Source: Procambarus clarkii (Eukaryota; Arthropoda; Malacostraca; Decapoda; Cambaridae). Taken from it: 64,000 nt of DNA. The translations under genes and the position numbers were made by a program. The notes beneath the pieces were generated by a model. It saw nothing but the letters and a program-made list of their open reading frames with translations. It had not been told where the DNA came from and searched no databases. Position 1 is the first letter of the stretch. Every line of letters starts with the position of its first letter. This document shows positions 1-64,000 of the stretch, piece by piece. The stretch lies in contig NC_091209.1 of NCBI RefSeq assembly GCF_040958095.1, positions 4,425,232 to 4,489,231 on the forward strand, read 5' to 3'.

Positions 1-278
1 GCACCGAGAGGATCCAGAGTCTTCAGGAGAAGACGACAGTGTAAATAATTCCCCTGTGCAGTATTAATACCCCTCCCCCCATGTAATCTTTTTATATATT
101 ATTTATTGGTGATGGTAATAATTATAGTATTAAGTTCTTGACTTTATTTCCCTTCCCCTTTAAGTTACTTGCGTTACGGATCTCATCCCTTGAAAGCCAC
201 TACTGGCTTGGGGCCGGATACCCTTCCTCTAACAACATCAGAGTAAGAACCCAGTTGCGACCCGAGAGGGCCGTAACA
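1..278 (+). mobile_element. 3' end of a Ty3/gypsy-like LTR (remnant)
   Basis: This is the terminal part of an LTR of the same family as the large LTRs at 42.9-62.9 kb. It shares with them the GATCCAGAGTCTTCAGGAG block, the TTAATACCCCTCCCCC block, the AT-rich stretch and the terminal GAGAGGGCCGTAACA. It is closer to the minus-strand B LTRs than to the plus-strand A LTRs. The element continues to the left outside the window, so I cannot tell a solo LTR from the end of a full copy. It is a fossil fragment. Confidence 0.8.
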
Positions 279-401
279 GATAGCAGAAAAAGTTAGGTTA
301 GGTTAGGTAGTCGAAAAACAATTAATTCATGAAAACTTGGCTTATTAGGCAAATCGGGCCTTGCATAGTAGGCTGAGAAGTGCGTTCTGGCTACTAGGTA
401 C

Positions 402-489
<88 letters not shown>

Positions 490-1072
490 GTTTTCTTCAG
501 GTCATTTGTGTTTATCATTCTGTGTTTCATATTCATTTTGTTTAATTTTCAATAGATATTTGTTATATATGGTATATATGGGTGTTTATACAAATCAAGG
601 GGTATTTGTTAAAGATTGGGATGTTTAAGCATTATCAAGGGATGTTTGTTAAAGACTGGGATGTTTAACCATTATCAAGGGATGTTTGTTAAATATGGAT
701 ATAAATTCATTTCAAGGGCTAATTGCTGAAATGGGTATTTATTCATTTAATGGTTTAGGAAAGGGTTTTCAAGCATTTCAAAGTAACTTGTATGTAGGTG
801 ATTGGTTATTTCATGGGTTAAATTACTGAAATGGGTATTTTTTACATTTCAAGTGATTATTAAAGTTTGGATATTTAAGCATTTCAAAGGTCTTGTTATA
901 TATGGATGTTTGTTCAGTTCAAGGAATATATGTTAGAGATGAAACTTTTATCACTTTGTACATTTTTACTTAAAGTTCATCAGGTCTCTCATAAGTTGTA
1001 TTTATGTTTTATATAAAATGTTCTTATTCTTTAACCATATATCTAACCTTTTACATGTAGTTTATTGTATTC
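279..1072. other. AT-rich non-coding stretch
   Basis: No gene is seen. It opens with three TTAGG units at about 293-307 and contains the (TA)n tract listed separately. About three imperfect copies of a 40-45 bp unit, containing GGGATGTTTGTTAAAGA, lie at roughly 595-700. The rest is AT-rich unique sequence. Confidence 0.6.
405..487. repeat. (TA)n microsatellite
   Basis: An uninterrupted run of alternating A and T, about 40 dinucleotides long. It produces Tyr-Ile reading frames on both strands, which are not genes. Confidence 0.97.
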
Positions 1073-1365
1073 ACCTAGTTGTGCTTGCCAGGGTTGAGTG
1101 CTGGCTTTTTCGGCCCGCCTTTCAACTGTCAATTAATCAACTTTTTTTTTTCTCTCACACATACACACACACACACCTAAGAAGCAGCCCATAACAGCTG
1201 TCTAACTCCCAGGTACCTATTTACTGTCAGGTGAACAGATGCATCAGGATGAAAGAGACTCTGCTCATTTGTTTCCATCATCGCTGGGGATAGTTCCACG
1301 GTTCATAGAATTACGAATCCCGAATGATTACAAATCAGCATTGTCCACTCAGGCACTAGACCCCT
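1073..1365 (-). mobile_element. tRNA-derived SINE with LINE-like 3' tail
   Basis: Read on the minus strand, the 5' head at about 1365-1310 has an A-box-like TGCCTGAGTGG and a B-box-like GGATTCGTAATTC. A body with TAAATAGGTACCTGGGAGTT follows. After a CA/T-rich linker comes a tail resembling the 3' end of the local CR1-like LINE (TTGACAGTTGA...CACAACTAGGTGAATAC). A second copy at 9583-9955 has the same order. The pol III promoter boxes and the LINE-derived tail are typical of SINEs mobilised by a partner LINE. The head boundary is approximate. Confidence 0.6.
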
Positions 1366-1624
1366 GTGTTGGACATATTTTGTCAATATATATTTCTTGT
1401 CTTTCACCTAACCTTACAGTTATAGTTTATTTGTTTTGGTTATTGTGTTGGACATCATTGCAACATTGCATCATCAAAACCCAGAGCAATACTAATAATT
1501 TGTGCCGGCTGGAGGTAGGACCGGGGTCCCGTTCTGCGTGACCCGGTGCGGCCACATTTATTATTATTTTTCATTAAGTTATCAACTCACCTAAGGTATG
1601 AGGACTAAGCTAAGCAGCTTAGTC
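1366..1624. other. Unassigned spacer with a perfect hairpin
   Basis: No coding or known repeat structure is recognised. The stretch ends at 1601-1624 with a perfect 10-bp inverted repeat, GGACTAAGCT and AGCTTAGTCC, around a 4-base loop. This lies exactly at the 3' boundary of the next LINE fragment. Confidence 0.5.
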
Positions 1625-2464
1625 CAGTGTTTGATAAGGTACGGGCTCCATGCTGGGGCTGCATACTCCAGGATTGGTCTTACATGTGTGGTATACAAGG
1701 TTCTAAATGATTCCTTACACAGGTTCCTGAAGGTAGTTCTGATGTTAGTCAGCCTCGCATACGTTTCAGATGTTATTCTTTTTATGTGGGCTTCAGGAGA
1801 CAGGTTTGGCGTGATATCAGCTCTTAGATCTTTCTCTCTGTCCGTTTCGTGAAGGACTTCATCTTCCATTCGGTATCCTGTTTCTGGCCTCCTGTTTCCA
1901 CTGCCTAGTTTCATTATCTAAAACATTTGATTGGGTGGATTTGTAGCAGCCATTTATTGGACCATTCATTCAGTTCGTCTACATCATCTTTTAGCCTCAT
2001 AATATCTTCTTCTGATTTAATCCTCCTCATATTTTTTGCTTCATCAGCAAACATTGAGAGGAACGAGTCTATTCCCTCTGGGATGTCATTCACATATATC
2101 AGAAAAAGTATAGGTCAACCACTGGTGACGCCTCACCCCTCACAGTGACTCGCTGTTTTCTGTTGCTTGGGTACTCCCTTATCCTGTGAAGTACCTTCTC
2201 TTTCACTCCTGCCTGCATCTCCATTTTGTGCACTAGTCTTTTGTGTGGTACTGTGTCAAAGGCTTTCAGGCAATCGAAAAATATGCAGTCTGCCCAGCCC
2301 TCTCTTTCTTGCCTGATGTTTGTTGCCTGGTCAGAGAATTCAATTCTCTGTTAGGCAGGACTTGCCATCCCTGAACCCATGCAGATGTTGTGTTACAAAG
2401 TTCCTTCGCTCCAGATGTTCCGCTAGATTTTCACACTATATTCTCCGTCAACTTGCATGGTATA
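1625..2464 (-). mobile_element. CR1-like LINE fragment 1 (RT/C-terminal region)
   Basis: Minus-strand translation gives the C-terminal ORF2 block of the plus-strand copy at 5.2-7.8 kb, including SPEAHIKRITS and RPILEYAAPAWSPYL, and upstream of it RT-region sequence with frameshifts. The copy lacks its 3' UTR and is cut at its 5' side at about 2464, where a (GT)n/(GC)n tract begins. It is decayed, with stops and frameshifts relative to the long ORF. Confidence 0.75.
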
Positions 2465-2481
2465 TGTGTGTGTGTATGTGC

Positions 2482-2512
<31 letters not shown>

Positions 2513-2520
2513 TGTGTGTG
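2465..2520. repeat. (GT)n/(GC)n microsatellite
   Basis: A TG run, a (CG)n core and a second TG run lie exactly between the 5' truncation of LINE fragment 1 and the 3' end of LINE fragment 2. See the finding on LINE insertions at GT arrays. Confidence 0.9.
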
Positions 2521-4128
2521 TACTCACCTATTTGTGCTAGCTGGGGATGAGCTTTGGCTCTTTGGTCCCGCCTCTCAACTATCAATCAACTGGAGTACAG
2601 GTTCCTGAGCCTATTGGGCTCTATCATATCTACGCTTGAAACTGTGTATGGAGTCAGCCTCCACCACATCACTTCCTAATGCATTTCATTTGTCAACCAC
2701 TCTGACACTAAAAAAGTTCTTTCTAATATCTCTGTGGCTCATTTGGGGACTCAATTTCCACCTGTGTCCCCTAGTGCGTATGCCTCTCGTATTAAATAGC
2801 ACGTCCTTATCTACAATCTCAATTCCTTTGAGAATCTTGTATGTGGTGATCATGCCCCCCCCCCTAACTCTTCTGTCTTCCAGCGACGTGAGGTTTAGTT
2901 TCTGTAGTCTCTCCTCGTAGCTCATACCTCTCAGCTCGGGAACTAGTCTGGTAGCAAACCTTTGAACCTTTTCCAATTTAGTCTTTTGCTTCACTAGATA
3001 TGGACTGCATGCTGGAGCCGCATACTCCAGGATTGGTCTGACATATGTGGTATACAAAGTTCTGAATGATTCCTTACACAGGTTTCTAAATGCCGTTCTT
3101 ATGTTGGCCAATCTGGCATATGCCGCTGATGTCATCCTCTTGATATGGGCTTCAGGGGACAGGTCTGGCGTGATATCAACCCCCAAGTCCTTCTCTCTCT
3201 CTCTCTCTGACTCTTGAAGAATTTCATCTCCTAAATGATACCTTGCATGTGGCCTTCTGCTCTCTACGCCTATCCTCATTACATTACATTTGCTTGGGTT
3301 AAACTCTAACAACCATTTGTTCGATCATTCCTTCAGTTTGTCTAGGTCTCCATGAAGCCTCAAGGAGTCCTCCTTTGTCTCAATCCTTCTCATAATTTTG
3401 GCATCGTCAGCAAAGATTGACAGGAATGAGTCTATACCTTCTGGGAGATCATTTACGTATATCAGAAACAAGATAGGACCGAGTACAGAGTCCTGTGGGA
3501 CTCCACTGGTGACTTCACGCCAATCTGAGGTCTCACACCTCACTGTAACTCTTTGCATCCTATTGCTTAGGTACTCCCTTATCCACCGGAGCACCTTACT
3601 AGTCACTCCTGCCTGTCTCTCCAGCATATGTACTAGCCTCTTATGGGGTACTGTGTCAAAGGCTTTCCGACAGTCCAAGAAAATGCAGTCTGCCCAGCCT
3701 TCTCTTTCTTGCTTAATCTTTATCAGCTGATCGTAGAATTCTATTAAGCCTGTAAGGCAAGATTTACCCTCCCTGAACCCATGTTGATGGGTTGTCACGA
3801 AGTCTCTTCTCTCCAGATGTGTTACTAGGTTTTCCTCACGATCTTCTCCATCACCTTGCATGGTATACAAGTTAAGGACACCGCCTGTAGTTCAGTGCCT
3901 CTTGTCTGTCACCCTTTTTGTATATTGGTACTACATTAGCAGTCTTCCATATTTCTGGTAGGTCTCCCGTCTCCAGCGACTTACTATACACTATGGAGAG
4001 TGGCAAGCAAAGTGCTCCTGCACACTCACATCCAGATGCAACAGTTGCCTCTTGACCTCATCTCTCGTAATTTCGAATCCTTCCAAGGCCGCCTGGTTTA
4101 CTGCCACCTCTCCTAGCGTAGTGACATT
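2521..4128 (-). mobile_element. CR1-like LINE fragment 2 (RT to 3' end)
   Basis: On the minus strand this runs from the linker before the RT domain to the end of the 3' UTR. Frames at 3325-3870 and 2686-3312 show [42 protein letters not shown] and the C-terminal RPILEYAAPA and SYEERLQKL blocks. The G of the usual VPQGS motif is D here. The 3' end has the family tail, TTGATTGATAGTTGAGAGGC then GAGTA. It is 5'-truncated and frameshifted between the two frames, so it is a dead copy. Confidence 0.85.
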
Positions 4129-5066
4129 GAGTACTCACCTAGTTATACTCACCTAGTTGTGCTTGCGGGGGTTTAGCTTTGGCTCTTTGGTCCCGCCTCT
4201 CAACCGTCAATCAACTGATGTACAGATTCCTGAGCCTATTGGGCTCTATCATATCTACACTTGAAACTGTGTATGGAGTCAGCCTCCACCACATCACTTC
4301 CTAAAGCATTCCATTTACTAACTACTCTGACACTTAAAAAGTTCTTTCTAATGTCTCTGTGGCTCATGTGGGTACTCAGCTTCCACCTGTGTGCCCTTGT
4401 GCGTGTGCCACCCGTTTTAATAATCTATCCTTGTCTACCCCCTGTCAATTCCCCTGAGAATTTTGTATGTAATGATCATGTCTCTCCGAGCTCTTCTGTC
4501 TTCCAGCGACGTGAGGTGCACTGCCCGCAGCCTTTCCTCATAACTCATGCTCTTAGTTCTGGAACTAGCCTAGTGGCATACCTCTGAACTTTTTCCAGCT
4601 TCGTCTTTGCTTGACTAGATACGGGTTCCATGCTGGGGCCACATACTCCAGGATTGGTCTTAAATATGTGGTATACAAGGTTCTGAATGATTCCTTACAC
4701 AGGTTTTTGAAAGCAGTTCTGATGTTAGCCAGCCTTGCATACGCCGCAGATGTTATTCTTTTGATGTGGGCTTCAGGAGACAGGTTTGGCGTAATATCAA
4801 CTCCTAGATCTTTCTGTCCGTTTCGTGAAGGACTTCATTTCCTGTTCGGTATCCAGTGTCTGGCAACCTTTTACCTCCTCCTAGTTTCATTACCTTACAT
4901 TTACTCGGGTTGAACCTTAGTAGCCATTTGTTGGACCATTCCTTCAATTTGTCTAGATCATCTTGTAGCCTCATTCTATCCTCCTCTGTCTTAATCCTCC
5001 TCATAATTTTTGCATCATCTGCAAACAATGAGAAGAATGATTCAATTCTCTCTGGGAGATCACATT
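4129..5066 (-). mobile_element. CR1-like LINE fragment 3
   Basis: A third minus-strand 3' fragment. Two CACCTAGTTATACT-type tail repeats lie at 4134-4165, then the 3' UTR, then C-terminal ORF2 sequence in several frames. It reaches the FADDAKIMRRI region near 5028-4995 and is cut at the sequence encoding the NDLPE block at about 5066. Its 3' end directly abuts the 5' truncation of fragment 2, so the two inserted back to back or one landed in the other's flank. It holds several frameshifts. Confidence 0.8.
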
Positions 5067-5092
5067 GAAGCCGTAGTCTCCACGGCTCTGTG

Positions 5093-5203
5093 TATTCACC
5101 TAGTTGTGTTTGCGGGGGTTGAGCTTTGCTCTTTCGGCCAGCCTCTCAACTGTCAATCAACTGTTTACTAACTACTTTTTTTTTCACCACACACACAGTT
5201 TCG
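5093..5203 (-). mobile_element. SINE tail fragment
   Basis: It carries the shared 3' tail (GTATTCACCTAGTTGTG..., ...CAACTGTCAATCAACTG) followed by a T-rich run and a short CA run, as in the SINE at 1073-1365. The head is missing because the plus-strand LINE begins inside the CA run. This piece supplies the first ~33 codons of the open frame that runs through the LINE, so those codons are not LINE protein. Confidence 0.5.
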
Positions 5204-7743
5204 AAGAGATGGTAATTCAGAACTGTGAAGGTTTCAGTGACTACATATCAGGCACCATAGCAACTGGAGGACAGAAAATTATAGTAGTAGTCATATATAA
5301 CCCCCCACCGAATGACAGAAGACCCAGACAGGAATATGATAGAAACAACTTGGCCACCATCAATATAATAGAGAGAGCAGCTTCTGTGGCTTGCAGGAAC
5401 GGATCCAGGCTACTAATCATGGGAGACTTCAACCATGGAAAGATAGATTGGGGGAACAGAGACCCACATGGAGGCCCAGACACATGGAGAGCTAAGCTGC
5501 TGGATGTGGCAACAAGAAACTTTCTAAGTCAACACGTCAAGGGACCGACAAGAACGATGGGAGGGGATGAACCAGCCTTGCTTGATCTGATATTTACCCT
5601 AAATGGGTCGGATATAAGGGAAGTTAAGTTGGAAGCCCCCTTGGGAATGACTGATCATAGTGTATTGAGCTTTGAGTACCTGGTTGAGCTAGGAATTATC
5701 ACCCCCAAAAAAGAACTGGGAAACAAAGGGCTGGCTTACCGAAAGGGAAACTATGAGGAGATGAATAAATTCCTATGGAATATACATTGGGACACAGAAC
5801 TCGGAACCAAGTCCGTACAAGACATGATGGACTATGTCACCCAAAAATGTCAGAGGGCTGTAAGCAGGTTTGTCCCAGCTCAACAGGAAAAAACAGAGAA
5901 GCAAAGGAAGAATCCGTGGTTTAAAAGGGAATGTATGAAAGCAAAGAAGCTAAACAAAAGGGCATGGAGGAACTTCCGTAATAACAAAACACCAGAAAGT
6001 AGAGAGAGATACCAGAGAACCAGGAACGAGTATTTTAGTGTGAGAAGAGCAGCTGAGAAAAGGTATGAAAATGATATAGCTAATAAAGCCAAGACCGAAC
6101 CAAAGCTACTACACAGTCACATCAGGAGGAAGACAACAGTGAAGGAACTGGTCATGAAACTTAGGGTGGGCGAGGACAGGTACACAGAGAACGACAAAGA
6201 GATGTGTGAAGAACTCAACAAAAGGTTCCAGGAGGTCTTTACAATAGAACAGGGAGAAGTCACGGCGCTAGGAGAGGTGGCAGCAAATCAGGTGACCTTG
6301 GAAAGGTTCGAAATTACAAGAGATGAGGTCAAGAAGCACCTATTGGAGCTGGATGTGAGAAAAGCTGTTGGGCCGGATGGAATCTCACCATGGGTATTGA
6401 AAGAGTGTGCAGGAGCACTTTGCTTGCCACTCTCCATAGTGTATAGTAGGTCACTGGAAACGGGAGACCTACCAGAAATATGGAAGACTGCTAATGTAGT
6501 CCCAATATACAAAAAGGGTGACAGACAAGAGGCACTGAACTACAGGCCAGTGTCCTTAACTTGTATACCATGCAAGGTGATGGAGAAGATTGTGAGAAAA
6601 AACCTAGTAACACATCTGGAGAGAAGAGACTTTGTGACAACCCATCAACATGGGTTCAGGGAGGGTAAATCTTGCCTTACAGGCTTGATAGAATTCTACG
6701 ATCAGGTGACAAAGATTAAGCAAGAAAGAGAAGGATGGGCGGACTGCATTTTTTTGGACTGTCGGAAAGCCTTTGACACAGTACCCCATAAAAGGTTGAT
6801 GTATAAGCTGGAGAAACAGGCAGGAGTAACTGGTAGGGCGCTCCAATGGATAAGGGAGTACCTCAGCAATAGGAAGCAGAGAGTTACAGTGAGGGGTGAG
6901 ACCTCAGAATGGCGTCAAGTCACCAGTGGAGTCCCACAGGGCTCTGTGCTTGGACCTATCCTGTTTCTGATATACGTAAATGATCTCCCAGAGGGTATAG
7001 ACTCATTCCTCTCAATGTTTGCTGACGACGCCAAAATTATGAGAAGGATTAAGACAGAGGAGGACAGCTTGAGGCTTCAAGAAGACCTGGACAAGCTGCA
7101 GGAATGGTCGAACAAATGGCTGTTAGAGTTGGGAGATGAAATACTTCAAGAATCAGAGAGAGAGAAAGACCTGGGGGTTGATATCACGCCAGACCTGTCC
7201 CCTGAAGCTCATATCAAGAGGATAACATCAGCAGCATATGCCAGGTTGGCTAACATAAGAACGGCCTTTAGAAACGTGTGTAAGGAATCTTTCAGAACAT
7301 TATATACCACATATGTCAGACCAATCCTGGAGTATGCGGCTCCAGCATGGAGTCCATATCTAGTCAAGCATAGGACTAAACTGGAAAAGGTTCAAAGGTT
7401 TGCCACCAGACTAGTACCCGAGCTGAGAGGTATGAGCTACGAGGAGAGACTACGGGAATTGAACCTCACTTCGTTGGAAGACAGAAGAGTTAGGGGGGAC
7501 ATGATCACCACATTCAAGATTCTCAAGGGAATCGACAGGGTTGATAAAGACAGGCTATTTAACACAAGGGGCACACGCACTAGGGGACACAGGTGGAAAC
7601 TGAGTGCCCAAATGAGCCACAGAGATATTAGAAAGAACTTTTTTAGTGTCAGAGTGGTTGACAAATGGAATGCATTAGGAAGTAATGTGGTGGAGGCTGA
7701 CTCCATACACAGTTTCAAGTGTAGATATGATAGAGCCCAATAG
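5104..7743 (+). CDS. LINE ORF2: endonuclease-reverse transcriptase (5'-truncated)
   Basis: A single frame of 879 codons. Residues 1 to about 35 come from the upstream SINE tail and should be discarded; LINE homology begins near residue 36. The second half of an APE-like endonuclease follows, with GDFNHGKIDW from residue 107 and a TDH near 184; the first half of the domain (catalytic Asn/Glu region) is absent, so target nicking would be lost. RT spans roughly 400-660, with [31 protein letters not shown] near 609 and FADD at 639-642. The C-terminal block includes LGVDITPDLSPEAHI and SYEERLRELNL. Against fragments 2 and 5, about 23 residues are missing in frame after NKWLLE, roughly a 69-nt deletion in the thumb region. 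The ORF is open but the protein is unlikely to be fully active. Confidence 0.85.
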   Translation: MCLRGLSFALSASLSTVNQLFTNYFFFHHTHSFEEMVIQNCEGFSDYISGTIATGGQKIIVVVIYNPPPNDRRPRQEYDRNNLATINIIERAASVACRNGSRLLIMGDFNHGKIDWGNRDPHGGPDTWRAKLLDVATRNFLSQHVKGPTRTMGGDEPALLDLIFTLNGSDIREVKLEAPLGMTDHSVLSFEYLVELGIITPKKELGNKGLAYRKGNYEEMNKFLWNIHWDTELGTKSVQDMMDYVTQKCQRAVSRFVPAQQEKTEKQRKNPWFKRECMKAKKLNKRAWRNFRNNKTPESRERYQRTRNEYFSVRRAAEKRYENDIANKAKTEPKLLHSHIRRKTTVKELVMKLRVGEDRYTENDKEMCEELNKRFQEVFTIEQGEVTALGEVAANQVTLERFEITRDEVKKHLLELDVRKAVGPDGISPWVLKECAGALCLPLSIVYSRSLETGDLPEIWKTANVVPIYKKGDRQEALNYRPVSLTCIPCKVMEKIVRKNLVTHLERRDFVTTHQHGFREGKSCLTGLIEFYDQVTKIKQEREGWADCIFLDCRKAFDTVPHKRLMYKLEKQAGVTGRALQWIREYLSNRKQRVTVRGETSEWRQVTSGVPQGSVLGPILFLIYVNDLPEGIDSFLSMFADDAKIMRRIKTEEDSLRLQEDLDKLQEWSNKWLLELGDEILQESEREKDLGVDITPDLSPEAHIKRITSAAYARLANIRTAFRNVCKESFRTLYTTYVRPILEYAAPAWSPYLVKHRTKLEKVQRFATRLVPELRGMSYEERLRELNLTSLEDRRVRGDMITTFKILKGIDRVDKDRLFNTRGTRTRGHRWKLSAQMSHRDIRKNFFSVRVVDKWNALGSNVVEADSIHSFKCRYDRAQ

Positions 7744-7845
7744 GCTCAGGAATCTGTACACCTGTTGATTGACGGTTGAGAGGCGGGACCAAAGAGCCAG
7801 AGCTCAACCCCCGCAAGCACAACTAGGCGAGTACAACTAGGTGAG
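5204..7845 (+). mobile_element. CR1-like LINE, nearly complete ORF2, 5'-truncated
   Basis: The longest LINE copy here. It opens inside the APE-type endonuclease domain and runs through reverse transcriptase and the conserved C-terminal region to a 3' UTR. The UTR starts after the stop at 7743 and ends in two ACTAGG(T/C)GAGTAC repeats at about 7818-7845. The clade call rests on the order endonuclease-RT-C-terminal block, the [13 protein letters not shown] and FADDAK motifs, and a short-repeat 3' tail in place of poly(A), all usual in the CR1/Jockey group. No target-site duplication was found by eye. The single long frame suggests a fairly recent copy. Confidence 0.8.
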
Positions 7846-8372
7846 TACCTTAATTGTGGCCACAACCTCCTTGTGAGTGAATGAGTGTGTCTTCACCCTC
7901 GAAATACTCATTCTTTACTAGTAAATACCCGCACTCATTATTCTCTAGTCAACTCCGTTGTCCACTCCTCTTGGTATCACATTCCTCTCCAATTCTCCTA
8001 TCTTCTTCTGTACGTTTATCTCCGGCAGCTTAATCTTACTCGACACTTATTCTATCTTTCCCTGCAGCTTAAGCTGTTCTCAACACAATAAACAAAGGTT
8101 CCCCCACACGACAGCAAGACGAGGAATCACAATAACTTGACTCAAGATATATAACTTAACCACAGCACACATCAAAGTTCACACACTTTAAAGTTCATCA
8201 AGTTCTAAGTCGGCTATATTACGACCCCTGCAGTGTACATATTCCTACCTGACTATATTATTTTCATGTATGATATGTGGACGAGATCAGGGGAACAGCA
8301 ACGATAGTTTGGTAAAATTATTTACTACAAGGATTTGTTTTAGTAATTTTCAGAGTTTGGTTAAGCTAGTTT
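7846..8372. other. Spacer without recognised gene
   Basis: Moderately AT-rich unique sequence. Short frames near 7885-8140 have no motif or supporting context. It may include the 5' flank of the small membrane-protein gene that follows, but I see no clear TATA box. Confidence 0.5.
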
Positions 8373-9314
8373 ATGAAGATGTTTGAAGGGAAGCGTTGGT
8401 ATGTGTGGATCGGAGAGGTGGTGTTCCTCCTTCAACTTGTGGTGGACTTCGGCTCTTTGTTCTACGCGATATACGACCTCTCAGACTTCAGGGAGAGTTT
8501 CTTCAACAGTACGGAAATTATCACCAGTATTGAGGAGGTCCTGAAGTACGTGAATATCTCGACCACGGATTGGGAAAATCTTACTAGTATTGAGGAGGTC
8601 TTGACGAACGTGAATATCTCGACCACGGATTGGGAAAATCTTACGAATATTGAGGATGTCCTGAAGAACGGTAATCTCTCGAGCACGGATTGGGAAAGTC
8701 TCCTGTAGAGTGATGAAAAACTCAGTGTTAGTTGGGAAGGTTTTCTATATAAAGCAATCAGTGAAGAGGATTGGGACGCCATTTTGAGAGACCTGGTCAG
8801 TTATGGGTTTATATTTGGATCATTATTTGTGTTTTGGCTTTTGAGTTTTTTTATTGTTAAGTTTTCGTTCTATTTTCTTGTGGTTGGAGTCTGGGGCTTG
8901 TATGCCGTCATCTGGGGTGACAATCACTCCCAGTCAGCACTGTAATTTATATATTATATATAAATATAGCTTATAATAGAAGCCAGTGGCGGCACACCCG
9001 TATACGATTTCCAAGGCATTAGTCACAGTACAGCATTTTGGCTATATGCTTTCAAAGTAATACGGCTTTGGGTGGCAAGTCTCACGTCCATCTACAGTTA
9101 CTGCAGCAGGAGACACCGTGGGACCTCCTCCGACCCCACCGACGTGGAGTCTGGACCTGACACCACCGGACAAGTGGAACCTCATACCCGCACGGACACC
9201 ACCACAGACACCAGTGCCGGAAGTAAGGATGTGGTGCTGGAGATGGGCGACCAGGACCAGCCAGCACCGACCTACAGCCAGGCCCTCCGACTCATGGTGA
9301 CGTCTGTAATGTAA
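8373..9314 (+). pseudogene. Possible four-helix membrane protein gene with in-frame TAG
   Basis: An ATG at 8373 opens 111 codons: a hydrophobic segment (WIGEVVFLLQLVVDFGSLFY), then three tandem 20-residue repeats built on SIEEVL..VNISTTDWENL, encoded by a 60-bp DNA repeat at 8525-8702. TAG at 8706-8708 is followed by 78 more open codons in the same frame. These continue the W-E spacing and add two hydrophobic segments (FGSLFVFWLLSFF and VVGVWGLYAVIW). A GT at 8917 and an AG at 8978-8979 would remove a 63-bp AT-rich stretch and keep the frame into 8980-9314. That part has a fourth hydrophobic stretch (AFWLYAFKVIRLWV), a basic stop-transfer-like SRRHR, and a Thr/Asp-rich tail with APTYSQAL. The layout resembles small animal tetraspan proteins with a cytoplasmic tail motif. 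I do not recognise the family. The TAG makes it a pseudogene, a read-through gene, or an assembly error. Confidence 0.4.
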
Positions 9315-9582
9315 CAGACTAAGAGGAGACTCCACCAGTACTTCCCCCTACAGTTACTAAAGGAACTAGTACTGCGTCGTCCGGTAACCTTCCCTCTTTA
9401 CTGAGACAACGGAGGACGCCGCCACGGACACTGCTCCTCTCACCCTCTCAGCCTTTTATCCTCTATTTCTTGTTATTATCTTCGAAGGGAATATTATTTA
9501 TGATTTATTTATATTTATACAGTCAATATCTTTTATTTTCAACTGTTAAGTAGTCTTAATATTTTGTGTGTGTGTGTGTGTA
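9315..9582. other. AT-rich spacer or 3' UTR
   Basis: No gene is seen. If the 8373-9314 gene is real this would be its 3' untranslated region; no canonical AATAAA was noted. It ends in a short GT run at about 9564-9580 next to the 14-bp repeat array. Confidence 0.4.
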
Positions 9583-9709
9583 TTCACCTAGTTGTATTCA
9601 CCTAGTTGTATTCACCTAGTTGTATTCACCTAGTTGTATTCACCTAGTTGTATTCACCTAGTTGTATTCACCTAGTTGTATTCACCTAGTTGTATTCACC
9701 TAGGTATGC
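9583..9709 (-). repeat. 14-bp minisatellite from the SINE/LINE tail
   Basis: Nine tandem copies of ATTCACCTAGTTGT. The unit is the reverse complement of the terminal repeat found once or twice at the 3' ends of the neighbouring SINE and LINE copies. It is best read as the expanded 3' tail of the SINE at 9710-9955. Confidence 0.9.
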
Positions 9710-9955
9710 TTGCGGAAGTTGAGCTCTGCTCTTTCTGCCCGCCTCTCAACTGTCAATCATCCCCAGGAAGCAGCCCGTAACAGCTGTCTAACTCCCAGGT
9801 ACCTATTTACTGCTAGGTAACAGGGGCATCAGGGTGAAAAAGCTCTGCCATTTGATTGTGCCGGCGCCGGACATCGTACCCCGGTCCACATGACTACGTA
9901 TCAAGCGTGCTGTCCACTCAGCCACCAGCCCCCACCCCTACCTGCTGTCCTCTCA
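9710..9955 (-). mobile_element. tRNA-derived SINE, full head and tail
   Basis: On the minus strand, from about 9955, there is an A box TGGCTGAGTGG and then a B-box-like GGTACGATGTCC about 45 bases on. The body follows (TAAATAGGTACCTGGGAGTT, AGACAGCTGTTACGGGCTGC) and then the LINE-like tail, TGATTGACAGTTGAGAGGCG ... CACCTAGG. The tail leads into the 14-bp array. It is a better preserved copy than the one at 1073-1365. The tRNA species was not identified; the A box fits a Ser/Leu-type head. Confidence 0.65.
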
Positions 9956-9960
9956 GCCAC

Positions 9961-11598
<1,638 letters not shown>

Positions 11599-12184
11599 AC
11601 TCACCTAGTTGTACTCACCTAGTTGTGTTTGCGGGGGTTGAGCTCTGGCTCTTTGGTCCCGCCTCTCAACCGTCAATCAACAGGTGTACAGATTCCTGAG
11701 CCTATCGGGCTCTGTCATATCTACACTTCAAACTGTGTATGGAGTCAGCCTCCACCACATCACTTCCTAATGCATTCCATTTGTCAACCACTCTGACACT
11801 AAAAAAGTTCTTTCTAATATCTCTGTGGCTCATTTGGGCACTCAGTTTCCACCTGTGTCCCCTTGTTCGTGTTCCCCTTGTGTTAAATAGACTGTCTTTA
11901 TCTACCCTATCAATCCCCTTCAGAATCTTGAATGTGGTGATCATGTCCCCCCTAACTCTTCTGTCTTCCAGCGAAGTGAGGTTTAATTCCCGTAGTCTCT
12001 CCTCGTAGCTCATACCTCTCAGCTCGGGTACTAGTCTGGTGGCAAACCTTTGAACCTTTTCCAGTTTAGTCTTATCCTTGACTAGATATGGACTCCATGC
12101 TGGGGCTGCATACTCCAGGATTGGCCTGACATATGTGGTATACAAAGTTCTGAATGATTCTTTACACAAGTTTCTGAATGCCGT

Positions 12185-12186
<2 letters not shown>
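11599..12186 (-). mobile_element. CR1-like LINE fragment 6 (3' end only)
   Basis: A short minus-strand copy, about 590 bp. It covers the last ~160 codons of ORF2 (TAFRNLCKESFRTLY, RPILEYAAPAWSPYL, SYEERLRELNL, SIHSLKCRYDRA) and the 3' UTR with two CACCTAGTTGTACT-type tail units. The coding part is open. Its 5' end stops directly at a second (GT)n array and its 3' end starts directly at the first. Confidence 0.85.

Positions 12187-12275
<89 letters not shown>
12187..12275. repeat. (GT)n microsatellite
   Basis: About 44 GT units immediately at the 5' truncation of LINE fragment 6. Confidence 0.97.
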
Positions 12276-12276
<1 letters not shown>

Positions 12277-12574
12277 TCGTTGTGTGCATGTATATATGTA
12301 AGTCTATGTATGTATTTATGTAGATTAAATAGCTTGCCTATGGAGATGGTACCCGGCGTTGCTCGGGTGCCGGACTCCGCATCTTCACTACACACTATCT
12401 TCAGCTTAGCCATTTATCTTCACACTTTATTGTCATCATCACTCACCATCATCACACTTTCCCCTGATAATTCCCTTCCCTACCCTTCTAGCTAAAGACA
12501 AGATGACTAAATGACAGTTTATATTTATTATGAGACCGGATGTTAGACGATGGTTACAGTGATGAAGGGAAGAT
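12276..12574. other. Spacer, possible repeat fragment
   Basis: No gene is seen. At about 12350-12371 there is an imperfect palindrome, ACCCGGCGTTGCTCGGGT, a type of motif common in dispersed crustacean repeats. I cannot assign it to a named family. Confidence 0.35.
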
Positions 12575-13645
12575 GGTGAAGGGCATGGTTGATGGTGAGG
12601 GGCAAGGTTGATGGTGAGGGGCAAGGTTGATGGTGAGGGGCAAGGTTGATGGTGAAGGGCAAGGTTGATGGTGAGGGGCAAGGTTGGTGGTGAAGGGCAA
12701 GGTTGATGGTGAAGGGCAAGGTTGATGGTGAAGGGCAAGGTTGATGGTGAAGGGCAAGGTTGATGGTGAAGGGCAAGGTTGATGGTGAAGGGCAAGGTTG
12801 ATGGTGAGGGGCAAGGTTGGTGGTGAAGGGCAAGGTTGATGGTGAAGGGCAAGGTTGGTGGTGAAGGGCAAGGTTGATGGTGAGGGGCAAGGTTGATGGT
12901 GAGGGGCAAGGTTGATGGTGAAGGGCAAGGTTGGTGGTGAAGGGCAAGGTTGATGGTGAAGGGCAAGGTTGATGGTGAGGGGCAAGGTTGGTGGTGAAGG
13001 GCAAGGTTGGTGGTGAAGGGCAAGGTTGGTGGTGAAGGGCAAGGTTGATGGTGAAGGGCAAGGTTGATGGTGAGGGGCAAGGTTGATGGTGAGGGGCAAG
13101 GTTGATGGTGAGGGGCAAGGTTGATGGTGAGGGGCAAGGTTGATGGTGAAGGGCAAGGTTGGTGGTGAAGGGCAAGGTTGATGGTGAAGGGCAAGGTTGA
13201 TGGTGAGGGGCAAGGTTGATGGTGAGGGGCAAGGTTGATGGTGAAGGGCAAGGTTGGTGGTGAAGGGCAAGGTTGATGGTGAAGGGCAAGGTTGGTGGTG
13301 AAGGGCAAGGTTGATGGTGAAGGGCAAGGTTGATGGTGAGGGGCAAGGTTGATGGTGAGGGGCAAGGTTGATGGTGAAGGGCAAGGTTGGTGGTGAAGGG
13401 CAAGGTTGATGGTGAAGGGCAAGGTTGATGGTGAGGGGCAAGGTTGATGGTGAGGGGCAAGGTTGATGGTGAAGGGCAAGGTTGGTGGTGAAGGGCAAGG
13501 TTGATGGTGAAGGGCAAGGTTGATGGTGAAGGGCAAGGCTGATGGTGAAGGGCAAGGCTGATGGTGAAGGGCAAGGTTGATGGTGAAGGGCAAAGTTGAT
13601 GGTGACGGGCAAGGTTGATGGTGCGGGGCAAGGTTGATGGTGAAA
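12575..13645. repeat. 19-bp minisatellite
   Basis: About 56 tandem copies of GGTTGATGGTGAAGGGCAA. The variable positions are A/G in GGTTG(A/G)TGG and GA(A/G)GGG. Open frames of 362-384 codons cross it on the minus strand only because the unit happens to lack stops; they are not genes. Confidence 0.97.
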
Positions 13646-13799
13646 GAAGGTGACCAATGGTGGAGAAGTGTGTGGAGAGTGAGGGAGAGGGAGAGAGATG
13701 GTGAAGGAGAATATTGGCAGCGATATAGAGAGAAGATGGTGAGGATGATGATGATAGTGGTGTAGATGTTGTAGTGATGCAGAAATAATGACAGTGTGT
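13646..13799. other. Purine-rich spacer
   Basis: GA-rich sequence with short GAGGGAGAGG and GATGATGATG runs joining the 19-bp and 17-bp arrays. No gene. Confidence 0.6.
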
Positions 13800-16292
13800 A
13801 GTGTAGATGGCTACAGTGACAGTGGCTACAGTGACAGTGTGGCTACAGTGACAGTGTGGCTACAGTGACAGTGTGGCTACAGTGACAGTGTGGCTACAGT
13901 GACAGTGTGGCTACAGTGACAGTGTGTAGTGTAGATGGCTACAGTGACAGTGGCTACAGTGACAGTGTGGCTACAGTGACAGTGTGGCTACAGTGACAGT
14001 GTGGCTACAGTGACAGTGTGGCTACAGTGACAGTGTGGCTACAGTGACAGTGTGGCTACAGTGACAGTGTGGTTACAGTGACATGTGTGGCTACAGTGAC
14101 AGTGGCTACAGTGACAGTAGCTACAGTGACAGTGGCTACAGTGACAGTGTGGCTACAGTGACAGTGTGGCTACAGTGACAGTGTGGCTACAGTGACAGTG
14201 TGGCTACAGTGACAGTGTGGCTACAGTGACAGTGTGGCTACAGTGACAGTGTGGCTACAGTGACAGTGTGGCTACAATGACAGTGTGGCTACAGTGACAG
14301 TGTGGCTACAGTGACAGTGTGGCTACAGTGACAGTGTGGCTGCAGTGACAGTTTGGCTACAATGACAGTGTGGCTACAGTGACAGTGTCGCTACAGTGAC
14401 AGTGTGGCTACAGTGACAGTGTGGCTACAGTGACAGTGTGGCTACAGTGACAGTGTGGCTGCAGTGACAGTGGCTACAGTGACAGTGTGGCTACAGTGAC
14501 AGTGTGGCTACAGTGACAGTGTGGCTACAGTGACAGTGTGGCAGCAGTGACAGTGGCTACAGTGACAGTGTGGCTACAGTGACAGTATGGCTACAGTGAC
14601 AGTGTGGCTACAGTGACAGTGTGGCTACAATGACAGTGTGGCTACAATGACAGTGTGGCTACAGTGACAGTGTGGCTACAGTGACAGTGTGGCTACAGTG
14701 ACAGTGGCTACAGTGACAGTGTTGCTACAGTGACAGTGTGGCTACTGTGACAATTGCTACAGTGACAGTGTGGCTACAGTGACAGTGTGGCTGCAGTGAC
14801 AGTGTGGCTACAGTGACAGTGTGGCTACAGTGACAGTGTGGCTACAGTGACAGTGTGGCTACAGTGACAGTGTGGCTACAGTGACAGTGTGGCTACAATG
14901 ACAGTGTGGCTACAATGACAGTATGGCTACAGTGACAGTGTGGCTAAAGTGACAGTGTGGCTACAGTGACAGTGGCTACAGTGACAGTGTTGCTACAGTG
15001 ACAGTGTGGCTACAGTGACAGTGTGGCTACAGTGACAATGGCTACAGTGACAGTGTGGCTACAGTGACAGTGTGGCTGCAGTGACAGTGTGGCTACAGTG
15101 ACAGTATGGCTACAGTGACAGTGTGGCTACAGTGACAGTGTGGCTACAGTGACAGTGTGGCTACAGTGACAGTGTGGCTACAGTGACAGTGTGGCTACAG
15201 TGACAATGGATACAGTGACAATGGCTACAGTGACAGTGTGGCTGCAGTGACAGTGTGGCTACAGTGACAGTGTGGCTACAGTGACAGTGTGGCTACAGTG
15301 ACAGTGTGGCTCCAGTGACAGTGTGGCTACAGTGACAGTGTGGCTACAGTGACAGTGTGGCTACAGTTACAGTGGCTACAGTTACAGTGGCTACAGTTAC
15401 AGTGGCTATAGTTACAGTGGCTATAGTGACAGTGGCTACAGTGACAGTGTGGCTACAGTGACAGTGTGGCTACAGTGACAGTGTGGCTACAGTGACAGTG
15501 TGGCTACAGTGACAGTGTGGCTACAAAGACAGTGTAGCTACAGTGACAGTGTGGCTGCAGTGACAGTGTGGCTACAGTGACAGTGTGGCTACAGTGACAG
15601 TGTGGCTACAGTGACAGTGTGGCTACAGTGACAGTGGCTACAGTGACAGTGTTGCTACAGTGACAGTGGCTACAGTGACAGTGTGGCTACAGTGACAGTG
15701 TGGCTACAGTGAGAGTGTGGCTACAGTGACAGTGTGGCTACAGTGAGAGTGTGGCTACAGTGACAGTGTGGCTACAGTGACAGTGTGGCTACAGTGACAG
15801 TGTGGCTACAGTGACAGTGGCTACAGTGACAGTGGCTACAGTGACAGTGTGGCTACAGTGACAGTGTGGCTGCAGTGACAGTTTGGCTTCAATGACAGTG
15901 TGGCTACAGTGACTGTGTGGCTACAGTGACAGTGTGGCTACAGTGACAGTGTGGCTACAATGACAGTGTGGCTACAGTGACAGTGGCTACAGTGACAGTG
16001 TGGCTACAGTGACAGTGTGTAGTGTAGATGGCTACAGTGACAGTGTGGCTACAGTGACAGTGTGGCTACAATGACAGTGTGGCTACAGTGACAGTGGCTA
16101 CAGTGACAGTGTGGCTACAGTGACAGTGTGTAGTGTAGATGGCTACAGTGACAGTGTGGCTACAGTGACAGTGTGGCTGCAGTGACAGTGTGGCTGCAGT
16201 GACAGTGTGGCTACAGTGGCAGTGGCTACAGTGACAGTGTGGCTACAGTGACAGTGGCTACAGTGACAGTGGCTACAGTGACAGTGTGGCTA
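13800..16292. repeat. 17-bp satellite, left part
   Basis: Tandem units of GTGGCTACAGTGACAGT, with 15-bp variants lacking GT and occasional longer units containing GTGTAGTGTAGATG. It is the same array, in the same orientation, as 29182-31042; the Polinton-like element splits it. Together the two parts make about 4.3 kb. Confidence 0.97.
16287..16292. repeat. Target-site duplication, left copy (TGGCTA)
   Basis: The last six satellite bases before the element are TGGCTA; the same six follow the other end at 29182-29187. Removing the element and one copy restores a perfect satellite unit, GTGGCTACAGTGACAG. Six base pairs is the duplication length known for Polinton/Maverick elements. Confidence 0.85.
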
Positions 16293-16329
16293 AGTAGTAG
16301 GGTTGGCGCCACACAGACGAATTTTTTTT

Positions 16330-16460
16330 TCTGGGAGAAAAATCCCCTGTGCGCCCCAAGGGTTTCAGGTAAATTTAGAATATCCCCTGTGCGCCCCAAG
16401 GGTTTCAGGTTCCAATATCATCTATGTGAGCCAAGGTTTTCAGGCGAATTTGGGGAGTCA
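16330..16460. repeat. Subterminal GC-rich repeats, left end
   Basis: Two to three copies of a ~45-bp unit carrying CCCCTGTGCGCCCCAAGGG and TTTCAGG(T/C)(A/G)AATTT, starting about 40 bp from the tip. The right arm has an expanded set at 28620-29150. Subterminal repeats of this kind commonly bind transposition or replication proteins; that role is inferred. Confidence 0.75.
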
Positions 16461-16974
16461 CAGATTTAGAATTAGGGAATTCTTATAATGAAAAATAATG
16501 TCATACGAGTTTGCTAAAGTTCTTATAAGAAAAATAATTTCCGAGACTTAGAAGTTTGTTAAGGCCTTATGGGAGAAATTCAAATAACGTGTGTAGCACT
16601 TTAGGGCTTCCAGGAGAACTCTACGGACATATTTTACATGTTTTCAACTTACAAAATCGTCTATGTAAGCCTTAGTTATTCATATAAATTTAGAAAATCG
16701 CCTGTGTAAGTCATGGTTTTCAAGTCTCGTACATCACACCCCCCTCCCTCCCCCCCTTACCTCGCAATCTGTCGCCTCACCTGTGTTTACTTTAGACGTC
16801 AGCCAGCCAGTCGGCTCTTAATCTTATCTTATCTTATCCATAATATCTGGACCGTCCCTCCTCTCTCTCTCTCTCTCTCTCCTTTCATTCAGTTCAACTA
16901 TTTTCCAACATCGTATGTTTGCTCCTTTTCATTAAGCAAGTCAGTTTTACACAAATAAATCATGTTAGTAAGCA

Positions 16975-18115
16975 AGTTCTAGCTCACGTTCCCCACCTTA
17001 GTCCCCTGTCGTATAAAGAATACTATCATTCCAATCCCTCTAAAATTTAAAAATAATCATATTTCAAATGTAGTTCAATACAGTAATTAGTTACCAAGCT
17101 CCAGCTCTTGTCCTCCGCCTTAGCTCTCTCTCGTATCTTCGTTAGTATCAGTCCAATTTCCCTGAAATTTCTACCCTCTGTATTTCAGACATAGTTTAGT
17201 AAATGCAAACAATTATCAAACTCTAGCTCTTGTCCCCAGCTTAGTTCATTTGTACAAAATCATTAGTAACAGTCCAAATTTCCCTGAAATTTCTACCCTC
17301 TGTATTTCAGACATAGTTTAGTAAATGCAAACAATTATCAAACTCTAGCTCTTGTCCCCAGCTTAGTTCATTTGTACAAAATCATTAGTAACAGTCCAAA
17401 TTTCCCTGAAATTTCTACCCTCTGTATTTCAGACATAGTTTAGTAAATGCAAACAATTATCAAACTCTAGCTCTTGTCCCCAGCTTAGTTCATTTGTACA
17501 AAATCATTAGTAACAGTCCAAATTCCCTGAAATTTCTACCCTCTGTATTTCAGACACCGTAAATAAGATCAAAACAGTTACCAAGCTCCAGCTCTTGTCC
17601 TCCGCCTTAGCTCTCTCTCGTATCTTCGTTAGTAACAGATCAATTCCCCTGAAATTTCTACCCTCTGTATTTCAGACACCGTAAATAAAATCAAAATAGT
17701 TATCGAGCTCCAGCTCTCGTCCCCGCCTTAATTCTCTTTCGTATCTTTGTAAATAACCCATCAATTTCCCTAAAATTAAAAGCAGACATACTTCAAAGTT
17801 AGTAAATAAGATCAAGTCAGTTACTGAGCTCCAGCTCTCGTCCCCGCCTTAGTTCTCTTTCATATCTTCGTTAGTATCAGTCCAATTTCCCTGAAATTTT
17901 TACCCTCTGTATTTCAGACATAGTAAATATGAAGTAAACAATTATAAAACTCTAGCTCTTGTCCTCTGTCCAAGCTCACTTTTGTAAAATCATTACTCTC
18001 AGTCCAAATCACCCAACTACATTTTCAGACATAGTAAATAAAAAACCAGTTCAGTTATTAAGTTTCAACTCTTGTGCCCCAGCTTAGTTCATTTGTACAA
18101 GTTCTTTATTTTCCA
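16975..18115. repeat. ~120-bp tandem repeat inside left TIR
   Basis: About nine units of 118-123 bp, each with AGCTC(C/T)AGCTCTTGTCC, CCCTGAAATTTCTACCCTC and TATTTCAGACA. Three units at about 17218-17580 are almost identical to each other and are represented only once in the other arm, so the array expanded after the two arms were formed. Relatives of this unit also occur at 57990-58085. Confidence 0.85.
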
Positions 18116-19587
18116 ACTAAATCACCCTGAGATTTAAGATCACCGTATTTTCTAACGTAGTAAAATTAATCTGGACATTAGCCTTAGATCATCAGACATA
18201 AATATATTCGATCAAGTCCGTCTCCAGCGTATCTCTTATCCGAGTATACACATAACCCCAACCTGTTTAATTATCTTTCACCCCCTCCCACCTTCCTCCA
18301 TCTCATCCAAGTCTCGTAAATTTAAAATGTAGCTGTTAATTTGCGTTCTTTCCCCGTTCATAGCATATTCTCTGTAAGTTCAGATCTGTACTTAGTCTTA
18401 CATATTCTCTACTTCTTTCCAATTTTATACAAGACTTAAACAACTATTACCGTCTCCTCTATCTTATTTAAACATGAGTCATATGTAAATATACCCCGAC
18501 TCTTTCCATCCAATACAAGTCCTAGCTTGTTCACCGCCCAACTCACTACGCTATTTCTACTCTACATGTTATAGCATGTTTTCCGCTCATCTTGGTACCA
18601 ACCCTTACAATCTCTCTCTCATTCCTTTTACATGTCTCAGCATGTCTCAGCATGTTCGCCTCGCATCTTACTACGCTGTCTACTTTACATGTTGTAGCGT
18701 GTATTACTGTGTCCCATATCTTATTTAAACATGAGTCATATGTAAATATACCCGACTCCTTCCATCCATTACAAGTCCTAGCTTGTTCACCGCCCAACTC
18801 TCTACACTGTCTACTTTACATGTTGTAGCATGTTTTCCGCACATCTTGATACCATCCCTTACAATCTCTCAATCCTTTACACATCCCAACTTTCAACCCT
18901 TTCTTACAATTTTCCTCCATCCCTCCGCTACATGTTCTTACCCGTTCATTACAGTCCACTACTTATTCTCTAATCATCTCTGTACTAATTCTCAAAACTA
19001 GTTGTTTCTGTCATTTTAGTAAGTAAGTAAGTAAGTAGATCATCGTTATTAACAACAACAACAACAACAACAACAGTAACATTACTAATTCACAGTAAGT
19101 TACTACTGAGCATTTGGCAGTTATCCATTTTCAAAATAAGGTCAATATAAATCATTCTAAGACATCTTCGTACAATTAAAGATACTTGCTTGTGCACTAA
19201 GTCATTACTTACAGTACCATCTTAAGGCGTTGTTTTCGTAACTCAGTTTTATTAAACATACACCTTCATTAGTCAAAGGAAAACTTTTCAAGTCATTGTA
19301 TTCAATATTTCCGTTAAACTTACTACATCATGTCATTATTCGGTTTCATAATTAAGTACTTGTTTCAGTCCTCCAATGTAATAAGCAAATTATTCAATTA
19401 AGGATAAAGAAATCTTATTTAGAAGAGACATTAAGTTTATTACAACATTTAACGCATACAGTTATTCTTAGTAGTTATACAGGTATTCAAGAAATCACAA
19501 GTGTTCTTAGTAGTTATACAAGTGTTCAAGAAAATCATATACAAGTGTTCTTAGTAGTTATACAGGTATTCAAGAAATCTTAAGTGT

Positions 19588-21046
19588 TCAAGAAGCAATT
19601 GGATTTATTATATATAAAATATTTCCTCTACAAATTGGACAGCATTTCAGAGCTAAAAGACAACCACTGCACGTCACCATATGTTTACATGGTAGTATTA
19701 CAATATTTATATTTTTATCCATACAAACTCTGCATAAAATATCTTCTTCCCAAGATTGTTCTGTACAGTCCTTGTTTTCAACAGTGTTAGTACAAGTCTC
19801 CGGTAAAGTTTTCAATCCCAGATCTTCAAGCGTAACTTCTTGTTCCTTTTTATCATCAACTGCTTCATAAATTAAGTCCCGTACCCGTAAATAAATATCT
19901 GTTCCCTCTTGCATATACCTCAACACGATTTCTAGACATCTACTTTGTATAATAAAAGGCAACAAATCTCTGGATTCCTTAAGGTACTCACTTAAAGCAT
20001 ATCTTATACTCTCCACAGGTATTAATTTTTTATGAATCAGATGTTTGAACTTATCCATACCCTCCATTAAGATATTAATTAAATCATTGTCTATAGGTTT
20101 TATAGGTAATGGTATTGTCAATCTAGCATTCTTAACAAATTCCTTGCCCCTTGCAAGAATAATGTAAGCACATTCTGGACTACATCTCGCATGTAACGTC
20201 CAAGGATCATCTTCTGGTCTCCAATTTCGTATTCCACAGGCGCAGTGATAGCAGCAGACGTGGTCACTTATACCTGAAAACCATAAAACAATCCAGCATT
20301 ATCTCGTTACTATCTTTTAACAAATATTCATTATTTCTTTACTTATAACTCTATTAAGTTTAAAATAGTTAAAACACTTCATACCACAGTAAAAAAAACC
20401 AGCTTCTGCCAGCTCATGAGAAGTTTGCTTGACGCTTCCAGGCCATGTCATATCAAATGTCTCTAGGCGACATTTATAAGTTACCAATCCTGGATTCAGC
20501 GATTTCCTAAATTTTATCAATCCCAGATCTTCCTTAGGAGGAGCACCACCTAAAAAAAAATATAACGTAGTTACGTAAATTATTCTTTAGAAGAATAAGA
20601 AGTATCTATTTAAGCAATCAAGTTTTGTACAGAGTATATAAGACTGGCATAAGAATACATCATAAGAATATATACTTACTACTATCACTTATTTTCTTAT
20701 TTCCCAGTTCTATTTTATGGGAAACAAATTCCAGTCCATATTTGAAAGCTATCTCAGACACCTCTAAAGAAACATTGTCACTCCTCTCGCCTCTAATAAA
20801 GGCACAGTCTTGATTAATGATCTTATGACGTCTTCTGGGGGTATCACCAACAATCCATGCACCTACTATACAATAACAAAATGCACACAAACAGTAATCA
20901 CTATTGCGAAGGTAATAGAACCCATCTTCAACTAAGTCAATAGGGTTTAACCACTTAATGGGCCAATCCACAAATGTTTGTAGTCTAACTCCTGCACATT
21001 TAAGGCTTTCTATACTGTAAAACTTCCTGGCACACAAAGGATCCAT
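19588..21046 (-). CDS. IAP: BIR-BIR-RING inhibitor-of-apoptosis protein
   Basis: Three blocks with GT-AG borders: 21046-20680, 20549-20385 and 20273-19588, all in phase. Block 1 holds a first BIR with the CxxC...H(x6)C zinc set (16 residues between the second Cys and His). A second BIR begins in block 2 (RLETFDMTWPGSV, HELAEAGFFYCG) and finishes in block 3, which supplies its CYHC, RNWRPEDDPW and HARCSPEC. A helical region with LIHKKLIPVESIRYALSEYL follows, UBA-like by position, and then a C-terminal C3HC4 RING (CRVCMDKN, LPCKHMVTC, CCPICRGN). IAPs of this layout bind caspases or IAP antagonists through the BIRs and ubiquitylate them through the RING. The ATG sits in CACACGATGG, with a TATA-like run upstream. 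It is probably a captured host gene, divergently transcribed from the macro-domain cluster. Confidence 0.85.
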
Positions 21047-21611
21047 CGTGTGAGGGCAGCACTAGCTATTAGAGTAGGATAAGCAAGTATATATATCCCT
21101 AAAATAAGTATCGTACATCGCTACATATTTAACAGTTTCCTCATTTATAATAGACAGTAATCTCCTCTAAATACTTCTCTATTTAAAAATCCTTAAAGTT
21201 TCATAATTAAATGAAGCTCTTATATAAATACTTAGTAAACTACTTTCATTATTTATTAGACTTATTAGAAAAATACATCACTTTGGCAATCTCGCTAAAA
21301 GTATACTGTTACGTCATTATTCGTAGCTGCCGTACATAATGATAGATATATATATATATAATTTAGTAGTAAATTCTTATTTAATCTAATTAAAATATAT
21401 GCTTAAAGCATCTATATCCTAAAATGAAATATACTATTAGTTATAATGTAATATATAATATCACTCTAAGGTAACAAAAATCCTTATTAATATATTCAAA
21501 TAAGTGGTAACTTTTACATTTCCCCCAATATAAGAGCGCGGACCTCGCATTAGGGATATTATTACGACTATCTGGTTCGTATCTACTACCTTACGAGGAA
21601 GAAAATTCACC
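21047..21611. promoter_or_regulatory. Divergent promoter region between IAP and first macro-like gene
   Basis: A 565-bp AT-rich gap between two start codons facing apart. On the minus strand a TATATATA box lies at about 21089-21096, some 43 bp before the IAP start, inside AGGGATATATATACTTGC. On the plus strand TATAAG at 21529-21534 lies 83 bp before the ATG at 21612, and TAGGGATATTATTACG lies between them. A GGGATAT motif thus recurs at both genes, and also at 24186. Confidence 0.55.
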
Positions 21612-22232
21612 ATGGATACTGTTCTGACAACTTGTCAGGGTTATTTAACCGACGATTCATTTTGTAATAATGAAACCTGTATTGTGTACGGAGTGAACTG
21701 TATATCCTGTGTTCCCAGAGGAATGGCTCTAGACTTAGCCAAGAAATATTCTCATGCTGATGCTTATAATGTTCGCCGACCCTTGTACAGTCTTAAGAGA
21801 TGTATCCCTGAAGATCGTCCAGTACCAGGAACAATTCATATCTCTAAAGGAGAAAATCTTCCGTATATTGTTGCTATAGCCACACAATACGGTATTGGAT
21901 TACCTATAGAAAGTAATAACATTGCTCAGGGAATTATAGAAAACTCAAAAGACAGAAACATGCTCTCTGGATTAAACGAAGATACATCCATTAATCGTCT
22001 CGTCTACTTCAAGAATGGTATGAAAGATTTATTTAACTTTATCAAGGGCTCTCCTCAAATTATGAGAGTTATAATACCAACAGGAATTGGGATTACATGT
22101 GTTCGAAGAGATAAAGTTTGGGAAAATACTTATCTTCCTGTTATTGAAGATATGTATAAACAGTTAAAACCCTACGGAGTGGAAGTTAAATTACTGTTTA
22201 ACGAGGAGATTATGCAGAGGAAGAGCAAGTAA
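21612..22232 (+). CDS. Macro-domain-like protein, paralog 1
   Basis: 206 residues; the start is chosen because the ATG lies in CACCATGG, a strong animal initiation context. Sequence features in order: CIVYGVNC near 24-31, MALDLAKKYSHAD (the helix after the ligand loop), PGTIHI near 77, IVAIATQYGIG near 93, RLVYFKNGMKDLF, and RVIIPTGIGITC from about 151, followed by WENTYLPVIEDM. This order (open first strand, GxA-like helix, Y/W-rich start of the last third, (I/V)IP.GIG loop, then a helix) matches ADP-ribose-binding macro domains of the Poa1/ADP-ribose glycohydrolase type. Two similar genes follow. Likely activity, by family inference only: binding or removing ADP-ribose. It could also be a degenerate fold without activity. 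Confidence 0.55.
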   Translation: MDTVLTTCQGYLTDDSFCNNETCIVYGVNCISCVPRGMALDLAKKYSHADAYNVRRPLYSLKRCIPEDRPVPGTIHISKGENLPYIVAIATQYGIGLPIESNNIAQGIIENSKDRNMLSGLNEDTSINRLVYFKNGMKDLFNFIKGSPQIMRVIIPTGIGITCVRRDKVWENTYLPVIEDMYKQLKPYGVEVKLLFNEEIMQRKSK

Positions 22233-22370
22233 CACTTGGCAACCTTTTGTGTGCGCAGTGTTTCTACGCGCAGCCTAAAGATGTATATATGCTTCCCCCG
22301 GAGTGATCTCTTACGGTGTCCTCCTCTTCTTGGATGTCAGAATCTACTTCAAGCTTGGATATTCAAGGCT

Positions 22371-23270
22371 ATGGAGATCAAGACTATTATTGGAGACTTT
22401 GCCTCCCTGCCCGTCTACAATAATCACGACTGTTTATTGTACGATCTTGATGCTACGAGTGTACAAATGTGTAAAATTGTGCAAGGATTGCGGGATCGTT
22501 ACCCATATGCGAGATTACATCGTGAAAACTTTCCTTACAAAAACAGGGCTGTTGTATCTTATCGCAGTAACCCTGGCAGTATACATATTGGAGAACCACC
22601 TGAATTTAACAACAGGATGGATGAAGATCCCCATCTACCCCTTATTATTGGTTTAGTGACTCAGTTTGCTAGTAGACCTGCAACTTTACCAGCATATGAA
22701 AATCCTCCGTGTGAAGTACGAAGTTTAGATGAACATTTTTACGATGGACTTGAAAAAGATACAGAATATCAGAGATGGCGCTGGTTTGAAAATGCTCTGA
22801 AGGAAGCCCTTGTTTTCATTCTTAAAAGATGTGTTAAGAGAATTATTATTCCATATGGGTTTGGCATGTCAAGTTATTTGGACAACTGCGCAGTATGGGA
22901 AAGTAAATATTTGCCTATACTTGAGAAAATAGGACAAAAACTACGAAAACGAGGTATTGTACTCTTCATAGTACGTCCCGAAAACATCGTTCCTCCTCAG
23001 TCATCCACCCACGGCATCTTTGAAAATAAGATTCCATACATTGCTGTTCTTCAAAATGGATCCACAACTAATGCTACTGATGCTGCTAGGACACCTGAAG
23101 ATGATGCTACGCCTGCTACCGCTGATGCTAGTTCACCTTCTATCAACACTAAGTTGTCTGATACAATTAATTCAACACCTGTTAATGTTACTACGTCTGT
23201 TGATACTAATGTTACAATGTGTGTTAGTAGTAGTTTTACAAATTTAGAAGAGAAGATGGATTGGGAATAA
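22371..23270 (+). CDS. Macro-domain-like protein, paralog 2, with Ser/Thr tail
   Basis: 299 residues from ATG 22371. This start aligns with the starts of paralogs 1 and 3; an upstream ATG at 22281 would add 30 residues with no counterpart, and a TATATATGC run at about 22283 fits a promoter there. Features: NHDCLLYDLDA, an acidic/aromatic core with PGSIHIG, LIIGLVTQFAS, RWRWFENALKEAL, RIIIPYGFGMSSY (loop near 162) and WESKYLPILEKI. These align with paralogs 1 and 3. About 70 residues after position 230 are low-complexity Thr/Asp/Ala/Ser-rich and end in EEKMDWE; no domain is recognised there. The stop is followed by an AT-rich region with TTAAATA repeats. Function is inferred only from the macro-like core. 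Confidence 0.55.
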   Translation: MEIKTIIGDFASLPVYNNHDCLLYDLDATSVQMCKIVQGLRDRYPYARLHRENFPYKNRAVVSYRSNPGSIHIGEPPEFNNRMDEDPHLPLIIGLVTQFASRPATLPAYENPPCEVRSLDEHFYDGLEKDTEYQRWRWFENALKEALVFILKRCVKRIIIPYGFGMSSYLDNCAVWESKYLPILEKIGQKLRKRGIVLFIVRPENIVPPQSSTHGIFENKIPYIAVLQNGSTTNATDAARTPEDDATPATADASSPSINTKLSDTINSTPVNVTTSVDTNVTMCVSSSFTNLEEKMDWE

Positions 23271-23411
23271 TAATGTCTGTAAATAATTTATACTTTGTAC
23301 ATTTTTACAAATTAAATACATTGTACATTTTTACACATTAAATAACAAAATAGAAACTCGTGTGTTTATTTTCTCCCTTTTTAATGTCTAAATGTCAACT
23401 CTACTTTTCTG

Positions 23412-23420
23412 AGTATATAG
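23412..23420 (+). promoter_or_regulatory. TATA-like box of paralog 3
   Basis: GTATATAGG lies about 40 bp before the ATG at 23456, which leaves room for transcription start 25-30 bp downstream and a very short leader. It supports separate transcription of each gene in the cluster. Confidence 0.45.
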
Positions 23421-23455
23421 GAAGAGGTACGAAACTTTTTCTGTCTTACTTCAAG

Positions 23456-24082
23456 ATGGATTGTTCTATGTACATGCAAGTGAAGCTTAAGCGTTTGAAT
23501 AAGTGTATTATAGATGCTGATTTTACTAGTGATGAAATTCTAAAACCTGGAGACTGTCTTGTCTACGATTCTCATAATTTATCTGGTGGATTTGCACAAC
23601 TGTTATGGGAAAAATATCCTTACAGTAAAGTTTCCGAGTGTGAAGTGGTACAGAATAATATAACTCCTGGTGGTATAGTACTTGCTTTATCTCCAGAACC
23701 AGAAATAAAACCTCATATTATAGGACTTCAATACAGTAGCTCTAATGAAGATCTAGGATTACAGAAAGATATTATTAAACGTTGGAGTTTTAAATCTGCA
23801 ATAAGGCAAATTTGTTGTCAGGCAAGAAATAATAATTTAATCCAGCGTATAATTATTCCATATGGTATTGGGTTTAATGACGGAATAGGATGGAGTAAAG
23901 AAGAACAAGAAGAATGGGAGACACACTATTTTCCAGGACTAGCCCATTTAGCTTATGTTTTAAAGAATAATAAAAAAGAATTATTAATGGTTCGTATACC
24001 TCTTGGAGAAGATGTTACGGGGACTGGGAGAGAGAAGAAACAAGTAGAGGGTAGATCTAATAAACGGAAGAGAATGTCGTAG
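23456..24082 (+). CDS. Macro-domain-like protein, paralog 3
   Basis: 208 residues from ATG 23456 (CAAGATGGAT context). The frame is open further upstream, but the upstream part overlaps the TATA-like box and has no match in the paralogs. It is the clearest macro-type sequence of the three: GDCLVYDSHNLSGGFAQLLW (first strand, loop and helix), KYPYSKV, PGGIVLAL, HIIGLQYSS, RWSFKSAIRQI, then RIIIPYGIGFNDGIGW with the GIG loop near residue 137 and a following Gly-Trp as in Poa1-type macro domains. A short Lys/Arg-rich tail ends the protein. The expected ligand is ADP-ribose; catalysis cannot be judged by eye. Together the three copies form a tandem family within 2.5 kb. Confidence 0.6.
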   Translation: MDCSMYMQVKLKRLNKCIIDADFTSDEILKPGDCLVYDSHNLSGGFAQLLWEKYPYSKVSECEVVQNNITPGGIVLALSPEPEIKPHIIGLQYSSSNEDLGLQKDIIKRWSFKSAIRQICCQARNNNLIQRIIIPYGIGFNDGIGWSKEEQEEWETHYFPGLAHLAYVLKNNKKELLMVRIPLGEDVTGTGREKKQVEGRSNKRKRMS

Positions 24083-24159
24083 TTAAAACTAGTAGATCTG
24101 AAATAATACATATAACTAATTTGGAAACTACAGCTAAGAGAGAGGGGGCGGAGCGTAAC

Positions 24160-24246
24160 AATCTCCGATGTGATAAGCTAGGTCGGGATATATCTTGACA
24201 TAAACTCCCCATCTCGGTCCAGCAGTGAGAAGACATACTCGGATCG
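24160..24246 (+). promoter_or_regulatory. Promoter region of the methyltransferase-like gene
   Basis: A TATAT core at 24189-24193 inside GTCGGGATATATCTTGACAT, about 55 bp before an ATG at 24247. The GGGATAT(A) motif is shared with the IAP promoter and with the region before the first macro-like gene, suggesting common regulation within the element. Confidence 0.45.
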
Positions 24247-25663
24247 ATGGCTGCTGTATACAGTAAGTGATTATTGTATGATGTACTTACAGTACTCGTT
24301 ATATTTGTTGTGATATAATTTTTGCTTATTATTGAATATCTTTTAGTTTTGAAATATTATGATTATTTAATAGTCCCTGTGTTAAATATTGTATTTTTCT
24401 TTGTTTAAAGATCTACCCCATGTGATGGATGTGAAGAGTCTACCAGGGTTTGGAAGCATGCCTGATCTTGTGTCAGAAACTATATGGCAAAGTCCAGCTT
24501 CGACTGTTTTGTGGAAGAATATGCCCCTGGCTGAAAAACGGACTTATAAAGTGATGACACATACTGATAAATGTACGCATGAGAACATTGTTCCAGCTCT
24601 AGCAAAGTTTATTAGCAAAAGTGAAAATGTTTTAATGATACTGATCGGTCATGATTTTATAAAGTTGAAAGAAGAACTTCCAATGATAAAATGCGACATA
24701 GTCTTATTTAGCTTAAAAGAGAGTGTTACAGATGTACTCAAGAAACATGAGAATTGTCAAGTGTTGTTGCTGACGAAAACTCCTAGTAAGGCCGAGATGA
24801 AGAAAATTTCTTTGTTATTTAAAGGCGATAAAATAATTTGCACTTTTAGACCTAAACCCCGTTTTAAATACATATTTCCAGAATTTGAAGAAGTGCCTAT
24901 AGGATGTAACTTAAAGGATAAATTTTTTATAAGAAAATTTGTGGATGAAATTGGTTCTCCAAATGCTGCAAACTGGTTTATTAATAAGTTGAGTTCTGAA
25001 GAACGAGAAGTGTATACTATAATGAGCCAGGATGAACTGCAACAGCAGGTAAATAGTAAGACTGTGAAAGAGCTTAGTATTATTCACCCTAAAACAGAAG
25101 AAGATGAACATTGGAGTTTAATTGATCATATGGAGGAGAGCTTTCCATCTTTTCCGTTAAATTTAATAAAGATGAGACCAGAAATAGGATATCATACCCC
25201 CCAAAAGATAGAAATAGAGGCAGTGATGAGATTTATAGGACAGGATCCTGTACTTGGTGTTTTCTCTGGTATGGCCTTTATTGAAAATCTTATTAGGATA
25301 AGACATACTAATGTGGTACGAGCTACAGATAATTACTCGAATATGGGTGAGAGTAAGTGGATGGAGGTTGAACAAATGGATGCTGTAGAAGCAGTTAGGA
25401 CTTATTGTAATGACAGAGAAGTACTTCTAATGTCCTGGCCTGAATTGATTCGTGATGATAATGTTTATAGCGATGCTTTCTATGTTTTAAAGGAATTTAA
25501 GGGACAAAAACTAATCTATTTTGGAGAAGGGGAAGGGGGATGCTGTGCATGTGATGGATTTTTTAACTTGCTGGATAGTGAGTTTCATTGTGTGAAATCA
25601 AATACATGTTTTACTTATAATTCTTTTATAAATTCAAATGTTTATTTCTATATAAGACTATAG
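24247..25663 (+). CDS. Protein with methyltransferase-like C-terminal domain
   Basis: The main block is open from 24389 to 25663. A short leader exon is likely: ATG at 24247, donor GTAAGTG at 24263, acceptor after 24410, phase preserved. That gives about 422 residues. The N-terminal ~270 residues are unrecognised, with alternating strand/helix character (NVLMILIGHDFI, CQVLLLTK, KIICTFRP) suggesting an alpha/beta fold. The C-terminal part has VLGVFSGMAFIENLI (glycine-poor motif-I-like), NVVRATDNY, VEAVRTYC, EVLLMSWPELI and KLIYFGEGEGGCCACDGFF. That series (G.G...E.LL, D, LL.WP, Y.GE..GG.t.d..ff) is typical of a broadly spread family of uncharacterised SAM-methyltransferase-like proteins. No substrate can be named. 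It ends a few bases before the right inverted repeat. Confidence 0.45.
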
Positions 25664-27344
25664 TGTTTATGATTTCTTGAACACTTGTATAACTACTAAG
25701 AACACTTGTATATGATTTTCTTGAACACTTGTATAACTACTAAGAATACTTGTATATAATTGCTTCTTGAACACTTATGATTTTCTTGAACACTTGTATA
25801 ACTACTAAGAACACTTGTATATGATTTTCTTGAACACTTGTATAACTACTAAGAATACTTGTATATAATTGCTTCTTGAACACTTATGATTTCTTGAACA
25901 CTTGTATAACTACTAAGAACACTTATGATTTCTTGAATACCTGTATAACTACTAAGAACACTTGTATGCGTTAAATGTTGTAATAAACTTAATGCCTCTT
26001 CTAAATAAGATTTCTTTATCCTTAATAGAATAATTTGCTTATTACATTGGAGGACTGAAACAAGTACTTAATTATGAAACCGAATAATGACATGATGTAG
26101 TAAGTTTAACGGAAATATTGAATACAATGACTTGAAAAGTTTTCCTTTGACTAATGAAGGTGTATGTTTAATAAAACTGAGTTACGAAAACAATGCCTTA
26201 AGATGCTACTGTAAGTAATGACTTAGTGCACGGGCAAGTATCTTTAATTGTACGAAGATGTCTTAGAATGATTTATATTGACATTATTTGAAAATGGATA
26301 ACTACCAAATGCTCAGTAGTAACTTACTGTGAATTAGTAATGTTACTGTTGTTGTTGTTGTTGTCGTTGTTAATAACGATGATCTACTTACTTACTTACT
26401 AAAATGACAGAACCAACTAGTTTTGAGAATTAGTACAGAGATGATTAGAGAATAAGTAGTGGACTGTAATGAACGGGTAAGAACATGTAGCGGAGGGATG
26501 GAGGAAAATTGTAAGAAAGGGTTGAAAGTTGGGATGTGTAAAGGATTGAGAGATTGTAAGGGATGGTATCAAGATGTGCGGAAAACATGCTACAACATGT
26601 AAAGTAGACAGTGTAGAGAGTTGGGCGGTGAACAAGCTAGGACTTGTAATGGATGGAAGGAGTCGGGTATATTTACATATGACTCATGTTTAAATAAGAT
26701 ATGGGACACAGTAATACACGCTACAACATGTAAAGTAGACAGCGTAGTAAGATGCGAGGCGAACATGCTGAGACATGCTGAGACATGTAAAAGGAATGAG
26801 AGAGAGATTGTAAGGGTTGGTACCAAGATGAGCGGAAAACATGCTATAACATGTAGAGTAGAAATAGCGTAGTGAGTTGGGCGGTGAACAAGCTAGGACT
26901 TGTATTGGATGGAAAGAGTCGGGGTATATTTACATATGACTCATGTTTAAATAAGATAGAGGAGACGGTAATAGTTGTTTAAGTCTTGTATAAAATTGGA
27001 AAGAAGTAGAGAATATGTAAGACTAAGTACAGATCTGAACTTACAGAGAATATGCTATGAACGGGGAAAGAACGCAAATTAACAGCTACATTTTAAATTT
27101 ACGAGACTTGGATGAGATGGAGGAAGGTGGGAGGGGGTGAAAGATAATTAAACAGGTTGGGGTTATGTGTATACTCGGATAAGAGATACGCTGGAGACGG
27201 ACTTGATCGAATATATTTATGTCTGATGATCTAAGGCTAATGTCCAGATTAATTTTACTACGTTAGAAAATACGGTGATCTTAAATCTCAGGGTGATTTA
27301 GTTGGAAAATAAAGAACTTGTACAAATGAACTAAGCTGGGGCAC

Positions 27345-28085
27345 AAGAGTTGAAACTTAATAACTGAACTGGTTTTTTATTTACTATGTCTGAAAATGTA
27401 GTTGGGTGATTTGGACTGAGAGTAATGATTTTACAAAAGTGAGCTTGGACAGAGGACAAGAGCTAGAGTTTTATAATTGTTTACTTCATATTTACTATGT
27501 CTGAAATACAGAGGGTAAAAATTTCAGGGAAATTGGACTGATACTAACGAAGATATGAAAGAGAACTAAGGCGGGGACGAGAGCTGGAGCTCAGTAACTG
27601 ACTTGATCTTATTTACTAACTTTGAAGTATGTCTGCTTTTAATTTTAGGGAAATTGATGGGTTATTTACAAAGATACGAAAGAGAATTAAGGCGGGGACG
27701 AGAGCTGGAGCTCGATAACTATTTGATTTTATTTACGGCGTCTGAAATACAGAGGGTAACAATTTAAGGGAAATTGGACTGTTACTAATGATTTTGTACA
27801 AATGAACTAAGCTGGGGACAAGAGCTAGAGTTTGATAATTGTTTGCATTTACTAAACTATGTCTGAAATACAGAGGGTAGAAATTTCAGGGAAATTGGAC
27901 TGATACTAACGAAGATACGAGAGAGAGCTAAGGTGGAGGACAAGAGCTGGAGCTTGGTAACTAATTACTGTATTGAACTACGTTTGAAATATGATTATTT
28001 TTAAATTTTAGAGGGATTGGAATGATAGTATTCTTTATACGACAGGGGACTAAGGTGGGGAACGTGAGCTAGAACTTGCTTACTA
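27345..28085. repeat. ~120-bp tandem repeat inside right TIR
   Basis: Six to seven units, the inverse of those at 16975-18115, with GGACAAGAGCT(A/G)GAG and CTGAAATACAGAGGGTA. The copy number is lower than in the left arm. Confidence 0.85.
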
Positions 28086-28619
28086 ACATGATTTATTTGT
28101 GTAAAACTGACTTGCTTAATGAAAAGGAGCAAACATACTGACTTGCTTAATGAAAAGGAGCAAACATACGATGTTGGAAAATAGTTGAACTGAATGAAAG
28201 GAGAGAGAGAGAGGAGGGACGGTCCAGATATTATGAGAAGATAACATAAGATAAGAGGTCTGGCTGACCGGGCGTAAAGTAAACACAGGTGAGGCGACAG
28301 ATTGCGAGGTACGGGGGGGAGGGAGGGGGGTGTGATGTACGAAACCCTGAAAACAATGACTTACACAGGTGATTTTCTAAATTTATATGAATAACTAAGG
28401 CTTACATAGACGATTTTGTAAGTTGAAAACATGTAAAATATGTCCGTAGAGTTCTCCTGGAAGCCCTAAAGTGCTACACATGTTATTTGAATTTCTCCCA
28501 TAAGGCCTTAACAAACTTCTAAGTCTCGGAAATTATTTTTCTTATAAGAACTTTAGCAAACTCGTATGACATTATTTTTCATTATAAGAATTCCCTAATT
28601 CTAAATCTGTGACTCCCCA

Positions 28620-29150
28620 AATTCACCTGAAAACCCTTGGGGCGCACAGGGGATATTTGACCTGAAACCCTTGGGGCGCACAGGGGATTTTTGACCTGAA
28701 ACCCTTGGGGCGCACAGGGGATATTCTAAATTTACCTGAAACCCTTGGGGCGCACAGGCACTTTTTTTCCCAGAGTTCTCCTGGAAGCCCTAAAGTGCTA
28801 CACACGTTATTTGAATTTCTCCCATAAGGCTTTAACAAACTTCTAAGTCTCGGAAATTATTTTTCTCATAAGAAATCCATACTTCTAAAATCTGTGACTG
28901 CCCAAATTCGCCTGAAAAACCCTGGCTCACAAACACGAATTTCTAAATTTACCTGAAACCCTTGGGGCGCACAGGGGATATTCTAAATTTACCTGAAACC
29001 CTTGGGGCGCACAGGGGATTTTTCTCCCAGAAAAAAAAATTCCCCTGTGTGGAGCCATCCCTTACCTGAAACCCTTGGGGCGCACAGGGGATATTCTAAA
29101 TTTACCTGAAACCCTTGGGGCGCACAGGGGATTTTTCTCCCAGAAAAAAA
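28620..29150. repeat. Subterminal GC-rich repeats, right end (expanded)
   Basis: About eight copies of ACCTGAAACCCTTGGGGCGC followed by ACAGGGGAT, some grouped with a TTCTCCCAGAAAAAAAAATT block that also forms the element tip. The tip block itself appears twice, at about 29020-29045 and 29130-29160, so the arm end was partly duplicated. Confidence 0.9.
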
Positions 29151-29181
29151 AATTCGTCTGTGTGGCGCCAACCCTACTACT

Positions 29182-29187
29182 TGGCTA
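29182..29187. repeat. Target-site duplication, right copy (TGGCTA)
   Basis: TGGCTA directly after ...CCCTACTACT, identical to 16287-16292, and continuing into the satellite unit in register. Confidence 0.85.
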
Positions 29188-31042
29188 CAGTGACAGTGTG
29201 GCTGCAGTGACAGTGTGGCTACAGTGACAGTGTGGCTACAGTGACAGTGTGGCTACAGTGACAGTGTTGCTACAATGACAGTGTGGCTACAATGACAGTG
29301 TGGCTACAGTGACAGTGTGGCTACAGTGACAGTGTGGCTACAATGACAGTGTGGCTACAGTGACAGTGGCTACAGTGACAGTGTGGCTACAGTGACAGTG
29401 TGGCTACAGTGACAGTGTGTAGTGTAGATGGCTACAGTGACAGTGGCTACAGTGACAGTGTGGCTACAGTGACAGTGTGGCTACAGTGACAGTGTGGCTA
29501 CAGTGACAGTGTGGCTACAGTGACAGTGTGTAGTGTAGATGGCTATAGTGACAGTGTGGTTACTGTGACAGTGTGGCTGCAGTGACGGTGTGGCTGTAGT
29601 GACAGTGTGGCTACAGTGACAGTGGCTACAGTGACAGTGTGGCTACAGTGACAGTGGCTACAGTGACAGTGGCTACAGTGACAGTGGCTACAATGACAGT
29701 GTGGCTACAATGACAGTGTGGCTACAATGACAGTGTGGCTACAGTGACAGTGTGGCTACAGTGACAGTGTGGCTACAGTGACAGTGTGGCTACAATGACA
29801 GTTTGGCTACAATGACAGTGTGGCTACAGTGACAGTGGCTACAGTGACAGTGTGGCTACAGTGACTGTGTAGCTACAGTGACAGTGTGGCTACAGTGACA
29901 GTGTGGCTACAGTGACAGTGTGGCTACAGTGACAGTGTGGCTACAGTGACAGTGTGGCTACAGTGACAGTGTGGCTACAGTGACAGTGTGGCTACAGTGA
30001 CAGTGTGGCTACAGTGACAGTGTGGCTACAGTGACAGTGTGGCTACAGTGACAGTGTGGCTACAGTGACAGTGTGTCTACAGTGACAGTGTGGCTACAGT
30101 GACAGTGTGGCTACAGTGACAGTGTGGCTACAGTGACAGTGTGGCTACAGTGACAGTGTAGCTACAGTGACAGTGTGGCTACAGTGACAGTGTGGCTACA
30201 GTGACAGTGTGGCTACAGTGACAGTGGCTACAGTGACAGTGTGGCTACAGTGACAGTGTGGCTACAGTGACAGTGTGGCTACAGTGACAGTGTGGCTACA
30301 GTGACAGTGTGGCTACAGTGACAGTGGCTACAGTGACAGTGTGGCTACAGTGACAGTGTGGCTACAGTGACAGTGTGGCTACAGTGACAGTGTGGCTACA
30401 GTGACAGTGTGGCTACAGTGACAGTGGCTACAGTGACAGTGTGGCTACAGTGACAGTGTGGCTACAGTGACAGTGTGGCTACAGTGACAGTGTGGCTACA
30501 GTGACAGTGGCTACAGTGACAGTGTGGCTACAGTGACAGTGTGGCTACAGTGACAGTGGCTACAGTGACAGTGTGGCTACAGTGACAGTGTGGCTACAGT
30601 GACAGTGTGGCTACAGTGACAGTGTGGCTACAGTGACAGTGTGGCTACAGTGACAGTGTGGCTACAGTGACAGTGTGGCTACAGTGACAGTGTGGCTACA
30701 GTGACAGTGTGGCTACAGTGACAGTGTGGCTACAGTGACAGTGTGGCTACAGTGACAGTGGCTACAGTGACAGTGTGGCTACAGTGACAGTGTGGCTACA
30801 GTGACAGCGTGTAGTGTAGATGGCTACAGTGACAGTGTGGCTACAGTGACAGTGTGTAGTGTAGATGGCTACAATGACAGTGTGGCTACAGTGACAGTGT
30901 GTAGTGTAGATGGCTACAATGACAGTGTGGCTACAGTGACAGTGTGGCTACAGTGACTGTGTGGCTACAGTGACAGTGTGGCTACAGTGACAGTGTGGCT
31001 ACAGTGACAGTGTGGCTACAGTGACAGTGTGGCTACAGTGAC
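29188..31042. repeat. 17-bp satellite, right part
   Basis: Continuation of the GTGGCTACAGTGACAGT array in the same orientation as 13800-16292, with the same longer variants containing GTGTAGTGTAGATG. It ends near 31042 with ACATGTGTAGTGAAGAT. Confidence 0.97.
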
Positions 31043-31463
31043 ATGTGTAGTGAAGATCATCAGGCCACAGGAAAGAGTGCCCAAACGTTCCGTCCTGGCC
31101 CCCCCCCCCCCTCCCGTTTGAACGAGCCTCGCATCTTCGGCAGCCGCCGGCCAGGGCCGTTTGAAGATCTCGTATCCCACGTGACGTTTGGCCGCCAATG
31201 TATTAAGGTTCCCCGCAGCCAAAAAGGCGGAGCACAAGAGCTCACGTTCCACTCTGTACCCCCCACATATAGCTAAGTATACGTATACAATCATCCTCAC
31301 TTCTTCAAGAAATGAGGATGATTCCTCCTGGTAATGACTAACTCTCCACCTCTCTAACTCTGCCTACCTAACAGCTTCTTCCTCTATCTCAACCTCTACC
31401 CTATCCTTCAATCACTCAACCCCATTATCAGCATTTTGGTTTACTCACAAGCGTGGGTATACC
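31043..31463. other. GC-rich spacer, no gene recognised
   Basis: A (C)12 run, a CG-containing block at about 31100-31260 (GCCGCCGGCCAGGGCCG) and TA-rich sequence with TATACGTATA at about 31278. Short frames on both strands have no motif. It could be a fragment of a dispersed repeat or a small CpG-rich regulatory segment; I cannot decide. Confidence 0.35.
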
Positions 31464-32640
31464 TATCCTGCATGTGGATCAACTACCCTATCCTGCATGT
31501 GGATCAACTACCCTAACCTGCATGTGGACCAACTACCCTATCCTGCATGTGGATTAACTACCCTATCCTGCATGTGGATCAACTACCTTATCCTGCATGT
31601 GGATCAACTACCCTATCCTGCATGTGGATTAACTACCCTATCCTGCATGTGGATCAACTACCCTATCCTGCATGTAGATCAACTACCCTATCCTGCATGT
31701 GGATCAACTACCCTATCCTGCATGTGGACCAACTACCCTATCCTGCATGTGGATCAACTACCCTATCCTGCATGTGGATCAACTACCCTATCCTGCATGT
31801 GGATTAACTACCCTATCCTGCATGTGGATCAACTACCCTATCCTGCATGTGGATTAACTACCCTATCCTGCATGTGGACCAACTACCCTATCCTGCATGT
31901 GGATTAACTACCCTATCCTGCATGTGGATTAACTACCCTATCCTGCATGTGGATTAACTACCCTATCCTGCATGTGGATCAACTACCCTATCCTGCATGT
32001 AGATCAACTACCCTATCCTGCATGTGGATCAACTACCCTATCCTGCATGTGGACCAACTACCCTATCCTGCATGTGGACCAACTACCCTATCCTGCATGT
32101 GGATCAACTACCCTATCCTGCATGTGGATCAACTACCCTATCCTGCATGTGGACCAACTACCCTATCCTGCATGTGGATCAACTACCCTATCCTGCATGT
32201 GGATAAACTACCCTATCCTGCATGTGGATTAACTACCCTATCCTGCATGTGGATTAACTACCCTATCCTGCATGTGGATTAACTACCCTATCCTGCACGT
32301 GGATCAACTACCCTATCCTGCATGTAGCTCAACTACCCTATCCTGCACGTGGATTAACTGCCCTATCCTGCATGTGGACCAACTACCCTATCCTGCACGT
32401 GGATTAACTACCCTATCCTGCATGTGGATTAACTACCCTATCCTGCACTTGGATTAACTACCCTATCCTACACGTGGATTAACTACCCCTATCCTGCACG
32501 TGGATTAACTACCCCTATCCTGAATGTGGATTAACTACCCCTATCCTGCATGTGGATTAACTACCCTATCCTGCATGTGGATTAACTACCCTATCCTGCA
32601 TGTGGATTAACTACCCTATCCTACATGTAGCTCAACAGCT
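31464..32640. repeat. 25-bp minisatellite
   Basis: About 46 copies of CTGCATGTGGATCAACTACC followed by CTATC. The variable site GAT(C/T)/GACC forms an irregular pattern, and units near the 3' edge are more diverged (CTGCACGTGG, an extra C at 32487-32540). Open frames across it are artefacts. Confidence 0.97.
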
Positions 32641-33221
32641 AGCCACTAGTTCATCCACTATCCCAATCGCTCAGGATGGTGAGTCCTACAGGGATCTAGA
32701 GGAAAACACAAGATACGAATCAAGTCTACAAGCAAACTCTAGGTAGAGCAGTAGAACAGTAGAGTTGTTCCAATATTCGTGAATGTATGAAGTGGTTACA
32801 GAGCTGAGGGGAAACGAGAAAAGGAACTAAAGGGGAAAGTTAGTCCAAGAAATTATGAAACAAATCAAAAGGGAATACACAAAGGTTCAGAAGAATTACA
32901 TATCGTAAAAAAGAATCTATTGAGCTTTAGGAACTGCGACAACTCAATAGACAATTCAACGAAGCAAAATTGAAAGAAAGAGCAGGAGAGAAAGAATTTC
33001 AGAAGAGAGAGAGAGGATAAAAGAGAATCGCAACAGATGCAAAAGAATAAGACACAAATAGATACAATGTCTATCAGAAAAGAACTATGAAATAACATTG
33101 CATCCAAACTTACATTGCAAAAGTCATAAGAGAATTACAATGAGAAGGAAGGATCAAGTGACCAGATATTGCAAGCAATTTTTTGAAGAATTTAAAACCA
33201 TCTAATATGAAAAACAAAATA
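32641..33221. other. Purine-rich unique spacer
   Basis: A- and AG-rich on the plus strand, with Lys/Glu-rich short frames such as at 33000-33060. No start, domain or partner supports a gene. An old transposon leader or gag remnant is possible but unsupported. Confidence 0.35.
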
Positions 33222-33415
33222 CCATCTACCATGGAACAAAACACCATCTACCATGGAACAAAACACCATCTACCATGGAACAAAACACCATCTACCATGG
33301 AACAAAACACCATCTACCATGGAACAAAACACCATCTACCATGGAACAAAACACCATCTACCATGGAACAAAATACCATCTACCATGGAACAAAATACCA
33401 TCTACCATGGAGAAT
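33222..33415. repeat. 22-bp minisatellite
   Basis: About nine copies of CCATGGAACAAAACACCATC followed by TA. The unit is not a multiple of three, so reading frames cycle through three peptides; the small frames there are not genes. Confidence 0.95.
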
Positions 33416-33708
33416 TCATGGCTGAGCCGGTACAGGGCTTAAAGAGGAGATTAAGGAGAAACCGCTAAATATAGGGGTAACATAAAATAAATAAATTAAT
33501 AAATAAACAAATAAATAAAAAAAACTAGAGCTCTTGGGTGTGGAAAATAGCTCCAGGAGCCTTTAGTATACATTTAGCAACGATCATTAATAATTTACTG
33601 GGGAAGGGGGGAGATGCCCAACAAATAGAAGATGGCAAATATGCTGGCAATACCAGCCTGTCCTCAGGGAGGAAATATGTACACGAGAATGGATTGAGAA
33701 CTACATAA
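33416..33708. other. Spacer between minisatellites
   Basis: A-rich, with an (AATA)n-like run at 33483-33520, then unique sequence. Nothing recognised. Confidence 0.5.
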
Positions 33709-36345
33709 TTACCCCTCCCAGACCAAGGGAAGGTCACCCTACCCCTCCCAGACCAAGGGAAGGTCCCCCTACCCCTCCCAGACCAGGGGAAGGTCCCCCT
33801 ACCCCTCCCAGACCATGGGAAGGTCCCCCTACCCCTCCCAGACCAAGGGAAGGTCCCCCTACCCCTCCCAGAAAAAGGGAAGCCCCCCTACCCCTCCCAG
33901 ACCAAGGGGAAGGTCCCCCTACCCCTCCCAGACCAAGGGAAGGTCCCCCTACCCCTCCCAGTCCAGGGGAAGGTCCCCCTACCCCTCCCAGACCAAGGGA
34001 AGCCCCCCTACCCCTCCCAGACCAAGGGGAAGGTCCCCCTACCCCTCCCAGACCAAGGGGAGGTCCCCCCTACCCCTCCCAGACCAAGGGGAAGGTCCCC
34101 CTCCCAGACCAAGGGGAAGGTCCCCCTACCCCTCCCAGACCAAGGGAAGGTCCCCCTACCCCCTCCCAGACCAAGGGAAGGTCCCCCTACCCCTCCCAGA
34201 CCAAGGGGAAGGTCCCCCTATCCCTCCCAGACCAAGGGGAGGTCACCCTACCCCTCCCAGACCAAGGGAAGGTCACCCTACCCCTCCCAGACCAAGGGAA
34301 GGTCCCCCTACCCCTCCCAGACCAAGGGAAGGTCCCCCTACCCCTCCCAGACCAAGGGAAGGTCCCCCTACCCCTCCCAGACCAAGGGAAGGTCCCCCTA
34401 CCCCTCCCAGACCAAGGGGAAGGTCCCCCTACCCTTCCCAGACCAAGGGAAGGTCCCCCTACCCCTCCCAGACCAAGGGAAGGTCCCCCTACCCCTCCCA
34501 GACCAAGGGGAAGGTCCCCCTACCCCTCCCAGTCCAAGGGAAGGTCCCCCTACCCCTCCCAGACCAAGGCAAGCCCCCCTACCCCTCCCAGACCAAGGGG
34601 AAGGTCCCCCTACCCCTCCCAGACCAAGGGAAGCCCCCCTACCCCTCCCAGACCAAGGGGAAGGTCCCCCTACCCCTCCCAGACCATGGGAAGGTCCCCC
34701 TACCCCTCCCAGACCAAGGGAAGGTCCCCCCTACCCCTCCCAGACCAAGGGGAAGGTCCCCCTACCCCTCCCAGACCAAGGGAAGGTCCCCCTACCCCTC
34801 CCAGACCAAGGGAAAGTCCCCCTACCCCTCCCAGACCAAGGGGAAGGTCCCCCTACCCCTCCCAGACCAAGGGAAGGTCTCCCTACCCCTCCCAGACCAA
34901 GGGAAGGTCCCCCTACCCCTCCCAGACCAAGGGAAGGTCCCCCTACCCCTCTCAGACCAAGGGGAAGGTCCCCCTACCCCTCCCAGACAAAGGGAAGGTC
35001 CCCCCCTACCTCTCCCATACCAGGGAAAGGTCCCCCTACCCCTCCCAGACCAAGGGAAGGTCCCCCTACCCCTCCCAAACCAAGGGAAGGTCCCCCTACC
35101 CCTCCCAGACCAAGGGAAGGTCCCCCTACCCCTCCCAGACCAAGGGAAGGTCCCCCTACCTCTCCCAGACCAAGGGAAGGTCACCCTACCCCTCCCAGAC
35201 CAAGGGAAGGTCCCCCTACCCCTCCCAGACCAGGGGAAGGTCACCCTACCCCTCCCAGACCAAGGGAAGGTCCCCCTACCCCTCCCAGACCAAGGGAAGG
35301 TCCCCCTACCCCTCCCAGACCAAGGGGAGGTCACCCTACCCCTCCCAGACCAAGGGAAGGTCCCCCTACCCCTCCCAGACCAAGGGAAATGTCCCCCTAC
35401 CCCTCCCAGACCAAGGGAAAGGTCACCCTACCCCTCCCAGACCAAGGGAAGGTCCCCTACCCCTCCCAGACCAAGGGAAGGTCCCCCTACCCCTCCCAGA
35501 CCAAGGGAAGGTCACCCTACCCCTCCCAGACCAAGGGAAGGTCCCCCTACCCCTCCCAGACCAAGGGAAAGATCCCCCTACCCCTCCCAGACCAAAGGAA
35601 AGGTCCCCCTACCCCTCCCAGACCAAGGGAAGGTCACCCTACCCCTCCCAGACCAAGGAAAGGTCCCCCTACCCCTCCCAGACCAAGGGAAGGTCACCCC
35701 ACCCCTCCCAGACCAAGGGAAGGTCACCCTACCCCTCCCAGACCAAGGGAAGGTCACCCTACCCCTCCCAGACCAAGGGAAGGTCACTCTACCCCTCCCA
35801 GACCAAGGAAAGGTCACCCTACCCCTCCCAGACCAAGGGAAGGTCACCCTACCCCTCCCAGACCAAGGGAAAGGTCCCCCTACCAATCCCAGACCAAGGG
35901 AAGGTCACCCTACCCCTCCCAGACCAAGGGAAGGTCCCCCTACCCCTCCCAGACCATGGGAAAGGTCCCCCTACCCCTCCCAGACCAAGGGAAAGGTCCC
36001 CCTACCCCTCCCAGACCAAGGAAAGGTCCCCCTACCCCTCCCAGACCAAGGGAAGGTCACCCTACCCCTCCCAGACCAAGGGAATGTCCCCCTACCCCTC
36101 CCAGACCAAGGGAAGGTCACCCTACCCCTCCCAGACCAAGGCAAGGTCGCCCTACCCCTCCCAGACCAAGGGAATGTCCCCCTACCCCTCCCAGACCAAG
36201 GGAAGGTCCCTCTACCCCTCCCAGACCAAGGGAAGGTCACCCTACCCCTCCCAGACCAAGGGAATGTCCCCCTACCCCTCCCAGACCAAGGGAAAGGTCC
36301 CCCACCCCTCCCAGACCAAGGGAATGTCCCCCTACCCCTCCCAGT
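33709..36345. repeat. 30-bp minisatellite
   Basis: Close to 90 tandem units of AGGTCCCCCTACCCCTCCCA followed by GACCAAGGGA, with 28-31 bp length variants. Because 30 is a multiple of three and the unit lacks stops, frames of up to 845 codons run through it (YPSQTKGRSP and related decapeptides). They switch frame at each length variant and have no gene context, so they are rejected as coding. The array is strongly C-rich on one strand. Confidence 0.97.
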
Positions 36346-36614
36346 ACCCTAATAACCCCTCCCATATCGACCTTCACGCTCCTATCCCAGTCTTCCTAAC
36401 CTGTCAAGCAACAGTCGGAGACTTTTATATAAAAAGGGGGAATGGGGGGGGGGAGGAGGGGTTGAATGGTCAATGCCGTCTAGACAGGAACAGTTGACGG
36501 GGGGATGGGTAAATGGGCAGGGGGGAGAGGCATATGGACAGGGGGTGGGGTAAGTGAGTGAGGAATGAGGCAGGTGGTGTTGGGGTGATTATGAGGCAGT
36601 CCTGTCCCCCGGGT
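36346..36614. other. Spacer between minisatellites
   Basis: C-rich to G-rich transition with a (G)9 run at 36446. No gene. Confidence 0.5.
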
Positions 36615-37044
36615 GGTCACGCACCAGGGAAGGGGAGTGACCCAGGGGGAGGGGAGTGACCCAGGGGGAGGGGAGTGACACAGGGGGAGGGGAGTGACGC
36701 AGGGGGAGGGGAGTGACGCAGGGGGAGGGGAGTGACCCAGGGGGAGGGGAGTGACCCAGGGGGAGGGGAGTGACGCAGGGGGAAGGGAGTGACCCAGGGG
36801 GAGGGGAGTGACGCAGGGGGAGGGGAGTGACGCAGGGGGAGGGGAGTGACGCAGGGGAGGGGAGTGACGCAGGGGGAGGGGAGGGACGCAGGGGGAGTGA
36901 GTGATGCAGGGGGAGGGGAGTGACGCAGGGGGAGGGGAGTGACGCAGGGGGGGGGGAGTGACGCAGGGGGAGGGGAGTGACGCAGGGGAGGGGAGTGACG
37001 CAGGGGGAGGGGAGTGACGCAGGGGGAGGGGAGTGACGCAGGGG
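36615..37044. repeat. 19-bp G-rich minisatellite
   Basis: About 22 copies of GCAGGGGGAGGGGAGTGAC with C/G variants. The G-runs could form quadruplexes on this strand. Confidence 0.95.
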
Positions 37045-37237
37045 TGTAACAAACTAGGCTGGTTGTAAGAATTATCCAGAGTGGTTTATCGACAAAAGAG
37101 AATGGGAAGCTGAGCCCGCGTGGTGACCCGGGACCTGACCCCAGGGGAATTCGCGGTGAAAATAATCGACGCCTTGTTCATAGCTGCGTATAATGAATCA
37201 TCCTATAGTATTCAGTAATTTAGAGAAATTAGCCTTT

Positions 37238-38556
37238 TGTAACACTGTAAAAGTGTTTGGTTTAGGTTAATACATACATAGAGTACATGAGTCACAGACA
37301 AGGATCTGAGAGGCGCCAGTTGTCTGCCTGAGATCTCACACCTCAAAGCGTTAATGACCTCAAGTGACCTGAGGTCAGATCATGAGAATTTCACCTTGCT
37401 TCCGCTAAGCTCATAATTGGAGCCGGGTAGCCTTCAAACATGCCGACGGTTAAGGAGTGGCTTGGTAGTGCCGGAGGCTATCTACTTGTGGGCGGAGTTA
37501 GCTACTAGGTTCCCCAATATAAACTCGGAGAGCTATCCAGCATGAGCATTAACAGACAGAACAGACAGAACGGCAGTCAGGAGAGCAGAGCAGACGGGAG
37601 GCTGTCGGCCGGAAGGGCGGGAGTCTCCGTCAACTACAAACCCCCCCCCCCCCCCTCTCTCTATACAACTTAGACTCAGTCCTCGGTGAGTGAACAGTAA
37701 GGTGACTTGGTCGTGTTGACATATGTTGTGTGATGATCAGGGGCAGTCAAGTTGTAGGGTTCTCGAATTCTTGGATGATGACTCACTTTGCATATTAAAC
37801 TGGAACATTTTAATTGAATTGCTAAATTATGATACTTCATGTGAAATATAATTATGAATTTATTATTTAAATTGTGTTTAACTTTGTTCCCTAGAGCTTT
37901 GAGTTGAGGTGAGAAAGCCTCTGTGGTTACTGTTTTCATGGTTTAGACTGAGTACATGATAAAGATGGGAACTACTAATAATGAACTCATGATAACATCT
38001 TTGGTGAATTTTGTGATACAGGCAAGTTCCATTCCTTGTCTTGTATGTAATGATCATGAATGGATGGTGGCAGCATTTCGTCTTCTACTATCTACTCTTC
38101 TACTTCTACTATCTACTCTTCTCCTTCTACCTATCTACACCTCTCCCTCCACCCCTCTCTAAACTCTCACTTTCAACTAATGACCCTCCTCGCCCCTCCC
38201 ACCTCCCTACCTCTCACCCCAAACCCTCACTAATTACTTCACTATTCATTTCTTTCCTTTCGTTTCCTCTTATACGTTTGTGGCAATGATTCTGTATTCT
38301 AGAGTTCTCTCTAGAGTTCCGGGTAACTGATCCAGTTACGGCGCCTTGTAGTCTTAGCACCTAGGTAGTCAAATACCTAGGTTACAAGGTGTTGAACGAG
38401 AGAGGTTGCCTTAGGATCTCTGGGAGTGCTCTAGAATAGTTAGCTAACTGGGGACGGGATAACGGACTAGAGAGAGCTGTTTCCCCCGGCCTCGTTAGTT
38501 AACTGGGGGGTGGAATAATGGACAAGATAGAGCTATTTCCCCCACCCCCCGTTACA
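37238..38556 (+). repeat. 5' LTR of the young element
   Basis: TGTAACA...GTTACA. A TATAAA box at 37518-37523 lies in CCCCAATATAAACTCGGAG, so transcription would start near 37550 inside a GACAGAACA repeat. It also has a (C)16-18 run near 37642 and CT-rich repeats near 38085-38140. Confidence 0.85.
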
Positions 38557-40686
38557 ATGATGGCAGCGGTGTTGAACAATGTTGTAGGTAGTTGGTGTTC
38601 TTTTAACATTGTTCAGTCCCACGTGTCTTTTTGCCGCTCAGGCGCTATCAGGGAGATCTTGACAGGTGTTTTACTTTCGCGATTTAGCGAGTTTTTTCAG
38701 GCTAGGAGATTGTGATTCTCTGGTGTTGTGTTTAGTGATTTTGTGAGTTTTGTGGTATTCAGGGAATGTTCACCAGAACTTGCGTGTGTAGTGATTTATG
38801 TTAGTAATAAGATTTGGCGATTTGGGAACTTAGCGGTGTTGGTAGTGCAGGTCAGCTGAGTGTGACAGGTGACCTCGCATGTCCCACGGGGACACCCAGC
38901 CACCGCTGGTCTCCAGGTCAGTGGGTAGTGGCAGGTGTAGTTTTTAAGTAGTGGTTCTGCTCAGATTATTGCGATCGACTGTTTTACTCCATTTGAACGC
39001 AATAACCCGAGGTGTACTGGTATTGTACAGCATGCTAGTGTGGACTAGTGTGTCAGTTGACTCACGTTGGGGACGCTCGACGTTAGATAGTCTGGTCACA
39101 GGGGTGGCAACAGTTGGGAGTTGTTGACCGGCGGAGAAGCTAGGAAAACACTCTGGGTCACGTAGGTGGCTGTAGGTTAAGGGTGGGAGTAATGGATATT
39201 TAAGTACGTAAGATTAGGAACGGTATAGTTAAGTTAGGCTAGAGTTTTGTCTATTAGTTTTGATTTTTTTGTGTGACAAGTTAAAAGTAGTGATGACCTT
39301 ATTCTCTCTTCTCTAACTTTCCTCTGTTACTGTTTTATGTTCCACCAAGTCAATATCATTCAGAGTTAATTGAATTATTAAAAATTGAAGAGTAGTTGTT
39401 GCCAGGAGGAGAGCGTTATGTTATGACTGTGTAACCCTATACAAACTACAGGGTCACACAACAGCATGGAACACGGGTATTGTCGCCTTTATGTTCATCC
39501 ACAGGTTGGAGCCAGAAGAGAGGCGAGGCGCACATACAAAAAAGGGAGACGGCTGCTGTGTACCACACTCAGGGGCGTTTATCACCACCACCACGACCAG
39601 CCCACTACCTGGAGGTCATGGCTCCACCACCACCACCACCCCAGGGGACCCCAAGATGCAGCCCTCTCGGTCGGTCAACATTGGTCTACCCATTGGACCC
39701 CAAGACTTACGGACCCCCAGTGGACCCCAGGTCGTTCTGCAGACGACCCCAGACGACCCAGTAAAGATGGAAGAGGAGCAACAACGACTCCAGTCTGTCC
39801 CACCAACATCGGTCTACCCAGGATGGACCCCAGGACGGACAGACCCCCAATGGACCCCAGGTCGCTTGTCTAAGACCCATGGGAGGAGGAAGAGAGAAGA
39901 AAGAAGAGAGAAGAAAGAAGAGAGAAGAAAGAAGAGAGAAGAAAGAAGAGAGAAGAAAGAAGAGAGAAGAAAGAAGAGAGAAGAAAGAAGAGAGAAGAAA
40001 GAAGAGAGAAGAAAGAAGATGATAAGCCAAGCTGAGACACGATACCTAGTGTCCCTTGCTGGTGTCAGCATCATTGCATGGAGCGTAATTGCAAAACAGG
40101 ATCGTTTGCCTTAACTGGCCGCCCCTCCTACTAGCATGTTGCTCTGTTGAGTGATTCTTCCTGTGTCATGCGGATTTGATGTGGCTGTCAGAAGTAGCTC
40201 TCTGAAGGAGGCGTGCTGGAGCAACAGGGAGGAAGAAGAGTAGGATGGGATTTCTACTGTTGGCAACTATATGAAGGTCTCGAAACTTGTAGTCCCTATA
40301 GCTGTGAAGAACCCCAATATACGTCTCTCATGGTGACTGACGTAGGGCCAATTACAGATCAGCTGGGACAACCGAATTCCACGGTCCTGTGCTCAGTTCA
40401 AGTAGTAACGGCTTTCGGGTTGACCAAGTGTTGTTGTGCGTTAACGAAGGAGAAGCGACGGAGGCAGTTGTGTTGAAGAAATGTGGTACAGGATTATCTA
40501 CAAGACCAAGCAGTGACGTCGCCCAGCCAGAGACAATGGACGTCTGTCTACATATTTCATTTTTTAGAGTAGGATGATGTATATTTGTTTAGCTAGGATG
40601 TATTCTTTTCGTTAATAAAGTTGTCGCACACAGCTAGCTTGCTTTAGCAGTGTTGCAAAAACTTTATTTTCGGGGAGAAGGGGAGA
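38557..40686 (+). other. Internal region of the young LTR element
   Basis: 2.1 kb without a recognised gene. It contains a GAAGAAAGAAGA-type purine repeat at about 39890-40020, His-codon-rich CCACCACCA runs near 39580-39640, and an AATAAA at 40613. A 207-codon frame at 39491-40114 has composition driven by these repeats and no known domain. The region probably serves as packaged filler with cis signals. Confidence 0.6.
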
Positions 40687-42003
40687 TGTAACACTGTAAA
40701 AGTGTTTGGTTTAGGTTAATACATACATAGAGTACATGAGTCACAGACAAGGATCTGAGAGGCGCCAGTTGTCTGCCTGAGATCTCACACCTCAAAGCGT
40801 TAATGACCTCAAGTGACCTGAGGTCAGATCATGAGAATTTCACCTTGCTTCCGCTAAGCTCATAATTGGAGCCGGGTAGCCTTCAAACATGCCGACGGTT
40901 AAGGAGTGGCTTGGTAGTGCCGGAGGCTATCTACTTGTGGGCGGAGTTAGCTACTAGGTTCCCCAATATAAACTCGGAGAGCTATCCAGCATGAGCATTA
41001 ACAGACAGAACAGACAGAACGGCAGTCAGGAGAGCAGAGCAGACGGGAGGCTGTCGGCCGGAAGGGCGGGAGTCTCCGTCAACTACAAACCCCCCCCCCC
41101 CCTCTCTCTATACAACTTAGACTCAGTCCTCGGTGAGTGAACAGTAAGGTGACTTGGTCGTGTTGACATATGTTGTGTGATGATCAGGGGCAGTCAAGTT
41201 GTAGGGTTCTCGAATTCTTGGATGATGACTCACTTTGCATATTAAACTGGAACATTTTAATTGAATTGCTAAATTATGATACTTCATGTGAAATATAATT
41301 ATGAATTTATTATTTAAATTGTGTTTAACTTTGTTCCCTAGAGCTTTGAGTTGAGGTGAGAAAGCCTCTGTGGTTACTGTTTTCATGGTTTAGACTGAGT
41401 ACATGATAAAGATGGGAACTACTAATAATGAACTCATGATAACATCTTTGGTGAATTTTGTGATACAGGCAAGTTCCATTCCTTGTCTTGTATGTAATGA
41501 TCATGAATGGATGGTGGCAGCATTTCGTCTTCTACTATCTACTCTTCTACTTCTACTATCTACTCTTCTCCTTCTACCTATCTACACCTCTCCCTCCACC
41601 CCTCTCTAAACTCTCACTTTCAACTAATGACCCTCCTCGCCCCTCCCACCTCCCTACCTCTCACCCCAAACCCTCACTAATTACTTCACTATTCATTTCT
41701 TTCCTTTCGTTTCCTCTTATACGTTTGTGGCAATGATTCTGTATTCTAGAGTTCTCTCTAGAGTTCCGGGTAACTGATCCAGTTACGGCGCCTTGTAGTC
41801 TTAGCACCTAGGTAGTCAAATACCTAGGTTACAAGGTGTTGAACGAGAGAGGTTGCCTTAGGATCTCTGGGAGTGCTCTAGAATAGTTAGCTAACTGGGG
41901 ACGGGATAACGGACTAGAGAGAGCTGTTTCCCCCGGCCTCGTTAGTTAACTGGGGGGTGGAATAATGGACAAGATAGAGCTATTTCCCCCACCCCCCGTT
42001 ACA
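40687..42003 (+). repeat. 3' LTR of the young element
   Basis: Same sequence as 37238-38556 apart from two fewer bases in the poly-C run, including the TATAAA box and both ends. Confidence 0.85.
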
Positions 42004-42858
42004 CTTTATTCATTTTGTATTAAAATTGTATTGTATAATATCCCTGGTTATAGTATCAAGAGTATTCTAATTATTGAGTTAAGTCACCATCAGTGACGTC
42101 ACGAATCAGATCTAAGTTGTAAGGCGGAGTGACCAGCGGTCATAGGTCATCAGAGTTGACGATGTCCAATATTTCTCGAAGTTCAATTAACCATTTTGGG
42201 GAACGGGAACAGCTCTGCCGTTAGATGCTTGTGTAATTTAATTTCAGTAAAATAATTCAACCAGTCTGGATCAATTAAGTACAACAGAGGTTAATTGTTA
42301 TAACTTAAACCTGGCTAAGTAACTTGGTAAAACTTAGACTATGCGGAAGGATACAATGCTCTAGTCTGGGGTAGACCAGACGAGGAAGAGATCAGTGTGA
42401 ACTCAAGATCAACTGGGGGAGGTCAACCCATCTTACCTCTCCCCCAAGACCAGCCCAACATCTTTAGCTGGTAAAACATAGAGGTATAGTTGCTATTGTA
42501 ATTTATAGGGATAGTCAACTCATTGCATTCAGGTCAAGTAGGGAGTGTTAAAGTGACAGGGAGTGAACATATTTAGATTTTGTTTTAGTTTCTTTTAATA
42601 AATTAGTTAATAATTTGTATTTTATTATTTCCATGTGTTATGTGAACTTGTCCTGGTCACGTGGTCCACACGAGGCAGAGTAGGATTGGGCGCCGATTCT
42701 AACACGAAATCGGAAGTCATCTTTACCGTGTAATGTATTCCACACTCAAGGTCATCGGTTATAGAGGGGATCAAGCCCCAAGGTTGATTAATTAGCATGA
42801 TCGATCCAGACCTCGATCATTGCTCTGTGTTACTGGTCTGGTGGTGGCGGCGGAGGCG
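42004..42858. other. Spacer between LTR elements
   Basis: AT-rich then mixed sequence, read above as the possible second half of an older LTR up to 42833, plus 25 bases of its flank. No gene. Confidence 0.4.
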
Positions 42859-43861
42859 TGTTACGGCCCTCTCAGGTCGCAACTGGATTCGTACTCTGAT
42901 GACGTTAGAGGAAGTTGTATCCGGCCCCAAGCCAGTAGTGGCTTTCAAGGGATGAGATCCGTGACGCAAGTAAAATAAAAGGGGAAGGGAAATAAAGTTA
43001 AGAACTTAAGATTATAATTGTTACCATCACCAAATAAATAATATATAAAAGAGTGCACAGGGGGAGGGGTATTAACACTGTACAGGGGAAATACACAATC
43101 GTCTTCTCCTGAAGACTCTGGATCCAAGCTCTCAGTGCTTTCGTGGTCTCTTGACGAATCCTTCGACCAAGCTGAGTCTACCCCAAATACAGGCCAGCCA
43201 AAACACAGTTCCACTGGGGGCACCGCCGTGGAGGCCGTCAACCACAAGTCCAGCAGGTCTGCTGGCAGGTTCCGGATCAGCAACGCTGGTCAGGCCACTC
43301 CACGAGCGATACTAGGGTAGCGCCCTAGTCAGGAGCCTCGTGTGATGCCACAAATCACTCTCCTGTCCTCAATACCGCAGTGGATAATCGTCTCCAGCAG
43401 TCGGTCCCGGGTACAACAATCCTTCACTGCCGCTTCACAGGCAGGGTAACACCACAGTGTTCATCCGGGAGCCGACTCACAGCTGCTGCAGCAAAGCACA
43501 AGGTATGGGGACGGCTACCTTGGGTAGACTGATTCAACTTCCATCACAGCAGTCCCAGGTCGACTCTGTAAGCAGACACATCATCAATAACAGGAACACT
43601 AAAGCACCACACTTACAGGCTCAGACTCAAACGCCCGACATATCCACTCCATAGATGGCGTTGTAGTCTGAGCACCACCTCACCAGAGGTCAGCAGCGGC
43701 GGTGTTGTGAGCTGCACAGGACTGGAAACTGGCCCTTGTGGCCGGTACACGTCGTCCTCACCAGGTGTCGTCGTTCGTTTGGAGGGGGTTTCGGGAGCTG
43801 ACCCACAGATGGCGCGGTCGTCACTGCTCCGTGCTCGGACGCTGGATCCGGGTTCGTAACA
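42859..43861 (-). repeat. LTR of element B (first)
   Basis: 1003 bp, from TGTTACGGCCCTCTC to CCGGGTTCGTAACA on the plus strand. It differs from the second B LTR by an extra ~15 bp there and scattered substitutions. Confidence 0.85.
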
Positions 43862-44843
43862 CCTCCCCACCAAAAAGAATTTGGTTTGGGGTTCTAGAAA
43901 AAGAAACACAAACCAAATTAGTACGGCGACACAACTCCAAATGGACTCACTTATGCTGTAACCTGGAATGGCGAGGCTGCCTTGTCCACAGAACTGTCCT
44001 ACTGGACAATTCCGGCACAAAGGAAACTTGCAGATGTAAGGCAATGTCCTGCCTGGCGTAATCTTCCACGTCTCCACTGCGAGGTCAAGCATGGGCATCA
44101 TCTCACCTCTCTCGAGTAAGGATCGGTGTAGACACGATGAGGGGTGACTCGACACTTCCCTGTGTCGGGGCACCGATGATGGCTGGTCACCGACGGCATT
44201 TCTAGTGCCGGTCCAGTAGTCCTTCAGGGAGACAGGAACCTGGAATACAGGGGTCTGATAATTCAGAGTGACAACGACAGTGGGCAAGGCAGTACTTACT
44301 ACACACTCGTCTACTAGGCCCACACCTAGTTCCAACAGGGCTGCTTGCACACCGAAGATGGCATTCGCTCTGCCACCGTCAGGTCGACCAACGTTCCGCA
44401 TAACGCTGCATTGAGGCTCAGCAATCACGCGGGGGGTGTCAACCTGTCGGAAACAGTCACTCATATTATCATTTCTCGCACCTCCTGTATCTACCATCAC
44501 CTTCCAGGTTCCTTCTTCGACTGCAACACTCACAGTGCACGTCTCTAATCCCTGGGATCTCTTCATGATGTTCAAGGGAGCCATCATCCTTCGCGTCGTC
44601 CACTGATCCTTACTGAGAACACAGAGAACACATACGAGAACAAAACAAAATACCGGTAGGAAACATTTGGTAAAGTGAGGGATAAGCTTTCTGAGCTTGT
44701 AATGTCCATAGCCGGCTACATCCATTAGCCTGGTTTGGACCGAAGAGGGCTCTAGAACCTTCGCACATACCTCACATACCTCGGACGTCTGGGGAATCTC
44801 TGGTCGGTTCAATGAACGCTGTACCTTGCCATACCGCAAGTAC
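43862..44843 (-). other. Element B: C-terminal membrane/env-like coding part
   Basis: Minus-strand coding region homologous to the last part of element A. It contains PEIPQTSEVCEVCAKVLEP, a hydrophobic segment (CFLPVFCFVLVCVLCVL), KVMVDTGG, CRNCPVGQFCG and a second hydrophobic segment (CVAVLIWFVFLFL). Two membrane segments and a Cys-rich patch suggest a remnant envelope or accessory membrane protein; the identity is open. The reading frame runs into the LTR, as in the A copies. Confidence 0.5.
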
Positions 44844-45877
44844 TGTTACGAACCCGGATCCTGTGTCCGAGCACGGAGCAGTAACGACTACGCCATCTGT
44901 GGGTCAGCTCCCGAAACCCCCGCCAAACGAACGATGACACCGTATGAGGACGGCGAATGTCGGCCACAAGGGCCAGTTTCCAGTCCTGTACAGCTCACAA
45001 CACAGCCGCCACTGACCTCTGGTGAGGTGGTGCTCCGACGACAGCGCCATCTATGGACTGGATACGTCAGATGTTTGTGCCCGAGCCCGTAAGTGAGGTG
45101 TTTTAGTGTCCCAGTTATTGATGACGTGTCTGCTTACAGAGCCGACCTGGGACTGCTGTGATGGAAGTGGAGTGAGTCTACCCGAGGCAGCCAGTCTCCA
45201 TACCTTGAACGTTGCTGCAGCTGTTGTGAAGTCGTCCCCCCGGAAGAACACTGTGATGTGTTAGCCTGCCAGTGGAGCGGCAGTAAGAGGATTTACCCGG
45301 GACCGACTGTTGGAGACGATCATCCACTGGGGTACTGAAGACAGGAGGGTGATTTGTGATATCACACGAGACTCCTGTCTAGGGCGTACCCCTTATATCG
45401 TTCGTGGAGTGGCCGTACCAGCCTTGGTGGCTCAGTACCTGCCAGCAGACCAGCTGGACGTGTGGTTGACGGCCTCCACGGCGGTGCCCCCAGTGGACCC
45501 GTGTTTTGGCTGACCTGTGGCCAGGGTAGGCTCAACTTCTTTGGAGAATTAATTGTGAGGCCACGAAGAAAGCACCAAGGACTCGGCACGGAGAGTTATG
45601 GCACCAGCGTCTTCAGCAGAAGACATCGATTGAGGATTAATCCCCTTGTCAAGTGTTAATACCCCTCCCCCTTGCGCACTCATTTATTTTATATATTTAA
45701 TCGGTGATGGTAACAATTATAATATTAAGTTCTTAGCTTTCTTTCCCTACTCCCTTTAAGTTACTTGCGTCACGAATCTCATCCCTTGATAGCCACTACT
45801 GGCTTGGGAACGGATATATATCTTCCTCTAACAACATCAGAGTAAGAACCCCGTTGCGTCCCGAGAGGGCCGTAACA
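44844..45877 (+). repeat. 5' LTR of element A
   Basis: TGTTACGAACCCGGATCC to CGAGAGGGCCGTAACA, 1034 bp. Same family as the B LTR and the remnant at 1-278. Confidence 0.9.
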
Positions 45878-45881
45878 TAAT

Positions 45882-45899
45882 TGGCATCCCCAGCGGGAT
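45882..45899 (+). promoter_or_regulatory. Primer-binding site of element A
   Basis: TGGCATCCCCAGCGGGAT four bases after the LTR end. It would pair with the 3' end of a tRNA ending ATCCCGCTGGGGATGCCA; I cannot name the tRNA with confidence. The same site is present in A' at about 56159 and, inverted, in B near 52886. Confidence 0.6.
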
Positions 45900-45984
45900 C
45901 CGTCCCCTTGTTAAGTATGTTTGACAGGGGTGGTGAAGTGGCGTAATCCCTGTAAATAATTCCCCCTGTGTGTGACGATTGTGA

Positions 45985-46290
45985 CGTTATACGTCCTTTG
46001 CGGTGCTCAGTGACTAAGTGCGATATGGTGCAGTGCGGTGCTCGCTGTGATTAAGCGATTAAGTGCAATATTGAGTAGTGTGGTGCTCAGTGATTCAGTG
46101 CAATATTGTAGAGCGAAGTGTTCGCTGTGATTCGGTGCAATATTGGGTAGTGCGGTGCCCGGATCAATTACGTGCAATATTGGCAAGTGCAGTGTTTGGT
46201 GCGATAAAGTGCAATATTGTCGTAGAACAGTGCTCGGTGCATTAAGTGCTAAAGTGTAAGCGGTGTGCCAAGTGCTAGTTAAGTGTTCCA
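45985..46290 (+). repeat. Leader repeats with CAATATTG palindrome
   Basis: Five to six imperfect units of about 50-60 bp, each containing GTGCAATATTG and GTG(C/T)GGTGCTC. CAATATTG is a perfect 8-bp palindrome. The same block stands before gag in A' (56270-56560) and inverted in B (52490-52780). A packaging or translation role is possible; no direct evidence. Confidence 0.7.
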
Positions 46291-46299
46291 TCGGTGACA

Positions 46300-47660
46300 A
46301 TGGCAGAAAAAGCTACCATCGATGATCTGGACGATGTTCAGGCTTTTCTGAACAGAGTAGACTGCCTTGCCAGATTAAAATATCTGAGCAAACCAGAGCT
46401 TGTACTAGTGAGCGCCTACCTGGAGATAAAGATCCGTGCCAGTGATTCCCGTGTGGAGATCTTGTCCAAGGTTCACCGGCACCTGAAGGCAGAAGAGAAA
46501 CAGGAAGGCGAGACTCCTAGTACAAGGGAAGGTGAGGAGATAGCTTCCACGGAAAAGGAAGATAAGGGCAGCGACGTTGACAGTGATGCAGGTGAGCTTA
46601 ATATCAGCTTCCTAACTGTCAAGATGCGTGCCTTGGAAATTAATCGAGAAATTGAATGGAAGAAATTAGAATTGGAGAGAGAGAGACAAGATAAAGAAGT
46701 AGAGATGAGACGTTTAGAAATAGAAGAAAGGAAGGCAGAAAGAGAAAGAGAAGAGAAACGAGAAAGAGAGAGAGAAGAACGAGAAAGAGAGAGAGAAGAA
46801 CGAGAAAGAGAGAGAGAAGAACGAGAAAGAGAAGAAAAAGAAAGACAGAGACAACATGAACTAGAAGTATTACGATTAGGCGCTGGACAGAGACAAACTG
46901 GAGTAAGTGGTTTCGATCCGGTAAGGAATATCAAAATGGTCCCCAAATTCAACGAGAGAGAAGTTTCGAAGTTCTTCGCAGCCTTCGAGAAAGTCGCTGC
47001 CTCTTTGGAGTGGCCAAGGGAGAATTGGGCTTCATGATACAGTCAGTCTTGACTGGGAAGGCCGAAATCGCCTACTCTACGTTATCCCTTGACGACTCCT
47101 TCGATTACGATATGGTGAAGAAAGTGGTGCTCATGGCATACCAATTGGTACCTGAGGCGTACAGGCAGAAGTTCCGAAACCTGAAGAAGACCTCAGAGCA
47201 CACGTTCACCGAATTCGCCACCATCAAGGAGCGACTTTTTCAGGAATGGTGTGCCTCTCGAAGGTGGAGACCAAGGAAGACCTCGAGCAGCTGATTCTGC
47301 TCGAGGACTTCAAGGATTGTTTGTCTGGAGACCTCAAGACGTACTTAGAGGAACAGCAGGTAGAGACCTTGAGTGCAGCAGCCACCATGGCTGAAGAGTA
47401 CATCCTGACTCATAGGCCGTCTGCTAAGTACGTCCCAAGGAATTACCAGCGCCGGTTCGACAGACCTCATGATGAAGAAGAAAGACCCGTCCCACAGAGT
47501 GCTAAGAAGACGCCCCCAGGTAGCCCTCGACGAACAAGTCCTAGTAGTCCGAAACACCGTAGTCCGAGGAGGAACATGGTGTGCTGGACTTGTGGGCAGA
47601 AGGGGCACGTAGCTGCTAGGTGCCGAGGCAGAAGAGGTGGCAGCGCTCGAAGGGAGGTGA
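46300..47660 (+). other. Element A: gag region
   Basis: Starts MAEKATIDDLDDVQAFLNR. Next comes a charged coiled coil with REREEREREREE repeats, a capsid-like helical core (NEREVSKFFAAFEKVAASLEW, YRQKFRNLKKTSEHTF), a SCAN-like end (LEQLILLEDFKDCLSGDLKT) and a CCHC zinc knuckle, CWTCGQKGHVAARC. This order is that of Ty3/gypsy-type gag. The region is broken here, about two breaks. Confidence 0.75.
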
Positions 47661-47759
47661 TGTTGATGAGCTGTGGAACATCACCAGCAGGAAGCCAGTC
47701 GACGACGACGCAGGAAGAACCCAGTTTGTTGGCTCCTCACACTTCAACCGGGTATGTAA

Positions 47760-48060
47760 CGAGTGATCATACTGGTAGATCAATTGTAGTGCTCAGAGAT
47801 AGTGGAGCAGCCCAGTCCCTGATCGTGAAGAGCTCGTTACCCGAGGGAGTAAGTGTGGATGGGCGACAAAAGGTTGTCCTGGTTGGGTTTCCTAGGACGC
47901 AGTACATCGCCCCCTTAGTGCCAGTACATCTTGACTCGCCTTACTTCAGCGGCACCTGTGAGTTGGCAGTAGTCGATACCCTCCCTGTGGCTGGGATTGA
48001 CGTGGTACTAGCCAACGACTTGGTGACCGACTGGAGCACCAATCATCCCAAGATAGCGGA
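47760..48060 (+). other. Element A: aspartic protease region
   Basis: VVLRDSGAAQSLIV carries the D-S/T-G-A active-site signature; GIDVVLANDLV further on matches the hydrophobic-G-hydrophobic-D motif of retroviral-type proteases. A linker of low similarity to anything known follows, in the position where reverse transcriptase would normally start. Confidence 0.65.
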
Positions 48061-48329
48061 CGAGTCTACCAGAACAGCAAAGTCTGAGGTAACTACAGGC
48101 AATGGTAATGTCCAGGTAAAGACAGACCCGGATTTAAACATATTTAATTTGTCCTCTCACCCGCAGATCGACGATATTCTAGCAAAGTCTCCTAATTCTC
48201 TCGACAAGGAACATGAGGTTACGATGGCGGAAGTACCCGAACAAGAAGCGAGGCCTTGTGTGCAAGCACCCACGGATACCGAAGAGTCTGGAGTGAAGGC
48301 ACCTGTGTACTTGCAGCCTGGCAAAGTAC

Positions 48330-49297
48330 AATGTATGCTGAACCGGCCAGAGATTCCCCAGACGTCGGAGGTATGTGAGGTATGTGCAAAGGTTCTAGTG
48401 CCCTCTTTGGTCCAAACCAGGCTAATGGATATAGCCGGTTATGGACATGAAAGGCTCGGGAAGCTTATCCCTCAATTGGCCCCATGTTTCTTAGCGATAT
48501 TTTGTTTGATGCTCGTATGTGTTCCCAGTGTTCTCAGTAAGGATCAGTGGACGACCCGAAGGATGATGGCTCCCTTGAACATCGCAAAGAGGTCCCAGGG
48601 ATTGGAGATTTGTACTGCAAGTGTTGCAGTTGAAGAAGGGACCTGGAAGGTAATGGTAGATACAGGCGGTACGACAGATGATAATATGAGTGACTGTTTC
48701 CGACAGGTTGACACCCCCCGCGTGATTGCTGAGCCTCAATACAGCGTTATACGGAACGTTGGTCGACCTGACGGGGGCAGAGCGAATGCCATCTTCGGTA
48801 AGCAAGCAGCCCTGTTGGAACTAGATGTGGGCCTAGTAGAGGAGTGTATAGTAAGTACTGACTTGCCCATTGTCGCTATCACTCTGAATTGTCAGTCCCC
48901 TGTATTCCAGGTTCCTGTCTCCCTGAAGGACCATCGGACCGGTACCAGAAATGCCGTCTGTGATCAGCCATCATCGGTGCCACGACACAGGGAAGTGTCG
49001 AGTCGCCCCGCATCGTGTCTACACAGATTCTTACTCGAGGGAGGTGAGATGATGCCCCTGCTTGACATCGCAGTGGAGACGTGGAAGACGTGGAAGATTA
49101 CGTCAGGCAGGACATCGCCTTCAATCTTCAAGTTCCCGTTGTGCCGGAATTGCCCAGCAGGACAGTTCTGTGGACGAGACAGCCTCGCCGTGCCTGTTTA
49201 CAGTAATGGTGAGTCCATTCGGAGTTGTGTCGCCGTACTAATTTGGTTTGTGTTTCTTTTTATAGAATCCCAAACCAAATTCTTTTTGGTGGGGAGG
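48330..49297 (+). other. Element A: C-terminal membrane/env-like region
   Basis: Homolog of 43862-44843. Contains EVCEVCAKVLVPS, a hydrophobic segment (CFLAIFCLMLVCVPSVL), WKVMVDTGGTTDD, LCRNCPAGQFCGRD and a last hydrophobic segment (CVAVLIWFVFLFI) next to the purine tract. The frame continues past 49297 into the LTR for about 80 codons. DTGG may be a second aspartic-protease-like motif or chance. Confidence 0.5.
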
Positions 49298-50331
49298 TGT
49301 TACGAACCCGGATCCAGTGTCCGAGCACGGAGCAGTAACGACTACGCCATCTGTAGGTCAGCTCCCGAAACCCCCGCCAAACGAACGACGACACCGTATG
49401 AGGACGGCGAATGTCGGCCACAAGGGCCAGTTTCCAGTCCTGAACAGCTCACAACACAGCCGCCACTGACCTCTGGTGAGGTGGTGCTCCGACGACAGCA
49501 CCATCTATGGACTGGATACGTCAGATGTTTGTGCCCGAGCCCGTAAGTGAGGTGTTTTAGTGTCCCAGTTATTGATGACGTGTCTGCTTACAGAGCCGAC
49601 CTGGGACTGCTGTGGTGGAAGTGGAGTGAGTCTACCCGAGGCAGCCAGTCTCCATACCTTGAACGTTGCTGCAGCTGTTGTGAAGTCGTTCCCCCGGAAG
49701 AACACTGTGATGTGTTAGCCTGCCAGTGGAGTGGCAGTAAGAGGATTTACCCGGGACCGACTGTTGGAGACGATCATCCACTGGGGTACTGAAGACAGGA
49801 GGGTGATTTGTGATATCACACGAGACTCCTGTCTAGGGCGTACCCCTTATATCGTTCGTGGAGTGGCCGTACCAGCCTTGGTGGCTCAGTACCTGCCAGC
49901 AGACCAGCTGGACGTGTGGTTGACGGCCTCCACGGCGGTGCCCCCAGTGGACCCGTGTTTTGGCTGACCTGTGGCCAGGGTAGGCTCAACTTCTTTGGAG
50001 AATTAATTGTGAGGCCACGAAGAAAGCACCAAGGACTCGGCACCGAGAGTTATGGCACCAGCGTCTTCAGCAGAAGACATCGATTGAGGATTAATCCCCT
50101 TGTCAAGTGTTAATACCCCTCCCCCTTGCGCACTCATTTATTTTATATATTTAATCGGTGATGGTAACAATTATAATATTAAGTTCTTAGCTTTCTTTCC
50201 CTACTCCCTTTAAGTTACTTGCGTCACGAATCTCATCCCTTGATAGCCACTACTGGCTTGGGAACGGATATATATCTTCCTCTAACAACATCAGAGTAAG
50301 AACCCCGTTGCGTCCCGAGAGGGCCGTAACA
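49298..50331 (+). repeat. 3' LTR of element A
   Basis: 1034 bp, colinear with 44844-45877 with very few substitutions seen by eye. Confidence 0.9.
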
Positions 50332-52463
50332 AGTACACATCCGCCTTCGCTCCAGACTCGTTGGTATCCGTGGGTGCCTGCACACAAGGCCTCTCTTCTA
50401 GCTCAGGTACTTCTGCCATCGTAACCTCATGTTTCTTGTCGAGAGAAGAATCAGGAGACACTGCTAGAATATTGTCGATCTGCGGGTGAGAGGACAAATT
50501 AAACATACTTACATCCGGGTCTGTCTTTACCTGGACATTACCATTGTCTGTTGTTACCTCAGACCTTGTTATTCCGGCTGACTCGTCCGCAATCTTGGGA
50601 TGATTGGTGCTCCAATCTGTCACCAAGTCGTTGGCTAATACCACGTCAATCCCGGCTACAGGGAGGGTATCGACTACTGCCAACGCACATGTGCCGCTGA
50701 AGTAAGGCGAGTCGAGATGTACTGGCACTAAGGGGGCGATGTACTGCGTCCTAGGAAACCCAACCAGGACAACCTCTGGTCTCCCATCCACACTTACTCG
50801 CTCGGGTAACGAGTTCTTCACGATCAGAGACTGGGCTGCTCCACTATCTCTGAGCACTACAACTGATCTACCAGTATGATCACTCGATACATACCCGCCT
50901 GAAGTGTGAGGGGAAAACAATCTGGGTTCTTCCTGCGTAGTCGTAGACTGGTTTCCTGCTGGTGATGTTCCACAGCTCATCAACATCACCTCCCTTCGTG
51001 CGCCGCCACCTCTTCTGCCTCGGCACATAGCAGCTACATGCCCTTTCTGCCCACAAGTCCAGCACACCATATTCCTCCTCGGACTCCGGTGTTTTGGACT
51101 GCTAGGACTAGGCCTTCGAGGGCTACTTGGGGGCGTCTTCTTAGCGCTTCGTGGGACGGGAGTCTCTTCTTCGTCCTGAGGTTTGTCAAACCGGCGTTGG
51201 TAATGCCTTGGGACGTACTTAGCAGACGGCCTATGAGTCAGGATGTATTCCTCAGCCATGGTGGCTGCCGCACTCAAGGTCTCTACCTGCTGTTCCTCTA
51301 GATACGTCTTCAGGTCTCCAGACATACAATCCTTGAAGTCCTCTAGCAGTATAAGCTGCTCGAGGTCTTCTTTGGTCTCCACCTTCCGAGAGGCACACCA
51401 TTCCTGAAAAAGTCGCTCCTTGATTGTGGCGAATTCGGTGAACGTGTGCTCTGAGGTCTTTTTCAGGTTCCTGAACTTTTGCCTGTACGCCTCAGGTACC
51501 AATTGGTACGCCATGAGCACTACCTTCTTCACCTTGTCGTAATCGCCGGAGTCGTCAAGGGATAACGTGGAGTAGGCGATTTGGGCCTTCCCAGTCAAGA
51601 CTGACTGTATCATGATGGCCCAATTCTCCCTTGGCCACTCCAAAGAGGCAGCGACTTTCTCGAAGGCTGCGAAGAACTTCGAAACTTCCCTCTCGTTGAA
51701 TTTTGGGACCATTTTGATGTTCCTTACCGGATCGAAACCGCTGGTGTCCGTTGTTGGCCTCCGACCACCGCCTAATCGTAATACTTCTAGTTCATGTTGT
51801 CTCTGTCTTTCCTTTTCTTCTCTCTCTCGCTGTTTCTCTTCCCTTTCTCGCTCTTCTCTCTCTCTCTTTCTCGTTCTTCTCTCTCTCGTTTCTCTTCTCT
51901 TTCTCGTTCTTCTCTCTCTCTTTTTCGTTCTTTTCTCTCTCGTTTCTCTTCTCTTTCTCGTTCTTCTCTCTCTCTCTTTTCTCTTCTCTTTCTCGTTCTT
52001 CTCTTCTTTCTTCTTTTTCTAATTCTAAACGCCTCATCGCCAATTCTTTTTCTTTCATCTCCATTTCTTTATCTTTTAATTCTCGTTCTATTTCTAACTT
52101 CTTCCATTCTATCTCACGATTTATCTCTAAGGCGCGCATTTTGACTGTAAGAAAGCTAATGTTCAGCTCACCTGCATCACTGTCAATGTCGCTGCCTTTA
52201 TCTTCCTTTTCCGTGGAAGCTATTTCCTCACCTTCCTTTGTACTAGGAGCCTCGCCTTCCTGTTTCTCTTCTGCCTGCAAGTGCCGGTGAACCTTGGACA
52301 AGATCTCCACACGGGAATCAATGGCACGGATCTTGATCTCCAGGTAGGCGCTCACTAGTACAAGCTCTGGTTTGCTCAGATATTTTAATCTGGCAAGACA
52401 GTCTTCTCTGTTCAGAAAAGCCTGAACATCGTCCAGATCATCGATGGTAGCTTTTTCTGCCAT
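50332..52463 (-). other. Element B: gag and protease region
   Basis: On the minus strand: MAEKATIDDLDDVQAFLNR, a long E/R/K coiled coil, the capsid-like core, LEQLILLEDFKDCMSGDLKT, zinc knuckle CWTCGQKGHVAAMC, protease with VVLRDSGAAQSLIV, and the linker up to the AGTAC insertion site of element A. About one break. The coiled coil is longer and differently repeated than in A, which separates the B subfamily from A. Confidence 0.7.
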
Positions 52464-52890
52464 TGTCACAGATGGAACACTCAACTAGCACTTAACACAC
52501 CGCTTTCACGTTAGCACTTCACGCACCGAGCACTGTTCTACGTCAATATTGCACTTTATCGCACCTGGCGCCTCACTTGCCAATATTGCATGTAATTACT
52601 TCGGGCACCGCACTACACAATATTGCACTGAATCACAGCGAACACTTCACTCTACAATATTGCACTGAATCACGACGAGCACTGCATTACACAATATTGC
52701 ACTTAATCGCTTAATCACAGCGAGCACCGCACTGCACAATATCGCACTTAATCACTCTTGAGCACCGCACAGGATGTATAACGTCACAATCGTCACACAC
52801 AGGGGGAGTTATTTACAGGGATTACGCCACTTCACCACCCCTGTCAAACATACTTAACAAGGGGTCGAATCCCGCTGGGGATGCCAATTA
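52464..52890 (-). other. Element B: leader and primer-binding region
   Basis: The inverse of the A leader, with at least six CAATATTG palindromes between 52540 and 52745 and the ATCCCGCTGGGGATGCCA primer-binding complement at about 52869-52886, adjacent to the LTR. Confidence 0.65.
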
Positions 52891-53908
52891 TGTTACGGCC
52901 CTCTCGGGTCACAACTGGATTCGTACTCTGATGACGTTAGAGGAAGTTGTATCCGGCCCCAAGCCAGTAGTGGCTTTCAAGGGATGAGATCCGTGACGCA
53001 AGTAAAATAAAAGGGGAAGGGAAATAAAGTTAAGAACTTAAGATTATAATTGTTACCATCACCAAATAAATAATATATAAAAGAGTGCACAGGGGGAGGG
53101 GTATTAACACTGTACAGGGGAAATACACAATCGTCTTCTCCTGAAGACTCTGGATCCAAGCTCTCGGTGCTGAGTCCTCGGTGCTTTCGTGGTCTCTTGA
53201 CGAATCCTTCGACCAAGCTGAGTCTACCCCAAATACAGGCCAGCCAAAACACAGTTCCACTGGGGGCACCACCGTGGAGGCCGTCAACCACAAGTCCAGC
53301 AGGTCTGCTGGCAGGTTCCGGATCAGCAACGCTGGTCAGGCCACTCCACGAGCGATACTAGGGTAGCGCCCTAGTCAGGAGCCTCGTGTGATGCCACAAA
53401 TCACTCTCCTGTCCTCAATACCGCAGTGGATAATCGTCTCCAGCAGTCGGTCCCGGGTACGACAATCCTTCACTGCCGCTTCACAGGCAGGGTAACACCA
53501 CAGTGTTCATCCGGGAGCCGACTCACAGCTGCTGCAGCAAAGCACAAGGTATGGGGACGGCTACCTTGGGTAGACTGACTCAACTTCCATCACAGCAGTC
53601 CCAGGTCGACTCTGTAAGCAGACACGTCATCAATAACAGGGACACTAAAGCACCACACTTACAGGCTCAGACTCAAACGCCCGACATATCCACTCCATAG
53701 ATGGCGTTGTAGTCTGAGCACCACCTCACCAGAGGTCAGCAGCGGCGGTGTTGTGAGCTGCACAGGACTGGAAACTGGCCCTTGTGGCCGGTACACGTAG
53801 TCCTCACCAGGTGTCGTCGTTCGTTTGGAGGGGGGTTTCGGGAGCTGACCCACAGATGGCGCAGTCGTCACTGCTCCATGCTCAGACGCTGGATCCGGGT
53901 TCGTAACA
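52891..53908 (-). repeat. LTR of element B (junction LTR of the tandem duplication)
   Basis: 1018 bp. On its left lies the leader of the first B copy; on its right, directly, lies the C-terminal region of a second B copy. A single LTR is therefore shared by two internal regions. Confidence 0.85.
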
Positions 53909-54890
53909 CCTCCCCACCAAAAAGAATTTGGTTTGGGGTTCTAGAAAAAGAAACACAAACCAAATTAGTACGGCGACACAACTCCAAATGGACTCACTTA
54001 TGCTGTAACCTGGAATGGCGAGGCTGCCTTGTCCACAGAACTGTCCTACTGGACAATTCCGGCACAAAGGAAACTTGCAGATGTAAGGCAATGTCCTACC
54101 TGGCGTAATCTTCCACGTCTCCACTGCGAGGTCAAGCAGGGGCATCATCTCACCTCTCTCGAGTAAGGATCGGTGTAGACACGATGAGGGGCGACTCGAC
54201 ACTTCCCTGTGTCGGGGCACCGATGATGGCTGGTCACCGACGGCATTTCTAGTGCCGGTCCGGTAGTCCTTCAGGGAGACAGGAACCTGGAATACAGGGG
54301 TCTGATAATTCAGAGTGACAGCGACAGTGGGCAAGGCAGTACTTACTACACACTCGTCTACTAGGCCCACACCTAGTTCCAACAGGGCTGCTTGCACACC
54401 GAAGATGGCATTCGCTCTGCCACCGTCAGGTCGACCAACGTTCCGCATAACGCTGCATTGAGGCTCAGCAATCACGCGGGGGGTGTCAACCTGTCGGAAA
54501 CAGTCACTCATATTATCATTTCTCGCACCTCCTGTATCTACCATCACCTTCCAGGTTCCTTCTTCGACTGCAACACTCACAGTGCACGTCTCTAATCCCT
54601 GGGATCTCTTCATGATGTTCAAGGGAGCCATCATCCTTCGGGTCGTCCACTGATCCTTACTGAGAACACAGAGAACACATACGAGAACAAAACAAAATAC
54701 CGGTAGGAAACATTTGGTAAAGTGAGGGATAAGCTTTCTGAGCTTGTAATGTCCATAGCCGGCTACATCCATTAGCCTGGTTTGGACCGAAGAGGGCTCT
54801 AGAACCTTCGCACATACCTCACATACCTCGGACGTCTGGGGAATCTCTGGTCGGTTCAATGAACGCTGTACCTTGCCATACCGCAAGTAC
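53909..54890 (-). other. Element B': C-terminal membrane/env-like region
   Basis: Second copy of 43862-44843, nearly identical, ending at the same element-A insertion point. Confidence 0.6.
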
Positions 54891-56154
54891 TGTTACGAAC
54901 CCGGATCCTGTGTCCGAGCACGGAGCAGTAACGACTACGCCATCTGTGGGTCAGCTCCCGAAACCCCCGCCAAAAGAACGACGACACCGTATGAGGACGG
55001 CGAATGTCGGCCACAAGGGCCAGTTTCCAGTCCTGTACAGCTCACAACACAGCCGCCACTGACCTCTGGTGAGGTGGTGCTCCGACGACAGCGCCATCTA
55101 TGGACTGGATACGTCAGATGTTTGTGCCCGAGCCCGTAAGTGAGGTGTTTTAGTGTACCAGTTATTGATGACGTGTCTGCTTACAGAGCCGACCTGGGAC
55201 TGCTGTGATGGAAGTGGAGTGAGTCTACCCGAGGCAGCCAGTCTCCATACCTTGAACGTTGCTGCAGCTGTTGTGAAGTCGTCCCCCCGGAAGAACACTG
55301 TGATGTGTTAGCCTGCCAGTGGAGTGGCAGTAAGAGGATTTACCCGGGACCGACTGTTGGAGACGATCATCCACTGGGGTACTGAAGACAGGAGGGTGAT
55401 TTGTGATATCACACGAGACTCCTGTCTAGGGCGTACCCCTTATATCGTTCGTGGAGTGGCCGTACCAGCCTTGGTGGCTCAGTACCTGCCAGCAGACCAG
55501 CTGGACGTGTGGTTGACGGCCTCCACGGCGGTGCCCCCAGTGGACCCGTGTTTTGGCTGACCTGTGGCCAGGGTAGGCTCAACTTCTTTGGAGAATTAAT
55601 TGTGAGGCCACGAAGAAAGCCCCAAGGACTCGGCACGGAGAGTTATGGCACCAGCGTCTTCAGCAGAAGACATCGATTGAGGATTAATCCCCTTGTCAAG
55701 TGTTAATACCCCTCCCCCTTGCGCACTCATTTATTTTATATATTTAATCGGTGATGGTATCAATTATAATATTAAGTTCTTAGCTTTCTTTCCCTACTCC
55801 CTTTAAGTTACTTGCGTCACGAATCTCATCCCTTGATAGCCACTACTGGCTTGGGAACGGATATATGGAGAGTTATGGCACCAGCGTCTTCAGCAGAAGA
55901 CATCGATTGAGGATTAATCCCCTTGTCAAGTGTTAATACCCCTCCCCCTTGCGCACTCATTTATTTTATATATTTAATCGGTGATGGTATCAATTATAAT
56001 ATTAAGTTCTTAGCTTTCTTTCCCTACTCCCTTTAAGTTACTTGCGTCACGAATCTCATCCCTTGATAGCCACTACTGGCTTGGGAACGGATATATATCT
56101 TCCTCTAACAACATCAGAGTAAGAACCCCCTTGCGTCCCGAGAGGGCCGTAACA
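54891..56154 (+). repeat. 5' LTR of element A' with internal duplication
   Basis: 1264 bp, 230 bp longer than the 1034-bp LTR elsewhere. The excess is one tandem copy: 55637-55866 repeated at 55867-56096. Confidence 0.9.
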
Positions 56155-56576
56155 TAATTGGCATCCCCAGCGGGATCCGTCCCCTTGTTAAGTATGTTTG
56201 ACAGGGGTGGTGAAGTGGCGTAATCCCTGTAAATAAATCCCCCTGTGTGTGACGATTGTGACGTTATACGTCCTGTGCGGTGCTCAGTGACTAAGTGCGA
56301 TATGGTGCAGTGCGGTGCTCGCTGTGATTAAGCGATTAAGTGCAATATTGAGTAGTGCGGTGCTCAGTGATTCAGTGCAATATTGTAGAGCGAAGTGTTC
56401 GCTGTGATTCGGTGCAATATTGGGTAGTGCGGTGCCCGGAGCAATTACGTGCAATATTGCCAAGTGCAGTGTTTGGTGCGATAAAGTGCAATATTGTCGT
56501 AGAACAGTGCTCGGTGCATTAAGTGCTAAAGTGTAAGCGGTGTGCCAAGTGCTAGTTAAGTGTTCCATCGGTGACA

Positions 56577-57693
56577 ATGGCAGAAAAAGCTACCATCGAT
56601 GATCTGGACGATGTTCAGGCTTTTCTGAACAGAGTAGACTGCCTTGCCAGATTAAAATATCTGAGCAAACCAGAGCTTGTACTAGTGAGCGCCTACCTGG
56701 AGATAAAGATCCGTGCCAGTGATTCCCGTGTGGAGATCTTGTCCAAGGTTCACCGGCACCTGAAGGCAGAAGAGAAACAGGAAGGCGAGACTCCTAGTAC
56801 AAGGGAAGGTGAGGAGATAGCTTCCACGGAAAAGGAAGATAAGGGCAGCGACATTGACAGTAATGCAGGTGAGCTTAATATCAGCTTCCTAACTGTCAAG
56901 ATGCGTGCCTTGGAAATTAATCGAGAAATTGAATGGAAGAAATTAGAATTGGAGAGAGAGAGACAAGATAAAGAAGTAGAGATGAGACGTTTAGAAATAG
57001 AAGAAAGGAAGGCAGAAAGAGAAAGAGAAGAGAAACGAGAAAGAGAGAGAGAAGAACGAGAAAGAGAGAGAGAAGAACGAGAAAGAGAGAGAGAAGAACG
57101 AGAAAGAGAAGAAAAAGAAAGACAGAGACAACATGAACTAGAAGTATTACGATTAGGCGCTGGACAGAGACAAACTGGAGTAAGTGGTTTCGATCCGGTA
57201 AGGAATATCAAAATGGTCCCCAAATTCAACGAGAGAGAAGTTTCGAAGTTCTTCGCAGCCTTCGAGAAAGTCGCTGCCTCTTTGGAGTGGCCAAGGGAGA
57301 ATTGGGCCATCATGATACAGTCAGTCTTGACTGGGAAGGCCGAAATCGCCTACTCTACGTTATCCCTTGACGACTCCGGCGATTACGATATGGTGAAGAA
57401 AGTGGTGCTCATGGCATACCAATTGGTACCTGAGGCGTACAGGCAGAAGTTCCGAAACCTGAAGAAGACCTCAGAGCACACGTTCACCGAATTCGCCACC
57501 ATCAAGGAGCGACTTTTTCAGGAATGGTGTGCCTCTTGGAAGGTGGAGACCAAGGAAGACCTCGAGCAGCTGATTCTGCTCGAGGACTTCAAGGATTGTT
57601 TGTCTGGAGACCTCAAGACGTACTTAGAGGAACAGCAGGTAGAGACCTTGAGTGCAGCAGCCACCATGGCTGAAGAGTACATCCTGACTCATA
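56577..57693 (+). other. Element A': gag region before the insertion
   Basis: MAEKATIDDLDDVQ, the E/R coiled coil, the capsid-like core and LEQLILLEDFKDCLSG, as in A, up to EEYILTH, where the foreign segment begins. Confidence 0.7.
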
Positions 57694-60075
57694 GGATGAA
57701 AAACGAAGTGATCTTGTGAGGAACATGAACTTGTAGAGGAACATGAATATTGACAAAGAACACAAAAATATGGAAGTTAGCATGAATATTGAGTATAAAA
57801 GTTGTAAAGAGAACATGCGATGAATATGAAAACATAGAAAATATGACTAGAATACAGAAAAAATGGAGATACTTGTGAAAATTTGAACTGAGCATGCTGT
57901 GAACATTTATAGAACATGGAATGAACACAGAAAACATGGAAAAAATGTGAAGAACACAGCTGAATATAGAGAAAATATGCAAATACAGGGGGACAAGAGC
58001 TGGAGCTCTGTAACTGACTTGATCTTATTTACTACGTCTGAAATATGACTGTTTAAAATTTCAGGGGAATTGGACTGCTAGTAGCGAAAATGTGGTCTCT
58101 GTCAAATTTGGGTCTTTAATTGGACTCTGATTAATTTCGATCATGAACTGGACTCTGAATATTTGGCACAAAGTAGACTCTGGCGAATTTTCGGTATAAA
58201 CTGGACTCTGATGAAATTTAAGCTTAAAACTGTCTCTGACTAATTTGCTCACAAAGTGGACTCTGTTCATTTTTAGGTATAAAATGGTCTCTGATGAAAT
58301 ATGAGCTAAAACTGTCTCTGACTAATTTTGCTAGCAAAGTAGACTCTGGCGAATTTCTGTTGATAATTGGACTCTGATGAAATATGAGCTTAAAACTGTC
58401 TCTGACTAATTTGCTCACAAAGTGGACTCTGTTCATTTTTAGGTATAAAATGGTCTCTGATGAAATATGAGCTAAAACTGTCTCTGACTAATTTTGATCT
58501 CAAAGTAGACTCTGGCGAATTTCTGTTGATAATTGGACTCTGATGAAATTTGAGCTTAAAACTGTCTCTGACTAATTTTGCTCACAAAGTAGACTCTGAC
58601 GAAAATTGGGTATAAAATGGACTCTGTCAAATTTTCGCAGATTACAGGACTCTGATGAAATTTGAGCTTAAAACTGTCTCTGACGAATTTTGATCTCAAA
58701 GTAGACTCTGGCGAATTCCTGTTGATAATTGGACTCTGATGAAATATGAGCTAAAAACTGTCTCTGACTAATTTTGCTCTCAAAGTAGACTCTGGCGAAT
58801 TTCTGTTGATAATTGGACTCTGATGAAATATGAGCTAAAAACTGTCTCTGACTAATTTTGCTCTTAAAGTAGACTCTGGCGAATTTCTGTTGATAATTGG
58901 ACTCTGATGAAATATGAGCTAAAAACTGTCTCTGACTAATTTTGCTCACAAAGTGGTCTCTATTTATTTTTAGGTATAAATGGTCTCTGACGAAATTCTG
59001 TCTATAACTGGGCTCTGTTCAATTTTGATCTCAAAGTAGACTCTGGCGAATTTCTGTTGATAATTGGACTCTGATGAAATATGAGCTAAAAACTGTCTCT
59101 GACTAATTTTGCTCTCAAAGTAGACTCTGGCGAATTTCTGTTCATAATTGGACTCTGATGAAATATGAGCTAAAAACTGGGCTCTGTTCAATTTTGGTCT
59201 TTACAGGTGAAATAGCCGTAAATGGATATAAAACTAAATGTTATGGCTAAGTTGTCTGTTTTCCTTAACAAAACATCTAAGACAATATTCTCTGAAAATG
59301 GACCTTTTACAAATTCGGTCATAAACATATAAATAAACTTCTATGATTATTTGAAACTCTGAAAATAGCTGTAAGGAAATAGGAGGAGGAGAGAGAGAGA
59401 GAGAGAGAGAGAGAGGGACGGTCCAGATATTATTATGGAGAAGATAAGATACGATTACCGAGGTGACCCGAAGGCCGTGTCTGGCTGACGTCTAAAGTAA
59501 ACACAGGTGAGGCGACAGATTGCGAGGTAAGGGGGGAGGGAGGGGGGTGTGAGGTACAAGCGGGGGGATGCAGGGGGAGGGAAAGGTGAGGGAGGGGGGA
59601 TGGCAGGGAAATGAATTAGATATATATAGCAATATACAAGTTTCTAAGTAAGAAACAAATAAGAACTTTTAACAAAAGTCGTATGACATTATTTCATGAT
59701 AAGACTTTAACAAACTTCTAAGTCTCGGAAATTATTTTTCTCTTAAGAAATCCTTACTTCCAAATCTGTGACTGAAAAAATTTACCTGAAAACCCTGGCT
59801 CACAGACGCGAGAGATTGCTATTTCTCCCATAAGACCTTAACAAACTTCTAAGTCTCGGAAATTATTTTTCTCATAAGAATTCCATACTTCTAAAATCTC
59901 GGAAATTACTCACTCATAAGAAATCCTTACTTCCAAATCTGTGACTTCCCAAATTCACCTGAAAACCCTAAAGCGCTACAGGGGAATTTACAAATTCACC
60001 TGAAACCCCGAAGCGCTACAGGGGAATTTTCTCCCAGAAAAAAAAAATCCTCTGTGGCGCTTACACCCTACTACT
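57694..60075 (-). mobile_element. Partial Polinton-like terminus inserted in gag
   Basis: The right edge ends ...ACACCCTACTACT, like the tip of the large element, preceded by TTCTCCCAGAAAAAAAAAAT and two CCTGAAA(A)CCC(T/C)(A/G)AAGCGC units. Further in are TGCGAGGTAAGGGGGGAGGG, ACAGGTGAGGCGACAGATTG and the GA-rich tract, all in the order seen at 28200-29181. At about 57985-58085 lies one unit of the ~120-bp TIR repeat. No matching opposite terminus or cargo gene is seen, so it is a partial, diverged copy of the family, present in A' only. Confidence 0.7.
58085..59210. repeat. ~100-bp compound tandem repeat
   Basis: About ten units built from GACTCTGATGAAAT(A/T)TGAGC, AACTGTCTCTGACTAATTTT and AGTAGACTCTGGCGAATTTC. 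A simpler 35-bp period with (G/A)(A/G)ACTCTG as anchor underlies it. Not present in the large Polinton-like element. Open frames on the minus strand through it are artefacts. Confidence 0.85.
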
Positions 60076-61848
60076 GCCCTCGACGAACAAGTCCTAGTAG
60101 TCCGAAACACCATAGTCCGAGGAGGAACATGGTGCTGGACTTGTGGGCAGAAGGGGCACGTAGCTGCTAGGTGCCGAGGCAGAAGAGGTGGCAGCGCACG
60201 AAGGGAAGTGATGTTGATGAGCTGTGGAACATCACCAGCAGGAAGCCAGTCGACGACGACGCAGGAAGAACCCAGTTTGTTGGCCCCTCACACTTCAACC
60301 GGGTATGTAACGAGTGATCATACTGGTAGATCAATTGTAGTGCTCAGAGATAGTGGAGCAGCCCAGTCCCTGATCGTGAAGAGCTCGTTACCCGAGGGAG
60401 TAAGTGTGGATGGGCGACAAAAGGTTGTCCTGGTTGGGTTTCCTAGGACGCAGTACATCGCCCCCTTAGTGCCAGTACATCTTGACTCGCCTTACTTCAG
60501 CGGCACCTGTGAGTTGGCAGTAGTCGATACCCTCCCTGTGGCTGGGATTGACGTGGTACTAGCCAACGACTTGGTGACCGACTGGAGCACCAATCATCCC
60601 AAGATAGCGGACGAGTCTACCAGAACAGCAAAGTCTGAGGTAACTACAGGCAATGGTAATGTCCAGGTAAAGACAGACCCGGATTTAAACATATTTAATT
60701 TGTCCTCTCACCCGCAGATCGACGATATTCTAGCAAAGTCTCCTAATTCTCTCGACAAGGAACATGAGGTTACGATGGCGGAAGTACCCGAACAAGAAGC
60801 GAGGCCTTGTGTGCAAGCACCCACGGATACCGAAGAGTCTGGAGTGAAGGCACCTGTGTACTTGCAGCCTGGCAAAGTACAATGTATGCTGAACCGGCCA
60901 GAGATTCCCCAGACGTCGGAGGTATGTGAGGTATGTGCAAAGGTTCTAGTGCCCTCTTTGGTCCAAACCAGGCTAATGGATATAGCCGGTTATGGACATG
61001 AAAGGCTCGGGAAGCTTATCCCTCAATTGGCCCCATGTTTCTTAGCGATATTTTGTTTGATGCTCGTATGTGTTCCCAGTGTTCTCAGTAAGGATCAGTG
61101 GACGACCCGAAGGATGATGGTTCCCTTGAACATCGCAAAGAGGTCCCAGGGATTGGAGATTTGTACTGCAAGTGTTGCAGTTGAAGAAGGGACCTGGAAG
61201 GTAATGGTAGATACAGGAGGTACGACAGATGATAATATGAGTGACTGTTTCCGACAGGTTGACACCCCCCGCGTGATTGCTGAGCCTCAATACAGCGTTA
61301 TACGGAACGTTGGTCGACCTGACGGGGGCAGAGCGAATGCCATCTTCGGTGAGCAAGCAGCCCTGTTGGAACTAGATGTGGGCCTAGTAGAGGAGTGTAT
61401 AGTAAGTACTGACTTGCCCATTGTCGCTATCACTCTGAATTGTCAGTCCCCTGTATTCCAGGTTCCTGTCTCCCTGAAGGACCATCGGACCGGTACCAGA
61501 AATGCCGTCTGTGATCAGCCATCATCGGTGCCACGACACAGGGAAGTGTCGAGTCGCCCCGCATCGTGTCTACACAGATTCTTACTCGAGGGAGGTGAGA
61601 TGATGCCCCTGCTTGACATCGCAGTGGAGACGTGGAAGACGTGGAAGATTACGTCAGGCAGGACATCGCCTTCAATCTTCAAGTTCCCGTTGTGCCGGAA
61701 TTGCCCAGCAGGACAGTTCTGTGGACGAGACAGCCTCGCCGTGCCTGTTTACAGTAATGGTGAGTCCATTCGGAGTTGTGTCGCCGTACTAATTTGGTTT
61801 GTGTTTCTTTTTATAGAACCCCAAACCAAATTCTTTTTGGTGGGGAGG
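60076..61848 (+). other. Element A': rest of gag, protease and membrane/env-like region
   Basis: Resumes within the zinc-knuckle area, then VVLRDSGAAQSLIV (protease), GIDVVLANDLV, EVCEVCAKVLVPS, the two hydrophobic segments and CRNCPAGQFCGRD, almost identical to element A. It continues openly into the 3' LTR. Confidence 0.65.
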
Positions 61849-62882
61849 TGTTACGAACCCGGATCCAGTGTCCGAGCACGGAGCAGTAACGACTACGCCA
61901 TCTGTGGGTCAGCTCCCGAAACCCCCGCCAAACGAACGACGACACCATATGAGGACGGCGAATGTCGGCCACAAGGGCCAGTTTCCAGTCCTGAACAGCT
62001 CACAACACAGCCGCCACTGACCTCTGGTGAGGTGGTGCTCCGACGACAGCGCCATCTATGGACTGGATACGTCAGATGTTTGTGCCCGAGCCCGTGAGTG
62101 AGGTGTTTTAGTGTCCCAGGTATTGATGACGTGTCTGCTTACAGAGCCGACCTGGGACTGCTGTGATGGAAGTGGAGTGAGTCTACCCGAGGCAGCCAGT
62201 CTCCATACCTTGAACGTTGCTGCAGCTGTTGTGAAGTCGTCCCCCCGGAAGAACACTGTGATGTGTTAGCCTGCCAGTGGAGTGGCAGTAAGAGGATTTA
62301 CCCGGGACCGACTGTTGGAGACGATCATCCACTGGGGTACTGAAGACAGGAGGGTGACTTGTGATATCACACGAGACTCCTGTCTAGGGCGTACCCCTTA
62401 TATCGTTCGTGGAGTGGCCGTACCAGCCTTGGTGGCTCAGTACCTGCCAGCAGACCAGCTGGACGTGTGGTTGACGGCCTCCACGGCGGTGCCCCCAGTG
62501 GACCCGTGTTTTGGCTGACCTGTGGCCAGGGTAGGCTCAACTTCTTTGGAGAATTAATTGTGAGGCCACGAAGAAAGCACCAAGGACTCGGCACCGAGAG
62601 TTATGGCACCAGCGTCTTCAGCAGAAGACATCGATTGAGGATTAATCCCCTTGTCAAGTGTTAATACCCCTCCCCCTTGCGCACTCATTTATTTTATATA
62701 TTTAATCGGTGATGGTAACAATTATAATATTAAGTTCTTAGCTTTCTTTCCCTACTCCCTTTAAGTTACTTGTGTCACGAATCTCATCCCTTGATAGCCA
62801 CTACTGGCTTGGGAACGGATATATATCTTCCTCTAACAACATCAGAGTAAGAACCCCGTTGCGTCCCGAGAGGGCCGTAACA
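61849..62882 (+). repeat. 3' LTR of element A'
   Basis: 1034 bp, TGTTACGAACCC to GGCCGTAACA, without the 230-bp duplication of its partner. Confidence 0.9.
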
Positions 62883-64000
62883 AGTACACATCCGCCTTCG
62901 CTCCAGACTCGTTGGTATCCGTGAGTGCCTGCACACAAGGCCTCTCTTCTAGCTCAGGTACTTCTGCCATCGTAACCTCATGTTTCTTGTCGAGAGAAGA
63001 ATCAGGAGACACTGCTAGAATATTGTCGATCTGCGGGTGAGAGGACAAATTAAACATACTTACATCCGGGTCTGTCTTTACCTGGACATTACCATTGTCT
63101 GTTGTTACCTCAGACCTTGTTATTCCGGCTGACTCGTCCGCAATCTTGGGATGATTGGTGCTCCAATCTGTCACCAAGTCGTTGGCTAATACCACGTCAA
63201 TCGCGGCTACAGGGAGGGTATCGACTACTGCCAACGCACATGTGCCGCTGAAGTAAGGCGAGTCGAGATGTACTGGCACTAAGGGGGCGATGTACTGCGT
63301 CCTAGGAAACCCAACCAGGACAACCTCTGGTCTCCCATCCACACTTACTCGCTCGGGTAACGAGTTCTTCATGATCAGAGACTGGGCTGCTCCACTATCT
63401 CTGAGCACTACAACTGATCTACCAGTATGATCACTCGATACATACCCGCCTGAAGTGTGAGGGGAAAACAATCTGGGTTCTTCCTGCGTAGTCGTAGACT
63501 GGTTTCCTGCTGGTGATGTTCCACAGCTCATCAACATCACCTCCCTTCGTGCGCCGCCACCTCTTCTGCCTCGGCACATAGCAGCTACATGCCCTTTCTG
63601 CCCACAAGTCCAGCACACCATATTCCTCCTCGGACTCCGGTGTTTTGGACTGCTAGGACTAGGCCTTCGAGGGCTACTTGGGGGCGTCTTCTTAGCGCTT
63701 CGTGGGACGGGAGTCTCTTCTTCGTCCTGAGGTTTGTCAAACCGGCGTTGGTAATGCCTTGGGACGTACTTAGCAGACGGCCTATGAGTCAGGATGTATT
63801 CCTCAGCCATGGTGGCTGCCGCACTCAAGGTCTCTACCTGCTGTTCCTCTAGATACGTCTTCAGGTCTCCAGACAAACAATCCTTGAAGTCCTCTAGCAG
63901 TATAAGCTGCTCGAGGTCTTCTTTGGTCTCCACCTTCCGAGAGGCACACCACTCCTGAAAAAGTCGCTCCTTGATTGTGGCGAATTCGGTGAACGTGTGC
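62883..64000 (-). mobile_element. Element B': gag/protease region, continues beyond window
   Basis: Second copy of 50332-51440: linker, protease (VVLRDSGAAQSLIM), zinc knuckle CWTCGQKGHVAAMC and SCAN-like end, on the minus strand. Its start, leader and outer LTR lie outside the window. Confidence 0.75.

Follow-up and report, generated by a model that had tools for sequence, protein, structure and literature searches.

The question raised by this locus of Procambarus clarkii is what kind of mobile element carries an IAP gene, three macro-type paralogs and a methyltransferase-like (MT-like) gene in the place of core genes. In the window (the whole stretch of 64,000 nucleotides analysed), an insertion of 12,889 bp extended from 16293 to 29181, with tips (AGT)2...(ACT)2 corresponding to the Maverick/Polinton end motif; vertebrate Mavericks are described with (AGT)2//(ACT)2 ends and a 6-bp target site duplication in the available portion of PMC8097293. 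The left flank ended in GTGTGGCTA, followed by AGTAGTAGGG from position 16293, and on the right CCCTACTACT ended at 29181 and was followed by the flank TGGCTACAG. The element had inverted arms of about 3.3 kb, paired over most of their length (segments of 1,340 nt at 100%, 405 nt at 97%, 376 nt at 98% and 288 nt at 99%, among others) and containing tandem repeats of about 121 bp; the arms of intact vertebrate Mavericks are shorter (46-1,447 bp in the same portion of PMC8097293). The same 17-bp satellite was present on both sides (13808-16292 and 29182-31047), as one array interrupted by the insertion. Because both flanks consist of this satellite, the 6-bp duplication TGGCTA was ambiguous at the window locus alone, and it was settled by copies with other flanks. 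Ten frames of at least 80 aa were listed in the element: the exons of the cargo genes and, besides these, short frames that lie in the arms or overlap others. The features were as follows.

16287..16292, no strand: left 6-bp target duplication TGGCTA, at the satellite end (read at the junction and from other copies)
16293..29181, no strand: whole non-autonomous Polinton-type element, 12,889 bp, (AGT)2...(ACT)2 tips
16293..19583, plus strand: left inverted-repeat arm, its outer ~590 bp common to PolB-bearing elements
19588..20273, minus strand: IAP coding exon 3, with the end of the second BIR, the C-terminal RING and the stop at 19588 (agrees with P0009)
20385..20549, minus strand: IAP coding exon 2, first part of the second BIR (agrees with P0009)
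20680..21046, minus strand: IAP coding exon 1, with the start codon and the first BIR (Pfam BIR E 2.5e-14)
21612..22232, plus strand: macro-fold protein 1, 206 aa (predicted fold, Foldseek comparison)
22371..23270, plus strand: macro-like paralog 2, 299 aa (homology to protein 1)
23384..24082, plus strand: macro-like paralog 3, 232 aa (homology to protein 1)
24247..24262, plus strand: 5' coding exon of the MT-like gene (matches the P0001 N-terminus)
24411..25663, plus strand: main exon of the MT-like gene, C-terminal domain matching phrog_19090
25667..29181, minus strand: right inverted-repeat arm
29182..29187, no strand: right 6-bp target duplication TGGCTA (read at the junction and from other copies)

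A search for other insertions with the same tips, the check proposed in the earlier note, gave exact 6-bp duplications in 12 of 13 tip pairs of this genome (11 of 12 in one set, plus C1:44.6 Mb); the only pair without a matching duplication, at C16:15.7 Mb, was itself a PolB element. The element is real and mobile, and the earlier description of a 12.9-kb insertion with 5'-AG ends, long inverted repeats and a 6-bp duplication was borne out by the exact ends, the paired arms and the copies elsewhere. An inverted repeat of the ordinary chromosomal kind, or an assembly artefact, would account for the inverted arms only and can practically be dismissed, since the duplications lie at unrelated sites and the insertion breaks a single satellite array. 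The same copies, with their tips and duplications, contradicted the case that had been named in advance as fatal to the claim, that of single-copy host genes within a chromosomal inverted repeat, and a single host gene cluster was likewise rejected. Tip pairs spanned 12.1-13.8 kb in 17 of 17 cases of the first search, whatever their content, and nine of the 11 pairs of the second search fell in that range; the other two, both on C59, measured 28.2 kb, which weakened the idea of a size constraint. A third class of elements with the same tips had neither such core genes as PolB nor the cargo genes in any of the eight interiors or centres read, and since these elements have also spread, mobility does not require the cargo. 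The MT-like frame was scored in 99 copies out of 624 candidates; recent spread was indicated by their high identity (94-100%) and by the absence of stops in 93 of the 99.

The IAP was a single gene with three coding exons, encoding two BIRs and a RING, and its frames matched the Pfam families BIR (E 2.5e-14) and zf-C3HC4_3 (7.7e-13). Splice sites were read by eye and agreed with the NCBI prediction P0009, to which the spliced model was 99% identical over 100%. The total of five genes given in the earlier note was retained, but the listed RING and BIR frames turned out, from the P0009 match, to be the outer exons of this one gene. As for the three macro-domain-like paralogs proposed earlier, the macro fold was obtained for protein 1 and the two others were assigned by homology, no macro Pfam match being found among the element frames in the Pfam profile search. 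Fold comparison of protein 1 gave macrodomains, with a plant SPX complex (7d3y) in the second and fourth Foldseek ranks. In the PDB, the macro profile also matched a fatty acyltransferase (E 2e-4), a result discounted in view of the macrodomains returned by the fold comparison.

The MT-like gene comprised two exons, the short one at 24247-24262 having been overlooked previously (it agrees with P0001), and its C-terminal domain fell within the viral MT-like family phrog_19090 (E 1.7e-10). Three of eight viral members of this family matched Methyltransf_23 with values from 2e-4 to 0.015, below the cut-off, and comparison of the MT-like profile with the PDB returned mostly MTases (best E 0.007). 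The structure model built from two sequences was poor (pLDDT 33) and no fold claim was drawn from it. A DNA motif scan (34 loci) reached a distant viral family of the protein, with at least 22 ORFs at phmmer E < 1e-8; with the motif masked, the best E was 2e-11, whereas none of 20 unmasked shuffles scored better than 0.13. As these viral ORFs were selected by the same motif, the unbiased evidence is the phrog_19090 match. Peptide patterns confirmed no relatives of the MT-like, macro or integrase queries in viral_contigs. Judged from its sequence, the protein is predicted to be methyltransferase-like.

Among the matches listed, an MT-like gene lay about 4.5-5.9 kb from 20 of 23 window-type IAP copies (counted by eye) and within 5 kb of all 28 window-type macro-2 copies. 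A second IAP-macro lineage, also multi-copy, occurred in the genome; by our own reading of the second tip search, no tip was listed near its IAP copies. Purifying selection was detected on the IAP exons, with dN/dS of 0.21-0.72, mostly 0.2-0.5, in pairs with dS > 0.01. In three disjoint pairs, chosen after the table had been seen, 42 of 84 changes were synonymous (P from 2e-9 to 1e-4 according to the synonymous share assumed). Constraint is far stronger in cyprinid Maverick genes, for which the text available from PMC8097293 reports dN/dS of 0.001-0.0001. Among ten IAP copies, indels occurred in exon 2 of four and in exon 3 of one. Internal stops were present in exon 3 of two of the ten (C29 and C12), which, like the indels, was counted against the favoured reading.

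Selection on the IAP would also be expected if the arms had trapped a host block of IAP, macro and MT-like genes whose copies the crayfish keeps for its own benefit, for example against nimaviruses or the autonomous Polinton. The spliceosomal introns fit such an origin, as does the IAP tree, in which the element gene fell (support 98/96) within a group that, as far as its members carry names, comes from decapods and nimaviruses. However, many dispersed, near-identical copies over many contigs better fit spread at the level of the element, and the relatives found for the MT-like and macro queries were only P. clarkii predictions and unnamed contigs, in a search insensitive to distant relatives; we regard service to the host as an improbable explanation. 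The tree also bears on whether the locus is a piece of a bigger viral genome, for instance that of an endogenous nimavirus. Nimaviruses likewise have an intron-bearing IAP and several macro-domain (wsv206-like) genes, both carried by Nimav-1_LVa in the part of PMC7016691 consulted, and their IAPs were matched by that of the element at 31-35% identity. In contrast, they differ in ends and size, two of the three nimavirus IAPs grouped apart (85/95) and the third was a long, unplaced branch. A viral fragment is largely refuted by tip pairs that are complete, span 12-14 kb and carry 6-bp duplications, and it was rejected as very unlikely.

Nine frames of the autonomous relative (the C-terminal part of PolB, the ATPase, the integrase and six others, from a relative read without its left 4 kb) had no tblastn match in the element with an E-value below 0.33; for the frames tested, this and the ORF list upheld the earlier claim of a chassis without core replication or capsid genes. 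PolB was enclosed by only five of the 17 tip pairs of the first search (C307, C72, C16 twice, and C40). The tips at C307, C72 and C16:15.7 Mb were 100% identical to those of the window element along 118 or more of the 120 bases, and the interior at C16:14.77 Mb contained PF03175, PF04665, PF00665 and PF00385, among them an A32-type ATPase and a chromodomain integrase. A PolB-bearing element with the same tips is, from these similarities, the likely helper. Its capsid gene was assigned by position and size only, no confirming match being obtained for capsid protein or protease (Peptidase_C48 at E 0.033 only). By these tests, the window element lacks what defines an autonomous Polinton (PolB, integrase, packaging ATPase and capsid genes) and has what characterizes a non-autonomous member, namely (AGT)2...(ACT)2 ends with inverted repeats, a 6-bp duplication and an autonomous relative with the same tips, whose capsid is a candidate one. 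As to origin, it may descend from a complete ancestral Polinton that lost its core half and kept its accessory half, a route compatible with helper dependence, so that the confidences placed in the two overlap. Accessory regions stand beside core modules in vertebrate Mavericks (available portion of PMC8097293) and the size class is that of the autonomous element, but the scoring of 87 PolB and 99 MT-like places yielded a single pair less than 20 kb apart (C8), which proved to be two adjoining insertions with separate tip pairs; we give this origin somewhat less than even odds.

The reading that we favour, with a probability of about 0.72, is a non-autonomous, helper-dependent Polinton/Maverick whose cargo is kept by selection. 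The PolB of an autonomous relative would copy the element from the shared tips, the chromodomain integrase would insert it, and the packaging ATPase and capsid genes of the helper may package it. The helper would supply the core functions and the dependent element those of host control, the cargo being kept by selection as the lineage spreads. The probable job of the cargo would be to keep the cell alive and blind in its defences while element DNA is made: the IAP would block caspase-driven death and the macro proteins would bind or remove ADP-ribose marks. The overall interpretation of the earlier note, a host-interaction cargo on a coreless Polinton-like chassis, was therefore supported, with cargo functions that remain predicted. 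A satellite virus of an animal polintovirus, in which only the helper tips and a packaging-sized length of 12-14 kb are kept and one class bears a conserved set of genes that counter cell death and defence by ADP-ribosylation, is a tentative and rather doubtful extension; packaging is suggested solely by uniformity of size (12-14 kb, with two pairs of 28 kb).

The element shares with Polintons/Mavericks (polintoviruses, adintovirus-type) the (AGT)2 ends, inverted repeats, 6-bp duplications and size class, and differs from them in coding for IAP, macro and MT-like proteins instead of the core frames tested. Like phage satellites (PICI) and virophages or satellite viruses, it would depend on the genes of another element and carries genes for host or helper interaction; here, dependence and packaging are inferred, the helper shares tips and size class, and the host is an animal germline. 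Non-autonomous transposons usually lose their coding capacity. Pack-type transposons (Pack-MULE) and other gene-carrying transposons are likewise non-autonomous with captured coding sequence, but Pack-MULEs hold fragments, in contrast with the whole, mostly intact and linked genes present here in many copies. No Polinton with an IAP-macro-MT-like cargo was found described in the titles and abstract openings of the open-licence literature. What distinguishes the locus is a coreless chassis that retains, beside a likely helper with identical tips, mostly intact and linked genes directed against host death and probably also against ADP-ribosylation. As a cultured species, the crayfish offers a test case for three questions on animal Polintons: are particles still formed, do satellites of them exist, and do such elements need defence-blocking genes? 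Some crayfish predictions named 'BIRC8-like' or 'uncharacterized' by NCBI (P0009 and P0001) are genes of a mobile element.

The window occupies C60:4425232-4489231 (C numbers denote contigs) of the 4.03-Gb P. clarkii assembly. Two cargo proteins had close counterparts among NCBI predictions for this species (98% for the MT-like protein with P0001; 99% for the IAP with P0009). The insertion and its surroundings were delimited as follows:

13808-16292, satellite array on the left
16293-29181, insertion
29182-31047, satellite array on the right

The left flank ends in TGGCTA, after which the element starts with AGTAGTAGGGTTGGCGCC; the right end mirrors the left and TGGCTA follows directly. Since both flanks are a single 17-bp satellite, the duplication at this site proves little by itself. 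The available text of PMC8097293 describes vertebrate Maverick ends with an (AGT)2//(ACT)2 motif and 6-bp duplications, and the crayfish ends agree in both.

Other insertions with the same tips, which the earlier note had proposed looking for, were present in the P. clarkii genome. A 120-bp tip query gave 79 matches (40 of 1,102 candidates scored), among which 17 inverted tip pairs were readable, spaced 12,082-13,755 bp (mean 13,038 bp, SD 454; spans taken by eye). An exact 6-bp direct repeat occurred at 11 of the 12 pairs with both flanks compared, window included, and no longer match was found at those 11 when lengths up to 14 bp were checked; the pair at C16:15.7 Mb had no matching duplication in the flanks compared. 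With a pair outside this set (C1:44.6 Mb), which also carried a 6-bp duplication, the total came to 12/13, bearing out the duplication length that the earlier note had read at the window. Some insertions (C36, C25) had non-repetitive flanks (repeat fraction 0.05-0.08) and others satellite flanks. Many insertions lie inside satellite arrays, with a repeat fraction of at least 0.7 at 12/30 tip-flank loci; this would fit chromodomain-guided integration.

A variant tip query also gave 79 matches (40 of 1,205 candidates scored) and 11 pairs read by eye, leaving out a mixed tip cluster on C58: nine at 12.5-13.6 kb and two at 28.2 kb on C59 (28090474-28118675 and 28166615-28194866), about twice the usual size, which may reflect one insertion nested in another, a larger element, or tips that do not belong together. 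A packaging limit would produce such uniform size regardless of gene content; given the two 28-kb pairs and the limited scoring, this is a hypothesis.

The 17 pairs fell into three classes. Class A (5/17; C307, C72, C16:15.7, C40, C16:14.77) enclosed PolB, copies of which were 98-100% identical, with a stop in 0 of 87 scored (of 3,329 candidates). The interior of C16:14.77, read beyond its left 4 kb, contained DNA_pol_B_2 (5e-9), Pox_A32 (2.8e-8), rve (7e-9) and Chromo (4e-6) domains and, in its right part, frames of 145, 136, 450 and 185 aa; the 185-aa frame weakly matched an Ulp1-type protease (E 0.033), and the 450-aa frame is a candidate capsid protein, judged by size and place. Class B (4/17; C60, which is the window, C94, C45 and C59) enclosed an MT-like gene. 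For class C (8/17), seven 1.8-kb centres and one 5.2-kb interior were read; neither cargo nor core genes were seen in them, the longest frame of the 5.2-kb interior was 185 aa, and all eight sequences belong to one homologous family. The outer ~590 bp of the window element were common to the class A tips compared, and the class B and C tips compared had a longer stretch of arm in common with it. One satellite on C8 held two elements separated by ~160 bp: a B element at 40300289-40313019, which enclosed an MT-like gene, and an A element at 40313180-40326734, which enclosed PolB. This block seemed to occur twice (C8:40300289-40326734 and C8:40402098-40428509), in opposite orientation and with ~100 kb between the two, which hints at a local inverted duplication. 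Tested by ends, duplications and helper, the window element is a non-autonomous Polinton/Maverick member, with putative action of the helper in trans; by analogy of function, it would work similarly to a satellite of a virus.

Among 99 MT-like copies scored (94-100% identical), six had one stop. At ≤96% identity 11/14 rows were stop-free, against 0.28-0.44 expected in a neutral simulation at 95-96% identity, in a comparison limited by common descent among the rows and by the bias of the search towards close matches. For IAP exons of the window and 10 other copies, dS was ≤0.077 and dN/dS 0.21-0.72 for pairs with dS >0.01 (mostly 0.2-0.5); three disjoint pairs (C29-C12, C61-C1, C27-C46), picked after the dN/dS table had been seen, held 42 synonymous and 42 non-synonymous changes. 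Exon 3 had extra stops in 2/10 copies (C29, C12), and some copies had indels. Cargo was more alike than arms in two copies whose arm and cargo matches were separate (C46, 97.7% vs. 90%; C27, 96.4% vs. 83-95%). ORFs on many viral contigs matched phrog_19090, the viral family without assigned function matched by the MT-like C-terminal domain; it appears to be of methyltransferase type and to have WPPY and YIGEGxGGC motifs.

Two lineages contain a divergent IAP-macro pair. In the second, P0014-type IAPs gave 164 matches (117 of 1,799 candidates scored; best 74 rows 92-100% identical) and P0006-type macro genes 126 (125 of 2,144; best 68 rows 89-100% identical, leaving out later partial rows, several near an IAP). 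This macro lay ≤20 kb from the IAP in 54/74 rows, on the opposite strand in 54/54 (median distance 3.7 kb, range 3.5-16.1), and 0/74 had an MT-like neighbour within 20 kb among the 99 MT-like places scored; window-type macro-2 had an MT-like gene ≤5 kb away in 28/28 rows. Ten rows belonged to a third type of macro gene (56-58%), which had neither neighbour among the rows compared. According to the available text of PMC7016691, nimaviruses likewise have IAP and macro-domain genes, so this pairing of functions is already known in decapod viruses; no non-autonomous Polinton made of them was found in the titles and abstract beginnings of the open-licence literature searched.

P0005, a P. clarkii protein that NCBI predicts as 'ionotropic receptor 93a-like', has a macro-1 paralog at its end, and an element gene therefore appears fused into a host gene model. 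Elsewhere in the window, a non-LTR reverse-transcriptase-like frame (5104-7743) and several gag-like frames with a CCHC zinc knuckle in both orientations (46294-63933) were seen by eye, the latter likely LTR retrotransposon copies.
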